A DNA stretch of 64,000 nt from Desulfobotulus alkaliphilus (lineage in GTDB: Bacteria > Desulfobacterota > Desulfobacteria > Desulfobacterales > ASO4-4): NCBI RefSeq assembly GCF_007830435.1, contig NZ_VLLC01000007.1, positions 62,001 to 126,000 on the forward strand, read 5' to 3'. The translations under genes and the position numbers were made by a program. Below the pieces are notes generated by a model. The model saw only the letters and a list, made by a program, of their open reading frames with translations. It had not been told where the DNA came from and did no database searches. Positions 1 to 64,000 of the stretch are shown piece after piece; within the stretch, counting starts at the first letter, position 1; every line of letters starts with the position of its first letter.

Positions 1-312
1 CGCTATGCCCGCTACGTCATACGCTCCTTTGTTGCATGGGGTGTGTTGAAGGATTTACAGGTCAAAGGATGCTATGGAAAAAACCCTGTGCTAAAAATCG
101 AAGATGCCAGGTCTGCAGGCCTCATATTCGAATCCGCACTTCTGGCAACACCTGAGGCAAAAATACCCATGGGGCTCCTTTTAAACAACCCTGCCTTTTT
201 CCCGTTTCAGGTTCCGGTCGTTACCGGTGATTCTATCTCCCGGAGCTATGACCGGATCGAACTAATTCGTTATGGTCTGGATGATGAACTATTGAAACTG
301 TACTCTGCCTGA
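1..312 (+). CDS. C-terminal part of an unknown protein (start lies before the window)
   Basis: The reading frame is open from base 1 and ends at the TGA at 310-312. A GTG at 43 could be read as a start, but the 14 codons before it are open and protein-like (ending SFVAWG), so the gene most likely begins upstream of the window. The visible 103 residues show no signal peptide, membrane segment or motif that I recognise. A proline/phenylalanine-rich stretch (NPAFFPFQVP) sits in the middle. The next gene is convergent, 51 bases away. Function is unknown. Confidence 0.55.
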   Translation, partial: RYARYVIRSFVAWGVLKDLQVKGCYGKNPVLKIEDARSAGLIFESALLATPEAKIPMGLLLNNPAFFPFQVPVVTGDSISRSYDRIELIRYGLDDELLKLYSA

Positions 313-363
313 AAAAAGCTGGAGAGATGCCACAGAGAGTATAAAATTGATATTCAAAAAAAT

Positions 364-1440
364 TTATACCCTGTCTCCATGAACAAAAAAACGTAACTCA
401 GAACCCGTGACCGTACTGCGGCCCGTATAGAAAAAAGTAAGAATCCAGAGGATAAAAAGTCCTGTCAATACTTCCGGTGTCCAGAGCAGGGCCACCCCGG
501 CCTTAAGATCCGGTACAAAGACCATCTTTTCAGAAAAAACAGGGAGTTTCAGGCATAAAAAGATATAGGGAAGCGTGGAAAGGGCCATGATCTGATAGGC
601 AGAAAAAACCTGCTCTCCCCTGTAATCCGCCCGAAGGAATTCGGAAAGCACACGCCAGATCTGGGTACCACCAAGGCACAGAAAGAGTGCCCACAGGGGC
701 TTTCCGCCAAGAAAAAGCCCCAGACCTGCGAGACAGAGGAAGATATGGATAAAGAGGGTGAGGGCCTGAACCGGCAGGACAGCTTCTCCGTCTGACTGGT
801 GGGCATAGCTGATTTTTTTGGTTTTCCCATGAAAAATGATGGCCATGGGCTTAAAAAACCGGGCCATTTCAGGAGAAAGACTGCGGATGGGTTTCCCATA
901 GCAGCAGCCGAAACTCAGGCAGGCAAGTCTTCCCATGCCTTCCCCGCAGGTATAGGCCAGGGCCATGGCAGCCAGTGCGGAAACCGCCGGAATTGACGGA
1001 TACCCGTAACGGGTGATCAGCATATTCACGCAGACCAGAACCCATGGAGCCAGAAGTATTCCCAGAAAGGAAGCTCCCCCAACGGTAAAGGTATGGCGCT
1101 TGCCCTCAACAATCCTTGCAATCCAGCGGGATGCGGGAACACAGATACAAAGCAGCACCATGGCAGTGAGGCCGCAGGCCCACAAAGGCGCTCCCGATGC
1201 CCGGAGAAGCACAAGCCCCAGAGCCGTACCCAGAACATAGGCCGATGCGCTCAGCAATCCGTACCAGGTAAGATTCATGCCCTTCCACAAACCGTTTTCA
1301 AGGTGCTGCACAGGACAGGCAGCCAGCATCTGATACTTCTCCGATGGCAGACTGCGCACCCCCCAGATGGCAGGAACCAGCAGGATAATGGCCAGAACAA
1401 GCATAAAAAACAATGAAAACATGAATCTTCCTTTCGACAT
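364..1440 (-). CDS. Prolipoprotein diacylglyceryl transferase (Lgt)-like membrane protein
   Basis: A 358-aa integral membrane protein with many hydrophobic segments. It carries an Lgt-family signature around residues 163-182 (GEGMGRLACLSFGCCYGKP) and a second Lgt-like block near residue 265 (SEFLRADYRGEQVFSAYQ). Lgt moves a diacylglyceryl group from phosphatidylglycerol to the lipobox cysteine of prolipoproteins in the inner membrane. The sequence is diverged from housekeeping Lgt, with Gly-Cys-Cys-Tyr-Gly where the canonical protein has its own glycine-rich signature, so the real acceptor may differ. It lies about 200 bases downstream of the phosphatidylserine decarboxylase gene on the same strand, which suggests a shared phospholipid theme. 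The start could be 1440, or ATG 1422, which has the better-placed GGAAG. Confidence 0.7.
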   Translation of the reverse strand: MSKGRFMFSLFFMLVLAIILLVPAIWGVRSLPSEKYQMLAACPVQHLENGLWKGMNLTWYGLLSASAYVLGTALGLVLLRASGAPLWACGLTAMVLLCICVPASRWIARIVEGKRHTFTVGGASFLGILLAPWVLVCVNMLITRYGYPSIPAVSALAAMALAYTCGEGMGRLACLSFGCCYGKPIRSLSPEMARFFKPMAIIFHGKTKKISYAHQSDGEAVLPVQALTLFIHIFLCLAGLGLFLGGKPLWALFLCLGGTQIWRVLSEFLRADYRGEQVFSAYQIMALSTLPYIFLCLKLPVFSEKMVFVPDLKAGVALLWTPEVLTGLFILWILTFFYTGRSTVTGSELRFFVHGDRV

Positions 1441-1642
1441 TCAATGAAAGCCTCTACCACCGTCCGCTGGAACGGGGAGCAAAACTGCCATCCTCAAGGC
1501 CCCCTCTCCCTCTGGGAGGGTTGCCTGCCCGGCACACAGGCCTTCTGCATAGCTTTTTATAATGCCATGGTTTCTTTTGCCTGTGTGCGGGGGGGGTGAG
1601 GGGTCCATAAAAATATTCTCACCCAAGGTGAAAAAAACAGAC

Positions 1643-2641
1643 CTACGCCTGTAAACCCCTTCCTATGCTTTCCCTCACCCTAACCTCGGTTTCCACAAGG
1701 CTTAAGCCAAAGCCTTTGCTGAAACAGCTTGTTACATCCCTGCGCAGGCTGTTGGATACAAGATCCCTGTCAAATTCCATACGATCCTTTTCAAACAAAA
1801 GAACAACGGTGGAGCTGCCCGGATAAAACAGACTTTTGGGGCACCCCCTATGGACGAACATGCCGGGAAGAAGTGCTTTGGGATGATCGTAAGCCCTTTC
1901 GCTGCAGGCCTGACGGATACCACCGATCATGAGGGCCACCACTTCGGCCATGGCCACAAGACCCATCCCGCTGCCACCGGGTACATCGGTGTTGATGAGG
2001 GTAATGAGCCTGCGGTTTCGGGAAAAGGGGCTGACCTCCCGCACCACGGCATCGGGATGGCAGGCATGGCAACGCCCGTCCGTCATGAATATTTCCTCCA
2101 CCCGCCCGCTGACCGGTACATGGTTGTAATGGTATTTATCCGGCGTGAGGCGAAAGACGGCGGCCTTCCCGTCCAAAAAAACAGCATGCCATGGCCGGTT
2201 TCCGCAAAGCTCCGGTAAGTCAAAAAATTTTCCCTTCACGGGAATCAGGGCCGATGGAGAAAGATTCAGGGGCAGCATGCGGCTGTCCGAAGGCGAAACA
2301 ATGGCTAAAGGATCTTCGACCATGGGCCTGTATATTTCATAGAGAATCTTTCTTTCAAAAAGTGCTCTGGGGTTACAAAGGGAGGCCGGTTCCAGACATT
2401 CTTCCATTTTTATTTCAAGATCCCGGATCATCTGCCCAAGCCTTTTTGCCGATGAAAAGGGAAGGTCGTAATTCACGGCCCCCAGAATGCGACTTGCCAC
2501 AGGGGAGGTGAAGGCAGAAAAGAGCCACGGGGCATTCTCCCGGACTTCATGGTAGAGAAAACGCACCAGAGGATCGGCAAAGAATTTTTCCTTTATTTTC
2601 TTTCCCGTATGGCGTTCCAGATAGTGGTGGGAGAAACTCAT
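1643..2641 (-). CDS. psd: Phosphatidylserine decarboxylase-like proenzyme
   Basis: A 332-aa protein related to the pyruvoyl-dependent decarboxylases that turn phosphatidylserine into phosphatidylethanolamine at the inner membrane. The family's self-cleavage region is recognisable near residues 268-282 (FYPGSSTVVLLFEK), where the serine should become the pyruvoyl group. An upstream block reads SPSALIPVKGKFFDL, comparable to the usual IPVKG segment. Its ATG overlaps the stop of the preceding 699-aa gene (ATGA at 2638-2641), so the two are almost certainly translationally coupled. The length fits the longer, non-E. coli type of Psd. Whether it serves bulk membrane synthesis or a dedicated lipid modification with its unusual neighbours is not shown by the sequence. 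Confidence 0.8.
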   Translation of the reverse strand: MSFSHHYLERHTGKKIKEKFFADPLVRFLYHEVRENAPWLFSAFTSPVASRILGAVNYDLPFSSAKRLGQMIRDLEIKMEECLEPASLCNPRALFERKILYEIYRPMVEDPLAIVSPSDSRMLPLNLSPSALIPVKGKFFDLPELCGNRPWHAVFLDGKAAVFRLTPDKYHYNHVPVSGRVEEIFMTDGRCHACHPDAVVREVSPFSRNRRLITLINTDVPGGSGMGLVAMAEVVALMIGGIRQACSERAYDHPKALLPGMFVHRGCPKSLFYPGSSTVVLLFEKDRMEFDRDLVSNSLRRDVTSCFSKGFGLSLVETEVRVRESIGRGLQA

Positions 2642-4737
2642 GGAGAAGCCTCAAAGTGTTTTTTATCGTTGTATGTGGAAAGAATGAGGAGCTGAATCAG
2701 GGCCAGCCTCTCTTTGGATGTAAAAAGACTGATGTCCTGCCTGCGGTTCAGGGAAGCAATGATGCCGGAAACACTCCCCTTGCTGGTGATGGAGGCCAGG
2801 GCATCCCTTGAGGCGGCATCCCTGAACAAGGCCCAGTTTTCAAGGCGGGACAGATCTTCTGCAAAATAACGGACAGCTTCACGGATATGGGCCTCTTTCA
2901 GCCGGGTGCGGTAACAGGTTTCCGCAGCACGGTTAAAAACTTCCGCAGGCTGTTTTTCCGGCCTCTTCCCTCCCGTATCTTCCTGAATGAGGGTCTGAAG
3001 CCTCGCAGAAGCAGAAAACCCCGGATGGGCAAGGCGCATGCGGAGATCTTCCATCAGATCCGCTGCACCATGGGCCTCGATCAGGGCGGCTTTGCCCATG
3101 TCGTGGCCGATGGCGGGAAAGGTGCTGTACAGGCGGCCTTCAAATCCGGAAAAACCCATTTTATCAAAGTGCCTGATGCGATAGGGAAGGTACATGGACA
3201 TGCGCGGATCAAAGGCTCCGGAATCCCCAAGATCCTTCAGTAAAAGCTCCTGATTGCCGGATCTGCCGTCCAGTGCAGGCGAACTGGGCGTACTGAGCAG
3301 GGCCACGGGATAATCCAGAAGCCTGAAATCCGGTACAAGATCCCCCTTGAAGCGGAATGCCTTACGGATATTTCTGTCCAGCCATGGCGGTCCGAAGGGG
3401 GTAAGGGACCTGCCCGCAATATGATTTTTTGCCTTTTTCTTCCAGCGCCGCCAGAGCATGCGCAGGTGGGTGAAATCCAGCTCATGGGGCAGAAAACCGA
3501 GAACCTGCTCAGGATGAAAATCCTCAAACTCCAAGCGGTAGGGCGTTGCGGAATAGGTTCCTACGAAAAGGGGCAGAAAATGCTCTGTTATTTTGGTGAT
3601 GAAATCACCCATCCATTTTTCATCCCTTTGCCCAAGGGGTACGGCGGGATCGGCCATGAGCCGCGAGAGCCTGCGGCTGCCCATGGAAATGTGGGTGCCG
3701 TTGTTGGCAAGGCAGATGTTGGAGGTATTGGGCAAAACCACAAGATTTCTTGCAATGATACCGCATTCCTTGAGCTTTTTAACGGCATTGAGCTGACTGC
3801 GGGAAAGCACCTCATGGCAGAGTCCCATATAACCTTTTTTGGATTCGCCCTGATCCCAGCCGGAAAGGCAGGGATTCATGAAAAGTTCCCGGTAAAAGCC
3901 ATCGGAAATCATATCATTCAGGGCTTTCTGCCTGAGGGGCGGGTGGGAGGCAAAATACAGGGCCGCCTTCTGCCCCGTTTCCAGAAGTCCGAAGGCCTCA
4001 TTGGCATGGGCCAGAAGCAGCTGGCACAAAAGGAAGCGTTTCAGGGTTTCTCCCGCAAGGGCATCTGCCGCACCTTTGCCCGAAGTGAGATTGACAGGAT
4101 GAAAGGAAAGGACTTCCGGTGAGGTATTATCGCTTAAAAAATGATCCATCATTCTGCTGGCCGTAACCTTCAGAATGGGATGCATGTCCGGTGATCTGCC
4201 GATGATATCCGCCAGCGCCAGTTTAAGCAGATAGCTGATGGGAACCCTTACCCAGCTTTCCTGTTTATGGGTGAAAACAAAGTGATGGACATCACTGCGC
4301 AGGGGGCTGTCGCTTTTTTTCTTATCCGCCCGCAGATCCATGTGAAAAAGGTGCAGGGCATAGGCGGAAAGTTTTTTTTCAGGAAAGCGGACCCAGGAGT
4401 TTTCCCATATCTGATCCCTGTTGTCCGAAAGAAACCTTTCCATGCTTTGGGCATATTCTTCCGGAACCTCCCCTGAAAGACTTCTTTTCAGGATATTCTT
4501 ATAGAAATTGGATTCCCGGATCATGCAGGCGAGATCCACGTCTTCGGCCCTTCCTTCCACCAGAGCCTGAAACTCATTTTCCACGCCACAGCTAATATCG
4601 CCCGCAGCAAAGGGCTGAAACGCGGTAAGGTTTTCGTCTCCGGGGGGAATTTCAAGGAGCTGGCGAAGGGCTTCAGGGGAAAGGTCTCCGGCGGGTTTTT
4701 CCATAAAAAGGCCGGGGGGATTCTTGAGGCAGTACAA
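2638..4737 (-). CDS. Unknown 699-aa protein, first gene of the psd/lgt-like operon
   Basis: I do not recognise this family. The start is a TTG at 4737, chosen because a strong AACGGAGG ribosome site lies 5 bases before it. The first in-frame ATG (4704) has no such site. The protein looks soluble: no signal peptide and no clear membrane helices. Features that may be conserved are an N-terminal GVENEFQALVEG (around residue 50), VRVPISYLLKLALAD (around 165), NTSNICLANNGTHISMGS (around 345) and a C-terminal helical part. The GVENEF string faintly recalls glutamate-cysteine-ligase-like proteins, but the rest does not obviously follow. It overlaps psd by 4 bases and heads the operon, so its role is probably tied to the phospholipid or lipoprotein chemistry of the next two genes. 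Confidence 0.75.
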   Translation of the reverse strand: MYCLKNPPGLFMEKPAGDLSPEALRQLLEIPPGDENLTAFQPFAAGDISCGVENEFQALVEGRAEDVDLACMIRESNFYKNILKRSLSGEVPEEYAQSMERFLSDNRDQIWENSWVRFPEKKLSAYALHLFHMDLRADKKKSDSPLRSDVHHFVFTHKQESWVRVPISYLLKLALADIIGRSPDMHPILKVTASRMMDHFLSDNTSPEVLSFHPVNLTSGKGAADALAGETLKRFLLCQLLLAHANEAFGLLETGQKAALYFASHPPLRQKALNDMISDGFYRELFMNPCLSGWDQGESKKGYMGLCHEVLSRSQLNAVKKLKECGIIARNLVVLPNTSNICLANNGTHISMGSRRLSRLMADPAVPLGQRDEKWMGDFITKITEHFLPLFVGTYSATPYRLEFEDFHPEQVLGFLPHELDFTHLRMLWRRWKKKAKNHIAGRSLTPFGPPWLDRNIRKAFRFKGDLVPDFRLLDYPVALLSTPSSPALDGRSGNQELLLKDLGDSGAFDPRMSMYLPYRIRHFDKMGFSGFEGRLYSTFPAIGHDMGKAALIEAHGAADLMEDLRMRLAHPGFSASARLQTLIQEDTGGKRPEKQPAEVFNRAAETCYRTRLKEAHIREAVRYFAEDLSRLENWALFRDAASRDALASITSKGSVSGIIASLNRRQDISLFTSKERLALIQLLILSTYNDKKHFEASP

Positions 4738-4852
4738 AGAAACCTCCGTTCATGAAGATGGGTCAGAACTGCATCACCTCATCTTTTACACCTCCTTCAT
4801 TGCTCTTTAATGAAATTTTCATGGCTTTTCTGTTATGACAGTCTTCCTGAAA

Positions 4853-4904
4853 ATTTCAGCTTGAACTGAAATCATTAAAAAAATATAATGACTTCAAAAG
4901 GAGG
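4853..4904 (+). promoter_or_regulatory. Promoter, operator-like inverted repeat and RBS of the toxin-antitoxin operon
   Basis: A sigma70-like promoter is clear: TTGAAC at 4861-4866, a 17-base spacer and TATAAT at 4884-4889. A perfect 7-base inverted repeat (ATTTCAG, 6-base gap, CTGAAAT; 4853-4872) covers the -35 box and is a natural site for autorepression by the antitoxin. AAGGAGG at 4898-4904 is the ribosome site for the ATG at 4913. The operator role is inferred from position. Confidence 0.7.
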
Positions 4905-4912
4905 ATCGGCAC

Positions 4913-5146
4913 ATGACAGAATCCGCTGAAAAAATATACGAGCAGGCCCTTAATCTTCCAATCAATGACCGACTGCTGCTGATAGACAAACTGCTTATCA
5001 GCACCAACTTATCGGCCCGCTCCGATATAGATCAGGCATGGTCTGAAGAAGTCGAGCGAAGATGTCAGGAATTAAAACGTGGGGAAGCAAAGCTCATTCC
5101 CGGCGAAGAAGTCTTTGAAAAAATAAAGAAAAGATTTACACAATGA
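4913..5146 (+). CDS. Antitoxin of a RelB-like addiction module (TIGR02574-type)
   Basis: A 77-aa acidic protein that matches the 'putative addiction module component' antitoxins: an N-terminal helical part with the typical ALNLPINDRLLLIDKLL string, then a conserved tail (IDQAWSEEVERRCQELKRGE) that in this family wraps the toxin. It should bind and neutralise the product of the next gene and probably represses the operon through the inverted repeat upstream. The start has an ideal AAGGAGG nine bases before it. The stop overlaps the toxin start by 4 bases. Confidence 0.88.
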   Translation: MTESAEKIYEQALNLPINDRLLLIDKLLISTNLSARSDIDQAWSEEVERRCQELKRGEAKLIPGEEVFEKIKKRFTQ

Positions 5147-5430
5147 AATATGGTTTTCATGAAGCCGCTGAAAGAGAGTTCTTTGCTGCAATTGAATACT
5201 ATGAAAATTGTCAGTCGGGTTTAGGCTTAAGATTTTCCGAAGAAGTCTATGCGACAATCAGGTTAATATGTGATCATCCATATGCCTGGACAGAACTTGA
5301 CACAAAAACAAGGCGTTGTGTCACAAGCAGATTCCCATACGGAATTCTTTACCGAATATTTGAAAATAAGATCCAGATTATGGCGGTAATGCATCTTCGC
5401 AGAAAGCCTGATTATTGGAAAAACAGATAA
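5143..5430 (+). CDS. ParE/RelE-superfamily toxin
   Basis: A 95-aa protein with the ParE/RelE fold signature: FHEAAEREFFAAIEYYE at the N-terminus, then GLGLRFSEEV, a central PYAW, RRCVTSRFPYGILYRI (the conserved beta-strand with F-P-Y/IxYR) and HLRRKPDYWKNR at the end. Family members either poison DNA gyrase (ParE) or cleave mRNA on the ribosome (RelE). The pairing with a TIGR02574 antitoxin and the RF-PYGILYRI/H-RRKPDYW pattern favour the ParE side, but the target cannot be read from sequence. It is translationally coupled to the antitoxin (ATGA overlap). The pair is more AT-rich than its neighbours, as expected for a mobile addiction module. Confidence 0.88.
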   Translation: MKYGFHEAAEREFFAAIEYYENCQSGLGLRFSEEVYATIRLICDHPYAWTELDTKTRRCVTSRFPYGILYRIFENKIQIMAVMHLRRKPDYWKNR

Positions 5431-5461
5431 GAACGACTCCCCGCCCTACCCTGCCAGAAAT

Positions 5462-7864
5462 TCATGCCGCAGGAAGATCCGCTTTCTCATATACCTCTGT
5501 ATTTTCTCCGGAAAAAATTGTCTCAAGGGCATTTTCCCATGAATATTCAAGGCCCCGTTTACGGGCAGCACTGCGCATGCGGGCATGGGTCAGGGGCTGA
5601 ATATCCATGCGTCTCAAAAAGGAGGACAGGGCCATCACCCATGCATCCATATTTCCTGCAGGAAGCACTTCTCCGGTTTTCCCCGGCAGCACAATCTCCA
5701 TGGGACCTCCCTTATCGGATACAAAGACCGGCAGGCCACAGGCCTGAGCCTCCAGCACCACCATGCCAAAGGTATCCGTGGTGCTGGGGAAAAGCAGCAG
5801 ATCTGCCCCGCTGTAAAGCACTGGCAGTTCCTCCCTTGGAATACGGCCCGTGAATGTAATGGCAGGATTTGCAGCGGTCTCTTTTTTCAGGTTTTCAAGG
5901 TCCGGACCATCCCCTGCCAGCAGCATATGAACATTGTGACCCTTTGCCTGCATGCACCTGTGCATTTCAAGGATTTCCCCAATGTTCTTGTCTTTGGAAA
6001 TTCTTCCCGTATAGAGCAGTATTTTTCCTGCCCCAATGCCATATTGCCGCATCATTCTGCTGCGGGCTTCGTCGTGCGGGGCAAAGAGTTCCGTATCCAC
6101 GGCCCTGAGAAAAAGACGCATTCTGGAAGGTTCCAGCCCCCTGTCTGCAAGGATATCCATATAGATCCTGCTGGGTACAAGAATCTCATCGGCAAAGGAA
6201 TAAAAGAGACGCACGGCATTATCCACAACGTCACAAAGGGACTCACTGCCTGTAATGGCCCTTGTCTGGGCCGCAAAATCCGTATGGTACACGGCCTTAC
6301 AGGGCAGGTTGAGAAGCTTCGCCAGCAAAAGCCCCAGCAGACCCACCGGACCGGGGGTGGAAATACAGATTTCATCCACCTCAAAGGCCCCCAGTTTCTG
6401 GATGGCCCTAAGGATGGAAGGCACCCGGATTTCTATATTTTCATAATAAGGCAGGGGAAAACGCAGAAATGTGCTGAGATCCGTGAGGGTCTCCGGCGAA
6501 AAATCAGACCCTGTCCGGGCAGACCCGGAGGGCAGACTTGTCACAATGCGTATGGGAAGCCCCTCCCTCTGTGCTTTTCCTGCTATTTCCCGCAGGGTGG
6601 CAGCCACCCCGTTCATTTCATGGAAGGTATCCGTAAACCACAGAATTTTTTTCCCGTAATCCCGGCTGTCAAGGTAGTTTCCCCTGAGATCTTCCAGCAG
6701 CCTGCGGCCATCCTGCATGTGACGCAAGGTCATGAAAAAGGGAATGGACAGGAAGATGCCGGGAAGCAGGGAAGAAAAATTACGGATACAGTGATCAAAA
6801 TTCCCCTGACGCAGATCATTGACGATGGAAAGGAGAATGTTTCTGAAAAAAGCATCGGAAACCTTGGTTATTTTATCATAAACACCCTCAAGCCACAGGC
6901 CGGGATCGGGATCTCCCATATCCGGCCCCGGATCTTCACTGAGGGCTGCAAGGAGCAGACGGATCTGCCCTTCTTCTCCGCCTTTATCCACCAATCCCGC
7001 CTCATCCCCCGGCCCTGTTTCAGACCGCAGGATGGCATCCCCCAGACGGGACAGGGCAGAACGGTGCAGGGGCGTGCTTTCGGTCATGGAAAAATCATAG
7101 GCGATCTTATACAGGGCAAAGGCAAGGGATTTGGCATCATTGTGCTTTCCCTCGGCCAGACTCTCCCGCTTTTTCAGGGCTTGCAGAAAGGCTTCGGGAC
7201 TGGACCCATCCGCACAGGTACAGGCCTTGGCGATGAAAAGTCCGGAATGGTCATCGGAGCCACCCGTAAAGCCCTTGATCCAGGATTTTTCTCCCATGGG
7301 AAGAATGCCGTGCTTTTTTTTCAGGCCTTCCATGCGCTCCGGTGTCAGGGAACGCAATGCCGCCGTCCAGGTGGTATTGGATGCCATGCTCCGGGCACCA
7401 TTGACACCCTCAAAAACATTGAAAAGAAGCATCAGTTTCTCAAGCATATCCAGCGAAAGCCTGCCATTGATGGAATAGGTGGCATGGGCTACGGAATGGG
7501 CGATATTCCTTTCCCGAACCAGTTCCCGAAGCTGATAAATATCCTTTCTGGCCTTCTGCACATCCTTAAAATCCGATTCCGTCAGGCCATAGAGCAGCAG
7601 ATGGATCTTGCAGCCGTTTTCCGGAAAATAGGTGGTGGATTCCACTCCTGTAAAGGCTTTTGCCGGGTATTTTTCCTTAAGAATAAGGGCTGCTTCCATG
7701 CAGTTGTGATCCGTTACCGTGACAAAATCCATACCCCTTGCCATGGCCTGCTCATAAATACTTTCCGGCCGGGTATAGGATTCGGAAGCACCGATACGCT
7801 GAAGAAACCAGTTGGCAGGGCGTTCGGAATACATGGAGTGGACATGGAGATCGGCTCTGGCCAT
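5462..7864 (-). CDS. PHP-domain / GT4 glycosyltransferase fusion
   Basis: The chosen ATG (7864) gives an 800-aa protein and has GGAAAG just upstream. The frame stays open to 8212, but that extension lacks protein-like features. Residues 1 to about 330 form a PHP phosphoesterase domain with metal motifs DLHVHSMYSE, TVTDHN and GGSDDHSG. Residues from about 400 form a GT-B glycosyltransferase of family 4, with a GVAATL donor-domain start, LYTGRISKDKNI and the C-terminal nucleotide-sugar motif DTFGMVVLEAQACGLPVF. It probably transfers a hexose (mannose- or glucose-like) to a lipid or glycan at the cytoplasmic face. The PHP part may hydrolyse a phosphorylated intermediate. No operon partner is adjacent. 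Substrate unknown. Confidence 0.85.
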   Translation of the reverse strand: MARADLHVHSMYSERPANWFLQRIGASESYTRPESIYEQAMARGMDFVTVTDHNCMEAALILKEKYPAKAFTGVESTTYFPENGCKIHLLLYGLTESDFKDVQKARKDIYQLRELVRERNIAHSVAHATYSINGRLSLDMLEKLMLLFNVFEGVNGARSMASNTTWTAALRSLTPERMEGLKKKHGILPMGEKSWIKGFTGGSDDHSGLFIAKACTCADGSSPEAFLQALKKRESLAEGKHNDAKSLAFALYKIAYDFSMTESTPLHRSALSRLGDAILRSETGPGDEAGLVDKGGEEGQIRLLLAALSEDPGPDMGDPDPGLWLEGVYDKITKVSDAFFRNILLSIVNDLRQGNFDHCIRNFSSLLPGIFLSIPFFMTLRHMQDGRRLLEDLRGNYLDSRDYGKKILWFTDTFHEMNGVAATLREIAGKAQREGLPIRIVTSLPSGSARTGSDFSPETLTDLSTFLRFPLPYYENIEIRVPSILRAIQKLGAFEVDEICISTPGPVGLLGLLLAKLLNLPCKAVYHTDFAAQTRAITGSESLCDVVDNAVRLFYSFADEILVPSRIYMDILADRGLEPSRMRLFLRAVDTELFAPHDEARSRMMRQYGIGAGKILLYTGRISKDKNIGEILEMHRCMQAKGHNVHMLLAGDGPDLENLKKETAANPAITFTGRIPREELPVLYSGADLLLFPSTTDTFGMVVLEAQACGLPVFVSDKGGPMEIVLPGKTGEVLPAGNMDAWVMALSSFLRRMDIQPLTHARMRSAARKRGLEYSWENALETIFSGENTEVYEKADLPAA

Positions 7865-8108
7865 GGTCTTTCCTTTCATGGAGCAGGGGGTGAATCTTTT
7901 TTTACCGGAATTTTTCAGCAAAGGGCCATAAGCCCCTGTTCCATGAAAAGGTAAAGGAAATATGTTTGATCCGTATTGGCACAAAGTTGGGATTGGGTGT
8001 GGAAAAAGGTAATCAAAGGCTTTTTTTGATGGCAAAATAATTATAAAAAGCTCTTCTGTCAGAAAAAAGCTTAAAAATATCCCGCCCCTTTCTCCACGTG
8101 GGAACCGT

Positions 8109-8307
8109 TCACGTTTCCTCTGAACCAAAACGGTACACAAGACCGGCCCAGGTAAGGCCTGCACCCGGAAAAGACACCCTCCTGACCCGCACCGCAGATT
8201 CCGGGCCGACATGTGATGATGGCTTCGGTCTGCTGACGCCGCAGCATGGTTCCGGCAATCTCCGGAGCATAGGCCAGATGGGGGAGCCGGAATTCGGTGA
8301 CGGACAC
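8109..8307 (-). pseudogene. Fossil of an SPFH/Band-7 gene, with a FabH-like tail in another frame
   Basis: From 8307 the minus strand reads [20 protein letters not shown], then EAII, which closely resembles the helical segment of SPFH-domain (prohibitin/slipin-like) proteins, typically PEIA-AMLRRQQAEAI. After about 35 residues the similarity ends. In a different frame, residues ending at the TGA at 8109 read [17 protein letters not shown], which resembles the C-terminus of beta-ketoacyl-ACP synthase III. Neither is a whole gene. A second, shorter copy of the same SPFH segment occurs at 10384-10470, also just downstream of a DUF1566 gene. I read this as debris from past recombination. Confidence 0.4.
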
Positions 8308-8311
8308 ACCT

Positions 8312-8353
8312 AAAAAAAAGGCTCCACAGTTCTTAAAAAACCGTAAAGCCTTT
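8312..8353 (-). terminator. Rho-independent terminator of the first DUF1566 cassette
   Basis: On the minus strand AAAGGCTTTACGGTT pairs with AACTGTGGAGCCTTT across a 7-base loop and is followed by a run of T (plus-strand A run at 8312-8319). A matching hairpin follows the third DUF1566 copy (11379-11416), so this is a conserved part of the cassette. It lies 235 bases beyond the stop codon. Confidence 0.7.
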
Positions 8354-8587
8354 CTTTTGTTAACAAGCTCCCTTGCCCCTTATATACTCCAGATGCCCAT
8401 CGGTGAAACATCTGAAAATTGGACTGTTGTTCTGATTTTTTTAATGAAGCCATCACCTGTGGGAGAGGGGCCAGGGGTGAGGGCAGAAAGTAATAAACAA
8501 CCACGATGCTCATCACTTTATTTCAAAAATGACCGTGCAGAGTATAAATTCATGAAGATTCCAATTTTCACTGGAAAAAAACCAAAA
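8354..8587. other. Non-coding stretch downstream of DUF1566 copy 1
   Basis: No gene seen. It contains a short low-complexity motif (GGGAGAGGGGCCAGGGGTGA near 8461-8480) related to the G-rich sequence at about 1495-1605. Such motifs are common dispersed repeats in many genomes. Otherwise it is AT-rich spacer. Confidence 0.4.
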
Positions 8588-9082
8588 TCACTGTCCGAAA
8601 CGCACGAGACGGACCCGGTAGTTGCCTCTCTTGCTGCCGTAGTGGTCATGACCGCTGCAGAAAGAGAGGAACCACGCAGAGTTACTATAGTTGGCATGGG
8701 GCGAGGAAGACCAAAACCAGCCACCACCAGGAAAAATATTTGTATCATGTGGGGCCAGGGTTTTCAGCTCATTAAAGGTTGGAACCCGGAATCCATCCGA
8801 AGCTGTTATCCGCACTGCATCATCCCATTTTCCTCTCCAAGCTGTTCCGCTACAGCCTGAACCTGTCCAGCTTTGACCATAGGGACAGCGCTGCCATTCA
8901 AGCCCTGTGGTATTGTCCCGAACAATGGAGCCATTACTTCCGGCAACCTCTGGAAACCGGGAAAAATCCGGTTTTCCGGCTGCCTGCACAACTCCTGCAA
9001 CACAGAAAACCATCATCACCCCAAGAAAAACCACCATATTTTCCCTGTAACACCCCTTCACCTGAACCGTATTTTTCTTCAT
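8588..9082 (-). CDS. Secreted DUF1566 (Lcl-like, C-type-lectin fold) protein, copy 1
   Basis: A 164-aa protein. The start is ATG 9082, preceded by AAGGAAAAGACC. Residues 1-36 are a signal peptide (basic start, long hydrophobic core, cut after VQAA). The mature part has the DUF1566 hallmarks GSIVRDNTTGLEWQRC, KWDDAVRI, GFRVPTFNELKTL, FWSSSP and a final RVRLVRFGQ. This family has a C-type-lectin-like fold used for surface binding. Two more copies follow at 10527 and 11489. They are nearly the same up to FPG, and then differ at many single codons (here GGW FWSSSP HANYSNSAW). That pattern is described in the findings. The ligand is unknown. Confidence 0.85.
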   Translation of the reverse strand: MKKNTVQVKGCYRENMVVFLGVMMVFCVAGVVQAAGKPDFSRFPEVAGSNGSIVRDNTTGLEWQRCPYGQSWTGSGCSGTAWRGKWDDAVRITASDGFRVPTFNELKTLAPHDTNIFPGGGWFWSSSPHANYSNSAWFLSFCSGHDHYGSKRGNYRVRLVRFGQ

Positions 9083-9162
9083 GGTCTTTTCCTTTCTTAA
9101 TTGTTTCTGCAATACTCTCCTTCGCCATAAAACCTTTTAATTCTGACCCTTAAAAAACAATT

Positions 9163-9330
9163 CTATAGGCCATCTTCGCTGATATAATAAGCTTTTGCAA
9201 CAAGCATACCATAATAAGGATTGCCTATATATACGGATAATGGCCCTGCTAAGGTTGAACGAGCAGACCTGCTACCGCCAACATAGCTGCCACATGCCAA
9301 CAAGCTTACCATCCACCACCATTTGCCCAT
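9163..9330 (-). CDS. Small tryptophan-rich putative lipoprotein of the DUF1566 cassette
   Basis: A 55-aa frame from ATG 9330 to TAG 9163. It begins MGKWWWMVSLLACGSYVGGS: a lysine, a short hydrophobic run and a lipobox-like LLAC, so it may be lipidated at Cys13. It ends GMLVAKAYYISEDGL. It lies 80 bases upstream of DUF1566 copy 1 on the same strand. The same DNA stands in front of copies 2 and 3, but there the frame is broken, which supports a once-functional gene kept with DUF1566. The open frame continues upstream without a start (..SFTPAFV), matching the longer version at 12308. No known family. Confidence 0.45.
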   Translation of the reverse strand: MGKWWWMVSLLACGSYVGGSRSARSTLAGPLSVYIGNPYYGMLVAKAYYISEDGL

Positions 9331-9427
9331 GACAAAGGCCGGAGTAAAACTAACAACGTGAAGGCTGCCCTTTACCGCTTTGCATTCCGATTAAAATATG
9401 ACCCGAATGGCATTGGCACTCGCTGAT

Positions 9428-9541
9428 TCAGACGAAATAACCAGGAAACCAAATATCCTGCTGTCTGGCACGAACCGGCCAAACGTCATCATTAAAGATC
9501 TTATCACCGCAGCCCACGAACACGATCCAGACAAGCGCCAT
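9428..9541 (-). CDS. Possible 37-aa lipoprotein
   Basis: From ATG 9541 the minus strand reads MALVWIVFVGCGDKIFNDDV and ends at TGA 9428. The hydrophobic run followed by VGC and polar residues resembles a lipoprotein signal, but there is no basic n-region and no clear ribosome site. An earlier GTG at 9559 is possible. It lies directly downstream of the acetolactate decarboxylase gene. It may be a degraded gene. Apart from this, the stretch 9331-9609 shows nothing. Confidence 0.22.
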   Translation of the reverse strand: MALVWIVFVGCGDKIFNDDVWPVRARQQDIWFPGYFV

Positions 9542-9609
9542 ACTGCTGAGCGCAGGCACTGGAAACTGGAAGACCAATAAAAATTCACCTGAACCTCATG
9601 CCTTCCATC

Positions 9610-10338
9610 TTAGCGCTCCGCACTCTCCAGATCCTTTTCCGTATCCCGCTGAAAATCGCAGGTCAGGTAATCAAAACTCATCGGCAGCCCCAGCTCCAGC
9701 GTGGTCAGAAACTGTATGCCTGCGGTGATGCCGTCGGGGCAGCATTCCAGCAGGTGACCGCCGCTTTTCCGGTCTGCGGAGAGAAAGTGCAGGTGCATGC
9801 CGGGAACACTCAGCGATCCCATGAAGGGCGGCGTGTAAAAGCCCACCAGGGAGCCTTCAGTATCTGTGTACTCAAAAACCGGCTGATCCTTTGCCACTTC
9901 AGCCAGCGGACGGTAGTTTTCCTGACGGGGCACGGAACGGACCCTGATCCGGCTGAAGCGGCCATCTACCCGGATGGCGTAGAAGATGTTGGGGGAAGGG
10001 AGCAGGCTGTTCAGCCAGTCCAGAAATGCGGGATAATTGCAGGCCTTCTCAAGCCGGTCATGACTCACCGGACGATAAAAGGCCACGCAGGAAAAAGGGG
10101 TCAGGGCGTCGTCAGACACCTGTGCAGCCTTGCCGTCAGAAGTGATCTGGTAGATCTCGTTATCCAGCATCACCATCTCACCATCCAGATGGTCAAAGGT
10201 ACCCAGGCCAAAGTCGCCGTGCTGCTTGATCTCGGCAAGGGGAATTTTCTGCTGGTAGATCCCCTCCACCAGTGCGTTAACCGGGGCACAGAAGTAGATC
10301 CGGTCATTACGGGGGGCGGACTGCATGGCTGCTGTCAT
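9610..10338 (-). CDS. budA: Alpha-acetolactate decarboxylase
   Basis: A 242-aa enzyme that decarboxylates (S)-2-acetolactate to (R)-acetoin, the step before 2,3-butanediol, and can also divert acetolactate away from branched-chain amino-acid synthesis. The family's metal site is visible: MHLHFLSADRKSGGHLLEC carries the three zinc-ligand histidines (HxH, then H). GTFDHLDGEMVMLD near residue 48 is the typical N-terminal block. Length matches the family. The start is ATG 10338, six bases after AGGAG. A GTG at 10341 would be too close. No acetolactate synthase or butanediol dehydrogenase is nearby. The gene sits alone between DUF1566 cassettes 1 and 2, with an SPFH fossil just upstream, so it may have been moved here by recombination. 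Confidence 0.92.
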   Translation of the reverse strand: MTAAMQSAPRNDRIYFCAPVNALVEGIYQQKIPLAEIKQHGDFGLGTFDHLDGEMVMLDNEIYQITSDGKAAQVSDDALTPFSCVAFYRPVSHDRLEKACNYPAFLDWLNSLLPSPNIFYAIRVDGRFSRIRVRSVPRQENYRPLAEVAKDQPVFEYTDTEGSLVGFYTPPFMGSLSVPGMHLHFLSADRKSGGHLLECCPDGITAGIQFLTTLELGLPMSFDYLTCDFQRDTEKDLESAER

Positions 10339-10383
10339 CACGTTCTCCTTTGATACGCGGTGAATGGAAGAAATGTATCCCGA

Positions 10384-10470
10384 TCAGAAGGGCCACAGCG
10401 ATATCTTGATGACGGATTCCGGCTGCTCACCCCGCAGCATGATTGCGATAATCTCCGGGATATGGGGTAA
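10384..10470 (-). pseudogene. SPFH-domain gene fossil, second copy
   Basis: The minus strand reads LPHIPEIIAIMLRGEQPESV and stops at 10384. This is the same segment as at 8109-8307 ([16 protein letters not shown]) and typical of SPFH/Band-7 proteins. Only about 28 residues remain. It lies between DUF1566 copy 2 and the acetolactate decarboxylase gene. Confidence 0.4.
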
Positions 10471-10526
10471 CCATGGGCATGCCTACAACTCTCTGGAAGT
10501 CATTTTTTTTTGCAAAAAAACCAAAA

Positions 10527-11027
10527 TCACTGGCCGACACGCACAAGGCGCACCTGGCCGTAGTTGGGCTTGCGGCCGTAGTAGTGGACACGGCCATCGT
10601 TGAAATGGAGGCCCCACGCAAAGTTACTATGGCCGACATCGGGCGAGGAAGACCAAAAGTAGTAATCACCAGGAAAAATACTTAGATCATATGGGGCAAG
10701 AGTTTTCAGCTCATCAATGGTCGGGAGCCGAAATCCACCCGAAGCTGTTATCCGCACGGCATCATCCCACTTTCCTTCCCAGATAGTTCCGCTACAGCCT
10801 GAACCTGTCCAGCTCTCACCATAGGCACAGCGATGCCATTCAAGACCTGTGTTATTGTCCCGGACAATGGAGCCATTGCTTCCTTCTACCTCCTGAAACC
10901 GGGGAGGCGGCTGGGGTTTTTCCGCTGCCTGTACGGCTCCTGCAATACAGAAAAACACCAGTATTCCCAGAGAAAGCAGTAAATTATTTCTGAAAGCCCC
11001 CTTCTCCTGAATCGTTTTTTTCTTCAT
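10527..11027 (-). CDS. Secreted DUF1566 (Lcl-like) protein, copy 2
   Basis: A 166-aa protein with signal peptide (residues 1-35, cut near VQAAEK). It has the same core as copy 1: GSIVRDNNTGLEWHRC, KWDDAVRI, GFRLPTIDELKTL, FWSSSP and RLVRVGQ. The variable stretch reads DYYFWSSSPDVGHSNFAWGL, against GGW..HANYSNSAWFL in copy 1. The start is ATG 11027 behind AAAAGGAAAAGACC, as in the other copies. It probably forms a surface or periplasmic binding protein. There is no terminator like those of copies 1 and 3. Instead an SPFH fossil follows, so its 3' flank has been replaced. Confidence 0.85.
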   Translation of the reverse strand: MKKKTIQEKGAFRNNLLLSLGILVFFCIAGAVQAAEKPQPPPRFQEVEGSNGSIVRDNNTGLEWHRCAYGESWTGSGCSGTIWEGKWDDAVRITASGGFRLPTIDELKTLAPYDLSIFPGDYYFWSSSPDVGHSNFAWGLHFNDGRVHYYGRKPNYGQVRLVRVGQ

Positions 11028-11105
11028 GGTCTTTTCCTTTTTAAAAATGATTCTTCAGCAGTTTCGACATCAAAGCTTTTGATTCTGACCCTTAAAAAAA
11101 CAGTT

Positions 11106-11260
11106 TCATGGGCCATGTTCGCTGATAGAATTAAGATTTTTTGCAACAAGCATACCAGAATGAGGATTGCCTGTTCCTGCGGATTATGGCCCTGTGATAA
11201 ATAAAAAAGACTACCTCGTTGCCACCAAGAAAAAAGCACATATGACAACAAAGTTGCCAT
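11106..11260 (-). pseudogene. Broken copy of the small Trp-rich gene before DUF1566 copy 2
   Basis: The DNA aligns with 9163-9330. The conserved ending is still readable (GMLVAKNLNSISEHGP, stop at 11106), but the first half has shifted frame and no intact start or lipobox remains. The position relative to DUF1566 copy 2 is the same as in cassette 1. Confidence 0.4.
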
Positions 11261-11378
11261 GATAGGGAAAAAGATCCGACCGCCTTTATTGTTAAAAATA
11301 TCTTCGAAACAGATATGCTTATGGTCTTATCAGGTTTTGTAAGACCCCCCTGAAAAAAAGGCAATTTTTTTGAAGAAA

Positions 11379-11416
11379 AAAGGTTCTACAGTCCTGAAAA
11401 AACCGTAAAACCTTTC
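11379..11416 (-). terminator. Terminator after DUF1566 copy 3
   Basis: Minus strand AAAGGTTTTACGGT pairs with ACTGTAGAACCTTT and is followed by T residues. It is homologous to the hairpin at 8312-8353. Confidence 0.6.
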
Positions 11417-11488
11417 TTTTATCAATAAATTCCCTTGCCTTTTATAATTTCATGGGGGAATCCTACCCTTGCTGGCCAAAAGCCAGAA

Positions 11489-11980
11489 TCACTGTCCGGC
11501 ACGCACGAGGCGGAGCTGGCCGTAGTAGCCCTTGCTGCCGCTGGCGACAACGCCGTAGCCGAAATGGAGGTGCCACACCGCACCGTCACTGCGGCCGGCG
11601 TCGGGCGAGGAAGACCAAAATAAGGCACCTCCAGGAAAAATACTTTCATCATATGGGGCAAGAGTTTTCAGCTCATCAATGGACGGAACCCGAAATCCAC
11701 CCGGAGCTTTTATCCGCACTGCATCATCCCACTTTCCTTGCCAGGGAGTTCCGCTACATCCTGAACCTGTCCAGCTCTGACCATGGGGGCAGCGCTGCCA
11801 TTCAAGACCTGTGTTATTGTCCCGGACAATGGAACCACTGCTTCCTTCTACCTCCTGAAACCGTTCTCGCTTCTGGGCTGCCTGAACAGCTCCTGCAACA
11901 CAAAAAACCATCATTACCCCCAGAAGTACCACCATATTTTTTCTGAAACACCCCTTCACCTGAACCCGTTTTTTCTTCAT
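11489..11980 (-). CDS. Secreted DUF1566 (Lcl-like) protein, copy 3
   Basis: A 163-aa protein, third member of the set. Signal peptide residues 1-35 (core MVVLLGVMMVFCVAGAVQAA), then GSIVRDNNTGLEWQRC, KWDDAVRI, GFRVPSIDELKTL, FWSSSP, RLVRAGQ. The variable stretch is GALFWSSSPDAGRSDGAVWH and further differs through GYGVVASGSKGYYGQL. Compared with copy 2 it has one extra codon near GAVW. ATG 11980 is preceded by AAGGAAAAGGTC. The pre-FPG part is closest to copy 2. Expected in the periplasm or on the surface. The ligand is unknown. Confidence 0.85.
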   Translation of the reverse strand: MKKKRVQVKGCFRKNMVVLLGVMMVFCVAGAVQAAQKRERFQEVEGSSGSIVRDNNTGLEWQRCPHGQSWTGSGCSGTPWQGKWDDAVRIKAPGGFRVPSIDELKTLAPYDESIFPGGALFWSSSPDAGRSDGAVWHLHFGYGVVASGSKGYYGQLRLVRAGQ

Positions 11981-12092
11981 GACCTTTTCCTTTCTTAGAA
12001 TGTTTCTGCAATACTTTCCTTCACCATCAACCCTTTAAATTCTGACTTAAAAAACAGTTTCATGGGCCATCTCCGCTGATAAAATTAAGACT

Positions 12093-12308
12093 TTAGCAAC
12101 AAGCATACCAGAATTGAGACTGCCTGTCCTTACGAGAAATGACCCTGCGAATCATTGAAAGGGCAGACTTACTACCGCCAACAAAACGGCCACATGCCAA
12201 CAAGCATGCCATCCACCACCATGTACCCATAAAAAAGCCCGATATCAGTAGGGGGGTGAAAATCAGCATGCCCCATTCGTTAAACACCTTTGCCGGTTGT
12301 TCTTCCAT
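12093..12308 (-). CDS. Small membrane/lipoprotein ORF before DUF1566 copy 3, 3' part frameshifted
   Basis: A 71-aa frame from ATG 12308 (GGAGAG upstream). It overlaps the end of the 242-aa membrane protein gene and so is probably coupled to it. It reads FTPLLISGFFMGTWWWMACL, then LACGRFVGGS, the same core as the 55-aa gene at 9163-9330. Beyond GGSKSAL the frame differs from copy 1. The ancestral ending (GMLVAK..) is found in another frame, so this copy is frameshifted. The hydrophobic stretch would span or anchor in the inner membrane. Confidence 0.4.
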   Translation of the reverse strand: MEEQPAKVFNEWGMLIFTPLLISGFFMGTWWWMACLLACGRFVGGSKSALSMIRRVISRKDRQSQFWYACC

Positions 12309-12991
12309 GGGGACTCTCCTTTTGTGGGATGTGGGATTTCCTGAGGTCTCCTGCTCCGGAGGGGCAGAAGTTCAGGTTTTGCGGATTTTTGGAAAAAACG
12401 GAATACGGCGTAAGGGTCTTCCGGATCAGGGACGTCCTTTTCCTCCATGAAACGCAGGCAGATCAGAAAAAAATCCTCCAGCCTGAGAAAAAGCCCCGTC
12501 AAAAGAACGGGCCAGTATGCTGTTGCCATGGCTGAAATGGCCTGAGGGGTAAAACGATCCTGGGGGTTTTCCGTAAAGGCTTCGGCAAGGAGGGCGGCCA
12601 TATAATGCACCCATGTGAAACAGACGGCGCAGATGAAAAAAAGAACCGCAAAAGCTTGAAATTTTTGGGAGCCCGTAAGACGTTCTCCTGCCGGATCTTC
12701 TGCGGTAAAGGCATGGGGAAAGAAGGGATAGAGACCAAGGCAGGCAAGCAGAATCAGAAGCGTTGACAGAAAGGATGTCACCCAGAAAGCCCAGAAGACG
12801 TCTTCCGCTGTCCAGCCGAAACGTAAGGTCATCCAGAGGGTGAAGGCAAAAAAAGACAGGCTGTCACCCAGCGGGCGGGCGAGCGTGAAAACTCCAGGCG
12901 GGGCCTCCCCTTTGGCTGTGGAGGCTGGGAGGATAAAATTACTTTTTTCTGTCTGTTCAAAAAAACCTCCTTTACGATCTGGCAAAAACAT
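12263..12991 (-). CDS. Polytopic membrane protein of unknown function
   Basis: 242 residues with about four hydrophobic segments (around 45-60, 67-90, 110-135 and 150-170) and a charged cytoplasmic-looking tail (RLEDFFLICLRFMEEKDVPD near 185-205). The layout loosely recalls Yip1-type bacterial membrane proteins, but no firm motif is present. The ATG at 12991 has a poor ribosome site and lies only 29 bases from the end of a mobile element (13021), whose insertion may have removed the original promoter or start. The last 35 residues are proline- and arginine-rich and overlap the next small ORF. Confidence 0.5.
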   Translation of the reverse strand: MFLPDRKGGFFEQTEKSNFILPASTAKGEAPPGVFTLARPLGDSLSFFAFTLWMTLRFGWTAEDVFWAFWVTSFLSTLLILLACLGLYPFFPHAFTAEDPAGERLTGSQKFQAFAVLFFICAVCFTWVHYMAALLAEAFTENPQDRFTPQAISAMATAYWPVLLTGLFLRLEDFFLICLRFMEEKDVPDPEDPYAVFRFFQKSAKPELLPLRSRRPQEIPHPTKGESPWKNNRQRCLTNGAC

Positions 12992-13141
12992 TACAATAGT
13001 TAAAAAAACCTTGAAACCATGTAATTATTCAGCACAGTTTATTCCGCACTGCCAATACTGTAGTTGCAGCAGCTTTGTACTGTTGCAAGGCTCCGCGGCT
13101 ATTTGCAAGTGACATTGCAATCGTTTCGGATCAGAGCTTTG

Positions 13142-13212
13142 TCCGGCACTCAAGCCAAAAACCCAAAGCCTACTATAAAAAACAATAAGCTTTTTCAGGC
13201 TTGAGTGCCGGA
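13142..13212. repeat. 71-bp palindrome-ended mini-element, copy A
   Basis: It begins TCCGGCACTCAAGCC and ends with the exact reverse complement GGCTTGAGTGCCGGA. It is absent from the other two MITE copies at this position, where a few element bases are missing or altered instead. The interior is AT-rich and unlike that of copy B. Confidence 0.75.
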
Positions 13213-13348
13213 GTGCTAATAAGAAGCGGCAAACTGTCTGAGCCGCCACAAAGGCAGCGTGCTGAAGCCTGCCATGGTAATCAAAAAGCTTATCCTGCCT
13301 GTGGCGGGGAGGTTTTTCCGCTTCCGCACAGGGCAAAAAACTCCCCAA

Positions 13349-13419
13349 TCCGGCACTCAAGATCCATAGGCATTTCTGCTCCCGTAAAGGGGCTTGCGTT
13401 TTTCAGCTTGAGTGCCGGA
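13349..13419. repeat. 71-bp palindrome-ended mini-element, copy B
   Basis: It begins TCCGGCACTCAAG and ends CTTGAGTGCCGGA. It has exactly the same length as copy A (71 bp) but a different interior. It replaces a short stretch (about TAAGA) of the MITE seen in the other copies. Confidence 0.75.
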
Positions 13420-13644
13420 TTGCGTCACGGGCAAATAGCCTGGGGCCTGTGCGTCTGTCTTGCAGCTATGGTACTTGGAAAACTGTGCTGAACAGTTACG
13501 AAACCATAATACTTTATCTGACAGGTAACCAAAGACAGGGTCCATGAACTTCAAACGGTCCGCTCATAAAAACTGAATACTGCCCCTGTAAGCCTGCGGT
13601 GCTTGTGTGCTTTTATGAAAAAATGCTCACGTACGGGGAGAAAC

Positions 13645-15309
13645 ATGATGCTGCGCGACAGAGAATCTTTGACCATACTCATTTTTCTGACTGCTGTCCT
13701 GATCTTTACAGGTCTTATCTTTTTTCAGATTCAGGGAGGCTCTTCCGAAGCCAGATCCATCTCCGCAACGGAAGACCCGGCCAAAACACCGGGACACTTC
13801 AGTATCCGGACTGTCACACCGGAAGGCCTGCCCCTGTCCGGGGTAGAAATCACCCTCACAGACAAAAACGTACAGCTCCGGAAAAGCACGGATGCAGACG
13901 GCAGAGCCCGGTTTTCCGATATCCGTGTGCAGCATTTTATCCTAACGGCAAAGGCCGAAGGATTCACAGAAAAATCCGCATGGTTCATGTCAGGAAGCTC
14001 TGAAATCCTCACCCTTGAGCCTGATATTACAAAACATGAAGTGATCCTGCGTCTCCACGGCTCCAACACCATCGGAGCAAAGTATGCTCCGGATCTGGCA
14101 GTCGGGTATCTTGAGAAACTGGGTGCAGAAAACATTCGTACGGAAAAAGGAAACTCTCCGGAGGAGCAGGAGGTTTCCGGCATGTTGGCAGGAAAAAGGC
14201 TTACGGTGGAAATCAAAGCCCATGGTTCTTCCACGGGTTTTGCTTCCTTAAAGGATGGAAGCTGCGACATCGGCATGTCCTCCCGTGAAATCAGAGACCG
14301 TGAGATTCTTGCCCTTCAGCATCTGGGAGACATGAAGGCCGTGGCTTCGGAGCATGTGGTGGGGCTGGACGGCATTGCCATCATCACCCATCCGGCCAAC
14401 AGCCTGGAAACCCTTTCCGTGGATGCCATTGCCGATATCTTTGAAGGACGGATAAGGCGATGGGAAGAAACGGGAAGCCGCCTGAACGGTGGGATCGAAG
14501 TCTATGCCAGAGACGATAAGTCCGGCACCTACGACACCTTCAAGGGCTTGGTGCTGGATAAAAGAAAACTTCACGAAGGAGCAAGACGTTTTGAATCCAA
14601 TGCCCTTCTTTCCGATTCCGTGACCAGAGATATCAACGGTATCGGCTTTACGGGCCTGCCCTATGTCAACCGCGCCAAAGCCCTTGCCGTGGGTACGGAG
14701 GCCGGGGGAGCCATCTTTCCCACCTTCTTCACCGTAGCCACGGAAGACTATCCCCTGTCCCGCAGGCTGTATCTGTACACGGCTGCGGCCCCGGCCAATC
14801 CCCATGTGCTGGATTTCATCCACTACGCCCTTTCCGATGAAGGCCAGAAAAAAGCTGCGGATACGGGCTTTGTGGATCTCAGCATCAAAACCTTTGCTGG
14901 TCTTGTCCCGCCCGGAGATGCCACGACCCAGATCAGCCCTCCTGTGGAAGCCTATGCCAAGGCTGTTCAGGGTGGGTTACGGCTTTCCCTCAACTTCCGC
15001 TTCCGATCCAATGTTTTTGAACTGGACAGCCGGGGCATGCGGGATCTGCAACGGGTGATTGCCTTCCTTGAAAAACCGGAAAACCATGGCAGGGAAGTAC
15101 TGCTTGCGGGCTTTGCTGACAGCCATGGCGCCTATGCCTACAATCAGGAATTGTCCCTGAAACGGGCTCAGGTGGTGGCAGATGCCCTGAAAGCCCGGGG
15201 AGTGTACACGGTTGAGGCCCTTGGTGTCGGTCAGGAGCTGCCCGTGGCTTCCAATGAAACGCCTTCAGGAAGGGCCAGAAACCGGCGGGTGGAAATCTGG
15301 GTGCGGTAG
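13645..15309 (+). CDS. PstS-like phosphate-binding domain fused to an OmpA C-terminal domain
   Basis: 554 residues from ATG 13645 (GGGGAG five bases before). Residues about 8-28 form an uncleaved-looking membrane anchor. About 45-125 is a carboxypeptidase-regulatory-like beta-sandwich (GLPLSGVEITLTD). About 130-420 is a periplasmic PstS-type phosphate-binding domain (LRLHGSNTIGAKYAP, GSSTGFASLKDGSCDIGMSS, ARDDKSGTYDTFK). The last ~115 residues are an OmpA/MotB peptidoglycan-binding domain (NFRFRSNVFELDSRG, LLAGFADSHGAYAYN, LSLKRAQVVADAL, GRARNRRVEIWVR). It is probably a periplasmic phosphate-sensing or scavenging protein held between inner membrane and cell wall. An alkaline phosphatase follows 197 bases downstream. 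Confidence 0.85.
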   Translation: MMLRDRESLTILIFLTAVLIFTGLIFFQIQGGSSEARSISATEDPAKTPGHFSIRTVTPEGLPLSGVEITLTDKNVQLRKSTDADGRARFSDIRVQHFILTAKAEGFTEKSAWFMSGSSEILTLEPDITKHEVILRLHGSNTIGAKYAPDLAVGYLEKLGAENIRTEKGNSPEEQEVSGMLAGKRLTVEIKAHGSSTGFASLKDGSCDIGMSSREIRDREILALQHLGDMKAVASEHVVGLDGIAIITHPANSLETLSVDAIADIFEGRIRRWEETGSRLNGGIEVYARDDKSGTYDTFKGLVLDKRKLHEGARRFESNALLSDSVTRDINGIGFTGLPYVNRAKALAVGTEAGGAIFPTFFTVATEDYPLSRRLYLYTAAAPANPHVLDFIHYALSDEGQKKAADTGFVDLSIKTFAGLVPPGDATTQISPPVEAYAKAVQGGLRLSLNFRFRSNVFELDSRGMRDLQRVIAFLEKPENHGREVLLAGFADSHGAYAYNQELSLKRAQVVADALKARGVYTVEALGVGQELPVASNETPSGRARNRRVEIWVR

Positions 15310-15506
15310 CTCATCTCTTCATCCTCATGCCTCCAGATTTTTCCAGATAAATATCCAAAGAATCCTGATCAAAGAAAAAGGCAGTCATGATTATTTAAAA
15401 CCTTACCTTATGCAAAAAAAACCTTCTTCAAACATTCGCACAACATTACTGGTGTTTGATTCTCAAGGCTGTTTTCATTTTTAATGACCCATAAGGGAGA
15501 ATCACC

Positions 15507-17057
15507 ATGTCCATTTTTCGTTCCAGAAAGGCCGGAGGGAAAAAAGTATCCTGCCTGCTTTCTGCATTGGCCTGCTGTCTTTTCTGCCTCAGTCTGCCTG
15601 CCTTGGCAGACTCCCCCCTGCACAGGGGAAAACCCGCAAAATATGTCTTCCTGTTTGTGGGAGACGGCCTCGGCATTCCCCACCGCCAGGCGCCGGAAGC
15701 CTTCCTTGCCGCCATGGAAGGAAAGGCCTATGGCGATGTGAAAATGACCATGAATACCTTTCCGGCCCAGGGTGTCACCACCACCTACGCCAACGACCGC
15801 TTCATCATCGGTTCCGCGGCTTCGGCCACCGCCCTTGCTTCGGGTTTCACCACCAACATCGGCTTTATCGGCATGGACCCGAATCTCAAACCCGTCCGCA
15901 GCATCGCCCAGATGGCGAAGGAAAGGGGCATGAAGGTGGGTATCGTTTCCAGCGTTTCCATCGACCACGCAACGCCTGCGGCCTTTTACGCCCACCAGCC
16001 CCACCGCAGCATGTACCACGAAATCGCCCATGACCTTGCGGACAGCGGTTTTGATTATTTCGGTGGCGGAGGACTCAGAGATCCGGAAGGGACAAGATCC
16101 AAGGCTCCCAGGGGAGATGCCCTGGAAAAAGCCCGCAGAAACGGCTACACCATCGCCACAGACCGTAGGTCCTTTGAAAAAGCCAAGCCCGGCCAGAAAC
16201 TCATCGCCTGGAATGCAAACCTGCCCGATGGCAAAGCCCTTCCCTATGCCATGGATGCTACCAAAGAAGATATTTCCCTTGCGGAATTCACCCGCAAGGG
16301 AATCGAGCTTTTGAACAACTCCAGGGGCTTTTTCATGATGGTGGAAGGCGGCAAGATCGACTGGGCCAGCCATGCCAACGATGCCGCAGCCACCATCCAC
16401 GACACCCTGGCCTTTGATGCGGCCATTGACGAAGCCCTTGCCTTTGCCAAAAAACATCCCAAAGACACCCTCATTGTGGTGACAGGCGACCATGAATGCG
16501 GTGGCATGACCATCGGCTTTGCAGGAACCAAATACGAGTCTGCCCACGAAATCCTGAAAAATCAGAAAATATCCTTCCAGCGTTTTGAAGATATGCTTGC
16601 GGACTACAGAAAAAGCCATCAGGGCAAAGCCTCCTTTGAAGACATGATTCCCCTTGTGGAGGCCAATTTCGGCCTGAAGTTTGACGGCACCGGCCCCATG
16701 GGACTGAAAGACTACGAAATCCGCAGTCTGAGGGAAGCCTTTGTGCACAGCATGGCCGGACTCCGGGAAAAGGGGAAGGGCGAATCTTATCTTCTTTATG
16801 GTGACTATGATCCCTTCAGCATCAAGGTAACCCACATCCTGAACCAGAAGGCAGGCATAGCCTGGACCTCCTACTCCCACACGGGTGCGCCGGTTATCAC
16901 CTCGGCCATGGGTGTTGGGGAAGAGGTGTTCAACGGCTACTATCACCAGTCCGATCTTGGAAAGAAACTGCTTTCCACCATGGGCTTCAGCCCCCGTTAT
17001 GCGGATGCAGCTCCCGAAACTGGGGAGATCCGTCAGGCTGCGGCAGCCGGATTCTGA
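15507..17057 (+). CDS. Alkaline phosphatase (PhoA superfamily)
   Basis: 516 residues. An N-terminal signal peptide with twin lysines and a long hydrophobic core (to about residue 34, ALA-D) sends it to the periplasm. Metal and catalytic motifs are present: FVGDGLG, the nucleophile segment IIGSAASATALASG, SIDHATPAAFYAH, MVEGGKIDWASHAND, TGDHECGG and YSHTGAP. It should release phosphate from organic monoesters. The residue before the nucleophilic Ser is Gly rather than the Asp of E. coli PhoA (D-S-A). Variants of this kind occur in the family, but it may alter metal binding. ATG 15507 follows AAGGGAGAATCACC. A strong terminator follows. With the PstS/OmpA protein upstream it suggests phosphate-starvation control. 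No clear Pho box was identified. Confidence 0.92.
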   Translation: MSIFRSRKAGGKKVSCLLSALACCLFCLSLPALADSPLHRGKPAKYVFLFVGDGLGIPHRQAPEAFLAAMEGKAYGDVKMTMNTFPAQGVTTTYANDRFIIGSAASATALASGFTTNIGFIGMDPNLKPVRSIAQMAKERGMKVGIVSSVSIDHATPAAFYAHQPHRSMYHEIAHDLADSGFDYFGGGGLRDPEGTRSKAPRGDALEKARRNGYTIATDRRSFEKAKPGQKLIAWNANLPDGKALPYAMDATKEDISLAEFTRKGIELLNNSRGFFMMVEGGKIDWASHANDAAATIHDTLAFDAAIDEALAFAKKHPKDTLIVVTGDHECGGMTIGFAGTKYESAHEILKNQKISFQRFEDMLADYRKSHQGKASFEDMIPLVEANFGLKFDGTGPMGLKDYEIRSLREAFVHSMAGLREKGKGESYLLYGDYDPFSIKVTHILNQKAGIAWTSYSHTGAPVITSAMGVGEEVFNGYYHQSDLGKKLLSTMGFSPRYADAAPETGEIRQAAAAGF

Positions 17058-17088
17058 TACCTTATCCCCTTTGATAAAAAATGATCAT

Positions 17089-17121
17089 GGCAGGGAATGT
17101 GCGGCATTCCCTGCCTTTTTT
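17089..17121 (+). terminator. Rho-independent terminator of the phosphatase gene
   Basis: An 11-base perfect stem GGCAGGGAATG / CATTCCCTGCC with a 5-base loop, followed by six T (17116-17121). It lies 31 bases past the phosphatase stop. Confidence 0.92.
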
Positions 17122-17146
17122 GAATACGCAGTACCGGAGAACGACC

Positions 17147-18343
17147 ATGCACAAAAGCAAAACCCGTTCAGAAATCCTTCTTGTGAGCTTTTTCTTCCTC
17201 CTGACTCTCCTTCTTTTTCTTCTGCCAACGGGCTTTGAGGAACGCAAAGATCCCACTTCCCTGCGCTGCCGCGGGGAAGTGGTGGAGGTGGACAATGCCT
17301 TTCTGCGTCAGTACGGCATGGTGCGTACGGGCAGCCAGAATCTTGTCCTGCGCATTGTTTCCGGGGATATGAAGGGAGAACGTGTGCATTCTGCCAACCA
17401 TCTCCTTGGAAAACTGGATCTCGACCGCCTGTATCAGGCTGGTGACCGGGTGCTTCTGGTTCTGACCCTGGATGGAGACCGCATCCGTCATGCCCAGGTC
17501 ATGGATCATTACCGTCTGGATATGCAGGCCTGGCTGGCGGGTAGCTTTGCTTTTTTATTGGTGGCATTTGCCGGATGGACGGGAATGCGGGCCCTGCTTT
17601 CCTTTGTCTTTACGGGTCTTATGGTCTGGAAAATTCTCATTCCCGGTTTTTTAAAGGGCTGGGATCCCATGATCACGGCCCTTTTTGTGGTCATGCTGCT
17701 CAGTGCGGCCATTCTTTTCCTTGTGGCCGGATGGAACCGAAAAGGTTTCACTGCCTTTGCGGGCTGCCTTCTGGGCCTTTTCTGCACCGCCCTCCTTGCC
17801 CTTTTTGTAGCCCCTGCTTTTCAGCTCCACGGTGCCATCAAGCCCTTTTCGGAAACCCTGATGTACACAGGTTATGCCCATCTCGATCTCACCCGCATCT
17901 TCCTTGCCACCATCATCATGGCCGCCTCCGGTGCGGTGATGGATCTGGCCATGGACATTGCCGCCAGCATGGATGAGGTGGTGTCCCAGAATCCCCGGAT
18001 CAGCCGCAGCGAAGCCATGTTTTCCGGCTTCCGGGTGGGAAGGGCCGTCATGGGAACCATGAGCACCACCCTGCTTCTGGCCTACTCCAGCAGCTACCTC
18101 TCTTTGCTCATGGTCTTCATGGCCCAGGGCATTCCCATGGCAAATATGCTCAACCTCAATTACGTGACAGCAGAATTTCTCAACACCATACTGGGAAGCT
18201 TCGGACTTCTGGCCGTGGCCCCCTTCACCGCTCTGGCCGGTGCTTTTTTTCTGGTTCCCGGAGACCGGTCATTAACGCGGAAGATCAGAAGAGAAGAACA
18301 GGACAAGCCAAAAGAAAATCTTACGACCCTGACCCAGCCATAG
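17147..18343 (+). CDS. YibE/F-family polytopic membrane protein
   Basis: 398 residues from ATG 17147 (GGAG upstream). The frame is open earlier (17081), but that part overlaps the terminator. One N-terminal membrane helix is followed by a periplasmic beta-rich part (GEVVEVDNAF..). Then come seven or so helices with the YibE/F motifs FAGWTGMRALLSF, ASGAVMDLAMDIAASMDEV and MGTMSTTLLLAYS. Family members are thought to be transporters of unknown substrate. The last ~20 residues (KIRREEQDKPKENLTTLTQP) are charged and end exactly where the restriction-locus debris begins on the other strand. Confidence 0.85.
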   Translation: MHKSKTRSEILLVSFFFLLTLLLFLLPTGFEERKDPTSLRCRGEVVEVDNAFLRQYGMVRTGSQNLVLRIVSGDMKGERVHSANHLLGKLDLDRLYQAGDRVLLVLTLDGDRIRHAQVMDHYRLDMQAWLAGSFAFLLVAFAGWTGMRALLSFVFTGLMVWKILIPGFLKGWDPMITALFVVMLLSAAILFLVAGWNRKGFTAFAGCLLGLFCTALLALFVAPAFQLHGAIKPFSETLMYTGYAHLDLTRIFLATIIMAASGAVMDLAMDIAASMDEVVSQNPRISRSEAMFSGFRVGRAVMGTMSTTLLLAYSSSYLSLLMVFMAQGIPMANMLNLNYVTAEFLNTILGSFGLLAVAPFTALAGAFFLVPGDRSLTRKIRREEQDKPKENLTTLTQP

Positions 18344-18366
18344 TTTGCTGCTCCGGCTGTTTTCAG

Positions 18367-18762
18367 AATGGCGCAGGTGCCATCCGGGGCCAGTTCGCCC
18401 AGGATGTCCTGCACGAACAACACCTGAGTGGAACTGGTTTCAAAGGCGAAATGCTTCTGGGCATCCTTGCCCTCCTTACCGCCGAAGGGCGGGTTGGTGA
18501 GGATGTAGTCGAAGACTTTCGGGGCCTGCTCGAACAGGGCCGCATAGGTGGCGCGACCGGTGAGGGTGTTGCCGTGCCAGAGGTTGGGCTGGTCGATGCC
18601 GTGCAGCACCAGATTGGCCAAGGCGATGGGAAAGACCAGATTTTCCTTTTCCCGACCGAAAAAGGTGTCATGCTTCAGGGTGGCGAGATCAAGGCTTGCG
18701 GCGCTCTGCCCCAGCTTGCGGGCAATGTGCTCATAGGCGATGGCCAGAAATCCGCCGGTATG
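18367..18762 (-). pseudogene. Internal fragment of a type I restriction methyltransferase (hsdM)
   Basis: About 130 residues of an N6-adenine methylase are readable: TGGFLAIAYEHIARK (the end of the SAM-binding motif I), LKHDTFFGREKENLVFPIAL, ANLVLHGIDQPNLWHGNTLT, the catalytic ILTNPPFGGKEGKDAQ, and TQVLFVQDILGELAPDG. The N-terminal ~200 residues and the C-terminus are missing. Both ends run into unrelated sequence (YibE tail; YhcG fragment). It cannot be active alone. It is the last piece of a deleted type I locus. Confidence 0.82.
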
Positions 18763-18835
18763 GATTTCACAAAGGCAGACAGCGACTGGGTGGAAGCGAT
18801 GGCCTTGGGCTGTTTTTTCCGGGAGGGCTTTCTTG

Positions 18836-19189
18836 TCATTCGGCCTCTTTACCGACATCCAGAAAATCGAACAGGTAGGGATCTTTAAGCGATTCCCGGG
18901 CCAGATCACTACCCGGCGCAGGCAGGCATTCGGTAAAGTTGGTAAGAGCCTTGCCGGTGCGTTCGAGAAGACGGGTCTCGATGTGGATATTCAGCACATT
19001 ACGCGACCATCCATGTTCGATGGCGGCCCGGGCATAGCAAAGACGCTGTTCCGGTTGCTTCAGCCGGGTCAGCAGCACCAGGTTATGGCCCCAGGGCAAT
19101 TGTCCAACAGCCTGTTGGACAATTTGCTCGTCCGGCCAGGCCTCGGCAAAGGCACGCATATACATGAGGTTGGCGCGGGAGAAGCCCCC
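18836..19189 (-). pseudogene. Truncated YhcG (DUF1016) protein
   Basis: The frame reads GGFSRANLMYMRAFAEAWPD, QLPWGHNLVLLTRL, AIEHGWSRNVLNIHIET and SLKDPYLFDFLDVGKEAE, then stops at 18836. These are hallmarks of the DUF1016 N-terminal region of YhcG-type proteins, which carry a PD-(D/E)XK nuclease domain at their C-terminus and are often found inside type I restriction loci. The first ~50 residues and the whole nuclease domain are missing. The left edge is spliced to an HTH gene and the right edge to the hsdM fragment. Confidence 0.75.
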
Positions 19190-19380
19190 GATCCGGGTTC
19201 CGCCGCAGCGCCGGATTCAACCCATGCATCCACCTGACTTTTCTTGAACTTCCAGAGGCGTCCTATGCGGTGCGCGGGCATGTTATGCCTGTCGATCCAC
19301 TTGTACACGCTGTCGTTGCTGACCCCGTGGTTTTTGCAGATCTCATTTATGGACCACCAGCGGTCTGCCATTTCGTTCAT
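19069..19380 (-). CDS. Excisionase-type helix-turn-helix protein, C-terminus replaced
   Basis: From ATG 19380 (MNEMADRWWSINEICKNHG) residues 1-65 form a MerR/Xis-type winged helix-turn-helix: VSNDSVYKWIDRHNMPAHRI, then GRLWKFKKSQVDAWVESG. Such small proteins commonly precede type I restriction-modification genes. After SGAAAE the frame passes out of phase over the YhcG fragment and is not meaningful. DNA-binding activity could persist. Confidence 0.65.
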   Translation of the reverse strand: MNEMADRWWSINEICKNHGVSNDSVYKWIDRHNMPAHRIGRLWKFKKSQVDAWVESGAAAEPGSGASPAPTSCICVPLPRPGRTSKLSNRLLDNCPGAITWCC

Positions 19381-19669
19381 GTTCAAAACTCCACAAACGT
19401 ATTGGCTTTGCAACCTCGTCCGCCAGAGACGAAACGGGAGGACGCTGAACGCACTCCTCCCATATTAAAAAAACTTACTCGATATACGAGGAATATTCGC
19501 TCTAAGTCAAACGATCTTTACCGATTCCGATCGTATTTATTCATATGAAATGGACACCATGGGTGCTGTACCAATCTGACCGGCTAATCGGCATGGGGTG
19601 GTCTGGATTTTTTGGCCGGGAACAGGAGAACTTTCCATTTTTACAAAACCATGAGTCCTGATCCGTAAA

Positions 19670-21382
19670 CTATCCCGCATGCAGGATCACGGCATCCTTC
19701 TCTCCGGCCTGCATCAGGACAGAGGAAAGCTCATGCATGGAAAAAGGTTTTTCCAATATGAAGTCAGGTATTTCCTTATGCTTGATCCAGTGGGGGCAGC
19801 CCGTTGTGAGAATCAGGGAAGGGTGCGGGTACAGCCTGCGTATCTGGGTGGCCAGCCTCAGACCGTTCATGGCGGGCATGGAGTAATCCAGAAGTACAAA
19901 ATCCACAAGGCTGCTGTTTTCCCGAAGCCATGACAGGGCTTCTCCGCCACTCTGGACACCGTGTACCCCGTAGCCCAGAGAACGCACCATTTCTTTGAGA
20001 ACTTCCAGCAGTGAGCCCTCATCCTCCACAATCAGAACAAAGCCCCTGCCCTGTACGGGCTTTTGATCCATCTCCCTGCCTTCTTCCTTTTCTGCGGCAT
20101 GGGGCAGCTCAATACAGAACAGGGCTCCGGCACCGGGGCTGCTTTCCACCGTAATCAGGCCGCCATGCTCTTCAACCACTTCCCTGACCAGGGACAGGCC
20201 CATCCCATGGCCTTCCCTGTTGGCACGGGTGGTAAAAAAGGGCTCAAATATCCGCTGACGGATCTCCTCTGCAATGCCGTGGCCTGAATCTTTTACGGAA
20301 ATGCGCACCCACCCTGCCCCGTCCCTTGTACAGCCCTCAATATTCAGGTGAAGAACACCGCCATTATCTTCCATGGCGTGGCAGCCATTGGTCATAAGAT
20401 TGATGAGGAGCTGGTGAAGGCGGGTGGGGTTGCCATGGATACAGGCATCCGCAGCCTCATTCTGACAGCGAACAGCGATGTGGGCAGGAAGTGAGGCCCG
20501 GATAAGACGCAGGCTTTCCGTGATGAGGGGTTTCAAAGAAAAGGTATGAAATCCCCTTCCATCGGGCCTGCTGAAGTGAAGTATCTGATGAATCAGATCC
20601 CTTGCCCGGTATCCTGCGGTGACAATGGTATCCAGATGGTGGGCTTTGCGCTTTTCATCTTCTATCATTGCAGCCAGCTGGGAAGCTCCCAGAATGGAAG
20701 CAAGAATATTATTGAAATCATGGGATATGCCCGCTGTCATGCGGCCCAGTGTTGCCAGTTGGGAAATTTCCTGAAAGCGGCGTCTGAGGATCATGAGTTC
20801 ATCGGATTTATGTTCTGCCAGTTCACGGAGATGTGTGGTTTCCGTATTCAGGCGGACTTCTTTTTCTGCATAGGCAGTGATGTCCAGCCCCATCCGCAAC
20901 TTTCTGTTCGTGATGGCAAGGGGAATCCAGCAGAGGGTCTTTTTCCCTTCGGGCCTGACATGGGTCGTGATGGTATTGCCCTGAAGATCGGGCCTTGCAC
21001 CGGGAAACTGGGAAATAAAACGACCTGAAGGATCTTTTCCGATCATGCGGGTGGCCAGCAGAGAGGCTTTCTGAATGCGGCCGTCCGGTCCTGCGAGCAG
21101 CAGGGCCTGATTTCCTGCAAGAAGCTCCTTTTCCTGCTGCCGCATGGATGCAAGCCAGCTTCGTATTCTCCTTTCCTTCCGTGCAAGAAGCCTTGCCCCT
21201 TTCCGGTGCTGGCGAAGGGCCATGCAGTGATAAAAAAACAATGGAAAAAAGGCCGCTGAAAAAAACATAAAAAAACGGGGTGCAAAGGAGATATTCCAGG
21301 AATCCGAAAGGATGCCTGCCCCCAAAATCAGCACGCCGGTCAGGGTGCTGCCCATTAAAAACAATCCGGATAAAAAACTCAT
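19670..21382 (-). CDS. Membrane hybrid histidine kinase with receiver domain
   Basis: 570 residues. Two N-terminal membrane helices (about 5-25 and 33-50) are followed by a PAS-like region (NQALLLAGPDGRIQKAS), a dimerisation/phosphoacceptor domain with GISHDFNNILASILGAS (His near 218), a HATPase with GHGMGLSLVREVVEEHGG (around 394), and a C-terminal receiver (FVLIVEDEGSLLEVL; phospho-Asp in LLDYSMP near 499; Lys in LEKPF). It autophosphorylates and passes phosphate to its own receiver. No DNA-binding output is fused. Its ATG overlaps the stop of the GGDEF gene by 4 bases, so the two are co-translated and likely act together. The input signal is unknown. Confidence 0.92.
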   Translation of the reverse strand: MSFLSGLFLMGSTLTGVLILGAGILSDSWNISFAPRFFMFFSAAFFPLFFYHCMALRQHRKGARLLARKERRIRSWLASMRQQEKELLAGNQALLLAGPDGRIQKASLLATRMIGKDPSGRFISQFPGARPDLQGNTITTHVRPEGKKTLCWIPLAITNRKLRMGLDITAYAEKEVRLNTETTHLRELAEHKSDELMILRRRFQEISQLATLGRMTAGISHDFNNILASILGASQLAAMIEDEKRKAHHLDTIVTAGYRARDLIHQILHFSRPDGRGFHTFSLKPLITESLRLIRASLPAHIAVRCQNEAADACIHGNPTRLHQLLINLMTNGCHAMEDNGGVLHLNIEGCTRDGAGWVRISVKDSGHGIAEEIRQRIFEPFFTTRANREGHGMGLSLVREVVEEHGGLITVESSPGAGALFCIELPHAAEKEEGREMDQKPVQGRGFVLIVEDEGSLLEVLKEMVRSLGYGVHGVQSGGEALSWLRENSSLVDFVLLDYSMPAMNGLRLATQIRRLYPHPSLILTTGCPHWIKHKEIPDFILEKPFSMHELSSVLMQAGEKDAVILHAG

Positions 21383-23187
21383 GCAACCCCTTTATCCAGA
21401 AAAGGTTTCCCGGGAGAGGCAATCTGTCTTCTGTCGCGGACCCAGGAGTTTCCCTTCTGGGATTTGGCATACCCTTTGATCTGGGCCACACGGAGACTGA
21501 GTTCCGAAGAATCCATGCCCGGATGAAACTGACAGTCCACAATACCCAGAGAAATGGATACAGGAGGATACTGCCTGATGACCCCCTCTCTGGATTTGCT
21601 TTGAAAAAAACCATGATCAGAAATTTTATCCGGGTAGAGTACCCGTGTTTCCCTCTCAAATTTTTCCGTAAGATCCTTTGCAAAGGCTTCCGCCTCCGCC
21701 GGATGGGTGAAAATGACAAAATCATCCCCACCCACATGGCCGATAAAGGCATCTCTGCCACAGCAGAGGGATACGCTCTCCCGTATCAGGCGGCTTGTAA
21801 ACTTGAGCATACGGTCACCGGCCTCAAAGCCAAAGCAGTCATTATAGGCCTTAAAATGGTCCAGATCCGCATAAATCAGACTCATGCGTACCTGATCCCG
21901 GCGGTATGTCTCCATGGTTTTTTCAATGCTGGTATTGCCGGGCAGACCCGTTAAGGGATTTGCCCCCCTTGCGGTTTCTACCTGAATCCGGGCCATGGCA
22001 TCCAGCAGGCTGCGAACGGATACCGTTCCTTTATAAAGCCCGCCTTCCGTAATCAGAATATCATCATAAAGACGCTCCGCAGAGCGGGACATAGCAGCAC
22101 GGGCCACTTCATCCAGAGGTGTCCCTGCATCCCGGATCATGGGTTCCGTGTCCATGATCCGGGCAACGCTTTTTTTGAGAAAAAGGGCATTGCCGTAGGG
22201 CGAGCTCAGGTGCCTGTCCAGATGATAGCGCATGAGAAGGCCCACAGGGCTTTTTTCCTTCAGAAGACAGATACTGTCCGTTGGCGCACGTTTTTTCAGT
22301 ATCCGGCTGATTTCTTCAACGGTATCCGATGCCTGGGCAGTGATTCCGGGGCTGGCCAGATGGCCCACGCCGGAACCCTGACAGCCCGGAAAAACCTGCC
22401 AGTCAGGACTGCCACCGCTTTCTTCCACATGGTGCACGGAAGGCAGGGAGGATGCCGGCGCAACGGCATTTCCCTGCATCAGAGAAAAGCCAAGTCCGTT
22501 AAAATAACGCCTGTCCTTTTTTTTATTCACATTGATCACACCGGAGACGCACTGTATACGGCGACAGGCATCCGAGAGCATGCCCACCATCAGCGCCGCA
22601 TGGTCCTGCCCCGATGCATGCTGCCTGAATGCCGAGGATTCCAGAAGAAAGAGATCCGGACGCAGGCCTGCAAGGTGGAGCAAAGAAAGGCTTTTTTCAC
22701 CACCGCCGCAGATACACAGACCTGTTCCCGCATGAATGGAAAGGGCGGTGAAGGACATATCCCTGAGGGTTTCAAGATCCTCTTCCTGAATCCCCAGTAC
22801 AATGCGCCGGGAAGAAACGGCTTTTTTTTCCAGAATGGCTGCCATAAATTCAGGAAAATCCGGATGCCCCATGCTTACCGGGTGCAGAAAAAAAACCAGC
22901 CGTCCTTCTTCGGGCAGATGGGCAAAGGCATCCAGAGCCACGCCAAAGTCCATCATATCGCTCTTTAATATTAAATCCTTATTTTCCAGATTTTCCAGCC
23001 AGCCCTGTCTGCCGGGCAGAAGATCTGAAACGCTTTCTTTACGGACAATCCACAGCCGGATACGCCCTGTGATGGTATCTGCAAGGGGATAAAATCGGAT
23101 ACCCCCCTGCCGTAAAGAATCTGGGGCAGACATGGACGTCATTTCCGGGATCATCTCTTTTCTTATCATTCCCCTGACAGGGCTCAT
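21379..23187 (-). CDS. Degenerate EAL - CBS - GGDEF signalling protein
   Basis: 602 residues. The N-terminal ~250 residues resemble an EAL domain fold (FYPLADTITGRIRLW.., LRPDLFLLESSAFR) but without EAL or metal residues, so it is probably a sensor. Residues about 280-410 look like a CBS pair (VEEISRILKKRAPTDSICLL; GLYKGTVSVRSLLDAMA). The C-terminal domain is GGDEF: NPLTGLPGN, IYADLDHFKAYND and the active-site variant GHVGGDDFVIF (near 484). GGDDF is within the tolerated range, so it may make cyclic di-GMP. No RxxD inhibitory site stands out. ATG 23187 follows AGGAGG. It is the first gene of a two-gene operon with the histidine kinase. Confidence 0.85.
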   Translation of the reverse strand: MSPVRGMIRKEMIPEMTSMSAPDSLRQGGIRFYPLADTITGRIRLWIVRKESVSDLLPGRQGWLENLENKDLILKSDMMDFGVALDAFAHLPEEGRLVFFLHPVSMGHPDFPEFMAAILEKKAVSSRRIVLGIQEEDLETLRDMSFTALSIHAGTGLCICGGGEKSLSLLHLAGLRPDLFLLESSAFRQHASGQDHAALMVGMLSDACRRIQCVSGVINVNKKKDRRYFNGLGFSLMQGNAVAPASSLPSVHHVEESGGSPDWQVFPGCQGSGVGHLASPGITAQASDTVEEISRILKKRAPTDSICLLKEKSPVGLLMRYHLDRHLSSPYGNALFLKKSVARIMDTEPMIRDAGTPLDEVARAAMSRSAERLYDDILITEGGLYKGTVSVRSLLDAMARIQVETARGANPLTGLPGNTSIEKTMETYRRDQVRMSLIYADLDHFKAYNDCFGFEAGDRMLKFTSRLIRESVSLCCGRDAFIGHVGGDDFVIFTHPAEAEAFAKDLTEKFERETRVLYPDKISDHGFFQSKSREGVIRQYPPVSISLGIVDCQFHPGMDSSELSLRVAQIKGYAKSQKGNSWVRDRRQIASPGKPFLDKGVA

Positions 23188-23259
23188 GGACAGAACCTCC
23201 TGATCTTTACGTTACCCGGACATCCTTTATCCTCTGAATATGAGAATTGTATTTAAATG

Positions 23260-23605
23260 GTAAGTATTCAGCACAGTTTATTCCGAACTGCCAATGCTGT
23301 AGTTGCAGCAGCGTCTTACGGCTGCAAGGCTCCGTGGCTATTTGCAAGTGACATTGCAATCGTTTCGGATCAGAGCTTTGCAGGCCTGTGCGAAAGAAGC
23401 GGCAAACTGTCTGAGCCGCCACAAAGGCAGCGTACCAGGGCCTGCCATGGTAATAAAAAGTTTATCCTGCCTGTGGCGGGGAGTTTTTGCCGCTTCCGCA
23501 CAGGGCAAGAAGCTCCCGAATAAGATTGCGTCACGGGCAAATAGCCTGGGGCCTGTGCATCTGCCTTGCAGGTATGGTACCTGAAAAACTGTGCTGAACA
23601 GTTAC
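23260..23605. mobile_element. IS66-like non-autonomous element (MITE), copy 2
   Basis: 346 bp. Left end GTAAGTATTCAGCACAGTTT, right end the inverted form (..AACTGTGCTGAACAGTTAC). It is flanked by TTTAAATG on both sides, an exact 8-bp target duplication. This is the uninterrupted form used to define the insertions in copy 1. No credible coding frame. It separates the GGDEF gene start from the ABC transporter operon end. Confidence 0.88.
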
Positions 23606-23680
23606 TTTAAATGAAATAAATATTTCATCTTCAATGCTGGATGGTTTTCACGGCTCTGTCTTTATTTTATGCCCGGAAAC

Positions 23681-25420
23681 TTAACGGATCAAAGAAATAT
23701 GCCTGTACCCAAAGGCATTGAGCAGAAGCCTTGCCACCAGAAGCACACCCACCACAACGGCCATGATGCACACGGAAAAAGCAGCCGCCTGATTCACAGC
23801 CCCCCGATCTTCCAGCATCAGAACGGAAACGGCCGCCACCTGGGTGGAAGGAGTTATGAGAAAAATCACCGCACTCAGGGTCACCATGCTGCGCATGAAG
23901 AAAAACACGGCCACGCCCACAAGGGTGGGCCACATCAGGGGCAGGGTGATTTTGCGCAGGGTCCGTATGAAAGACCCGCCCAGAGCAGCGGAAGCCTCAT
24001 CATAGGTGCCTGCAATCTGTTTCATGCTGGTGGAGGCAATGAGAAACCCCTGGGCATGGTAATGGTAAACATTGCAGACGGCCAGAAGCAGCAGCGATCC
24101 ATACAGCATGGCAAGGGGGCTGGAGGGATGGTTGAAGGCCAGCACATAGCCAAGGCCCAGCACCATACCGGGAATGGCTGCGGGCGCGATGCAGAGAAAA
24201 TACAAGGGTCCGTCCATGAATGTACGGCAGCGTTCCGTAACCCATGCACCCAGACCCGCAGCAATGACGCCGATACCGGCTGCCATCAGCCCGATATAAA
24301 TGCTGTTCCACAGGGGAGCAATGCCATTTTGCACATCAAAATTGTAATGACGCAGGGAAAACTCCATGCGATAGGGCCAGAGATGGGTAAAGCTTGCAAA
24401 AATCACCACCCCCACCACAGCAATAATGACCGAGGCCATGGGAAGGACAAGGCTGCCAAAGGCGAGATCCCTTGGAAGATGGGGCTGGATGCGCAAGGGC
24501 TGTGCCCGGTCGGAAATTTCCATGTTCCGGCCTCCGGTCAGCCATTTTTCCAGTGCAACAGCCAGTGCCACGGGCAGCAGCAGAACCATGCCGATCACTG
24601 CTCCCATCTCAAAGTTTGCCTGCCCTATCACCTGATTATAGACTTCCGTTGCCAGTACACTGTAATCTCCGCCAATGACCATGGGGTTTCCAAAATCCGT
24701 CATTACCAGAGTGAAGACCACAAAACCCGACGCCATAACGGCAAAACGGGTAGAGGGCAGGGTTACTTTTAAAAAAGTTCTTACACTGCCCGCTCCCAGA
24801 ATGCGGGAAGACTCATAGAGACGATTGTCTGCCATGGCAAGGGAGGCGGAAAAAATGAGAAAGGCATAGGGGAACACATAAAGAACGCTGGCAATGACAA
24901 TACCCCAGTACCCGTAAATGGAAAAATCCGTGCCAAAGGTCCGGTTGATCAGGCCATTGCGGCCCAGCAGCAGCACCAGTCCCTGGGCCTGCACCAGAGA
25001 AGGGGCAAAAACCGGTATCAGGGCAAAGAGTCGGAAGGCATTTTTAAAGGGAATGCGGGTTCTCTGTATGGCGTAGGCATAAACATAGGCCAGAATGAGG
25101 GTAATTCCCGTTGTCATCAGGGTAACGGCAAAGCTGTTGTACACAAGCCCAAGAAAGCGGGATGTTCCCATAACGGAAATATAGTTGCCAAAGCCTGCCC
25201 CTTCGGGAGTCTGAAAACTGCGGCCAAGGATATGCACCATGGGGTAGAGAACAAAAAGAACAAGGGGCAGTGCCACCAGCAAAGGCATCAGTCCCCTGAG
25301 CAGAGCTTCTCCATCTGCCCCTTTCATTTTCCGTACAAACACAGCAGGAGAAATCATCGTCAGCATCCTGCGGAAAAGCAGTCTTGGGGAAGGTTCATCT
25401 TCCTGTCGGCTCAATGCCAT
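23681..25420 (-). CDS. ABC transporter permease, fused double domain (2-aminoethylphosphonate-type)
   Basis: 579 residues with about 12 membrane helices: two tandem permease domains in one chain. Each half carries an EAA loop (ESSRILGAGSVRTFLKVTLP near 210; SAALGGSFIRTLRKITLPLM near 490) that docks on the ATPase. Fused permeases of this size are found in iron(III) systems and in the putative 2-aminoethylphosphonate system (PhnU2 type). The binding protein of this operon favours the latter. The start overlaps the ATPase stop by 10 bases, so it is the last gene of a three-gene operon. Confidence 0.85.
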   Translation of the reverse strand: MALSRQEDEPSPRLLFRRMLTMISPAVFVRKMKGADGEALLRGLMPLLVALPLVLFVLYPMVHILGRSFQTPEGAGFGNYISVMGTSRFLGLVYNSFAVTLMTTGITLILAYVYAYAIQRTRIPFKNAFRLFALIPVFAPSLVQAQGLVLLLGRNGLINRTFGTDFSIYGYWGIVIASVLYVFPYAFLIFSASLAMADNRLYESSRILGAGSVRTFLKVTLPSTRFAVMASGFVVFTLVMTDFGNPMVIGGDYSVLATEVYNQVIGQANFEMGAVIGMVLLLPVALAVALEKWLTGGRNMEISDRAQPLRIQPHLPRDLAFGSLVLPMASVIIAVVGVVIFASFTHLWPYRMEFSLRHYNFDVQNGIAPLWNSIYIGLMAAGIGVIAAGLGAWVTERCRTFMDGPLYFLCIAPAAIPGMVLGLGYVLAFNHPSSPLAMLYGSLLLLAVCNVYHYHAQGFLIASTSMKQIAGTYDEASAALGGSFIRTLRKITLPLMWPTLVGVAVFFFMRSMVTLSAVIFLITPSTQVAAVSVLMLEDRGAVNQAAAFSVCIMAVVVGVLLVARLLLNAFGYRHISLIR

Positions 25421-26445
25421 TCCAGTACCCTCACATTTTCCGGCTGAATGCAGAGGGGCAGGCTGGCGCCCACTTCCAGTCCCTCTCCCATGCCCTGTAA
25501 TTCCGACAGAATCAGAAGATCTTTTTCCCTGCCCCCGGTACTTTCCACCCGCAGGCTCACACGGGTCAGGTTACCCAGCCGTACCACCTGATCCACAACA
25601 CCGCTGAATGTACCCTCTTCCCTGCCGCAGCAGGCAATCTGCACATCTTCAGGACGGATTCCAATGATCCTCGGCCGGCTGCCTTCTGCGGCCACATGGC
25701 TTTGAAAGGGTATTTCCTTTTGGGCAGGAAGAACATTCATTTTACCGATGAACCGGGCCACAAAGGAATTTTCCGGCCTCTTGTAAATGTCCATGGGTGG
25801 TCCCGTCTGCATCACCGTACCGTCTTTCATCACCATTACCCTGTCGGCCATGGAGAGGGCTTCCTCCTGATCATGGGTTACCATGATCGTGGTAATTTTC
25901 AGATGCTGCTGCACCCGCCGTATTTCTTCCTGCAGCTCTTCCCTTACCTGGGCGTCCAGTGCGGAAAGGGGTTCATCCAGAAGCAGAAGGGAGGGTTCCG
26001 GCGCAAGTGCCCTTGCCAGTGCCACCCGCTGCTGCTGACCGCCGGAAAGCTGGTGAGGAAGTTTACGGGCATGGTCCCCAAGGTGCACAAGGGCAAGCAT
26101 TTCTTCCACCCTTTTTCGGATTTTCTCACCCGGCCACCTGCGACACTCAAGGCCATAGGCCACATTGGCGGCAGCACTGAGATTGGGAAAAAGGGAATAG
26201 GACTGAAATACCACACCAAAATTGCGTTTTCTTGCCGGAAGGGAGGATAAATCCCTCCCATCCAGATACATACTGCCTCCATCGGGATACTCAAGACCGG
26301 CAATGATTCTCAGCAGGGTTGTTTTTCCACAGCCCGAAGGCCCGAGAAAGCAGATCATCTCTCCTGTTTCCACGCTTAGGGAGACATCATCCAGCGCCTT
26401 CACCCCACCAAAGGATTTACTTATTTTCCGTATTTCCAGAGACAT
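25411..26445 (-). CDS. ABC transporter ATPase (2-aminoethylphosphonate/iron type)
   Basis: 344 residues from ATG 26445 (GGGAGG upstream; earlier ATGs at 26460 and 26499 have poorer sites). Walker A GPSGCGKTT, Q-loop FQSYSLFPNLS, signature LSGGQQQRVALARAL, Walker B LLLLDEPLSALD and H-loop MVTHDQEEAL are all intact. A C-terminal TOBE-like domain (IIGIRPEDVQIAC; LCIQPENVRVLEW) follows. It powers import by the fused permease. FIGKMNVLPA after the ATPase core is typical of polyamine, iron and phosphonate-type importers. Confidence 0.92.
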   Translation of the reverse strand: MSLEIRKISKSFGGVKALDDVSLSVETGEMICFLGPSGCGKTTLLRIIAGLEYPDGGSMYLDGRDLSSLPARKRNFGVVFQSYSLFPNLSAAANVAYGLECRRWPGEKIRKRVEEMLALVHLGDHARKLPHQLSGGQQQRVALARALAPEPSLLLLDEPLSALDAQVREELQEEIRRVQQHLKITTIMVTHDQEEALSMADRVMVMKDGTVMQTGPPMDIYKRPENSFVARFIGKMNVLPAQKEIPFQSHVAAEGSRPRIIGIRPEDVQIACCGREEGTFSGVVDQVVRLGNLTRVSLRVESTGGREKDLLILSELQGMGEGLEVGASLPLCIQPENVRVLEWH

Positions 26446-26523
26446 GCTTTTCCCTCCCATTCTCCCTTCCATTGCAAAACAAAAAAGCTGCACAGGCAAT
26501 AAGCCCGTACAGCCCTGTTTTTT

Positions 26524-27555
26524 CTAGCGTTCCAGACGCTGCTGCCAGGTGTTGAGAATCCGGTCCCTGTTGGTTGCAGACCAGTTAAAATCCATATCCA
26601 CCATCACGGAGCCAATGTCTTCGGGAAGGCCTGCAGCCACAAAGTTTTTCGGCATGGTGCCGCCACTTACGGTAACAATTTCCTTCCACCTGTAGTATTC
26701 GTTCACCGCATTGGCAGAAAGTGCCCAGTCAATGAAACGCTTGGCATCCTTCTTATTGCGGGAAGATTTCATGAGACCTGTGGCTTCCAGCTCATTGCCC
26801 GCGCCCTCGGAAGGAATCACCATGGTAATGGGAAATCCTTCATCAATATTTTTGATGGCCCGGAGGGCAAAGGAGGCACCCACGGCAAATTCACCGGCAC
26901 TGGCCGCATTGCAGGGCCGGGAACCGCTTTTGATGTACTGGGCAATATTTTTATCCAGATCTTCCAGATAGCGCCAGCCCTTGTCCTCTCCCTTCATCTG
27001 CAGGATGGAGGCAATCTGCAGATAACCGGTGCCGGAACTGGCAGGGTTGGGCATGACCACTTCGCCCTTGAATTCAGGCTTCAGCAGATCCTCCCATGAG
27101 GTGGGCATGGGAAGATTTCTGCGCTTCAACACTTCATTGTTCACGCAGAAGGCAGCCATGTATCCTGTGGTGGCAAACCAGCGGTTCTCTGTATCCCGAA
27201 ACCGTGCGGGCACCTTTTCAATGCCTTGCGGCCGATAGGGTTCCAGCATGTTAAGAATCCGGGGATCAACCATATTGGTGACAGCCCAGCCCCAGATCAC
27301 ATCATGGCGGGGATTGGCGGATTCCGCCAGCATACGGGCATGGAGGTCTCCTGTGGAAAGGCGCAGCAGGTTCACCTTGATATCCGGCAGATCCCGCCGG
27401 GCAGCGGCAAGGAAGGCTGCCGCCTCATCTTCCTCGTAGGAAGTATATACGGTGATTTCACCCGCATGTACTCCGGTGGCAGGCAGAAAGGCACCCATGA
27501 TTCCAGCAGCCGCAAACAGACATACCATAAAGGATTTTATTCCCCAGAACTTCAT
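26524..27555 (-). CDS. Periplasmic binding protein, 2-aminoethylphosphonate family (PhnS2-like)
   Basis: 343 residues from ATG 27555 (CGGAG eight bases before). The signal peptide ends near VHAGE, giving a mature start EITVYTSYEEDE. It is a type 2 binding protein of the Fe(III)/putrescine class. The segments GEVVMPNPASSGTGYL, YIKSGSRPCNAASAGEFAVG and IPSEGAGNELEATG match, from memory, the family annotated as 2-aminoethylphosphonate binding (VMPNPASSGTGFL; HSGSKPC..AAAGE). Classical iron-binding tyrosines are not obvious. First gene of the operon. With alkaline phosphatase and the PstS-like protein it fits phosphorus scavenging. Iron or another ligand remains possible. Confidence 0.82.
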   Translation of the reverse strand: MKFWGIKSFMVCLFAAAGIMGAFLPATGVHAGEITVYTSYEEDEAAAFLAAARRDLPDIKVNLLRLSTGDLHARMLAESANPRHDVIWGWAVTNMVDPRILNMLEPYRPQGIEKVPARFRDTENRWFATTGYMAAFCVNNEVLKRRNLPMPTSWEDLLKPEFKGEVVMPNPASSGTGYLQIASILQMKGEDKGWRYLEDLDKNIAQYIKSGSRPCNAASAGEFAVGASFALRAIKNIDEGFPITMVIPSEGAGNELEATGLMKSSRNKKDAKRFIDWALSANAVNEYYRWKEIVTVSGGTMPKNFVAAGLPEDIGSVMVDMDFNWSATNRDRILNTWQQRLER

Positions 27556-27690
27556 CCGGACACTCCGATGTAAAGGTTTTTTATCAGGAAAAAACAGACA
27601 TTCTGTCCGTTTTTTTCCACCAGTATCGGAAGGCACCTTACGCAGGGAGTGTCAGAATAAAATATGATTTCTGTTTGTTTTTTGTGAGCA

Positions 27691-27719
27691 AAAAGCCCTT
27701 TTCCATGGAAAAAGGGCTG
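27691..27719 (-). terminator. Rho-independent terminator of the DksA-like gene
   Basis: Minus strand AGCCCTTTTTCCATGGAAAAGGGCT folds on itself and is followed by TTTTTG. It lies 55 bases past the stop at 27775 and insulates the transporter operon from the gene upstream. Confidence 0.8.
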
Positions 27720-27774
27720 GCTGAAACCAAGGGGACTGAAATCCGGGCCTTACGGAATCCGGCGGCCTGAAGAA

Positions 27775-28212
27775 TCAGCCACAAAGCAGGTCCATCTGTC
27801 CTGCGCTTCTCTCCCTGAACTGCTGGGCCTCAATGCTGAAAAGGGCATCGGGAACGGCCAGCATCCGGGGAATACCTATGGGCTCTCCCGTCAGGCAGCA
27901 GTACCCGTAATCGCCTTCTTCAAGAAGACGAAGGGCTTCGGTGTTTCTGTCCAGCACTTCCCGGAAACGGGCCTGTACCCGAAGCTCCTGCTCCCGCCAT
28001 GTTTCGGATACGCTGCGGTCCAGCATATCAGGAACCCTTACCATATCCGCTTCACGGATCTCCCGGAGTCTTCTGCGGGCCTCCTGCACCAGCGATTCCC
28101 GCTGCTCCAGCAAACGGTCACGGAACCATGCCTTCTGCCGGGCATTCATATAAGGTTCATCTTCGTGGGGCTGATACACATCGAGAACAATCATGGATAA
28201 ACCCATCTTCAT
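27775..28212 (-). CDS. TraR/DksA-family protein with reduced zinc finger
   Basis: 145 residues from ATG 28212 (AAGGAGC before it). A long coiled-coil helical region (about 25-95, RDRLLEQRESLVQEARRRL) is followed by the family's C-terminal block RLLEEGDYGYCCLTGEPIGI and PRMLAVPDALFSIEAQQFRE. DksA binds RNA polymerase through its secondary channel and mediates ppGpp effects. Here the acidic tip can still be argued (IREADMVRVPDMLDRS). The zinc-ligand cysteines are largely missing (the last two are replaced in FSIEAQ), so the fold may be stabilised without zinc. Single gene with its own terminator. Confidence 0.85.
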   Translation of the reverse strand: MKMGLSMIVLDVYQPHEDEPYMNARQKAWFRDRLLEQRESLVQEARRRLREIREADMVRVPDMLDRSVSETWREQELRVQARFREVLDRNTEALRLLEEGDYGYCCLTGEPIGIPRMLAVPDALFSIEAQQFRERSAGQMDLLCG

Positions 28213-28468
28213 GCTCCTTTCCTTAAAATTATTTTCCCGATTCTGCCGCCGCAAAGATAGAAAAACCATGTTCAGGGAATATAAGGGCCTGATTAAAATC
28301 TGGTCATTCCTGCATTCTTTCCTGCCCACCCATGGAAGCAGCCTTCGGGATCTTTTCACAAACTTCTAACAGGTTTCTCATCCTTCCTGCTCTTTGATAG
28401 CCTAAGTGTCCGCAGAGCTCTTTCCTATGGATGCTCTGATGATATGTTCATGAATGTAAGGAGAAGAA

Positions 28469-30166
28469 ATGCGGATAGCAGGAAAAATTCAGCTTCTTGT
28501 GGGAAGCGTACTGGTACTTTGCCTCGCAATCGCTGCCGGACTGACCTTCCGGGGGCTCCATTCCCTTGAAGCCATATCCCTTGATGCCATGGCATCCCAG
28601 CTCATGGATGAAAGACAGCGACAGCTTAAGGATCTGACCGCTGCCGCTGCCCACATTGTATCCACTGCCAATTTTTATACGGATGCGGTGAATGCCCTTT
28701 CGCCCATGCGTTTTGGCGCACAGGGTCAGGATGGTTTCTGGGTAATGGATACGACGGGCATGATGTATGTTTCTGCCAGCCTTCCGGAACTCACGGGCAA
28801 GATGCAGAAGGGGCATTTTCAGGACAGCCATGGCCGGTATATGGTGGATGAAATTCTGGAAGCGGCTGCCTCCTCGGAAACCGGCTTCCTTTCCTTTTCC
28901 TTTGAAAAGGACGGAGAGACTGCGGAAAAACTGCTGGCCTACCGGCTGGTTCCAGAGTGGGACTGGATAGTCTGCGCCGATTTGTGGATGGATGATATCA
29001 AAGGACATCTGGATGCCCGGCGCATGGAACATGCCGATGCCGTTTTCCAGACAGGAAAATCCATGGCCGGAACAGGTCTTGTACTGGGCATAACGCTTTT
29101 TCTTTTTGTCCGTTGGATGACATCCCGCATCTTCGGCCCCCTCCGGGAAACGGCTTACCGTTTCCGTGAAATAGCCGAAGGGGGCGGCGATCTTACGGCC
29201 AGCGTAAGGGTATGGACCCATGATGAAGTGGGGCGGATGGCAAAGGCCTTCAATGCCTTTCTCGGGATGCTGCGTAAACAGGTGGGAGCCATCGGGCTGA
29301 TTGCACAGGGCATTCAGAAGGAAGCCGTGGCCTTCAGCCATGTGGGCCGGGAGCTTGCTGAAACATCCCAGGCCGTTGAAAAGGGCACATGCGGGCTTGC
29401 AAAACAGATGGGCCATCTGGACGATGAAATGGCCTCCGTAACGCAGGCCATCCTTTCCGTGGAATCGGATACCCATAAAGTTCGTGGAATTGCAGACAAA
29501 CTGAAAGAAGCCGTAGGCCTTGTGGCAGCCCAGAGCGAAAAGGTGCTGAACACAACAAAAACCACCCTTTCCCGTTCGGAAACCGCCAGCCAGCGTATGC
29601 AGAAACTGGGAGGAGCTGCCGCAAGTATTCATCGTGTGGTGGATCTGATCACAGACATTGCGGATAAAACCCAGTTGCTGGCTTTAAATGCCACCATAGA
29701 GTCTGCAAGGGCCGGAGCCGCAGGCAGGGGATTTGCCGTGGTGGCTTCAGAAATCAAGGAGCTTTCCAGAAAAACATCCGAAGCCACCGGAGAAATCCGG
29801 GGCAGGCTCAATGAAATCCTCCGTACAGCAGGGGAAGCCGGTGAAGAGATCGGTGGTATTGTGGCTGTGGCAGAAGAACTTGAAACCATGATGCAGGCCA
29901 TGGCTGCGGATATGCAGAACCGCCAGCATCAGGCCGTGGATCTCAGTACAGCCATGGCAGGTATTGGTCAGGGGGTTGACAGGGTGAAGGAAAGCATTGG
30001 CCGCACCCTTGAAAATACGGGAAAAATGGCAGAAGAGGTGGAAAAGGTAAGCCATACCGCAGCCCACCTCCAGAAAAACAGCAATGCCGTGGGCAACTCC
30101 GTCAGTATTCTCGAAACCCTTTCTCTGGATCTGGGTCACAGGATGGGCCGTTTTGTGGTGGGCTGA
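28469..30166 (+). CDS. Methyl-accepting chemotaxis protein with a cache-type sensor
   Basis: 565 residues: a membrane helix at 8-28, a periplasmic single-cache domain (about 40-190; [18 protein letters not shown] and [15 protein letters not shown]), a second helix around 200-218, HAMP ([20 protein letters not shown]), and a cytoplasmic signalling hairpin whose tip reads [18 protein letters not shown] and [15 protein letters not shown]. It should sense a small molecule in the periplasm and control CheA. The C-terminus is convergent with, and overlaps by 31 bases, the YaiI gene on the other strand. Confidence 0.93.
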
Positions 30167-30609
30167 CGCCGGATCGCCTGAATCATCTCATCAAGTTTCT
30201 GGAGAAAGCGGGATCTGTCCTTTGGTCCCATGGGCTTTGGTCCGCCTGTGATTTCTCCGGCTCCGCGCAGCTCCGCAAGGAGGTTGCGGCTGGCAACCAC
30301 ATCCCCGATATTGCTTTCCGTAAAGGGTTTTCCAGAAGGACCAAGGACGGAGGCATTTTTTGCAATGCAACGGGCGGCAAGGAGTACATCGGCGGTCACG
30401 AGGATATCAAAGGCCTCAATTTTCTCAACGATCCAGTCATCCGCTTCATCAAACCGCCCCCCCACCACCTGAAGAGCGATTCCCTTTTCACGGGGAATCC
30501 GCATGGGAGCATTGGCAACCAGAGTCACCGGAAGACCGTAACGGCGGGCAACCCGGTAAATTTCTTCCTTTACCGGGCAGGCATCGGCATCCACAAAGAT
30601 ATGTAACAC
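30136..30609 (-). CDS. YaiI/YqxD (UPF0178) family protein
   Basis: 157 residues, start GTG 30609. It matches the UPF0178 family along its length: [19 protein letters not shown], then [50 protein letters not shown] and [20 protein letters not shown]. The family has a PIN-like fold with conserved aspartates (D7, D9 and TAD), which suggests a nuclease, but the function is not established. Confidence 0.93.
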
Positions 30610-30627
30610 CTGAAAAGACCTCTCTTT

Positions 30628-31161
30628 CTAAATTAGCGAGTGCTTTTTCCCTGCTCCCTTCCGGAGCTTTCCAAAAAAAACAAGAAAAACAGACAAAAGC
30701 ATTTCCGGAAAAAGGGCTGTGAGAAGACCCGTCGCAAGGCCTGCAAAAACAGCATCCCTATCCAGCCGGATCACATGGGTGTAGGTTTCAAAAACACTGT
30801 CCCGGACATCCTTTACAGGACGCAGGATCAGATGACAAATGGCATTGAACCCGCTTTTTCTGAAATCAATCAGGGCATTTTCAAGCAGCTTTTTCCTTTC
30901 TCTGATGGCAGCAATATTGGCACCGCCATCCCGGAAAACCGGATCTCCTGTTTTTTCGTAGTGATCAATAAGGCGGCCAAGATCCCCTTCGAAATAACGA
31001 TCCGCATCCCTTTGAAAAAGGGCAAGACTGCGCATGGACTCCTGGAGACGAGACTCCAGACTTTTACCATAGGCGTCCAGAAAGCCGGGAATCTGGACGC
31101 CTAAAAGCACCCCTCCCATAAAAAGAAGAAGGCGGGCATAGGCATAAAGTCTCACGATCAT
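30628..31161 (-). CDS. DUF2937 family membrane protein
   Basis: 177 residues from ATG 31161, which follows GGGGAGGTGAGGGG. An N-terminal membrane helix (about 5-22), a long soluble helical part (LESRLQESMRSLALFQRDAD, YFEGDLGRLIDHYEKTGD) and a C-terminal hydrophobic hairpin (LDRDAVFAGLATGLLTALFP, MLLSVFLVFFG). This pattern fits DUF2937, a family of unknown role. It sits 18 bases upstream of YaiI on the same strand, so the two may be co-transcribed. Confidence 0.75.
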   Translation of the reverse strand: MIVRLYAYARLLLFMGGVLLGVQIPGFLDAYGKSLESRLQESMRSLALFQRDADRYFEGDLGRLIDHYEKTGDPVFRDGGANIAAIRERKKLLENALIDFRKSGFNAICHLILRPVKDVRDSVFETYTHVIRLDRDAVFAGLATGLLTALFPEMLLSVFLVFFGKLRKGAGKKHSLI

Positions 31162-31253
31162 CCCCTCACCTCCCCGGATCGTCTGCTGCAATCGTTTCAA
31201 AAAAAATACCTTTTACAGCTTTCTGCCCCCACCCTGCCCCCTTTTCCAAGGGC

Positions 31254-34200
31254 TTATCGGGCATATGTTTTCAAAATTCCCAGAAGCTCCGATTTTTTAA
31301 AGGGTTTGCTCATGTATGCGGTGCATCCGGCAGCCAGAAGCTCCCCTTCCATCTCCTTCAGGGCATGGGCCGTCAGGGCAATGATGGGGGTTTCATGCTT
31401 TCCATTTTCCCTTTCCCACTGCCGTATATGCCGTGCGGCCTCAAGTCCGTCCATGACGGGCATTTCCTTATCCATAAAAACCAGATCAAAGACGCTTTCC
31501 TTAAATTTTTCAAAGCCTTCTCGCCCGTTGGCCGCCACCTCAAGCCTGTGGGGTATGTTCTTCAGATTAACGGCAAAGAGGGTCTGATTGACCACATGAT
31601 CCTCCACCAGCAGAATGGAAAGGGGGCGCAGGCCTTCTTCGGAAGCACCCTCCCCTGCCCGGGAGGCAGCAGCTTTTTCCTTTAAGATATCTGCCCCTGA
31701 AAAAATGATTTTCAGATCAGAGCCTTTCACCGGCTTGACCAGTTTTACGGGAATTCCCAAATGACTGGCCTTTGATATCTGCTCAGAAATTCCATCGGAA
31801 GTAAGCAGAATAACCGTATTGCCAAGGTCTCCATAAAGCTCCAGAATCTTCTCCGCCGTCCTGAACCCGTCCATGCCCGGCATCCGGGCATCCAGAAGAA
31901 TGCGGTCAAAGGATCTCGCGGAAAGGGCTTCCAGCACCGCTTCTCCGCTTTCAACGCCAAGCACCTCTGCCCCCCACTCCCCAAGCATTCTCCCAAGGAT
32001 GCTTCTGCTGCCATCATGGTCGTCCGCAAGGAGAACCGAAAGACCTGCTGCCCGGAAATCCCTGACATTGTGAACGACTGTATCCGGATCAAAAATACAG
32101 GTGAAGGCAAAGGTACTGCCCCTTCCGGGTTCACTTTCCACCCAGAGCCTTCCACCCATGGCCTCCACAAGCTTCTTGCAGATGGCAAGCCCAAGGCCAG
32201 TACCTCCGTATTTGCGGGTGGTGGCAGCATCGGCCTGCTGAAAATCCTGAAACAGCCTCCCTTGGGCTTCCTCAGAAATCCCTATGCCTGAATCCTGAAC
32301 GCTAAAAAGAATTTCCAGCCTCTCTCCCCGGCTCTCTTCCCGCACCGCCACCAGAATCTCACCCGCTTCGGTGAATTTAATGGCATTGCCGATCAGGTTG
32401 GTCAGCACCTGACGCAGACGGGCAGGATCACCCACAAGCTGCCAGGGCAGATCCGGGTGGATGTCACAGAGAAACTCGATCTGCTTTTCATGCACCTTGA
32501 GGGCCAGCACCTCGCACACCGTTTCAACCAGGTCCGGAAGGTGGAATGAAATTCTTTCAAGCTCCAGCTTCCCTGCCTCCACCTTTGAGATATCAAGGAT
32601 ATCATTGACAAGATGGAGAAGGCTTTCCCCGGCGTTGCGGATAATATCCACAAAGCGCTTCTGCTCATGATCCAGCCTGGTTTCCCACAGAAGGTCGGCC
32701 ATACCGAGGATGGCATTCATGGGTGTTCGGATCTCATGGCTCATGTCCGCAAGGAAACGGGTCTTGGCCTGACTGGCCGCTTCAGCGGACTCCTTGGCAA
32801 TTCTGAAGGCCTCGGCCTCCTTCCTTGCGGTGACATCCTCCAGAATCCCCTGAATATAGAGGGGGTTTTTATGTTCGTCATAAATCATGCCCGCAGACAG
32901 GGATACCTGCATGATCTCCCCGTTTTTTCTGTACATTTCCGTCTCAAAATTGTGCACAATGCCGTGTTTTTCAATAAGTCCCACAAACTCGCTGCGTTTT
33001 TCAGGATTCACATACTGCTTTTTCGCATCCCCATGCTTTTCAAGGGCTTCTTCCATGGATGTATAGCCACAGATTGTTGCCATGGCCGGGTTGATGGTCA
33101 GGATACGTCCCCCCATGGATGCCTGAAAAATCCCCACGGCCACATGCTCAAAAATTCCCCGGTACTTTTTCTCGGACTCATGGAGTTTTCTGTAAAGCTT
33201 CGCGTTTTCAATGGAAATACCCACCTGGGCGCAAAGGATGTTCAGAACCTGCACACGATCCCCTGTAAAAACCCCTTTGGCCCCGTTGTTTTCAAGGTAG
33301 AGAAGCCCTGTCAGCTTTCCCTGCTGGATAATGGGCATACAGAGAAGGGATAAGATCTTTTTGTAAACCACCTGGGTATCATGGGCAAAAATTCCCTCGC
33401 CCGAGGCGTTTTCCAGCACAAGCTCCCTGCCTGTCCGTGCCGTGTAATACACAATGGAAGGGACAAGGACGTCGCAGGCATCCAGCGCAAGGCCATCGGG
33501 AAAAACCAGAGGTTCGGAATCGGAAGCCGCAAGGGCCTGCACCATGAGACTGTCCCCTTCTTTCAGGATCAGAGCTCCCTGCTGCGCCCCGGCATTTTCA
33601 ATGAGATAGCCCATGATTTTTTTCAAAAGCTTCGCATAATCCACCTCACCCGAAAGGGCCTGGGAAATTTTCACGATGCTCATCAGATCCAGAGCTTCCC
33701 CTCCCGTATCCAGAGAGCTGGAAGAGATGGAAGTCATCGGCCCAAAACGCCTTTCCGATACCGCAAGACCTGCCAGAAGTCCGGGATGGCGGCGTTCCAT
33801 GGCCCCGGTCCGCATTCTGGCTCCCCAGAGGGTGTAGGCATAATAGGCTTCTTTCATGTACAGGGCCGCAGGCTTCTCATCTCCCTCACCCATGAGAAAT
33901 TCCCCATAAAGCTCATTGGCAAGGGCCTCATCCTGAAGAAAACCACTGGCACGGGCCAGCCCGATGGCCTCCCTGTAATGGCCCATGGCGTTAAGAACGC
34001 TGCCCCGGATACGGCAGCGTTCGGCCTCCACAAGATGCCAGCGGTGAAGGTGGTTCATGGGAGCATGCTTTGCCCATTTCTTCATTTTTTTCTGACTGGC
34101 AGCCACCTTCCTTAAAAAACGCCGTTTTTCTGATCCCGAAAGCAAGGGCAGCCTGCCCAGCCGGATCAGGGATTCATAAAAGTAAAAAAAAGGCAGGGCA

Positions 34201-37200
34201 AAGGTAGAACGGGCACCCGCAAGGTTCTTTTCCACGATTTCCGCACTCTCCAGTGCCCTGCAAAGGTCACCGGAAAAATAGGCCTGTACGGTAAGATTCA
34301 GATGCCTGTGGAAAAGGGGCATGATGTCTTTGCCTTCCGGCTGCCCTCGCTCAGGATTTTTTCCGCAGGAGCTCTCGTCGGTATCCGCATCCCTTCCCAT
34401 GAGCAGCAGGGCTGTTCTGTAGTAATCATCAATGACATGGAGGGGAATGGTCTGCCGGATGCCCGAAGTCATGGCCCGGTACTGCTGTATCTGATGCACC
34501 ACCATTTCAAGGGGCTTTCCCGCGGCATAAAGGTGCAGGCAATAGACCATGGCGGACAGGGCCGCAAATTCGAAATCTCCCCTGTCAAGGCAGAGCCGGG
34601 AGGCTTTGGCCAATTCATCCAGCGTGGCATCCAAAGGCTCCTTCCAGTGGCGGATGAAGGCATTGCAGACAAAAACAACCCGACCCTCAATCTCGGTGGC
34701 ATGGAGCTTTTCCACAAGCCTTTGGGCAAGTTTTCCAAAATCATTGCCCTTCTCCACATCGCCCATCACGCCACAGAGAATAAGCCCGTAACCGGCAAAG
34801 ACATAGGGGGCTTCCCGTGAGAGGCCATGTTTCAGAAGAAGAGCAATTCTTCTGAAGGAAAGAACGGGAGAAAGCCGGGGCATTACCAGATAGGCGGTGG
34901 GAGCCAGCATGGTCATGATCCGGAGCACGGCCTCCTTTACAGGATCTTCCATGGCAGGAAGGGCCAGAAGATCCTCCATGGACCTGCCCGCCAGAAGGTA
35001 GCGGGTCTTTATAAGGCCCACGAGCAGGTGGGGGACTCCCGGATCTGAAGGAAGCTTCACGCCTGAATCTTTAAGAAAGGAAAGGGCAATTTCTATGGTT
35101 TTAAGGGGCTGATTCTTTGCTGCACAGGCATGCATGCGGGTAATCACCACGCCGGTCCGATCCAGCGAACTGCGGGCATTGCGGGTGACTGTCCGGGCCA
35201 TGGCTTCCATTTCTTCATATTGGCCTGTAAGGTAAAAGGCCTCTGCGGCTGCCGTATAAAGGTCAAGGGTAAGGTCGTAGTGCTTTTCCCACGGAGATTC
35301 AGGAAGCCAGGAGATTCCATGTTGAAAATAGTCCGAGGCCGCATCAAAGGCCGCAGAGGCTCTGGCCCTGCGTCCGGCGGCAAGGTTTAAGGCACTGAGC
35401 CCTTCCCCTTCCTTTTCCAAAACCTCCGGACAGTCACGACCCAGATTAAAATGGTTTACAATCTCAAAAAGGTGTTCCTCCTGCCCCTCGGAAGAAAGGG
35501 AGCCCAGCAGCAGACGCCCCACCCGGGCATGTACCGTTTTTTTATGATTCTCCGGGATCATGGAGCCTGCGGCCTGCTGCACCCGGTCATGGAGGAAACA
35601 GTAGCGGTTGGAAACACCTTCCCTTTCATGGGAAAGCCCCTCCACCGGAAGCACGCTTCCTGTAAATGGACCGGGAATATCCCCTGTTGCCATCACAAGC
35701 CCCGCCTTCAGTGCAGGCCACAGCTCCGAAAAGGTTTTGGTCAGGGGTTTTTCCCGGACAATGGAGAGGACGTCAAGGTCAAAGCTACTGCCGATGCAGG
35801 CGGCAAGCTGCAGAATTTCCTGGGTTTCTTCGGGCAGTTTCCCAAGCCTTGCCACCATGAGATCAATGACGTTATCCGTCATCCCAAGGCCTTCTATCCC
35901 AAAAAGATCCCAGACCCAGCGCCTGTTTTCCCTGTCAAAGACCAGCAGCTTTTCAAGGTGGAGGGTTTCAAGGAACTGATTAAGAAAAAAGGGATTGCCC
36001 CGGGTCTTTTCCAGACAGCGCTCCGCAAGGGGGCGAACCTCCTTCTTTTCGCAATGGAGGGTATCGGCAAGGAGCTGTTCCACGGAGGCAGGACTCAGGG
36101 GACTGAGGACCACAGCCCCAACAGGCACACCCGCCTTCCGGATTTTTTCCAGAACGGCTGACAGGGCATGGGTTTCATCCACATCCTTGTCCCGGTAGGC
36201 AAGAATGAAAAAAAGATGGCGGGTGCCGGGGCCGGTCATCAGGTATTCCAAAAGGCTTAAGGATGCGGCATCGGCCCACTGCATATCATCCAGAAAGATG
36301 AAAAGGGGCTGACCTTCCCGGACCAGCACCCGGAGAAAGTCCTGAAACACATGGCAGAAACGGTTTCTGGTTTCAGAGGCAGACAGCTCCGGAGCAGGGG
36401 GCTGGGAACCAATGAGCCATACCAGCTCAGGAATGACATCACTCATTACACCGGCATTGTTTCCCAAAGCTTCCAGAATCTTTTCCCGCCAGATACTAAG
36501 CGCATCCTCCCCATCGGCAAGCAGGGTCATAATCAGCGCACGGAGGGCCTCCAGTATGGGGGCATAGGGCACACTGCGTTTTAAAGGATCAAATTTACCC
36601 TCAATAAAAAATCCCCCCTTCTCCAGCCCGTGTTTCCGGATTTCACGGACAAGGGCGGATTTTCCCATACCGGCAGGCCCGCTCACAAGCAGGATGCCCG
36701 TTCTCTGGTAAGGGTCACTGAAGATCTCAAGGGCTTTTCCCAGAGCCTCGCTGCGTCCGTAGAGTTTCTGGGAAATTTCAAACCTTTCAAAAAGATCCTC
36801 TCCACCGGGAAGAAAGGTATCGATACGCTTCTTTGCCTGCCACTGATCCAGACAGTTCTGAAGGTCTGCAACAATCCCTGAAACGGACTGGTACCTGTCT
36901 TCCGCCATTTTTGCGAGAAGTTTCAGGATGACAGCGGAGACGGCCTCGGGAATCTCAGGTCTCAGCTGATGGGGAGGAAGCGGCATTTTTGCGATGTGGC
37001 TGTGCACAAGCCCTAAGGGGTCTTCGGAGTCAAAGGGAAAACGGCCCGTAAACATGAAATAGAAGGTCGCCCCAAGGGCGTAGAAATCACTGCGGTAATC
37101 CACTGCCCGGCCCATGCGTCCGGTCTGCTCCGGCGACATGCAGACAAGGGTTCCCTCCAGCACATTGGGATTCAGGATGGCCTGATGCTCACGGGAAAGT

Positions 37201-37670
37201 TCCGTGGAAACACCGTAATCCATCAAACGCAGGCTGTCTGTTTCCGGATTGTAGAGAATATTGGAAGGATTGATATCCTTGTGTATGACCTGCTGGCCGT
37301 GGATGCGGTCCAGGGTTTGTGCGATACGGATGGCAAGGGAGAGAAGCTCTTCAAGGCTTAAGCTGCGGGAGGCAAGGAAGGCTTCCAGGGTCTCTCCCCC
37401 CATATCCTCCTGCACCATGGCGTGGGAGTTCCCGAATCTTTCAAAGCCCAGAACCCGGATACCCCCATGGTCGGAGAGTTTCAGCCCGATCTCATATTCC
37501 CGTCTGAAGCGGGCGATCTCATCGGGGGACGGGTAGTCCCGGTTCAGGCATTTAAGGATGACGGGAAGGGCATCCGCCTCCCTTGTGGCACGAAAAATGA
37601 CCGAACGGGCACTCTGAAACAGAAGCTCCCGGATCTGATACCCTGAAATGTTCTGCCATTTTTCGTCCAT
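31254..37670 (-). CDS. Giant Ser/Thr kinase - AAA ATPase - GAF - PAS - histidine kinase - 2x receiver hybrid
   Basis: 2138 residues in one frame, no membrane helix. Order (approximate): Ser/Thr kinase 10-270 ([19 protein letters not shown]); AAA/STAND-type ATPase 300-690 (Walker [12 protein letters not shown] near 335; Walker [12 protein letters not shown] near 466); helical repeat region 700-1300; GAF 1340-1490; PAS 1507-1625; HisKA ([15 protein letters not shown], His near 1644); HATPase 1740-1860 ([18 protein letters not shown]); receiver 1 around 1880-1995 ([11 protein letters not shown]); receiver 2 around 2010-2138 ([17 protein letters not shown]). This is the cyanobacterial/deltaproteobacterial 'multi-sensor signal transduction multi-kinase' layout. 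In the Ser/Thr kinase the catalytic loop HKDINPSN looks intact, but DFG is DYG. The signal is unknown. Confidence 0.92.
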
Positions 37671-37926
37671 TGCAGACCTTTAATGATGCAGACCTTTTGT
37701 GGCCGCCGGAAAAAGGGAGGGAGAGGAAGTCAAAAAAATAACGGACTTATCATACACCAGATCCATTCATCTGTGCAATCGGACTTACGGTGGTGGAATA
37801 AGGCATCGAAATATACCCCACCATTCCAAATCTGAGGTTTGATATTAAGGATAATACTGATAGCTTACTGTAAGGGAAGTTTATGAAAAATCAGCAATAA
37901 CAACCTCCACTTCATCCCCCATGATT

Positions 37927-38973
37927 TCAGACCCCTTTACTTCTTTTTTTGACGAGCAACTCTGCGGACCGTTTCAGATCCTCGATGTAGTTCTGATCAG
38001 CCTGCTGCTGAACTTCGAGGCGGCGTTTTGCAGCAAAGTGATCATATTGGCTACTGGCATAATCCAGAGCCTGCTGATGTTTCATGTTCCCTGCATTTTC
38101 CAGAGCGGGTAATTCAACATCATTCAAGAACTTATCGAGAAAAAGCTCCCAGTCGGCCATTCGAATGGTCTGGCGACGCTGGGCACGGAATTCAGCCTGA
38201 TCCAGAAACATGACCGTAATACGATTCAGAGTATCTATTTCTTCTTTGTCCAGATAGTTTTTGGCGGTTCCCACATCGGCTTTCAGTACCCGTGAGCCTT
38301 TCCAGCTGGTAAGCCCCATGTTAGGCAATTCAGCATTGGCACGCTTCTTTACAATTTCCGCTGCTGTAAGACCGGTAGCGGCATAGTGCATCTTATTCTG
38401 CATGGTAGCAAAAAAAAGCCGTGTTTGTTTTTCCCCTTCCTGATAGTCACTGGCCAGAGCAAAAATATTTCTGATCATCAGGTAAACCCTTGCTTCGCTG
38501 GAACGGATTTCCCGGATACGAGCCAGAAGCTCATCAAAATAATCTGTAATGCCCGCAGTTCCCTTAAGCCGGTCATCATCCATGGTGAAGCCCTTGACCA
38601 GATATTCACAGATCCGTTCATTTGCCCATTTTCTGAACTGGGCACCTCGTCTGGACCGAACCCGAAAACCAACGGCAAGGATCATCTCCAGATTATAATG
38701 ATCAATCAGGCGCCCTACCTGTCTTGTACCTTCCATTTGAACTATCCGGAATTTCCGGACAGTTGTCTCTGGCAGTAATTCTTCATCATCGAAAATATTC
38801 TGTATATGTTCATTTATAGTACGAACATCTTTTTGAAAAAGCTCCGCAATAAGCTTTTGGCTCAACCAGACGGTCTCACCTTCCAGCCGCACCTGAACCG
38901 GACCGCCTGCCCCCTGCCCCTGATACAGCAATAACTCCCCCTGGGGCCGTTTTTCTTCCTTATTTTCCATCAA
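37927..38973 (-). CDS. rhuM: RhuM-family protein
   Basis: 348 residues matching the 'virulence protein RhuM' family: LLYQGQGAGGPVQVRLEGET, VWLSQKLIAELFQKDVRTI, RKFRIVQMEGTRQVGRLIDH, YNLEMILAVGFRVRSRRGAQ, FRKWANERICEYLVKGFTMD, then a helical C-terminus rich in charged residues. The N-terminal part is a KilA-N/Bro-like DNA-binding-type domain found in phage and mobile islands. Despite its name, no virulence mechanism is established. It is typically carried on mobile DNA. Here a MITE lies just upstream (39027), and its insertion may have modified the promoter. Confidence 0.88.
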   Translation of the reverse strand: MMENKEEKRPQGELLLYQGQGAGGPVQVRLEGETVWLSQKLIAELFQKDVRTINEHIQNIFDDEELLPETTVRKFRIVQMEGTRQVGRLIDHYNLEMILAVGFRVRSRRGAQFRKWANERICEYLVKGFTMDDDRLKGTAGITDYFDELLARIREIRSSEARVYLMIRNIFALASDYQEGEKQTRLFFATMQNKMHYAATGLTAAEIVKKRANAELPNMGLTSWKGSRVLKADVGTAKNYLDKEEIDTLNRITVMFLDQAEFRAQRRQTIRMADWELFLDKFLNDVELPALENAGNMKHQQALDYASSQYDHFAAKRRLEVQQQADQNYIEDLKRSAELLVKKRSKGV

Positions 38974-39026
38974 AAAACCTCGCTGAGAATGAACACTATC
39001 TCTTTTTTCATCGGTTCATTTTTTTT

Positions 39027-39371
39027 GTAATTATTCAGCACAATTTATTTCGAACTGCCAATGCTGTAATTGCAGCAGCTTCGTATTGTTGCAAGGCTCC
39101 GGGGCTATTTGAAAGTGACATTGCAATCGTTTCGGATCAGAGCTTTGCAGGCCTGTGCGAAAGAAGCGGCAAACTGTCTGGGCCGCCACAAAGGCAGCGT
39201 GCTTAAGCCTGCTATGGCAATCAAAAAGCTTATCCTGCCTGTGGCGGGGAGTTTTTGCCGCTTCCGCACAGGGCAAGAAGCTCCCGAATAAGATTGCGTC
39301 ACGGGCAAATAGCTTGGAGCCTGTGCATCTGTCTTGCAGGTATGATATGAAAAACTGTGCTGAACAGTTAC
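39027..39371. mobile_element. IS66-like non-autonomous element (MITE), copy 3
   Basis: 345 bp with ends GTAATTATTCAGCACA.. and ..TGTGCTGAACAGTTAC. It is flanked on both sides by CATTTTTTTT (10 bases, possibly an 8-bp duplication lengthened by slippage in the T run). It is closest to copy 2 in having no internal insertions. It lies between rhuM and the truncated AAA gene. Confidence 0.87.
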
Positions 39372-39415
39372 CATTTTTTTTAAATTTTCTTCCCCCTAGC
39401 GCAGGATTTCCCTCG

Positions 39416-39616
39416 CTACTTCCACCTTTCTCCCCGTATTACGCAACTCAAGGAAGTAGGTGACCAGACGCAGTCCTTCAGAAAGCCGAACACCTGAAAC
39501 AGTGTTGATTTACCGGTTCCGTTTGCACCGACAACCACACAGAAAGGGGAGATGCCAGACATCCGGACATCCTGAAACAGCTTGAAATTTTTCAGGCGAA
39601 GCGATTCTATTCTCAT
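39416..39616 (-). pseudogene. N-terminal stub of an AAA (OLD/RecF-like) ATPase
   Basis: From ATG 39616 (GAGG upstream) it reads MRIESLRLKNFKLFQDVRMS, then VVVGANGTGKSTLFQVFGFL: the first strand and Walker A of OLD/RecF-type ATPases, which are common in phage-defence loci. After FLKD the similarity ends. In another frame the tail reads YFLELRNTGRKVEVAREILR, stop, which may be the C-terminus of the same or another protein. The central several hundred residues are missing, so this is a deletion remnant, next to MITE copy 3. Confidence 0.72.
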
Positions 39617-40107
39617 GATATGCCTCGTTATTCCATTTCCAGCATTTCATAAAATGCAAGCTGGGTTGCTTGTGCTGCGTTAATCCCTGCGGGTCCGCCA
39701 GTGTTTGATCCGTCGCAGCCGCTGTTTCCGCTGCCATTCACCTGGCAACAGACAACCTCCACAGCCTGAATGCCGAACACTTAAAAATCTTTTTTATACC
39801 CTTTTCCGCTGGAATACCACCCTGCAAACGGCCCTTTTAAAAAAGCTGCCTTTCACGAAAAGGCCGGGCATTGTCTTTCTGCAAAAAGACAGATAAGAAA
39901 GATTCCTGAGAATAAAACAGGGCGTTTTTTCTACAAAAGGGAGCCCCTTTTACCCGCCCCCTCATTTCCCTCACCTGTGACATTACACTTTCTTATGGGA
40001 TGGTTCTGGATATGAAAAACCCAATCCGATAAAAGACAGGCCTGAGAGCCAGACCCCGAACCCGTATACAGAAACTTCGACAAACCACCGGCCAGAAAGG
40101 AGACCTT
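39617..40107. other. 491-bp intergenic region, no gene seen
   Basis: Several short frames occur on both strands, but none has a ribosome site plus protein-like composition. It must hold the promoter of the PAS-like gene at 40108 (AAAGGAG at 40096-40102). No hairpin or repeat stood out. Confidence 0.4.
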
Positions 40108-40638
40108 ATGAGCATACCGGATACGGAATATCTGCTGGATAAAGGAGATCGTATTGTCTCCGTTGGTGGTGCCTGGGACAGTTTTGCAAAAGAAAACGGG
40201 GCCGCAAAGGTTTTTTCAGGGGATGTCTGCGGCCGATCTGTCTGGGATTATGTAACAGGTGATGCAACCAGAATGTGGCTGGAGGCCCTCTTCCAGCTTG
40301 CCCGATTGCGCCGGACAGAAATAGAACGGCCCTACCGCTGCGACTCTCCCGACGTAAAAAGATTCATGCGTATGCGCATCGCTGTGGAACAGGGGGGCCT
40401 GCTGCGCATAGGCCATGAAATTCTGGCAACGGAAAAACGCCCGGCATCCGTGCATATTCAATACGGTTCAGAAACCACAAAAAACCTCAGACAACGATGC
40501 AGCATCTGTGGCCGGATACGTGGCGATGGATGGCAGGAGCCGCATCCCGAGGATGCTGATATTTCCGGCATCCTTGTTGTGATTTATACGGTCTGCAAGG
40601 ACTGCCGCGTTTATCCACATTCCCGTAACCTGTCGTAA
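40108..40638 (+). CDS. PAS-like protein with a C-terminal zinc-ribbon-like motif
   Basis: 176 residues; GAAAGGAG precedes ATG 40108. The first ~110 residues look like a PAS-type sensor (DRIVSVGGAWDSFAKENGA, GRSVWDYVTGDATRMWLEAL, RPYRCDSPDVKRFMRMRIAV). The C-terminal part contains CSICGRIRGDGWQ and YTVCKDCRVYP, four cysteines spaced as in a zinc ribbon. Such proteins occur as single-domain sensors in many Proteobacteria. No output domain is fused, and the neighbour (acyltransferase) does not explain the role. Confidence 0.6.
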   Translation: MSIPDTEYLLDKGDRIVSVGGAWDSFAKENGAAKVFSGDVCGRSVWDYVTGDATRMWLEALFQLARLRRTEIERPYRCDSPDVKRFMRMRIAVEQGGLLRIGHEILATEKRPASVHIQYGSETTKNLRQRCSICGRIRGDGWQEPHPEDADISGILVVIYTVCKDCRVYPHSRNLS

Positions 40639-40755
40639 AAAAATAAAAAAACACCTGAAAAACCTTGAGAAACCTGCCCTTCAGTGCTATCAATAGCCTC
40701 CCTTGAAATCTTTATTTTGCGGGACAAAAAAAACTGTCTAAATGAAGGATACCCC

Positions 40756-41682
40756 ATGCATACCCCCCTTGCCCGTCTCAAAGGCTGTATGGTTATTACG
40801 GCCATTGCCCTTTCAACCCTCATCCTTTTTATTCCCCTGATTGCCGTCACCCTTGTCAAGGTGCTGATCCCCCTTAAACTCAGCCGCCTTGTCTGCACCC
40901 GCATGATCATCGGCATCAGCACCTCCTGGATTCAGGTGAACAACCTCATCTTTTCCCTTTTCCACAGAACCCGCTGGGAAATCCGTGGCGGTGAGAACCT
41001 TTCACCCGAAGGCTGGTATCTGGTTCTCTGCAACCACCAGAGCTGGGTGGACATCTTTGCACTCCAGAGAAATTTGAACGACAAAATTCCCTTTCTTAAA
41101 TTCTTTTTAAAACAGGAACTGATCTGGGTGCCTGTCATGGGCCTTGTGTGGTGGGCACAGGATTATCCCTTCATGAAACGCTACTCCAAGGAATATATCC
41201 TGAAAAACCCCCATAAAAAGGGAAAGGATCTGGAAGCCACCCGGAAAGCCTGTGAAAAATTCCGCACAACCCCGGTCTCTGTCATGAATTTTGTGGAAGG
41301 CACCCGCATTACCGAAGCCAAGCATCTCCGCCAGAAAAGTCCCTTCCGGAGACTGCTCAGGCCCAAGTCCGCAGGAACGGCCTTTGTTCTTTCCGCCATG
41401 GGCAGGGAGATGAACACCATCGTGGATGTTACCCTTGCCTATCCCCATGGCGTGCCTTCTTTCTGGCAGTTCATCTGCGGTAATGTTCCCCTGATCCGCA
41501 TGCACATCCGCACCCTTGCCATCCATGAAGAACTGCGGGGGGACTATTTCAATGACAGGGATTTCAGGGAATCCTTTCAGAAGGAGCTGAATGCCATATG
41601 GGAAGAAAAGGATATACTCCTTGCCCGAATGATGGAACCTGTCTGGCTGGAAGCAGAGGATGACGTAAAAAAAGTTGCCTGA
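40756..41682 (+). CDS. Membrane acyltransferase of the PlsC/LPLAT family (YihG-like)
   Basis: 308 residues from ATG 40756 (GAAGG seven bases before). An N-terminal hydrophobic hairpin anchors it in the inner membrane. The acyltransferase motifs are CNHQSWVDIFAL (HX4D), DYPFMKR and NFVEGTRIT. It should transfer an acyl chain from acyl-ACP/CoA to a lysophospholipid or similar. The length and the NHQSWVD/FVEGTR pair resemble E. coli YihG. It stands directly upstream of the Wadjet locus (135 bases) but is probably not part of it. Confidence 0.9.
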   Translation: MHTPLARLKGCMVITAIALSTLILFIPLIAVTLVKVLIPLKLSRLVCTRMIIGISTSWIQVNNLIFSLFHRTRWEIRGGENLSPEGWYLVLCNHQSWVDIFALQRNLNDKIPFLKFFLKQELIWVPVMGLVWWAQDYPFMKRYSKEYILKNPHKKGKDLEATRKACEKFRTTPVSVMNFVEGTRITEAKHLRQKSPFRRLLRPKSAGTAFVLSAMGREMNTIVDVTLAYPHGVPSFWQFICGNVPLIRMHIRTLAIHEELRGDYFNDRDFRESFQKELNAIWEEKDILLARMMEPVWLEAEDDVKKVA

Positions 41683-41817
41683 TGGCTATGTTTTTTCGAC
41701 TGCTGCGATGATATCATGCCTCCTGCGAGATCAGGCCCCTGACTGCCCCCTGGCCTGCAGGGACAGGCCTGTGATCTTCCATGCCTGCCTGAGGAGAAAG
41801 GAAGCAAGCAGACAACC

Positions 41818-43392
41818 ATGTCCATTCAGCTTGAACTCATCGACTTTGTTAAAAAAAATCTTCCGGATACACCCGATGACCCGGCGGCTTTTGAGGCATC
41901 GAAAGGCCCCTCCTCTCCGGGTTTCGGGCCGGATGTCAGCCGGGCTGTGCATTCCGCCCTGATCCTCAGGCCCGTTTTTGAGCTGGAAACCCGGCGTTTT
42001 GCCCAGGGGGAGGAGGCCTTCAGCGGGGAGATCTGGGGGCAGGTGGATCTGCTGTGGACGGCATTCGCCATTCTGGATGTCATCTCTGAGCTTACCGAAT
42101 ACCAGATCGGCGCCACCCGCAGCGAGGTGGTGCAGAAAATCCTTCCCCTTCTCCGCCAGCAGATGACCCCTGGGAAAAAATCTTTTTCCGATGAGGCCCT
42201 TGGGGAAGTCACCGCAAAAATATTTGATCATCTCACCAACCGGACCCACCGCTACCTGCCCTTTTCCTGCCCCTTTTTTGACGCAGATGCCGGACGCTAC
42301 CGCACCCGCCGTTTCTGGCTCATCAAAAATGTTTATACGGGCGAAGGCAGCGAAGCCCTCTTTGCCCTCACGGAAGAAGGCTACACCGCCTATTTCGGCC
42401 TGCACGAAACCAGTGCCCTGGATGCCGCTGCCATCGGCAACCTGCGCATCAAGCTGCTCATTGAAAGGGGCAATCTGGATGACGCCATAGCCGTGGCTGA
42501 AAGCAACCGCAGGCAGTGCGCCAGAAAAGCCGGAGAAGTGCGAACGGTACGCCGTCAGATCAGCCGGAACATCAAGGCCCTTGCCTTTGACCGAATTCAG
42601 GCTCTGGCCGAAGAGGGGGTCAACCAGGTCATGGATATCCAGAAGGAAGGCAACCGGCTGCACAACCTTGTCATCGAAAACCTGCATGGCAGCGGATACA
42701 GGGGCCACAGCAGCACCCTGTACAGGCTGGCCGATAAGCTTGAGGCCTTAAGCCACCAGCTGATGAAGCTTTCCGGCCAGTTACAGAGCCTGCCCGAAGA
42801 CTACCAGAAGCACAGCCACAAACTTTTCAGAAAAGAGGCCCCAGGGGTATTTCCCGGCATGGATGAGGTCATGGAGAGGATTTTCTCTTTAGATGAGGAA
42901 AACGCCGCCCGCATGGGAAGCGAGTTCATCGCCCGCATGAACCCTCCGGCAAGAAGACCCCTTTTTGATCCGGCATCGGTGATTGAGGCCTGCGACCGCG
43001 CCCTGGAACGGAAAAACCCGCCGGGCGATCAGAATCAGGTCATTTTCGAGGTGGACGGCGAACCCATGCTGCGTTTTCAGCCGGAACTGAATGAAAAGCT
43101 GATGCTTGAGGCCTTTCATCTGATCCACGATCATGTTTACCGCAAAAAAGAAATGAAACTGAGTCAGATTCTGGAACAGGCCCTGACAGAATCCAAAGAA
43201 GGTCTTTTCCCCGTGGCTGCGGCCATGGCCGTATTTCAGTGCCTTGTGGAAAAACGCATTGCAGACAGGTATGGCATCCATGTGGACATGCCCGACCCGC
43301 AAAGCCGCATCACCATGGATCTCGGAAGCGGAAGACGCTACCGGGGCCATGAACTGCGGCTGAGGCAGCGGGTTTCCAATCTCACTGGATGA
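41818..43392 (+). CDS. jetA: Wadjet subunit JetA (kleisin, MksF/MukF-like)
   Basis: 524 residues, soluble and mostly helical. The N-terminal half looks like winged-helix kleisin material (DLLWTAFAILDVISELTEYQ; LFALTEEGYTAYFGL). The middle is a long helical region (NRRQCARKAGEVRTVRRQIS) and the C-terminus is again compact. I assign it by position and size: the first gene of a set with an MksE-like protein, a 1466-aa SMC-like ATPase and, further on, a Toprim protein. In Wadjet, JetA bridges the JetC heads, and the complex extrudes loops and cuts small circular plasmids. AAGGAAG lies somewhat far upstream of the ATG. Confidence 0.78.
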   Translation: MSIQLELIDFVKKNLPDTPDDPAAFEASKGPSSPGFGPDVSRAVHSALILRPVFELETRRFAQGEEAFSGEIWGQVDLLWTAFAILDVISELTEYQIGATRSEVVQKILPLLRQQMTPGKKSFSDEALGEVTAKIFDHLTNRTHRYLPFSCPFFDADAGRYRTRRFWLIKNVYTGEGSEALFALTEEGYTAYFGLHETSALDAAAIGNLRIKLLIERGNLDDAIAVAESNRRQCARKAGEVRTVRRQISRNIKALAFDRIQALAEEGVNQVMDIQKEGNRLHNLVIENLHGSGYRGHSSTLYRLADKLEALSHQLMKLSGQLQSLPEDYQKHSHKLFRKEAPGVFPGMDEVMERIFSLDEENAARMGSEFIARMNPPARRPLFDPASVIEACDRALERKNPPGDQNQVIFEVDGEPMLRFQPELNEKLMLEAFHLIHDHVYRKKEMKLSQILEQALTESKEGLFPVAAAMAVFQCLVEKRIADRYGIHVDMPDPQSRITMDLGSGRRYRGHELRLRQRVSNLTG

Positions 43393-43418
43393 TATCCTTT
43401 ATCTGAAGGAGTTGATTG

Positions 43419-43586
43419 ATGAAAATTGATATGAGTTCCAAAGCCATTACCGAGCGCCTACAAACCGTCAGCCAGTTAAGAAAAGCATGTCTCGCCCTTG
43501 CCAGAACCAGTATCGCTAAAAAAATCATTAAAGAACATGCTTCCAATGAATCCGTTCAGAAAACAGCCCTTGCCCTTGGCCGATAA
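43419..43586 (+). CDS. Small ORF between jetA and jetB
   Basis: A 55-aa frame, ATG 43419 to TAA 43586, with a near-ideal GAAGGAG eight bases before the start. It begins MKIDMSSKAITERLQTVSQL and continues RKACLALARTSIAKKIIKEH. It is basic and predicted helical. It lies 27 bases after jetA and 57 before jetB, so it would be co-transcribed with the defence operon. No known family. It may be an unrelated small gene (for example an orphan antitoxin-like protein) or a missed accessory subunit. Confidence 0.45.
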   Translation: MKIDMSSKAITERLQTVSQLRKACLALARTSIAKKIIKEHASNESVQKTALALGR

Positions 43587-43642
43587 AGCTGTAACGGATT
43601 TACCCTCATCACCAGCCCAGTCAAGTCAGGATCCATTGCATT

Positions 43643-44437
43643 ATGGAAAACCATACGGAATCCCTCCATGCGGCCAGCCGCCTGATTTATTTAAGCCTCA
43701 TCCACAGCAGCGGCAGCCGCAGGGCCATGGCCCCCTTTGCCAGCGAAATGGCCGAACTCCTCCAGCGTTTTCAGTCCCAGGAAAGCTTCCGCCAGATGGT
43801 GGAAACGGGCCTGAAGGCCATGGAACTGCGGCTCCTTGCCCTGGAAGACAAAGGCCTTCGCCTTTCCGCCCGGCGTTCGGACAGTTTTTTTGCCGCCACC
43901 CTCACGGACTACGGAAAGCTCCTTGCCAGAAGTGACCTCAAAGCCGCAGAAATCCTTCCCGTTCACTGCGCCATTGCCACGGCCTTTTTTCCGACGGAGG
44001 CGGATCTGGATGCTCCTGTGGAGGATCTGGGTGCCATTGTCATTGTGGATGTCATGGATATCCTCAAGCGTTTTGCCCTTGCGGAATTGGCCCTGCCCGA
44101 TGGAGAAACAAGGCTGCATCCCCAGGTGAAAAGCGTTGCCGAACGCCTCCGGCTTCTGCCCGAAGACAATCCGGACAGGCAAAGGGCAGGCAGCGGTACG
44201 AGCTGGGTGGAACTGATCACCATCGTACTGGATCACATGGTGGAAACGGGCTATCTGCTGGCCTTTGAAGAAACACCGGGGGAGGTGGAATACAGACCAA
44301 CCCCTGCCTATCAGACCGCCCTTCGGGAAGGTATTGTCTATGCCTTCCATGCCTTCCGGGATATTGTGAAGGCCGCTTCCCTGGAGGAAAAAAACACCGC
44401 CGGAAGTGCGGCCGGGGAAGGAGAATCCCATGTTTAG
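43643..44437 (+). CDS. jetB: Wadjet subunit JetB (KITE protein, MksE/MukE-like)
   Basis: 264 residues, in the size range of MksE/JetB (DUF4194-like). Helical with a predicted winged-helix C-terminal half: LGAIVIVDVMDILKRFALAE, WVELITIVLDHMVETGYLLA, VEYRPTPAYQTALREGIVYA. JetB binds JetA and regulates the ATPase heads. Its last 8 bases overlap the start of jetC (44430), which indicates translational coupling. The ribosome site is weak (AGGA 12 bases away), consistent with coupling to upstream translation. Confidence 0.78.
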   Translation: MENHTESLHAASRLIYLSLIHSSGSRRAMAPFASEMAELLQRFQSQESFRQMVETGLKAMELRLLALEDKGLRLSARRSDSFFAATLTDYGKLLARSDLKAAEILPVHCAIATAFFPTEADLDAPVEDLGAIVIVDVMDILKRFALAELALPDGETRLHPQVKSVAERLRLLPEDNPDRQRAGSGTSWVELITIVLDHMVETGYLLAFEETPGEVEYRPTPAYQTALREGIVYAFHAFRDIVKAASLEEKNTAGSAAGEGESHV

Positions 44438-47400
44438 ACTCAAAAGGTTTTTTGTAAGCGATATCAAGGCAGGGGATAACATTCTGCGCAATGGCTTTGT
44501 GCCCGTGTTCCGGGAGGATGGCGATGCGGACCATGGGGTGCTTTTTGCCGCCAACGGCACCTGCAAAACCACCCTCTTATCCTTTATCCTCAGCGTATTC
44601 AGCCCCTCAAAGCAACGCTTTGTACAGCATCTGCAATCCGGCGGGGATAAAAGCCTGGACCAGTATCTGATTCCCGGCCGTCCTGCCATTGTCATGCTGG
44701 ATCTGGCCATGGTGCTGCAACCCACCCTCTTTGAGGCAAAACCCGTGGATCATCTGGTTCTGGGCCAGCTTCTCTACCGGCACCGCAGCACGCCGGACCG
44801 CATGGACCGCAGCTTTTTTCTGGCCCAGTCCGCTGATTTTTTTGACACCCTCCGCAGCCAGTGGGATGGACTTTTAGATCAGGAAAAGCCCTATCAGGCC
44901 TTAAAGGATTTCATGGCCCCCCTTGTCCAGCAGACCACAAGCCAGAAGGAATGGGAGGAAACCCTGGAAGGGCTTGGGCTTGATCCCTGGCTCATTGACC
45001 GTCAGGTGGATTTTGCCCGCACGGAAGGGGGCATCAAGGATGCCTTCCGTTTTAAATCCGAAGGGGATTTTTTAAGCTTCTTCCTTGGCTGCGTGACGGA
45101 TATGGATGCGGCCAAAGACCTGCGTGAGCGCATGGATCAGGACTTAAGCAAGATGAAGGACCGGCCGAGAAAACGGGCCCAGCTTCAGGCCGTACGGAGC
45201 TTAAAGGAACGCATCGCCGATTTTGACACCTTCGCCGCCCTCTGGCGCAGCGCAGGAAAAGCCATTGAAGCATGGCGGATGCAGCTGGGAGAAGCCAGCC
45301 ACCTTCTCCATGGCGCAGAGGCTTCTTCCCGGACAGAGATGGAAGCCCTTGAAAGGGAGCAGGGGGAAACCGAAGGCTCTTTGAAAACCCTTCAGACCGA
45401 TCTGGAAACCACCCGAAGCAATATCCTTTATCTGGAACATTTCAACCTCTCCTGTGAAATGGAAGAGGGAGAAAAAAGCCTTCAGCATACCATGAAGGAA
45501 AGCGAGGAGCTTAAGGCTGAAAAAAGCGCCCTTCTTGCTGCGGATTTCATGGCCGATATCCGAAAGAATCAGGCCGAAGCAGCCACAAAGGAAAAAGCCC
45601 TCGCCGAAGCAGGCGAAGAAATCACTCCCTTGCAGGAAAAGGTGAAAACCCTTGCGGCCCAGTACCATCTGCGTCTCGGTGCAGACCGCCACGGGCTGAA
45701 AACAATCATGGACAATCTGTGCAGGGAAGAGGAAGAAAGAAGGCAGCATCAGAAGTCTCTGGAAAATAAGCTGCAGACAGAAGAAAGCCTTCAGAAAGCC
45801 CTTGAAAGGGCGCTTGAGGATCTGAACCACAGAATTCGGGGGGCCGAAGCAGGCCTTATCCTGCTGCCCCTTCAGCCCGGAGAAGGACCTTCCGATGCCC
45901 TGAGCCGTCTTCATGGGGAAAAAGCAGCCCTTGAAGACCGCATCTCCATGGTTGAAAAGGAAATGAGGGCCGGGGAAGAAGCCCTGAAGGCCATGGACGG
46001 CAAATGGCGCAGCCTGCTGGAAGCCTCTTCCAAAGCAGAAAGCAAGCGGACCGAAGCCCTCAGGGCCATGGAGGAAGAAGCGGATCTGCGGCGGCGTCTT
46101 CTGGAAGATCCCCATCTTGTGCGCATTTCCGGAACCCTTGATATGGAAGTCAGCTCCGCAGAGCTTCTTTCAAGGCTGGATGCTGCCCTGACACGCAGCG
46201 AGGAGCGTCTCAGAACAAAAGAAAGGCAAACCCTTCAGCTGGAAGAAAAACTGGAAGCCTTAGGGCAGGGAGGGGGCCTTGCCGCCGATGACCTTACCCG
46301 CCGCCTTCTTTCCCATTACCATGAAAAGGGCATTTCACCAGGAGAGCTTAAATCCTATCCCGAATACCTTGCGGATCTCTACCCTTCGCCGGAAACCCTT
46401 GCCAGCTTCATCGAAGGCGATCCGGCCCGGTTCACGGGCATGATGGCGTCCAGTCCGGATATCATTGAACGCATCCTTGAGATGCCGGTGCCTTTCTGGC
46501 TGCACCGGCCCGTGGTGATCTCCACCCCATGCCCTCCCGAGGCGGTCCATGCCGTGGAACAGACCCTGATCCGCCCCCTGACACCCGAGGTCTATTCCAG
46601 GCAGCACATGGAAAAAGTGAGGGATGACTACCAAACAACGCTGGAAAAGATGGTAGGGGAAAGGGAAGAAACCCGGAGCACCCTGAAAGCCATGGAAGGC
46701 GTAAGCCGAAATCTCCACGCCTATCAGGAACGTTTTCCCGATGTCGGAGCTGTGGCGGCCCTGCGTGAACGGGTGGGCAGGGAGGAAAAAAATCTTTCCG
46801 CCATCAGAAATGCCATCGCTGAAACGGAGGCGGGCATGGAAGCCCTCAATGTCTCAAAGGCCGATCTGGAATCCCGATACCGCCATCTGAAAGACCAGCT
46901 TGCAGACCTTTCCCGGATACACCAGCAGGTAAACACCTGGCTCACATCCTTTGCGGATCTCGCAGCATGGCAGGAGGAAAGGGAAAAAAAGATTCTTGAA
47001 AAAAGAACTTTGGAAAAAACCATAAAAGCAGAAGGCAATCTTCTGGAGGAGCTGAAAGAAAAAACCCGCCAAATTCTTATGGATATCCACATATGCAAAA
47101 GTGATCTCAAAAGGCTGGACGAAAAGGCCTCAGAAATAAGTCAGCCCGAGGACAAAAAACTTACGGCTGCCGAGCAGGAAGAAGCCCTGTCCATGGACCT
47201 TCAGACCCTGCATCATCTTCATCATGCGGCAAGGGAAACCCTGAGGCAGATGGGCCATAGCCTTGGCATTGATCTTCTGACGAAAGAATTTGAGGATCTT
47301 CAGGGACGCATAGCAAGGCTTCAGTCCGAATTCGGAGCTTTTGGCCGCAGCCATACCTATGATGAAAAAACAGCAAAAGACTGGGCAGCGCGCAGCTTCA

Positions 47401-48830
47401 GGGAACGGAAGGAAGACCTTGAAATCCTTTCCGGAAAGCTGGAAGCACTGAAAGAGCGTCGCATCCGCATGGAAACGGAACTGGAACACAAAAAAAAGGA
47501 TCAGGCCCGCAGCGAGGCCCTTCTTTCAGAACGCAAAGCCAAAGGCTTTTCTCCGGATCTTGGGGAAGAAGAGCTCAAGGATCAGGATACAGATGCCCTT
47601 TTGTACCAGCTGGAAAGTGAAAAAAGAAAGCGGCAGTCGGACTGCGAAGCCCTTTCTTCCCGCAGTCATCGCCTCAAAGAGAAACTCCGCTATCTTGAAA
47701 AATGGCATCAGGAACTTCGCATTGGCATGGCGGAAAACCAGTCCTTTGAGCCCCTCTGGGATGGAAATTCTCCCCGCCATCCATGGCCGGACCTTTTGGA
47801 ACCGGCCGGAGACAGGATGGCTTCCATCGGAAAGCTGCTGGAAGAGATAAGGGAAATGGCCGCAGCCGAAAGAAAGGATCGTGAGGCCGGAGAAAGCGCC
47901 CGCAGGCGGATGCGGAGCGCCTTTGACCGTCTCCAGACCCACCTTCAGGATGACGCCTGTCGCCATGAACTGCCCGCTGTGGTGGATGCCCTGAGAAGCC
48001 ACGATGCTGAATCCTTAGGCCATCAGGCCGACGACCTGATCCGGCGCTGCGAAGATATCGGCCGTAACATTGAAACGGATCTGGAAATTACCCAGCGCTT
48101 CATGGACAACCTTGTGGATATGCTGCTTCAGTACAGCCGGGATTATCACCAGAAACTGCAGGCCGCAACCAGAGAGCTTCTGCCGGAAACCGTTTTTATT
48201 TACGGCGGAAAACCCATTCTGCGTGCCGGTGTCCGCCTGGATTTTGCCCGTTATCAGGATGCCTTCCGCCAGTCTGTGGAAAACTGGCTCCACCAGCTCA
48301 TGCAGCAGAACCGTCTGCCGGAAGTCAATGCAAAAGCAGGCAACGGCCTTGGCGCTGAACTGCTCTACCAGCTTCTGGGGGCCGCATCCGGCAAAGAGAA
48401 TTTCGGCATCCGCATGCTGAAATGCGATGACTCCGGCAGCACCTACGAGCCCGTGGGAAAGGATCTCGGTTCCGGCGGCGAGGCCCTTACCATCGCCGTC
48501 ATGCTCTATACACTTCTCATCTCCATGCGAAAAAAACGCAGCAGCGCTTCCGAGGGCAGAATTCCCGCCTTTCTCGTTCTGGACAATCCCTTAGGGGTCT
48601 GCAACCGCTCGGACTTTGTGGATGCCCAGCTCAAGGTGGCGGGAAACATGGGGCTTCAGTGCGTCTATTTCACCGGCATCCATGACCGGGAATCCTTAGA
48701 GCTTTTTGAACTGCGTACCGCCATCCGCAAAGGGGATAAAAAACTTGAGATCGACGGCGTTTCCTACAACTGCCTTGAAATCACGGAGCTGAATGTGGAA
48801 AAAACAAAGAAACAGGTGAACAATGGGTGA
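44430..48830 (+). CDS. jetC: Wadjet subunit JetC (SMC/MukB-like ATPase)
   Basis: 1466 residues from ATG 44430 (AAGGAGAATCCC before it). The N-terminal head has a P-loop variant FAANGTCKTTLLSF (residues 39-52). Two very long coiled-coil arms (about 200-660 and 770-1180) flank a compact hinge-like region around 640-760 (EYLADLYPSPETLASFIEGD, FWLHRPVVISTP). The C-terminal head has the signature GSGGEALTIAVMLY and Walker B AFLVLDNPLGV. In the P-loop, Cys45 stands where GxxxxGK(T/S) has Gly. In Walker B, Asp is followed by Asn instead of Glu. Some SMC-like families share the latter, so inactivity should not be assumed. The gene ends with an 8-base overlap with an araC start codon. Confidence 0.85.
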   Translation: MFRLKRFFVSDIKAGDNILRNGFVPVFREDGDADHGVLFAANGTCKTTLLSFILSVFSPSKQRFVQHLQSGGDKSLDQYLIPGRPAIVMLDLAMVLQPTLFEAKPVDHLVLGQLLYRHRSTPDRMDRSFFLAQSADFFDTLRSQWDGLLDQEKPYQALKDFMAPLVQQTTSQKEWEETLEGLGLDPWLIDRQVDFARTEGGIKDAFRFKSEGDFLSFFLGCVTDMDAAKDLRERMDQDLSKMKDRPRKRAQLQAVRSLKERIADFDTFAALWRSAGKAIEAWRMQLGEASHLLHGAEASSRTEMEALEREQGETEGSLKTLQTDLETTRSNILYLEHFNLSCEMEEGEKSLQHTMKESEELKAEKSALLAADFMADIRKNQAEAATKEKALAEAGEEITPLQEKVKTLAAQYHLRLGADRHGLKTIMDNLCREEEERRQHQKSLENKLQTEESLQKALERALEDLNHRIRGAEAGLILLPLQPGEGPSDALSRLHGEKAALEDRISMVEKEMRAGEEALKAMDGKWRSLLEASSKAESKRTEALRAMEEEADLRRRLLEDPHLVRISGTLDMEVSSAELLSRLDAALTRSEERLRTKERQTLQLEEKLEALGQGGGLAADDLTRRLLSHYHEKGISPGELKSYPEYLADLYPSPETLASFIEGDPARFTGMMASSPDIIERILEMPVPFWLHRPVVISTPCPPEAVHAVEQTLIRPLTPEVYSRQHMEKVRDDYQTTLEKMVGEREETRSTLKAMEGVSRNLHAYQERFPDVGAVAALRERVGREEKNLSAIRNAIAETEAGMEALNVSKADLESRYRHLKDQLADLSRIHQQVNTWLTSFADLAAWQEEREKKILEKRTLEKTIKAEGNLLEELKEKTRQILMDIHICKSDLKRLDEKASEISQPEDKKLTAAEQEEALSMDLQTLHHLHHAARETLRQMGHSLGIDLLTKEFEDLQGRIARLQSEFGAFGRSHTYDEKTAKDWAARSFRERKEDLEILSGKLEALKERRIRMETELEHKKKDQARSEALLSERKAKGFSPDLGEEELKDQDTDALLYQLESEKRKRQSDCEALSSRSHRLKEKLRYLEKWHQELRIGMAENQSFEPLWDGNSPRHPWPDLLEPAGDRMASIGKLLEEIREMAAAERKDREAGESARRRMRSAFDRLQTHLQDDACRHELPAVVDALRSHDAESLGHQADDLIRRCEDIGRNIETDLEITQRFMDNLVDMLLQYSRDYHQKLQAATRELLPETVFIYGGKPILRAGVRLDFARYQDAFRQSVENWLHQLMQQNRLPEVNAKAGNGLGAELLYQLLGAASGKENFGIRMLKCDDSGSTYEPVGKDLGSGGEALTIAVMLYTLLISMRKKRSSASEGRIPAFLVLDNPLGVCNRSDFVDAQLKVAGNMGLQCVYFTGIHDRESLELFELRTAIRKGDKKLEIDGVSYNCLEITELNVEKTKKQVNNG

Positions 48831-48945
48831 TGTCATCTGTTCATGGCAGACATGCCTGCCCCAAGGCAAATCCCTTGTCTGGCCCGATGGCTGCAGGGAT
48901 CTGACTGCCATTATTCCGAAAAATCAGCCTCCAGATCGGATCTGA
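48701..48945 (+). repeat. Left copy of a ~240-bp duplication (jetC 3' end + araC 5' end)
   Basis: This segment aligns almost end to end with 54529-54766. Here the jetC part is intact and the araC part is a stub. At 54529 the jetC part is degraded and araC is whole. The araC halves are nearly identical (a clear large majority of bases match by eye). The jetC halves are more diverged. It marks the left border of the 5.6 kb insert. Confidence 0.85.
48823..48945 (+). pseudogene. AraC-family regulator stub (first 40 codons)
   Basis: ATG 48823 opens MGDVICSWQTCLPQGKSLVW, then PDGCRDLTAIIPKN and stops at 48943-48945. The same start (MDDVLCSWKVCLPQGRSLVW) belongs to the complete regulator at 54639. 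The DNA-binding domain is missing, so this is a cut-off copy. It overlaps the jetC stop by 8 bases. Confidence 0.85.
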
Positions 48946-49030
48946 GGGTTGCTTTGAAAGCTTCCTATAAGGTATGCTTAATTCATTTTTTTTGAAAATG
49001 AGAAAAAATGTCCAAAAAGGAGGAAAAACC

Positions 49031-52000
49031 ATGAGTGATTCTAATTCGCACAGAAGTTTTTCTGATCAAGTCATACGGACAGGCTTATTAGTTATCCTTG
49101 CTTTGGTCATGATTGCTTGTGATGGTGGATCATCTTCACCAACTTCAAAAGACAGTGAATCCAAACCAGAAAAAGTAATTCTGCCTTCATTGGTTCAGTA
49201 TTTTCCAGACAGTGGGCCGGCTGGAAGTGCCGTTTACCTTCAATTCAGCGAGTCGCTCATTCAAATATCTTCAAACCTGGAGGCTACATTTAACGAAGAA
49301 CCTGTTGTTATAAAAGGATATACAGAAGATATTGCAGAAATATTCATCCCACCCAACGCCGTGCCAGGCAGCACTGGCATTATTCAAATCCAAACGACAG
49401 ACTCCAAAGCACCACGCATTACTTTCAATGTAACTAAACCCAAAGCCATTCGCATAACCAGCCAAACCATTGAGCCATCCGGTACAGAGCAGGTAATAGG
49501 GTATGAGGACACTCTGAAGCTCACCATACCCGCAGGACTTATTGACCAACCACGCAATCTGACCATTGATGTTATTGATAATGCTCCACCAAGCAGCCTT
49601 AACCCCTTTAACCGGGTAGCAGTAGACATTACCATAGACGGGCTCACTCAGCTTGACAAAACCATTGAAATAGCAATGGCGTATAATACAAATGGACTCA
49701 ATCCGGACTATGGTCCAGGTGAGCAACTTTTTGCCCAGCGCTTTGATAGCGATACTGGCCTATGGGTTGACCTGCCGCTTCAGGTAGATGAAGAAACCCA
49801 AACAGCTTATATTTATACCGATCATCTTAGTTACATTGCCCTTGTCGGCACTGCAGCGGGGTTAATGACTGCATACAGCCCAGCAGCAGTCGCCACCGGA
49901 GTAGGTGTTACTGGTGCAGTCGCAGCCAGTGGCTGGATAGCAGAGAAGATTGCCTACAGTACCTATACGACCCCTCAAGGTAATTTCCGTATCGTGTACC
50001 GCAACTATGCTACACCTGACAGTAGTGATATAGACAACTGGCAAAAGCCTGCGCTTGCTGCTGGACTGACCGGTTACAACAGCAAGTATCCTAAATATGT
50101 ACAGGATGCAGGTGAGCTGCTTGAAGTTGCTTACCAAAATTATATCCATGCTGGATTAAAACGACCAGGCTCAAGAATTCTCGACATTCCACAGGCTACC
50201 ACTGTCAAAATAAGTGGCGTGTGGCAGACAGCTACTGGAGATTTGCTTAAGGATTGGCGTGGCATCGGCGATGGTGACCAACCACAATATGGTAAAATAT
50301 TCCGTGCTGTACATCTTCCTCTATCAATTTTCACTGATGGGTCGATTAATAATAATGATCTCATTATCATCGGACATGAACTCTTTCACCGTTTCCAGGC
50401 CGAATACTACACTATTCGCCGTTTTCTGAGCTGGGAAAATACCGGAGATTACTGGTGGATCGAAGCAACCGCCGAATACGCCGGACATAATGTAGCATGG
50501 GGCAATCTCACCCTTGATGGCCTTGACGCCCTCGTACAGGGCAATTTACTCAGCTATCCCATTGATTCCACCGGCATCAAAGCAGACTGGGGGAGGGACT
50601 ATGAATATGTGAGCGCAACTTTTGTTGACCATCTTGTGCGTAAACAGGGTGTGGACTTTGGAGAACTGATTGAGTTTGTAGCCCGGGGAGAACCTAAAGC
50701 ACAGCTTAACCAGTTTGCCGCATCCAGCCAAACTGGTGGCAGCCTCGGTTGGTGGTATCATCAGTTTGCCCGTGATACTGCCCTTACCAATATGTACCTC
50801 AGCTCTTTTCCACCAGCTAACTTTAATTTGCCACCATCAGCGAGTGCTGAGTACCTTTATAATTTTCAGGTTGCAGAGGCCAATGACATCCTGCACCTTC
50901 CAGAAGAAGCTTTTATGGAAATAGCAGTCGATGGTGATCCGTCTATAGTCGATATTGTTGTGATTCCTGATGGAAAAGAGTTTGCTGAAGCCGACTTTAC
51001 CACATTTCTTTCTGGCCGTCCCCCCCAACAGTGGCAATTACAGACGTGGCAAATCAACAGCCTAAACCCCGGAGACACCATTTATATACTGGCAACCAAT
51101 GATGGATTCTATGGTGAAGAGCACTATGTTAACGCCAGTATAATGGTGGATCATCAGAAAAGCACTGAAGAGGGTAGCGAAACCCTGGTCAGTCATCAGT
51201 TTTATCTTCCCGGCAAATATTCAGCTAAACTCTGGGCCGTTCAAATTGGTCAGGCAACACTCAGTATTGACCCGGATACTTTAAATGAAGCCTTACCGGA
51301 TGAAGAGTACGCATTTTACCTAAACATTGAAGACATACCAAAAAACACAAATAAAATCGAAATATTATGGAGTTTTACCGGCGCTGACGGCGAGATCAGC
51401 CAAGATCAGGCGAGTGTTCCTGTCAGTGAAAACGGCACGGCTACATACACCATCAGGCACACTTTCAAAGAAGTAGCTGAAGAAGGGTTAAGTTTGCTTG
51501 TAACAGTACAGGATAAAGAGACAGCCAGCGAACTCGCCCGGGTAACCGTCCCCATAATGTTTCCTTTTAAAGTAACCATAACCGGCCCCCGCATACTCGT
51601 ATGGGAACTTACCGGTGGAGCCAGCGAAGTTACCCAGAATTTTGAAGCGATGGCCGTTCCTGAAGCTTATTATGAATACAGATGGATTTTTGGAGACGGT
51701 AATACTCAAATAGACAAACCCCTGCCAGGAGAACGCTCAAGTGTCAGTCATACTTATGCAAATCTTAGTGCAGGCGACAAATTGTACCCTCGCATAGAGC
51801 TTTGGGATTTGACGGGTAAAAAACTCGCAGAAGATACTGTCTCCATACATGTAGAGCAAAAAAAGGAATCAGACCATGATATGGAAAGAATTGAACTCTT
51901 GCAGAGTATAGACTGCGGCTGGGATGTGGATTACTCGATACTGGAATATGCTGGCGATGATCGTGGAGAGGGGGGTTTTTGGTATAGAGTTCCATATCTT

Positions 52001-52363
52001 TATACTGTACAGCATGGAGTACATATTCGACTGAGAGACTACCAGTCTTCGCCGTTTGAAATTGTACAGACTTGCTGGCACGTACATCCAGATATTGAAA
52101 ATGCCAATGTGGATCATGGCAATTATTATGGTTCGCTCAAGCATGGCGTATCCAGAATCTGGTTAAGTGACGGAACTCAAACCGCGGAAATTCTCTATAG
52201 AGAAAACAAACACCTATACGTGCTTGATCAAAGGGACCTTGAATCAAATCAACCATGGTGCGCAATAACAGACTATGTTGATAATAACTTTACCCGGCAC
52301 GAGGGTAGCTGCCCATGGGTGGTCCCCTCTCCATATCCGGGCTATATTGAATCCAGCGAGTAA
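49031..52363 (+). CDS. Large lipoprotein with IPT-, ZU5-, metallopeptidase- and PKD-like regions
   Basis: 1110 residues from ATG 49031 (AAGGAGG upstream). A signal peptide ends in a lipobox (LALVMIAC, Cys about 32). It is followed by a Ser-rich linker, an IPT/TIG-like sandwich (VQYFPDSGPAGSAVYLQF), a ZU5-like region (YEDTLKLTIPAGLID), then a zinc-peptidase-like domain: IIGHELFHRFQAEYY with HExxH (about 448-452) and a downstream WWIEATAEYAG that could give the third ligand. Two PKD-like domains follow (ILWSFTGADGE; YRWIFGDGNTQ), and a cysteine-containing C-terminal domain (about 945-1110) unlike anything I know. Probably an outer-membrane or surface lipoprotein. Distinctly AT-rich codons, consistent with acquisition. 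Confidence 0.72.
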   Translation: MSDSNSHRSFSDQVIRTGLLVILALVMIACDGGSSSPTSKDSESKPEKVILPSLVQYFPDSGPAGSAVYLQFSESLIQISSNLEATFNEEPVVIKGYTEDIAEIFIPPNAVPGSTGIIQIQTTDSKAPRITFNVTKPKAIRITSQTIEPSGTEQVIGYEDTLKLTIPAGLIDQPRNLTIDVIDNAPPSSLNPFNRVAVDITIDGLTQLDKTIEIAMAYNTNGLNPDYGPGEQLFAQRFDSDTGLWVDLPLQVDEETQTAYIYTDHLSYIALVGTAAGLMTAYSPAAVATGVGVTGAVAASGWIAEKIAYSTYTTPQGNFRIVYRNYATPDSSDIDNWQKPALAAGLTGYNSKYPKYVQDAGELLEVAYQNYIHAGLKRPGSRILDIPQATTVKISGVWQTATGDLLKDWRGIGDGDQPQYGKIFRAVHLPLSIFTDGSINNNDLIIIGHELFHRFQAEYYTIRRFLSWENTGDYWWIEATAEYAGHNVAWGNLTLDGLDALVQGNLLSYPIDSTGIKADWGRDYEYVSATFVDHLVRKQGVDFGELIEFVARGEPKAQLNQFAASSQTGGSLGWWYHQFARDTALTNMYLSSFPPANFNLPPSASAEYLYNFQVAEANDILHLPEEAFMEIAVDGDPSIVDIVVIPDGKEFAEADFTTFLSGRPPQQWQLQTWQINSLNPGDTIYILATNDGFYGEEHYVNASIMVDHQKSTEEGSETLVSHQFYLPGKYSAKLWAVQIGQATLSIDPDTLNEALPDEEYAFYLNIEDIPKNTNKIEILWSFTGADGEISQDQASVPVSENGTATYTIRHTFKEVAEEGLSLLVTVQDKETASELARVTVPIMFPFKVTITGPRILVWELTGGASEVTQNFEAMAVPEAYYEYRWIFGDGNTQIDKPLPGERSSVSHTYANLSAGDKLYPRIELWDLTGKKLAEDTVSIHVEQKKESDHDMERIELLQSIDCGWDVDYSILEYAGDDRGEGGFWYRVPYLYTVQHGVHIRLRDYQSSPFEIVQTCWHVHPDIENANVDHGNYYGSLKHGVSRIWLSDGTQTAEILYRENKHLYVLDQRDLESNQPWCAITDYVDNNFTRHEGSCPWVVPSPYPGYIESSE

Positions 52364-52760
52364 TGGGATTTTGATTTCAGCCTTTTGCTTGGCAACAGTT
52401 ATGCCACAACCTTAATTTATTTACTTTTCAAAGACTTATAGTTTAGGCAAAATAAAAATCTGAAGGACAGTACAGATTACCTGCCCCTGCAACACAGGAC
52501 TGTAAAGCCTGTTGCGGGGGCAGGCCTTTGGTCTCAGTTCCGGGAAGGCCACAGCTACTAATAAAATCGAAACGCACTCGACAGAATATCTTCTCTTTCA
52601 GGCTTAATGAAAATGATCAGGTATTTTTATCTACGTCGAATGGCAAATGATCTTTTTAGTACGTAACACCTCCCCTCGGAATACCGAACCAGACGAACGT
52701 TAATCCCATGCGTACCAAATCAAAAAACAGCTTTTGCCTCACCCCCAAAAGGTGCAAAAT
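52364..52760. other. 397-bp intergenic region inside the insert, with a long hairpin
   Basis: No credible gene. The main structure is an imperfect 15-base stem at 52480-52524 (listed separately). The rest is AT-rich. Confidence 0.45.
52480..52524 (+). other. Strong hairpin between the two cargo genes
   Basis: CCTGCCCCTGCAACA (52480-52494) pairs with TGTTGCGGGGGCAGG (52510-52524), 15 pairs with one G-T, around a 15-base loop. No T run follows (CCTTTGG), so it is not a standard terminator. It could be a weak terminator, an mRNA-stabilising stem or a recombination-associated structure. Confidence 0.55.
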
Positions 52761-54512
52761 ATGAAAAAAAGAATCCTCTACGGCGAAGCCAATTATGCGG
52801 CCATTGTTCGTGAAAACGGATACTTTGTGGATAAAACCGCCTACATCGAAAAACTGGAATCCGTCAAAAATACCGTATTTCTGCGTCCAAGGCGTTTTGG
52901 AAAATCCCTGCTCTGCACCATGCTGGAGTCCTACTATTCGGTTTTATACAAAGATAACTTTGAAGAGCTTTTCGGCCACACATGGATAGGCAAAAACCCA
53001 ACGCCCCTGCACAATACCCTGCTTGTGCTGCATCTGGATTTTTCCACCATTGAGACGGGTGAGCTGGAAGTGATGGAAAAAAGTTTCAACCATACTGTTA
53101 ACTTAAAACTTAAAAGCCTCATACGAAACTGCCATGCATGGCTTAAAAACAGCCCGCCATTTGACCCAGAGGCAAGTGCCACAGCCAATCTTCAAAGCCT
53201 GTTGGATCATTTTTCACCCGACTGGCCCCATCCCCTCTATGTCATCATTGATGAGTACGACAATTTTGCCAACCAGCTCATCACAGGTCATAAAGACCTT
53301 CTTTATAAGCAGCTCATGGCCGATGACGGTTTTTTAAAAACCTTTTTCAAGCTTTTAAAAGAGGGCAGAAAAACCGGAGCCATCCACAATGTTTTCATCA
53401 CTGGCGTTCTGCCCGTTACCATGGATGAACTGGCTTCGGGCTTCAACATTGCCACCTTCATCACCCTGAACCCCAAGTTTGAAAACATGATCGGCTTCAC
53501 CCAGTCTGAAGTGGATTTACTTCTCGATGACATTTACAAAGACTATGACATCCGCCCGGATACCCGCAATGAGGTCCAGGATGTCATTAAAAATCAGTAC
53601 AATGGCTATCATTTTATCAACCCGGAAGGTGAGGCCGTTTATAATTCCACCATTCTCCAGTATTTTCTGAGCTGGCTCTGTGAATTTAAAACCATGCCCA
53701 AACACTTGACGGACATGAACCTCAAAACGGATATCCTGTGGATCAAAAGAATCACCGGCTCCAACCCTGAGCTTACAGAAGATTTTGTCACCCGGCTGAC
53801 AACCGAAAACAGCATTGACTATGACGACACCCTGCTCACCCAGAAATTCAACATGTCCCAATTTTTTGAAAAGGGTTTTTTCCCCATCTCCTTTTTTTAT
53901 CTGGGCATGCTCACCCGGAAAAACGATTTTTCCCTCACTCTCCCCAACCTCAACATGAGAAGAATCTTTGTGGAATACTTCAATGAGCTGCACCGCATTG
54001 ACGTTTCCACCGGCTACGGGGACATGATGCAGCATTTTGTTAAAACCCTTGACCTGAAAGCCCTGTTTGCGGGCTACTGGCAGGAATACGTTTCCCAGCT
54101 TCCCGAAGCCGTTTTCACCAAGGTAAATGAGAACTTCTACCGCACCACCTTTTATGAGCTGTGTTCCCGCTATCTTTCCCGCTGGTTCACCTGGAATGTG
54201 GAACGCTCCTACCCCAAAGGCAGGACGGATCTGGAGTTTGTGGGCAAATTCAATGAATGTTTTGCGGGCATTCGCATGGTCATCGAGTTCAAATACTTTT
54301 CCAATGCCGCCTTTAAAAAATTCAATACCAGCATTGAAAACTTCACCCTGATTCCTGAAGATACGGAACAGATGGCAGGCTATGTGGAAGGGCTTCAAAA
54401 GGAATACCCGGAGGCAAGGGTCAGCCAGCATGTGATTTACTGTTTCGGCAATGGGGGATTCAGGGTGTTTGATACGGCCCCCCTTCCGGCATCAAATGAA
54501 CCTAAAAGCTGA
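52761..54512 (+). CDS. AAA-ATPase-like / PD-(D/E)XK nuclease-like protein (DUF1703 type)
   Basis: 583 residues from ATG 52761. The N-terminal AAA-ATPase-like domain begins YGEANYAAIVRENGYFVDKT, with the family P-loop FLRPRRFGKSLLCTML and a Walker B-like YVIIDEYDNFANQL. The C-terminal part holds a PD-(D/E)XK-like core (KGRTDLEFVGKF..RMVIEFKYFSN; E-x-K in VIEFKY). These proteins are frequent in anaerobes, often in many copies, and are suspected defence or mobile-DNA proteins, but their activity is unproven. Length matches the family. It is second in the insert, 249 bases past the hairpin 3' arm at 52512 and probably with its own promoter. Confidence 0.85.
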   Translation: MKKRILYGEANYAAIVRENGYFVDKTAYIEKLESVKNTVFLRPRRFGKSLLCTMLESYYSVLYKDNFEELFGHTWIGKNPTPLHNTLLVLHLDFSTIETGELEVMEKSFNHTVNLKLKSLIRNCHAWLKNSPPFDPEASATANLQSLLDHFSPDWPHPLYVIIDEYDNFANQLITGHKDLLYKQLMADDGFLKTFFKLLKEGRKTGAIHNVFITGVLPVTMDELASGFNIATFITLNPKFENMIGFTQSEVDLLLDDIYKDYDIRPDTRNEVQDVIKNQYNGYHFINPEGEAVYNSTILQYFLSWLCEFKTMPKHLTDMNLKTDILWIKRITGSNPELTEDFVTRLTTENSIDYDDTLLTQKFNMSQFFEKGFFPISFFYLGMLTRKNDFSLTLPNLNMRRIFVEYFNELHRIDVSTGYGDMMQHFVKTLDLKALFAGYWQEYVSQLPEAVFTKVNENFYRTTFYELCSRYLSRWFTWNVERSYPKGRTDLEFVGKFNECFAGIRMVIEFKYFSNAAFKKFNTSIENFTLIPEDTEQMAGYVEGLQKEYPEARVSQHVIYCFGNGGFRVFDTAPLPASNEPKS

Positions 54513-54528
54513 ACCCTCATCAGGCATG

Positions 54529-54766
54529 GCTTTTAAACGGCGCACTGGAGACAAAAAACCTTAAGATCAACGACTCTTCCTGAAACTGCCTTGAAATCAC
54601 GGAGCTGCATGTGGAAAAAATGAAAAGACAGGTGAGCCATGGATGATGTTCTCTGTTCGTGGAAGGTGTGCCTTCCCCAAGGCAGATCCCTTGTCTGGCC
54701 CGATGGCTGCAGGGATCTGATTGCCATTATTCCGAAAAATAAGGCTCCAGAGCTTATCTGCAGCGG
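54529..54766 (+). repeat. Right copy of the ~240-bp duplication (degraded jetC tail + araC head)
   Basis: 54529-54645 aligns with the last ~120 bases of jetC (for example CTGCCTTGAAATCACGGAGC is identical), but with small gaps and an in-frame stop, so it no longer codes. 54639-54766 is the start of the intact araC gene. See 48701-48945. Confidence 0.85.
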
Positions 54767-55352
54767 ACTGGATGCCTCTCCGAGAATTGTGACCTGCCCG
54801 GAAGAAACCTGTTTTGTGGGCATCCGCCTTGCACCGGGCCTCACCTTTCCATGGGAAAAGGATGCCCCCGGCTCAAAGTGCAGGGATCAGTCCATCTCCC
54901 CATACCTGCCAGATCCGCACAGCTGCGGTTTTGAAGCCGATCCCGATGCCATAGGGCGTGTGCTTCTGCAGATGGTTTCGCTGGCAAACCCTGCCCCCCG
55001 CTGGATTGCAGACTACCTGACGGAACTGGGGACAGAGGGAAAAAAAAGGGCCACGGCATTCAGTCCGCGAAGCATCAGGAGGCAGATGGTTCAGTTCACG
55101 GGGGCATCGCCCAGCTACTGGAAGGGTCTGGCCCGGGCCCGGAAGGCGGGATATGCCATCGCTTCCTCCGATATCCCCCTGGCCCATATTGCCGCTGACC
55201 ACGGTTTTTCAGATCAGGCCCATCTGAACAGGGAAATCAGACGCTGGTTCGGCTGCACTCCCAACATGCTTCGTGTGAACGGGGAGCTGTCCGCAGCCCG
55301 GCTGACAGCTCCCGATGCATTCCCCCATCCTCAGTCAAGAATATACTGCTGA
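54639..55352 (+). CDS. AraC-family transcriptional regulator
   Basis: 237 residues. The N-terminal ~110 residues are a DUF6597-like cupin-type domain (SLVWPDGCRDLIAIIPKN, FVGIRLAPGLTFPW). The C-terminal part is the AraC double helix-turn-helix (FSPRSIRRQMVQFTGASPSY, GYAIASSDIPLAHIAADHGF, SDQAHLNREIRRWFGCTPNM). It is likely to control the neighbouring VOC gene (convergent, overlapping by 22 bases) or its own operon. In an uninterrupted locus its start overlapped the jetC stop, so it may once have been co-translated with, and perhaps regulated, the defence operon. Confidence 0.88.
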   Translation: MDDVLCSWKVCLPQGRSLVWPDGCRDLIAIIPKNKAPELICSGLDASPRIVTCPEETCFVGIRLAPGLTFPWEKDAPGSKCRDQSISPYLPDPHSCGFEADPDAIGRVLLQMVSLANPAPRWIADYLTELGTEGKKRATAFSPRSIRRQMVQFTGASPSYWKGLARARKAGYAIASSDIPLAHIAADHGFSDQAHLNREIRRWFGCTPNMLRVNGELSAARLTAPDAFPHPQSRIYC

Positions 55353-55732
55353 AACTCCGCTGCCGGGGGAATGGGGTGGTAGCAGTAAACAAGGGCACCG
55401 GAGGGATCCAGAAGCCCAAAGCCCCTGTCTCCCCATGGATGATCTTCCAGAGGCATGATGACAGGCAGCCCCGCCTGATCATGAAGACGCTCGTACATGG
55501 CATCCGCATCCCTCACAAGGATATTGAGAAAAATTCCTCCGGTAAAAGGCACCATGCCTTCCTGGGGCTCCATAAGACAGATTTCCGGCCCCGATGGGGA
55601 AGCTCCAAGGCGAAGTACCACGTACCAGCCGCAGTCAAAGGCCGGACGGGCATCAAAGTGCGAGAGATAAAATGCCTTTGTTTCTTTAAGCTTCTGCGTG
55701 ACAAGGGTTGTGCTGACGGATTGAATTTCCAT
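55331..55732 (-). CDS. VOC (glyoxalase/bleomycin-resistance) superfamily protein
   Basis: 133 residues, ATG 55732 directly after GGAGGAAGAT. The two-fold beta-alpha-beta-beta-beta layout is visible: STTLVTQKLKETKAFYLSHF, CGWYVVLRLGASPSGPEICL, then GGIFLNILVRDADAMYERLH and HPWGDRGFGLLDPSGALVYC. Single-domain members act as dimeric metalloenzymes or small-molecule binders. AraC-VOC pairs are common. Substrate unknown. The gene lies between araC and jetD in opposite orientation. Confidence 0.88.
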   Translation of the reverse strand: MEIQSVSTTLVTQKLKETKAFYLSHFDARPAFDCGWYVVLRLGASPSGPEICLMEPQEGMVPFTGGIFLNILVRDADAMYERLHDQAGLPVIMPLEDHPWGDRGFGLLDPSGALVYCYHPIPPAAEFQQYILD

Positions 55733-55863
55733 ATCTTCCTCCAGGGTTTCCTGTTTTCATAAAATGAAACTCTGGCGGGCAGCATAGCGCAATATCTGTG
55801 GCAAAATCTTGAATTTTTCGGCCAAAAGTTCGTGGTAATCAGAAAATATAAAGGAGGCTATCC

Positions 55864-56934
55864 ATGGGAGACATCCTGCAGGAAGCTGTTCTGAAAGAGA
55901 TACAATCCAGCAAGGTTAAACGCATAAAGACCCGTCCTCTCCTTGACGTCATCAAAAAAGAGTCCCTTAGCCCCATAGGAGATTTTGATCTTCCCAAGCG
56001 CCTTTTAGAAATTCTGCAGGCCCTTGAAAAAGAAAAACGGCTGCAAATGCCCAAAGGGAAGAAAGCCTTTGATAAGATAAGCAAACTCCCCGACTATATC
56101 ACCGCCTTAAAGCCGGAAGAGGATGCGGCCATGGAACAAAAAAAGAGCAATCTTTACAATTTACGTAACCTGACCGCCTGGGAACCCAGACACATGATCG
56201 CCTTTGCCCCTCGTCTGAAAAAAGAAACAGAACTGGAGCTGGCAAAAAAGATCAACCATTATCTGTTGAACCGAAAATCCGATGCAAAAAAAATCCCCCA
56301 CAGGGAGCGGGCTTTGCAGATTTTTGGAGATGAAAAGGCCTTGGATGGCCACACCCGCAAAGGACTTTTTGGTGGCAGAATCACCCTTGAAGATCTGGAC
56401 TGCTTTTACTGCCCGGAGCCCCTTCCCTTCCAGAGCCCTTCACCGGACAAGGCCCTTCTTTCTGGCAAACCCCTTCTCGTTGTGGAGAACGCCAACACCT
56501 ACTGGAGCTGCTGTCAGGCCAATGGCACCCTCAGCACCTTTGCCGCCGTGGTGTACGGTAAAGGCTTCAGGATAGCTGTAAACGAATCCGCCAATGACGG
56601 GCTGGAGCAGATCAGAGCAGATCTTAAAGCCTCAGAAATTCTCTATTTTGGCGACCTTGATCCCACAGGCATCGCCATTCCCGTGGGTATCAATGCCACG
56701 AGGGAAAAAAACAACCTTCCCCCGCTTCGGCCTGCCCTTTCCCTTTACAAGGCCCTCCTTGAAAAAAACCTCACTACAGCCTATGACGGCTCCCAGAGCA
56801 AACATCACAATCCCATGGATGCAAGGCAATGGCTGGGGGATGAACTGGCAGGCATTTATCTTGAAAAGACAGAGAACCTTCGATGGCCCCAGGAGGGTCT
56901 GACCGCCGAAGATATCCACAAAGCCCTGACTTAA
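55864..56934 (+). CDS. jetD: Wadjet nuclease subunit JetD (Toprim, DUF3322/DUF2220-like)
   Basis: 356 residues; AAAGGAGG precedes ATG 55864. An N-terminal helical/winged-helix arm is followed by a topoisomerase VI A-like Toprim domain: catalytic Glu in PLLVVENANTYWSCC (around 205) and the DxD in LYFGDLDPTGIAIPVG (around 265), then a C-terminal helical part (NPMDARQWLGDELAGIYLEK). JetD is the DNA-cleaving subunit that cuts plasmids after loop extrusion by JetABC. It lies 7 kb from jetC because of the insert, plus araC and the opposing VOC gene, so it probably uses its own promoter. The residues needed for metal binding appear intact. Confidence 0.85.
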   Translation: MGDILQEAVLKEIQSSKVKRIKTRPLLDVIKKESLSPIGDFDLPKRLLEILQALEKEKRLQMPKGKKAFDKISKLPDYITALKPEEDAAMEQKKSNLYNLRNLTAWEPRHMIAFAPRLKKETELELAKKINHYLLNRKSDAKKIPHRERALQIFGDEKALDGHTRKGLFGGRITLEDLDCFYCPEPLPFQSPSPDKALLSGKPLLVVENANTYWSCCQANGTLSTFAAVVYGKGFRIAVNESANDGLEQIRADLKASEILYFGDLDPTGIAIPVGINATREKNNLPPLRPALSLYKALLEKNLTTAYDGSQSKHHNPMDARQWLGDELAGIYLEKTENLRWPQEGLTAEDIHKALT

Positions 56935-57266
56935 AAGGCAATCTGATTACCTCCATTCGTTTAACAAAAATATAAGGCCATAGCGTTTAAGCATCAAGAC
57001 GTTTTTCGGGTGTCTTTGAATAAAAACATCCGTTTTCAGATAAAAAACCAAGAGAACCGCTTCATACGCCAGAGGATCTACCCTGAAAACCACTGGCATG
57101 ACAGGCAGATTACAAAACAGCGTTCACTGCCAGTCAGGCCCCTGCCAGAAACCCTTTGCCTTTTTTCATCAGACACAGGATATTGTCCCTGCAGATCATG
57201 GATAACTGCCCGATCCACAGGCGGTTTCATCTCCTGACAAAAAAACAGACGGAAAGGGATACTTTT
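56935..57266. other. 332-bp intergenic region, no gene seen
   Basis: No protein-like frame with a ribosome site and no terminator hairpin after jetD. It should contain the promoter for the hydrogenase-like chemoreceptor. Confidence 0.35.
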
Positions 57267-59273
57267 ATGAAAAAACTGCCTGCTATCATTGAGGTGGACA
57301 GTGAAAAATGCGTGAACTGTCATGCCTGTGTCTATGTCTGCCCCGTATATTACTGCAATGATGCCAGCGGCGACCATGTGGCATGCATCCCGGATCTGTG
57401 CATCGGATGCGGACAGTGCCTTACTGCCTGCACCCACGATGCCCGCCATGGCGTAGATGATTTCACGCCTTTTATGGAAGCCCTTTCCCGAAAAGAAAAA
57501 ACCGTTGCCATTGTAGCCCCCGGTGTGGCCGCCAATTTTCCTGAACAATATCTGAATCTCAACGGCTGGCTGAAATCCCTTGGGGTTCAGGCCTTTTTCG
57601 ATGTCAGTTTCGGGGCGGAACTCACCATACGCAGCTACCTTGAACACATGGAAGCAAAAAAACCAAAGGCCGTCATTTCCCAGCCCTGCCCCGCCATTGT
57701 TTCCTTCATTGAAATTTACCATCCGGAACTGCTCCCGTATCTCGCTCCGGCCCACAGCCCCATGCTCCATACCATAAAGATGGTGCAGGAATTCTATCCC
57801 GAATACAGGGGCGCAAAATTTGCTGTTATTTCTCCATGCTGGGCCAAAAAACGGGAATTCCATGCAACGGGCCTTGGGGATTACAATGTTACCTTCTCCT
57901 CCATTGCGGATTATCTCCGGAAGAACAGCATTTCCCTTTCCTCCTTCCCTGCCCTTGAATACGACAATCCGCCCGCAGAACGGGCCGTTCTTTTCTCCAC
58001 ACCCGGTGGCCTTCTCCGCACGGCGGAACGCTGGAATCCGGACATTGCTTCCGCAGCCCGTAAAATCGAAGGCCCCCATGTTGTTTATCACTACCTTGAA
58101 GGCCTTGCTCCCATGATTGCTTCGGGCAAGGCTCCCCTGCTCATCGACTGCCTGAACTGCGACACGGGCTGCAATGGCGGCACGGCAACACGGGGTAAAA
58201 CCCTGCATCCCGATGAAATTGAATCCCTTGTGGAAGCCCGCAGCCGGAAAATGAAGGAGAAATACAAAAAGCAGGGTTTTCGTGGGGATGAGCGCACCAG
58301 AAAAAATCTGGAAACCCTTTTGAACCGCTACTGGAAAAAGGGACTCTATGACAGAAAATATGAAGACAGAAGCAACAGCCACGCCTTTCAACTGGATATT
58401 CCCGATGCAAAACTACAGGATGCCTACGCCAGCATGGGCAAGCACAGCACCAAAGACATGTACAACTGCAACTCCTGCGGCTACAAAACCTGCCATGCCA
58501 TGGCCGTTGCCCTCCAAAACGGCCTGAACAAACCGGAAAACTGCCATTACCATCTGAAGGCAGAACTGGAGAAAAGGGCAAAGGAAATCGCCATCACCAT
58601 GGTTCAGGACACAGGCCATGTGGCGGGTCTCATGGACAGGGCATCGGAAAATCTTTCATCCGTAGCCGGTGCAACGGAAGAAATGAGTGCCACCATCTCA
58701 GAGATTGCCCGCAGTTCGGAAAAGGCCCGCAGCACCGCCCAGGATGCGGAAAATCAGCTTGTCTCCACAGGAAAGATGATGCAGCAGTTGGGTGCATCAT
58801 CGCAGGAAATCGGAAAGTTTACGGAAATCATTACGGATATATCCGCACAGATCAATCTGCTGGCCCTCAATGCCACCATAGAGGCGGCAAGGGCCGGTGA
58901 GGCAGGAAAGGGATTTGCCGTTGTTGCCGATGAAATCAAAGGCCTTGCCAGACAGACCGCCACGGCCACAGAAGATATCAAGGCAAGGATCAGCAGCGTG
59001 CAGACGTCTTCGGGCAATGCCATTGATGACATGGAAAAAATTACAGCCATCGTCCACAGCATCAGTGAAACGGTTCTGAGCATTGCTTCCGCCATTGAAG
59101 AACAGGCCACTGTCACAGAGAATGTGGCTGCCAATTTAGGAAATGTTTCCGAAGGCATCAAGGAGGCGGATGAAAAAATCAATGAAACTACGGATCATGC
59201 CAAAAACATGGCCAGGGAAGTGGCCGGTGTGGGAGAAGACGAGCTGGCAATGCTTCTCAATCAGCGGCACTGA
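57267..59273 (+). CDS. [FeFe]-hydrogenase-like iron-sulfur sensor fused to a chemoreceptor signalling domain
   Basis: 668 residues from ATG 57267 (AAGGGAT before it). No membrane helix, so cytoplasmic. Residues 10-60: two [4Fe-4S] ferredoxin sites ([26 protein letters not shown]). About 70-380: hydrogenase large-subunit-like domain with H-cluster-related cysteines in SQPCPAI (L1), SPCWAKK (L2) and [12 protein letters not shown] (L3). About 395-420: an extra Fe-S motif ([16 protein letters not shown]). About 450-668: MCP signalling helix pair with tip [16 protein letters not shown] and [17 protein letters not shown]. It resembles sensory (group C/D) hydrogenase homologues and probably senses hydrogen, redox state or a gas and feeds CheA. 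Catalytic activity is doubtful because the L1 motif is altered. Confidence 0.88.
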
Positions 59274-59419
59274 GATACAATTGGGCCATCAGCCAAGGAT
59301 AAAAAATCTGATACAACCAGGCAGTTTTTATTTCTAAATATTTAAACATGCTGCAAAGCCAACCATGGCTTGATTAACAGCTGCAAACATTTTTTCAGAT
59401 ATCCGGAGACCGGAGACCC

Positions 59420-60706
59420 ATGCACATCATCAGCTGCCATAACAATACGGATTTTGATGCCCTGGCCTCCATGGTGGCGGCCTCCTTTATCTACCCGGAA
59501 GCCCTGCGGATTCTGCCAACCCAGCTCCAGCCCGGTGTGCAGGAATTTGTTTCCGTACACTGGGACATACTCCGGCTGCAATCCCGTAAAGGCCTTGATC
59601 TTTCCCATGTCCGTCAGCTCACCGTCACGGACACTGCCAACTGGGAGCGCCTTGACAACATGAAGACCCTTGCCGGACAAAAAGATCTCCGCACCATCGT
59701 ATGGGATCATCACCCCGGACGGGGCAGCATCGAAGCTTCGGAGCTGCATCAGGAAGAAACGGGGGCTGCTGTTACCCTTCTTCTTGAAGAAATGAAAGCC
59801 AGAGACTGCGCATTTTCACCCGTTCACGCTACCCTTTTTCTTCTGGGCATCTATGATGACACAGGCTCCCTCTCCTTTCCTTCCACAACAGCCAGAGATG
59901 TGCATATGGCGGGCTTCATGCTGGAAAACGGGGCAGACCTCCATGTGGTGGCCGCCTATCAGGACAGTGCGCTGGATGACCGGCACATGGCTCTTTTCCA
60001 GCGTATGCTGGGCGAAGCCCAAACCATTTCTCTCGGAAGCCTGAAAATCGGAATCTCTTCCCTTGAAGTGGAAAAGGGACTGACCATGCTGCCCTCGGTA
60101 GTGCATCAGTTCAAAGACATTCAGGGGCTGGATGCGGCCTTCGGCATCTTTCCCATGGGGCCTGAAAAAATGGCCATCATTGCACGCAGCAGCGCAAGGG
60201 AGCTGGATCTGGGTGCCATGATGCGCAGACTGGGCGGCGGCGGACACCCCGGAGCAGGATCGGCCATCCTGAAGGGCAGTCTTGAAATCGTCCATCAGCA
60301 GGTTCTGGAATGTATCCACAGTACAAAGGTGGATGAAGCCTCCGTGCGTCACCTCATGACTCCTGTTCCTGTCCTGCTTTCTGCCGGAAATTCCGTCCGG
60401 CAGGCGGCAGATATCCTTAAAAAAACCGGAAAAACCGCACTCCCTGTGGTGGATGATGAAAACAGCTTTCTCGGCACCTTCTCCGAAAAAACCATTGCAT
60501 CCATCCGCCAGGACCGGCAATGGGAGCAGCGCGTTACCGCCATGCTGAACAGGGATGTGCCTTCGGTTGCTCCTGATGACACCCTGCGCCATGCCCTGCT
60601 TCTCATGTCCCGCTCCGAAACCGGCCTTCTACCCGTGATTCTCAAGGGAAAACTTGCGGGTGAAATCACCAGAGCTTCCATTATTCTGAATATGTATTCA
60701 TTTTAG
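59420..60706 (+). CDS. DHH/DHHA1 phosphoesterase with a C-terminal CBS pair
   Basis: 428 residues. An N-terminal DHH domain (SCHNNTDFDALASMVAAS with the Asp metal ligands, then WDHHPGRGSIE), a DHHA1 domain with GGGGHPGAGSAILKGS (around 275-290), and a CBS pair at the C-terminus (RHLMTPVPVLLSAGNSVRQA; PSVAPDDTLRHALLLMSRSE). This is the layout of the tRNA nucleotidyltransferase-associated DHH-CBS proteins but without the nucleotidyltransferase domain, so it probably hydrolyses short oligonucleotides or cyclic dinucleotides. The CBS pair may sense adenine nucleotides. Single gene. Confidence 0.88.
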   Translation: MHIISCHNNTDFDALASMVAASFIYPEALRILPTQLQPGVQEFVSVHWDILRLQSRKGLDLSHVRQLTVTDTANWERLDNMKTLAGQKDLRTIVWDHHPGRGSIEASELHQEETGAAVTLLLEEMKARDCAFSPVHATLFLLGIYDDTGSLSFPSTTARDVHMAGFMLENGADLHVVAAYQDSALDDRHMALFQRMLGEAQTISLGSLKIGISSLEVEKGLTMLPSVVHQFKDIQGLDAAFGIFPMGPEKMAIIARSSARELDLGAMMRRLGGGGHPGAGSAILKGSLEIVHQQVLECIHSTKVDEASVRHLMTPVPVLLSAGNSVRQAADILKKTGKTALPVVDDENSFLGTFSEKTIASIRQDRQWEQRVTAMLNRDVPSVAPDDTLRHALLLMSRSETGLLPVILKGKLAGEITRASIILNMYSF

Positions 60707-61017
60707 TTCTGAACCAAGCGGCTCTCTTCTGAGCAACCTGATAAGTGACTCTATGACAAGACGCCGCCATGCACAGTGCCCCGCTATTCCGTGGAAACAA
60801 AAACCAAAGGTTGCCCCTCCCAAAATGCCATGTCCTGCCGGAAATAAGCTTTTCATGGGCAGAGCCTTGAAAAAATTTTCTGAGCATCCTATGACAGAAT
60901 CCAGACGCAAGAATCATAGCCCGGAAGAAAACTGGCTGAGGAACCCGCTTGAAGGGGGGATGGGATTTCAAAAAGACCCCATGATTTATTTTAAAAAGCT
61001 CTGTTATCAATCAAATA
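60707..61017. other. 311-bp intergenic region, no gene seen
   Basis: Open frames occur but lack ribosome sites and protein-like composition. No clear repeat or terminator was found. Confidence 0.35.
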
Positions 61018-61326
61018 ATGGTCCATTCTGCTGTGAAAAAAATAAAGAAAAAACTGACAAAGGCACAGAAACAGGCAAGGAATGCAGCCAAAAAAGAGCG
61101 CCAGAAAAAATACCAGTGGATTTTCATCAATGGAAAACAGGTCAGAATCAAAAGACCTGAAACCATAGACGGAATCCCTGTGGATGAATTCATAGCGAAC
61201 AATGCCGATCCCCTGTGGTTGCACAGAAATCAATTATGGGAGCTTATCAAAGAGGAAGAGTCCCTTTCCGATTCATATACTCCGGTTCTCTGTGTGGAGG
61301 AAGATGAGGATGGTATTCCATTTTAA
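61018..61326 (+). CDS. Small basic protein of unknown function
   Basis: 102 residues. A very basic start (AVKKIKKKLTKAQKQARNAA, KKERQKKYQW) is followed by FINGKQVRIKRPETIDGIPV, DEFIANNADPLWLHRNQLWE and an acidic end. The sharp switch from lysine-rich to acidic suggests nucleic-acid contact, but no family is recognised. The ATG at 61018 has only a weak ribosome site. A later start is possible. It lies 53 bases before the helicase gene on the same strand. Confidence 0.6.
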   Translation: MVHSAVKKIKKKLTKAQKQARNAAKKERQKKYQWIFINGKQVRIKRPETIDGIPVDEFIANNADPLWLHRNQLWELIKEEESLSDSYTPVLCVEEDEDGIPF

Positions 61327-61379
61327 TTGAAAACACATATTTATGCACAAATCAGACTAGAAACACGAGGCCTCTAGGA

Positions 61380-64000
61380 ATGACAGTATCTGGAATTTAT
61401 GAATCTCTTGTCACACGCCTAATTCAAAAACGATTAGCAGAGCTTGAAGGCTCCTATTTCATCGAAAAACAGAAACTTGACCCTGCTGAGGCGGCAGAAT
61501 ACTTATCTCGTTTTTTATCCCGTGTACTGGTGATTGCTTTTGATTATTTGCCCAGCAATGAAGATAAAGTATTAAAACAAATTGATCTTTCTAATGCACT
61601 GGTCAAATGGCTTGCTGAGTATTTGAATAATGCTGAAATTTCAGAAAATCTCCTTGCATCACAAGGAGAAATACTCACAGCTCTTTTTGAAACGTCTAAT
61701 CCAATTTCAGCAAATTTAAAATCCCATGTATTAAAAATTACTCCAAAAACGGGACTTACTCAAAGTGAACTTTTTACGGGAAGTAATACAGGAATTTCTC
61801 TTGAATCTGAGTTAAAGCGTGAAATTCTATCTTCTGATGAAATCTGCTGGTTGGTTTCATTTATCAAGTGGACTGGCATTAGAATTTTTTCCGATACTCT
61901 TAAAGAAGCTGTTTCAAACGGAACAAAAATAAGAATCATTACAACCTCATATATGGGGGCAACGGATCAAAAAGCCGTAGACTTTCTTGCCAGCCTACCA
62001 AATACAGAAGTTCGTCTCAGTTACAACACGGATCGTGAACGCCTTCATGCCAAAGCCTACCTTTTTCATAGAAAAAGCGGTTTTGATACAGGCTATATTG
62101 GTTCATCCAATCTTTCTCGTTCCGCATTAACAAACGGCCTAGAATGGAATCTCAAAGTAACAACACAAGAAATTCCCCATATTATAAAAAAATTTAAATC
62201 CACCTTTGAAACTTATTGGCAATCTCACGATTTTGAAACTTACCATGCAGGAAATGAAACCCACCGTACCCGTCTCAAAAAAGCCCTTCAAAGCGAGCGT
62301 GGTAGCGGATCATACTCTGAAGAAACGCAATTTTTCTTTGATATTGAACCCCATCCCTACCAGAAAGAAATTCTTGAACGCCTCTTTGTTGAACGAACCA
62401 TACATCACCGTCATAAAAATTTAATCGTAGCTGCAACAGGCACGGGAAAAACTGTTATTTCAGCCTTTGACTTTCGCTCTTTTTATAAAAAAAATCCTTC
62501 TGCAAAACTCCTATTTGTTGCCCATCGTGAAGAAATTCTTAGACAGGCGCTGGCCACCTTCCGAGCTGTTTTACGCACAAGATCTTTTGGTGAGCTCTGG
62601 GTTGGTGGTGTAGAGCCAGACCATTACAAAGAACTCTTCGCATCGGTGCAAACGCTAAATAACCGTATTGATTCTCTGAATATAGCTCATGACTATTTTG
62701 ACTATATTGTTGTGGATGAAGTTCACCATATTGCAGCAAATAGTTACCGTCCTATACTGAATCGTTTTACCCCAAAAATTCTTCTTGGCCTTACGGCTAC
62801 ACCTGAGCGACATGATGGAACCGACATTAGTGAAGATTTTTGCAACACGATTGCTGCAGAACTCCGCCTGCCCGAAGCAATAAACCTACGCCACCTCTGC
62901 CCATTCCAATATTTTGGCGTTGACGATACAGTTGATCTGTCCAACGTCAAGTGGGTAAAAGGAAAATATCTCCCCTCGGAGCTGACGAGAATCTACATGG
63001 CAAATGACCAGCGAGTTGGGCATATTCTCCGTACTATGGAGGACATTCTCGGGAATATTCACAAAATAAAAGCCCTTGCCTTCTGTGTTTCCCAAGACCA
63101 TGCTCAATTTATGGCAGAAAAATTTTGCCTGAAAGGGCTCAAGGCTGGAGTGCTTACCAGTTTAAATTCTCAGGATCGCGTCTGCCTAAGGGAAAAATTG
63201 GTTAAAGGAGAAATAAACATTCTCTGTGTCGTCGATATTTTTAATGAAGGCGTAGATATACCTGAAATTGATACAGTTCTCTTTCTTCGACCAACAGAAA
63301 GTCTTACTATTTTTCTTCAACAATTAGGTCGTGGGCTTCGACTTTCTGAAGGAAAAGATTGCCTGACAGTTTTAGATTTTGTAGGAAACGCACATGCAGA
63401 ATATGATTTTAGCCATAAATTCAGAGCTCTTATTGGAAAAAAACATATTTCGATCATTGATGAAGTTCAAGATGATTTCCCCCATCTTCCTCTGGGTTGT
63501 TCCATTGTTCTTCAGAAACAAGCAAAAGAGGTTATCCTTAAAAACATTCGCAATGCTATTGTAAACAAACAAAAACTTATCAAGTGGATACGTGGATACC
63601 CTAGTCAAACAAACCTCAAATTAACTCTATCCAATTTCATGACCCTCTACCCACAGGTTTCCCTAGAAGATATCTATAAAATCAAAATAAATGGTGGAGG
63701 TGGTTGGTCACGCCTTTGTGTACAAGCAGGATTTGCGGATGACACCCTGAATAAAAAAATTGAACAAGCAATGTTTCGTAGTATATCGAATAGACTTTTA
63801 CAATGCAGTTCTCATTCTTACTTACTTTTTATTCAACAACTTATGAAAAGTGGAACATGGGATACTTCTAATGAAATAGAAAATCAGATGGCGCTTATGG
63901 CCCATTATGATTTCTGGCAAAAACCTGGCAAAGATTTTGGATTTGATACTCTTGAAAAATCACTTTCTGCACTAATCCGTGACAATAAGCTACGCTTAGA
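61380..64000 (+). CDS. PLD-like / superfamily II helicase / DUF3427 protein (runs off the window)
   Basis: From ATG 61380 the frame is open to the last base: at least 873 residues, C-terminus missing. The N-terminal ~280 residues form a phospholipase-D-like nuclease domain with HAKAYLFHRKSGFDTGYIGS and SNLSRSALTNGLEWN (HxK, then GSSN). A DEAD/DEAH helicase follows: Walker A VAATGTGKTVIS, VDEVHHIAAN, LLGLTATPERHDGTD and QQLGRGLRLSEGKDCLTVLD, then the beginning of a DUF3427-type region. Such proteins are widespread in defence islands and are thought to unwind and cut foreign DNA. The AT-rich composition differs from most of the window. GAGG stands ten bases before the ATG. Confidence 0.88.
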   Translation, partial: MTVSGIYESLVTRLIQKRLAELEGSYFIEKQKLDPAEAAEYLSRFLSRVLVIAFDYLPSNEDKVLKQIDLSNALVKWLAEYLNNAEISENLLASQGEILTALFETSNPISANLKSHVLKITPKTGLTQSELFTGSNTGISLESELKREILSSDEICWLVSFIKWTGIRIFSDTLKEAVSNGTKIRIITTSYMGATDQKAVDFLASLPNTEVRLSYNTDRERLHAKAYLFHRKSGFDTGYIGSSNLSRSALTNGLEWNLKVTTQEIPHIIKKFKSTFETYWQSHDFETYHAGNETHRTRLKKALQSERGSGSYSEETQFFFDIEPHPYQKEILERLFVERTIHHRHKNLIVAATGTGKTVISAFDFRSFYKKNPSAKLLFVAHREEILRQALATFRAVLRTRSFGELWVGGVEPDHYKELFASVQTLNNRIDSLNIAHDYFDYIVVDEVHHIAANSYRPILNRFTPKILLGLTATPERHDGTDISEDFCNTIAAELRLPEAINLRHLCPFQYFGVDDTVDLSNVKWVKGKYLPSELTRIYMANDQRVGHILRTMEDILGNIHKIKALAFCVSQDHAQFMAEKFCLKGLKAGVLTSLNSQDRVCLREKLVKGEINILCVVDIFNEGVDIPEIDTVLFLRPTESLTIFLQQLGRGLRLSEGKDCLTVLDFVGNAHAEYDFSHKFRALIGKKHISIIDEVQDDFPHLPLGCSIVLQKQAKEVILKNIRNAIVNKQKLIKWIRGYPSQTNLKLTLSNFMTLYPQVSLEDIYKIKINGGGGWSRLCVQAGFADDTLNKKIEQAMFRSISNRLLQCSSHSYLLFIQQLMKSGTWDTSNEIENQMALMAHYDFWQKPGKDFGFDTLEKSLSALIRDNKLRL

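Follow-up and report, generated by a model that had tools for sequence, protein, structure and literature searches.

A type III-like Wadjet locus of Desulfobotulus alkaliphilus in which the jetC-jetD interval probably serves as a recurrent cargo slot

The split locus and its Jet proteins

Published descriptions present Wadjet as an operon of four genes (PMC10586767, PMC10123090, PMC12287153). The locus analyzed here lies in a 64,000-nt stretch of Desulfobotulus alkaliphilus DNA (the window) and resembles the type III class (JetABCD / MksBEFG) in its JetA3, JetC3 and JetD3 profiles, its four-gene set and the Toprim motifs of its JetD. Unlike the published operon, the four jet genes are not adjacent: as the first-pass annotation had claimed, jetABC and jetD stand apart, with 7033 nt and four genes between the jetC stop and the jetD start. 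The features are the following.

41818..43392, plus strand: jetA, kleisin-type subunit, type III (PADLOC JetA3, E 3.5e-31)
43643..44437, plus strand: jetB, KITE-type subunit (by position and homologues in the loci of relatives)
44406..48830, plus strand: jetC, SMC-type ATPase, DUF3584-like (PADLOC JetC3, E 4.7e-69)
48701..48945, plus strand: repeat copy 1, the whole jetC 3' end and a cut-off araC 5' end (40 codons)
48974..52363, plus strand: insert gene 1, lipoprotein-like ORF of 1129 aa (HELFH, sub-threshold PKD)
52734..54512, plus strand: insert gene 2, DUF1703-type AAA-ATPase_like and PDDEXK_9 protein of 592 aa (Pfam)
54529..54766, plus strand: repeat copy 2, a decayed jetC tail and the whole araC 5' end
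54639..55352, plus strand: araC-family regulator of 237 aa (PF12833, E 2.4e-15)
55331..55732, minus strand: VOC/glyoxalase-family protein, convergent with araC (PF00903, E 6.4e-9)
55733..55863, no strand: divergent VOC/jetD intergenic region (sequence read directly)
55864..56934, plus strand: jetD, Toprim nuclease subunit, type III (PADLOC JetD3, E 9e-59; Pfam JetD_C above its cut-off)

By JetA, JetC and JetD the locus is a type III-like Wadjet. The expectation that all four proteins would match Jet profiles was borne out for these three, whereas JetB was matched by no PADLOC or Pfam model (PADLOC even at E<=5), and its homologue in locus L024 likewise matched no PADLOC model at E<=5. The JetB assignment rests on position and on homologues; outside the genus, homologues at 52-70% occupy the place between jetA and jetC. 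Its structure model is of low confidence (pLDDT 69); the best Foldseek rows are MukE (E 0.02), with PA14 JetB at rank 10, and the VIA-align scores for MukE (Z 6.2) and PA14 JetB (Z 6.1) are not above those of single winged-helix proteins.

The JetD motifs YFGDLDP and VEN..TYWSCC are kept in all eight aligned sequences, and the dN/dS values between the window and the congeneric genome G001 are 0.16 for jetA, 0.14 for jetB, 0.21 for jetC and 0.33 for jetD. All four jet genes are thus still under purifying selection, and JetABC and JetD probably still work together as a plasmid nuclease that senses size and shape. Among the subunits JetD evolves fastest (71% identity, vs 84-92% for the other Jet proteins) and araC shows a dN/dS of 0.87 between G001 and G002, the third genome of the genus; taken together, these values make a relaxed coupling possible. 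The jetD gene has its own AAAGGAGG ribosome-binding-like sequence in the VOC/jetD intergenic region, and JetABC and JetD would probably now be expressed separately. The promoter scan, overall at chance level, listed no site in 55733..55863, and the promoter and terminator scans were both near chance level.

The duplicated jetC-araC junction within the genus

Between jetC and jetD, the first-pass annotation had described a duplication of the jetC-araC junction, and the alignment yields a gap-free direct repeat of 207 nt at 85% identity (48738-48944 vs 54554-54760); a comparison of region 48501-49045 with the whole window genome gave only these two matching places. It was rightly claimed that one copy preserves jetC and the other araC. 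Copy 1 holds the intact jetC stop at 48830 together with 40 remaining araC codons, the araC start (48823) overlapping the jetC stop, while copy 2 holds a jetC tail with an in-frame TGA, an AGGTGA Shine-Dalgarno-like stretch inside that tail and, behind it, the intact araC of 237 aa. The araC parts are indeed the more alike, because 106 of 122 positions from the start codon agree (13% divergence) vs 88 identities, 21 mismatches and 17 gap columns in the jetC part (88/109 aligned; 19% divergence). With the repeat at both ends, the insert borders are defined by the duplication as had been proposed. As a control for recurring 3' ends, 219 open frames of at least 250 codons, some of them not real genes, were taken from both strands of the window and 16 loci; the 3' end recurs downstream (E<=1e-6) in four, namely jetC and three DUF1703 genes that have paralogues close by.

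The insert carries the AAA/PD-(D/E)XK protein that had been read from it, with both DUF1703 domains present over 592 aa (AAA-ATPase_like 4.6e-50, PDDEXK_9 2.5e-16). The dN/dS of its gene is 0.21 between the window and G001, and matches to PF09820, partial ones counted, number 18 in G000, 1 in G001 and 19 in G002. In the lipoprotein-like ORF, the HELFH motif was spotted by eye and no Pfam family scored above its cut-off, the PKD match being sub-threshold.

Three traits are common to all three genomes of the genus that were found: the separation of jetC from jetD, a DUF1703 gene or its remnant, and a jetC-tail remnant before araC. The DUF1703 gene lies at the same position in G001 (90% DNA identity to the window) and as a remnant at the same place in G002 (94%); the jetC stop and the jetD start are 4783 nt apart in G001, and jetABC and jetD are on different contigs in G002. 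Other cargo in these two genomes comprises Fic genes and a transposase-bearing insertion, and araC is 81% identical in both. Because of the shared traits, the insert cannot be called recent, as had at first been suggested. The first-pass annotation had named relatives split in the same way with no duplication as evidence that would refute it, and G001 and G002 partly provide this: both are split likewise and lack the araC fragment, but 70 nt of the duplication, from the jetC tail, are still there. Since an araC fragment behind jetC occurs in the window genome only, we can but infer a single ancestral duplication event.

The jetC-jetD interval across relatives and its likely history

Of 389 genomes searched, 29 have this JetC. 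In 10 of them jetC abuts or overlaps jetD (to within about 50 nt), in nine, belonging to genera of two families, genes stand between the two, and in seven further genomes type III JetD was not found. In f35/g82, five interrupted genomes have 1 to 6 contigs and a sixth, G668, has a broken jetC. The jetB-jetC gap, on the other hand, is -29 to 55 nt in all 24 distinct loci where both genes were found (28 examined). The cargo of the slot includes Fic, HipAB, DUF1703 and KGGVGR-ATPase genes; the relatives show that genes have long been landing between jetC and jetD, and more than once, and several of these cargo genes are defence- or toxin-like. The recombinational hotspot offered at first pass as one option is upheld. 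The order jetC-araC-VOC-jetD, formerly taken as ancestral, most likely stood immediately before the insertion, but it is itself derived, because jetC and jetD abut or overlap in the 10 genomes above; an AraC-VOC pair also occurs elsewhere, in G083. Beyond these relatives, a phylum-wide JetC search matched one of 395 evenly drawn genomes, the window genome itself, and a plasmid collection gave nine records with distant JetC matches, none over 80% of the query.

A second insert, in G707 and G710, is independent of that in the window and carries a KGGVGR-ATPase gene. Its far border again repeats the end of jetC, over the 38 nt that run up to and include the stop codon (89%, E 1e-9); slot inserts other than these two have no such copy. 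Beyond this border follow palindromes and a hipB-like gene, which stand directly after jetC in G771 and G668, the empty sites for this insert. The copy was found in only G707 and G710 among six g82 genomes tested, and these two are 98% identical over the stretch and therefore represent one event. At other loci, the KGGVGR module has a flanking repeat in one of seven cases (G061, 56 nt) and none in six.

We therefore consider it probable that the jetC-jetD interval of this type III-like Wadjet locus serves as a recurrent cargo slot. An AraC-VOC pair would have entered between abutting or overlapping jetC and jetD, with araC overlapping the jetC stop; a DUF1703 nuclease gene would then have parted jetC from araC with duplication of the junction, presumably in an ancestor common to all three genomes of the genus; and lineage-specific additions may have followed, namely the lipoprotein-like ORF in the window and the Fic genes and transposase-bearing insertion in its relatives. 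Because jetC and araC overlap and the jetC tail contains the ribosome-binding-like sequence of araC, both genes can be spared only if the insertion duplicates their junction, and products of this kind would survive.

It is possible, though we lean against it, that the jetC-araC junction was first duplicated in tandem over a short stretch and that unrelated genes later entered between the copies. Such an order accounts equally for the whole jetC and araC, requires no property of the insert and fits repeat copies that have diverged about as far as the species have (106/122 vs 105/122); however, it calls for the coincidence of two rare events at a single site, and for the same once more in the G707/G710 lineage.

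Rather unlikely is an origin in which the jetC 3' end serves for attachment, where small integrative elements with their own copy of the jetC tail restored jetC, left attL/attR-like repeats and have since lost their integrases. The same gene end was used in two families, jetC is whole at one border with the original downstream junction at the other, empty sites exist, and direct repeats stand at both borders of the window and G707 inserts. Nevertheless, no integrase or recombinase was recognised among the ORFs and families of either insert, the repeats are of unequal length (207 vs 38 nt), and in G680 the site used in G707/G710 is filled by an insert that has no jetC-tail copy. The insert ORFs include no transposase, the window insert borders hold no inverted pair of at least 30 nt, and in the 60 nt next to the borders of the window, G707 and G710 inserts near-exact inverted matches reach at most 9 nt, a length attained in 61-72 of 100 shuffles. 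Neither the window nor the eight loci scanned showed a tRNA or tmRNA gene that could serve as integration target.

Transposon ends on the DUF1703 gene were considered and rejected, as paralogue similarity ends near the ORF ends (52750-54474) and there are no short terminal inverted repeats. Flanking direct repeats (E<=1e-6) accompany seven of 25 DUF1703 blocks from G000, G001 and G002 vs six of 79 control ORFs, which came from G000 only; five further blocks were dropped as their flanks were too short. Three of the seven (L077, L082, L091) are arrays of satellites or paralogues, leaving four repeat-flanked blocks, L015 (the jetC case), L070, L085 and L092. The block in the window itself came out negative, as its upstream repeat, copy 1, is over 3 kb away. 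Flanking repeats are not clearly specific to DUF1703 genes.

We give little credence to the idea that the interval is a dedicated exchange site, filled by junction duplication with the sensor gene spared, at which DUF1703, PDDEXK_3, Fic or HipA proteins would be JetABC-triggered effectors alongside or instead of JetD. PD-(D/E)XK genes do stand co-directionally behind jetC in G001 (DUF1703) and in G121 (PDDEXK_3, 83 nt from jetC, in a genome where type III JetD was not found), and in genus g94 jetABC is retained but type III JetD unmatched in four of the six genomes; yet G121 is a fragmented draft, no obvious effector lies downstream of jetC in those g94 genomes, and D. limicola has, separately, a type I Wadjet equipped with a JetD of its own. 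Recent cargo capture in the window genome alone is scarcely credible, and for the separation it is ruled out by G001 and G002 and the repeat copies are too diverged to favour it, although the lipoprotein-like ORF was present in only one of 58 genomes searched, the window genome itself, so that its own recent gain is possible, and the G+C content of the insert (0.43-0.47 in 1-kb windows) is below that of jetABC (0.52-0.57), the far flanks being at 0.47-0.53.

Meaning and comparison with known systems

JetD is the executor in described Wadjet, and here the sensor and executor genes are parted in nine of the 29 genomes, with type III JetD not found in seven more; annotation that demands adjacency would therefore miss or mis-call such systems. 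The empty and filled sites, sometimes with duplicated borders, form a natural series on how genes enter without a recognisable recombinase while host genes are spared, and natural JetABC sets without their JetD offer a chance to learn what the motor does alone. A search of the PMC literature by titles and abstract openings found no split type III Wadjet and no jetC-jetD cargo slot.

The DUF1703 family (PF09820 and PF08011), for which PMC1913061 is a further source, is described in PMC6387759 as present in many copies in Cardinium cCpun, and likewise there are many in some genomes here. Insert gene 2 has both domains of the family; it differs in its setting, a Wadjet locus in which duplicated borders enclose it.

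Integrative elements at gene 3' ends leave the target gene end directly repeated at the far border, as the jetC end is here; unlike them, the present inserts have no integrase that was found, and their repeats differ in length. The prrC and rloC genes encode effectors embedded in type I restriction-modification loci. BREX loci with embedded nucleases are described in PMC12839542. The present locus is like both in holding extra nuclease or toxin genes inside a defence locus, but here the host is a Wadjet, the genes lie between the motor and the nuclease gene, and the borders can be duplicated.

The jetC-jetD slot and its repeats

This is a type III-like Wadjet locus in which the sensor and nuclease genes have between them a cargo slot that is old and has been used recurrently. 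In the window the locus is arranged as follows.

41818..43392 (+), jetA
43643..44437 (+), jetB
44406..48830 (+), jetC
48738-48944, direct repeat, copy 1
48974..52363, lipoprotein-like ORF
52734..54512, DUF1703 gene
54554-54760, direct repeat, copy 2
54639..55352, araC
55331..55732 (-), VOC gene
55864..56934 (+), jetD

The 207-nt repeat is 85% identical between its copies and can be traced in alignments out to about 48701-48945 and 54529-54766; with 48501-49045 as query, the copies were the only two matching places in the window genome. Counted from the araC start codon, 106 of 122 positions are identical, and the jetC-tail side aligns with 88 identities, 21 mismatches and 17 gap columns. The start codon of araC, which copy 1 has at 48823, overlaps the jetC end, and an AGGTGA stretch, read from the sequence, lies within the jetC tail immediately 5' of that codon. 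Copy 1 keeps jetC complete, with its stop at 48830, and araC reduced to 40 codons, while in copy 2 the jetC frame is interrupted by a stop and the intact araC begins there. The first-pass annotation's duplicated jetC-end/araC-start, with jetC whole in one copy and araC in the other, is thus borne out.

The first insert gene encodes a lipoprotein-like protein of 1129 aa (HELFH, read by eye) and was found in one of 58 genomes, namely the window genome; the second encodes a DUF1703-type protein with AAA and PDDEXK_9 matches. Elsewhere in the window, a RhuM-family gene (37927-38973; Pfam 9e-103; also PADLOC candidate PDC-S05) precedes jetA at a distance of 2.8 kb. A single ORF at 57156-59273 combines ferredoxin and iron-hydrogenase large-subunit domains with a signalling domain of the methyl-accepting chemotaxis type.

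Age and recurrence of the separation

Kinship was assigned for 58 genomes, and the genus sample comprised the window genome and two others, G001 and G002. In G001 (L015) the order is jetABC, DUF1703 (90% DNA identity to the window's gene), a SoFic-like Fic gene, a 70-nt jetC-tail remnant, araC, VOC and jetD. One G002 contig carries jetABC, a deleted DUF1703 gene, the start of G001's Fic gene and transposase-type ORFs (DDE_3; winged-helix/HTH_Tnp_1; IS630-like by eye), and another carries the remaining Fic part, the jetC-tail remnant, araC, VOC, a second Fic gene and jetD. The jetC/jetD separation, the DUF1703 gene or its remnant and the jetC-tail remnant are common to all three genomes, so that the recent cargo capture envisaged earlier does not hold for the separation; the araC fragment behind jetC occurs in the window genome alone. 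Since the araC 5' ends differ between copies much as between species (106/122 versus 105/122 against G001), the duplication dates from around the time when the species diverged. G002 has further genes at this locus (L016), as follows.

308-2277, AriA/AriB (PARIS)-like genes immediately upstream of jetA
3997-4461, nucleotidyltransferase with an AbiEii-type match, between jetA and jetB

Twelve loci came out of a scan of named genomes, each labelled by title as Desulfobacterales (Desulfosarcina, Desulfoluna and Desulfatitalea among them). Because jetC and jetD overlap or almost do so in L024, L031, L034 and L032 and lie 33-43 nt apart in L025, their adjacency is taken as the probable older state, rather than the jetC-araC-VOC-jetD order previously put forward. 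A convergent AraC-VOC pair (AraC 38%, VOC 57% identical) occurs in G083, a genome that the JetC searches did not match. Order-wide, window-type JetC was found in 29 of 389 genomes (E<=1e-20).

Arrangement of jetC and jetD in the 29 genomes
Within about 50 nt (10/29): G643, G061, G715, G600, G649, G700, G733, G722, G667, G706 (jetD split over two frames)
Gap of about 0.4-0.6 kb, no ORF of 90 aa before jetD: G119
Adjacent but decayed: G085
165 nt apart: G729 (distant)
Separated by genes (9/29): G000 (window genome), G001, G002 (across contigs), G707, G710, G680, G739, G738, G668 (jetC itself broken)
Type III JetD not found in genome (7/29): G534, G556, G572, G588 (87% complete), G048, and the fragmented drafts G121 and G771, whose contigs end near jetC

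Genes separate jetC from jetD in another family too, and the hotspot option of the earlier interpretation stands; as a whole that interpretation is partly supported. The jetB-jetC spacing is -29 to 55 nt in all 24 distinct loci with both genes (28 examined), and that of jetA-jetB 32-704 nt; within the latter gap at least G002 has a gene and G001 traces of the transposase region.

Type III JetD had no match in four of the six genomes of genus g94 that carry window-type JetC (identified by their coordinates as Desulfoluna L027, L028 and L035, plus L033), all four of which retain jetABC with an open JetC of 1457-1467 aa. In the complete D. limicola chromosome (L035) the single JetD_C match belongs to a separate, adjacent type I Wadjet (L106), complete by its JetA1, B1, C1 and D1 models. 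In the draft genome G121, where type III JetD was not found, a PDDEXK_3 gene of the PD-(D/E)XK superfamily lies 83 nt behind jetC and is co-directional with it (L018 2275-2658).

A second case and the origin of the repeats

In genus g82, of a family other than the window's, G739 and G738 have SixA and NUDIX genes in the slot, and G680 and G668 have hipB- and hipA-like genes. A third kind of content is a KGGVGR-motif ATPase and its 151-aa partner together with hipB-like, SixA and NUDIX genes, to which G710 adds a hipA-like gene. In four of the genomes the first base of jetD is also the final base of the NUDIX stop. The ATPase and partner correspond to PADLOC candidate PDC-M28, the partner's match being weak (E 0.004). 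In G707 and G710, alone among six g82 genomes tested, the final 38 nt of jetC, stop included, are repeated at the distal border of the KGGVGR insert (89%, E 1e-9), and palindromes and the hipB-like gene come 3' of this copy. The same palindromes and gene lie directly 3' of jetC in the empty sites G771 and G668 (133 nt at 83% and 193 nt at 76% against G707). This matches the layout seen in the window, with the whole jetC at copy 1 and the old downstream junction at copy 2.

Our preferred explanation is a duplication coupled to insertion, in which the incoming segment would duplicate the jetC-end junction and the product would be retained because both neighbouring genes stay whole. It is favoured over the jetC 3' end acting as an attachment site and over a tandem duplication preceding the insertion. 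G680 also carries an insert at the position used in G707 and G710, but there the jetC tail is not copied. By ORFs and family searches, neither the window insert nor the G707/G710-type insert showed a recognisable integrase or transposase. Terminal inverted repeats were absent, the longest near-exact inverted border match (9 nt) equalling shuffles. Flanking repeats accompany 7 of 25 DUF1703 blocks versus 6 of 79 controls, not clearly above background, and one of seven KGGVGR loci examined (G061). Repeats of this kind were observed at the following two loci.

L193 3362-3417 and 6714-6769, 56-nt direct repeat (93%) at the 5' region of the next gene, flanking a KGGVGR-type ATPase and small partner gene (G061)
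L070 10024-10141 and 15529-15646, 118-nt direct repeat (96%), part of the coding sequence of a Dynamin_N gene, enclosing two DUF1703 genes (window genome); right copy within the intact ORF, left copy an orphan fragment

DUF1703 tandem arrays also occur in G002 (L091 5845-17447, interleaved with a second AAA gene) and on two window-genome contigs (L073, L075; intervening repeats spaced about 44 nt).

Jet proteins, constraint and function

The proposed Jet assignment holds for JetA, JetC and JetD, which match PADLOC type III models (3.5e-31, 4.7e-69 and 9e-59), but not on that basis for JetB, which matched none even at E<=5; JetB homologues were found between jetA and jetC in relatives' loci. 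With the low-confidence JetB model (pLDDT 69), Foldseek placed MukE chains on top and PA14 JetB at rank 10, every E being >= 0.02, and VIA-align gave Z 6.1-6.2 for MukE and PA14 JetB, single winged-helix proteins scoring no lower. JetC residues 1390-1398 (window 48573-48599) include LDNPLG at the place where DE is usual in the Walker B motif of SMC-type proteins; D-N-P-L-G is invariant in two alignments (5/5 and 9/9).

By Nei-Gojobori, dN/dS between the window genome and G001 is 0.16, 0.14, 0.21 and 0.33 for jetA, jetB, jetC and jetD, and 0.14, 0.39, 0.21 and 0.12 for VOC, araC, DUF1703 and the upstream acyltransferase; between G001 and G002 it is 0.19-0.25 for the jet genes and 0.87 for araC. 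JetD is the fastest-changing subunit (71% identity). All four jet genes have stayed whole and under constraint since the split. As a promoter scan stayed at chance level, it is a ribosome-binding-like sequence of its own and a 131-nt divergent region that suggest separate expression of jetD.

JetABC is described as the sensor, which extrudes loops, with JetD acting as the nuclease, and all four subunits as necessary for suppressing plasmids in B. subtilis (PMC10586767). The separated jetABC and jetD would probably still form that system.
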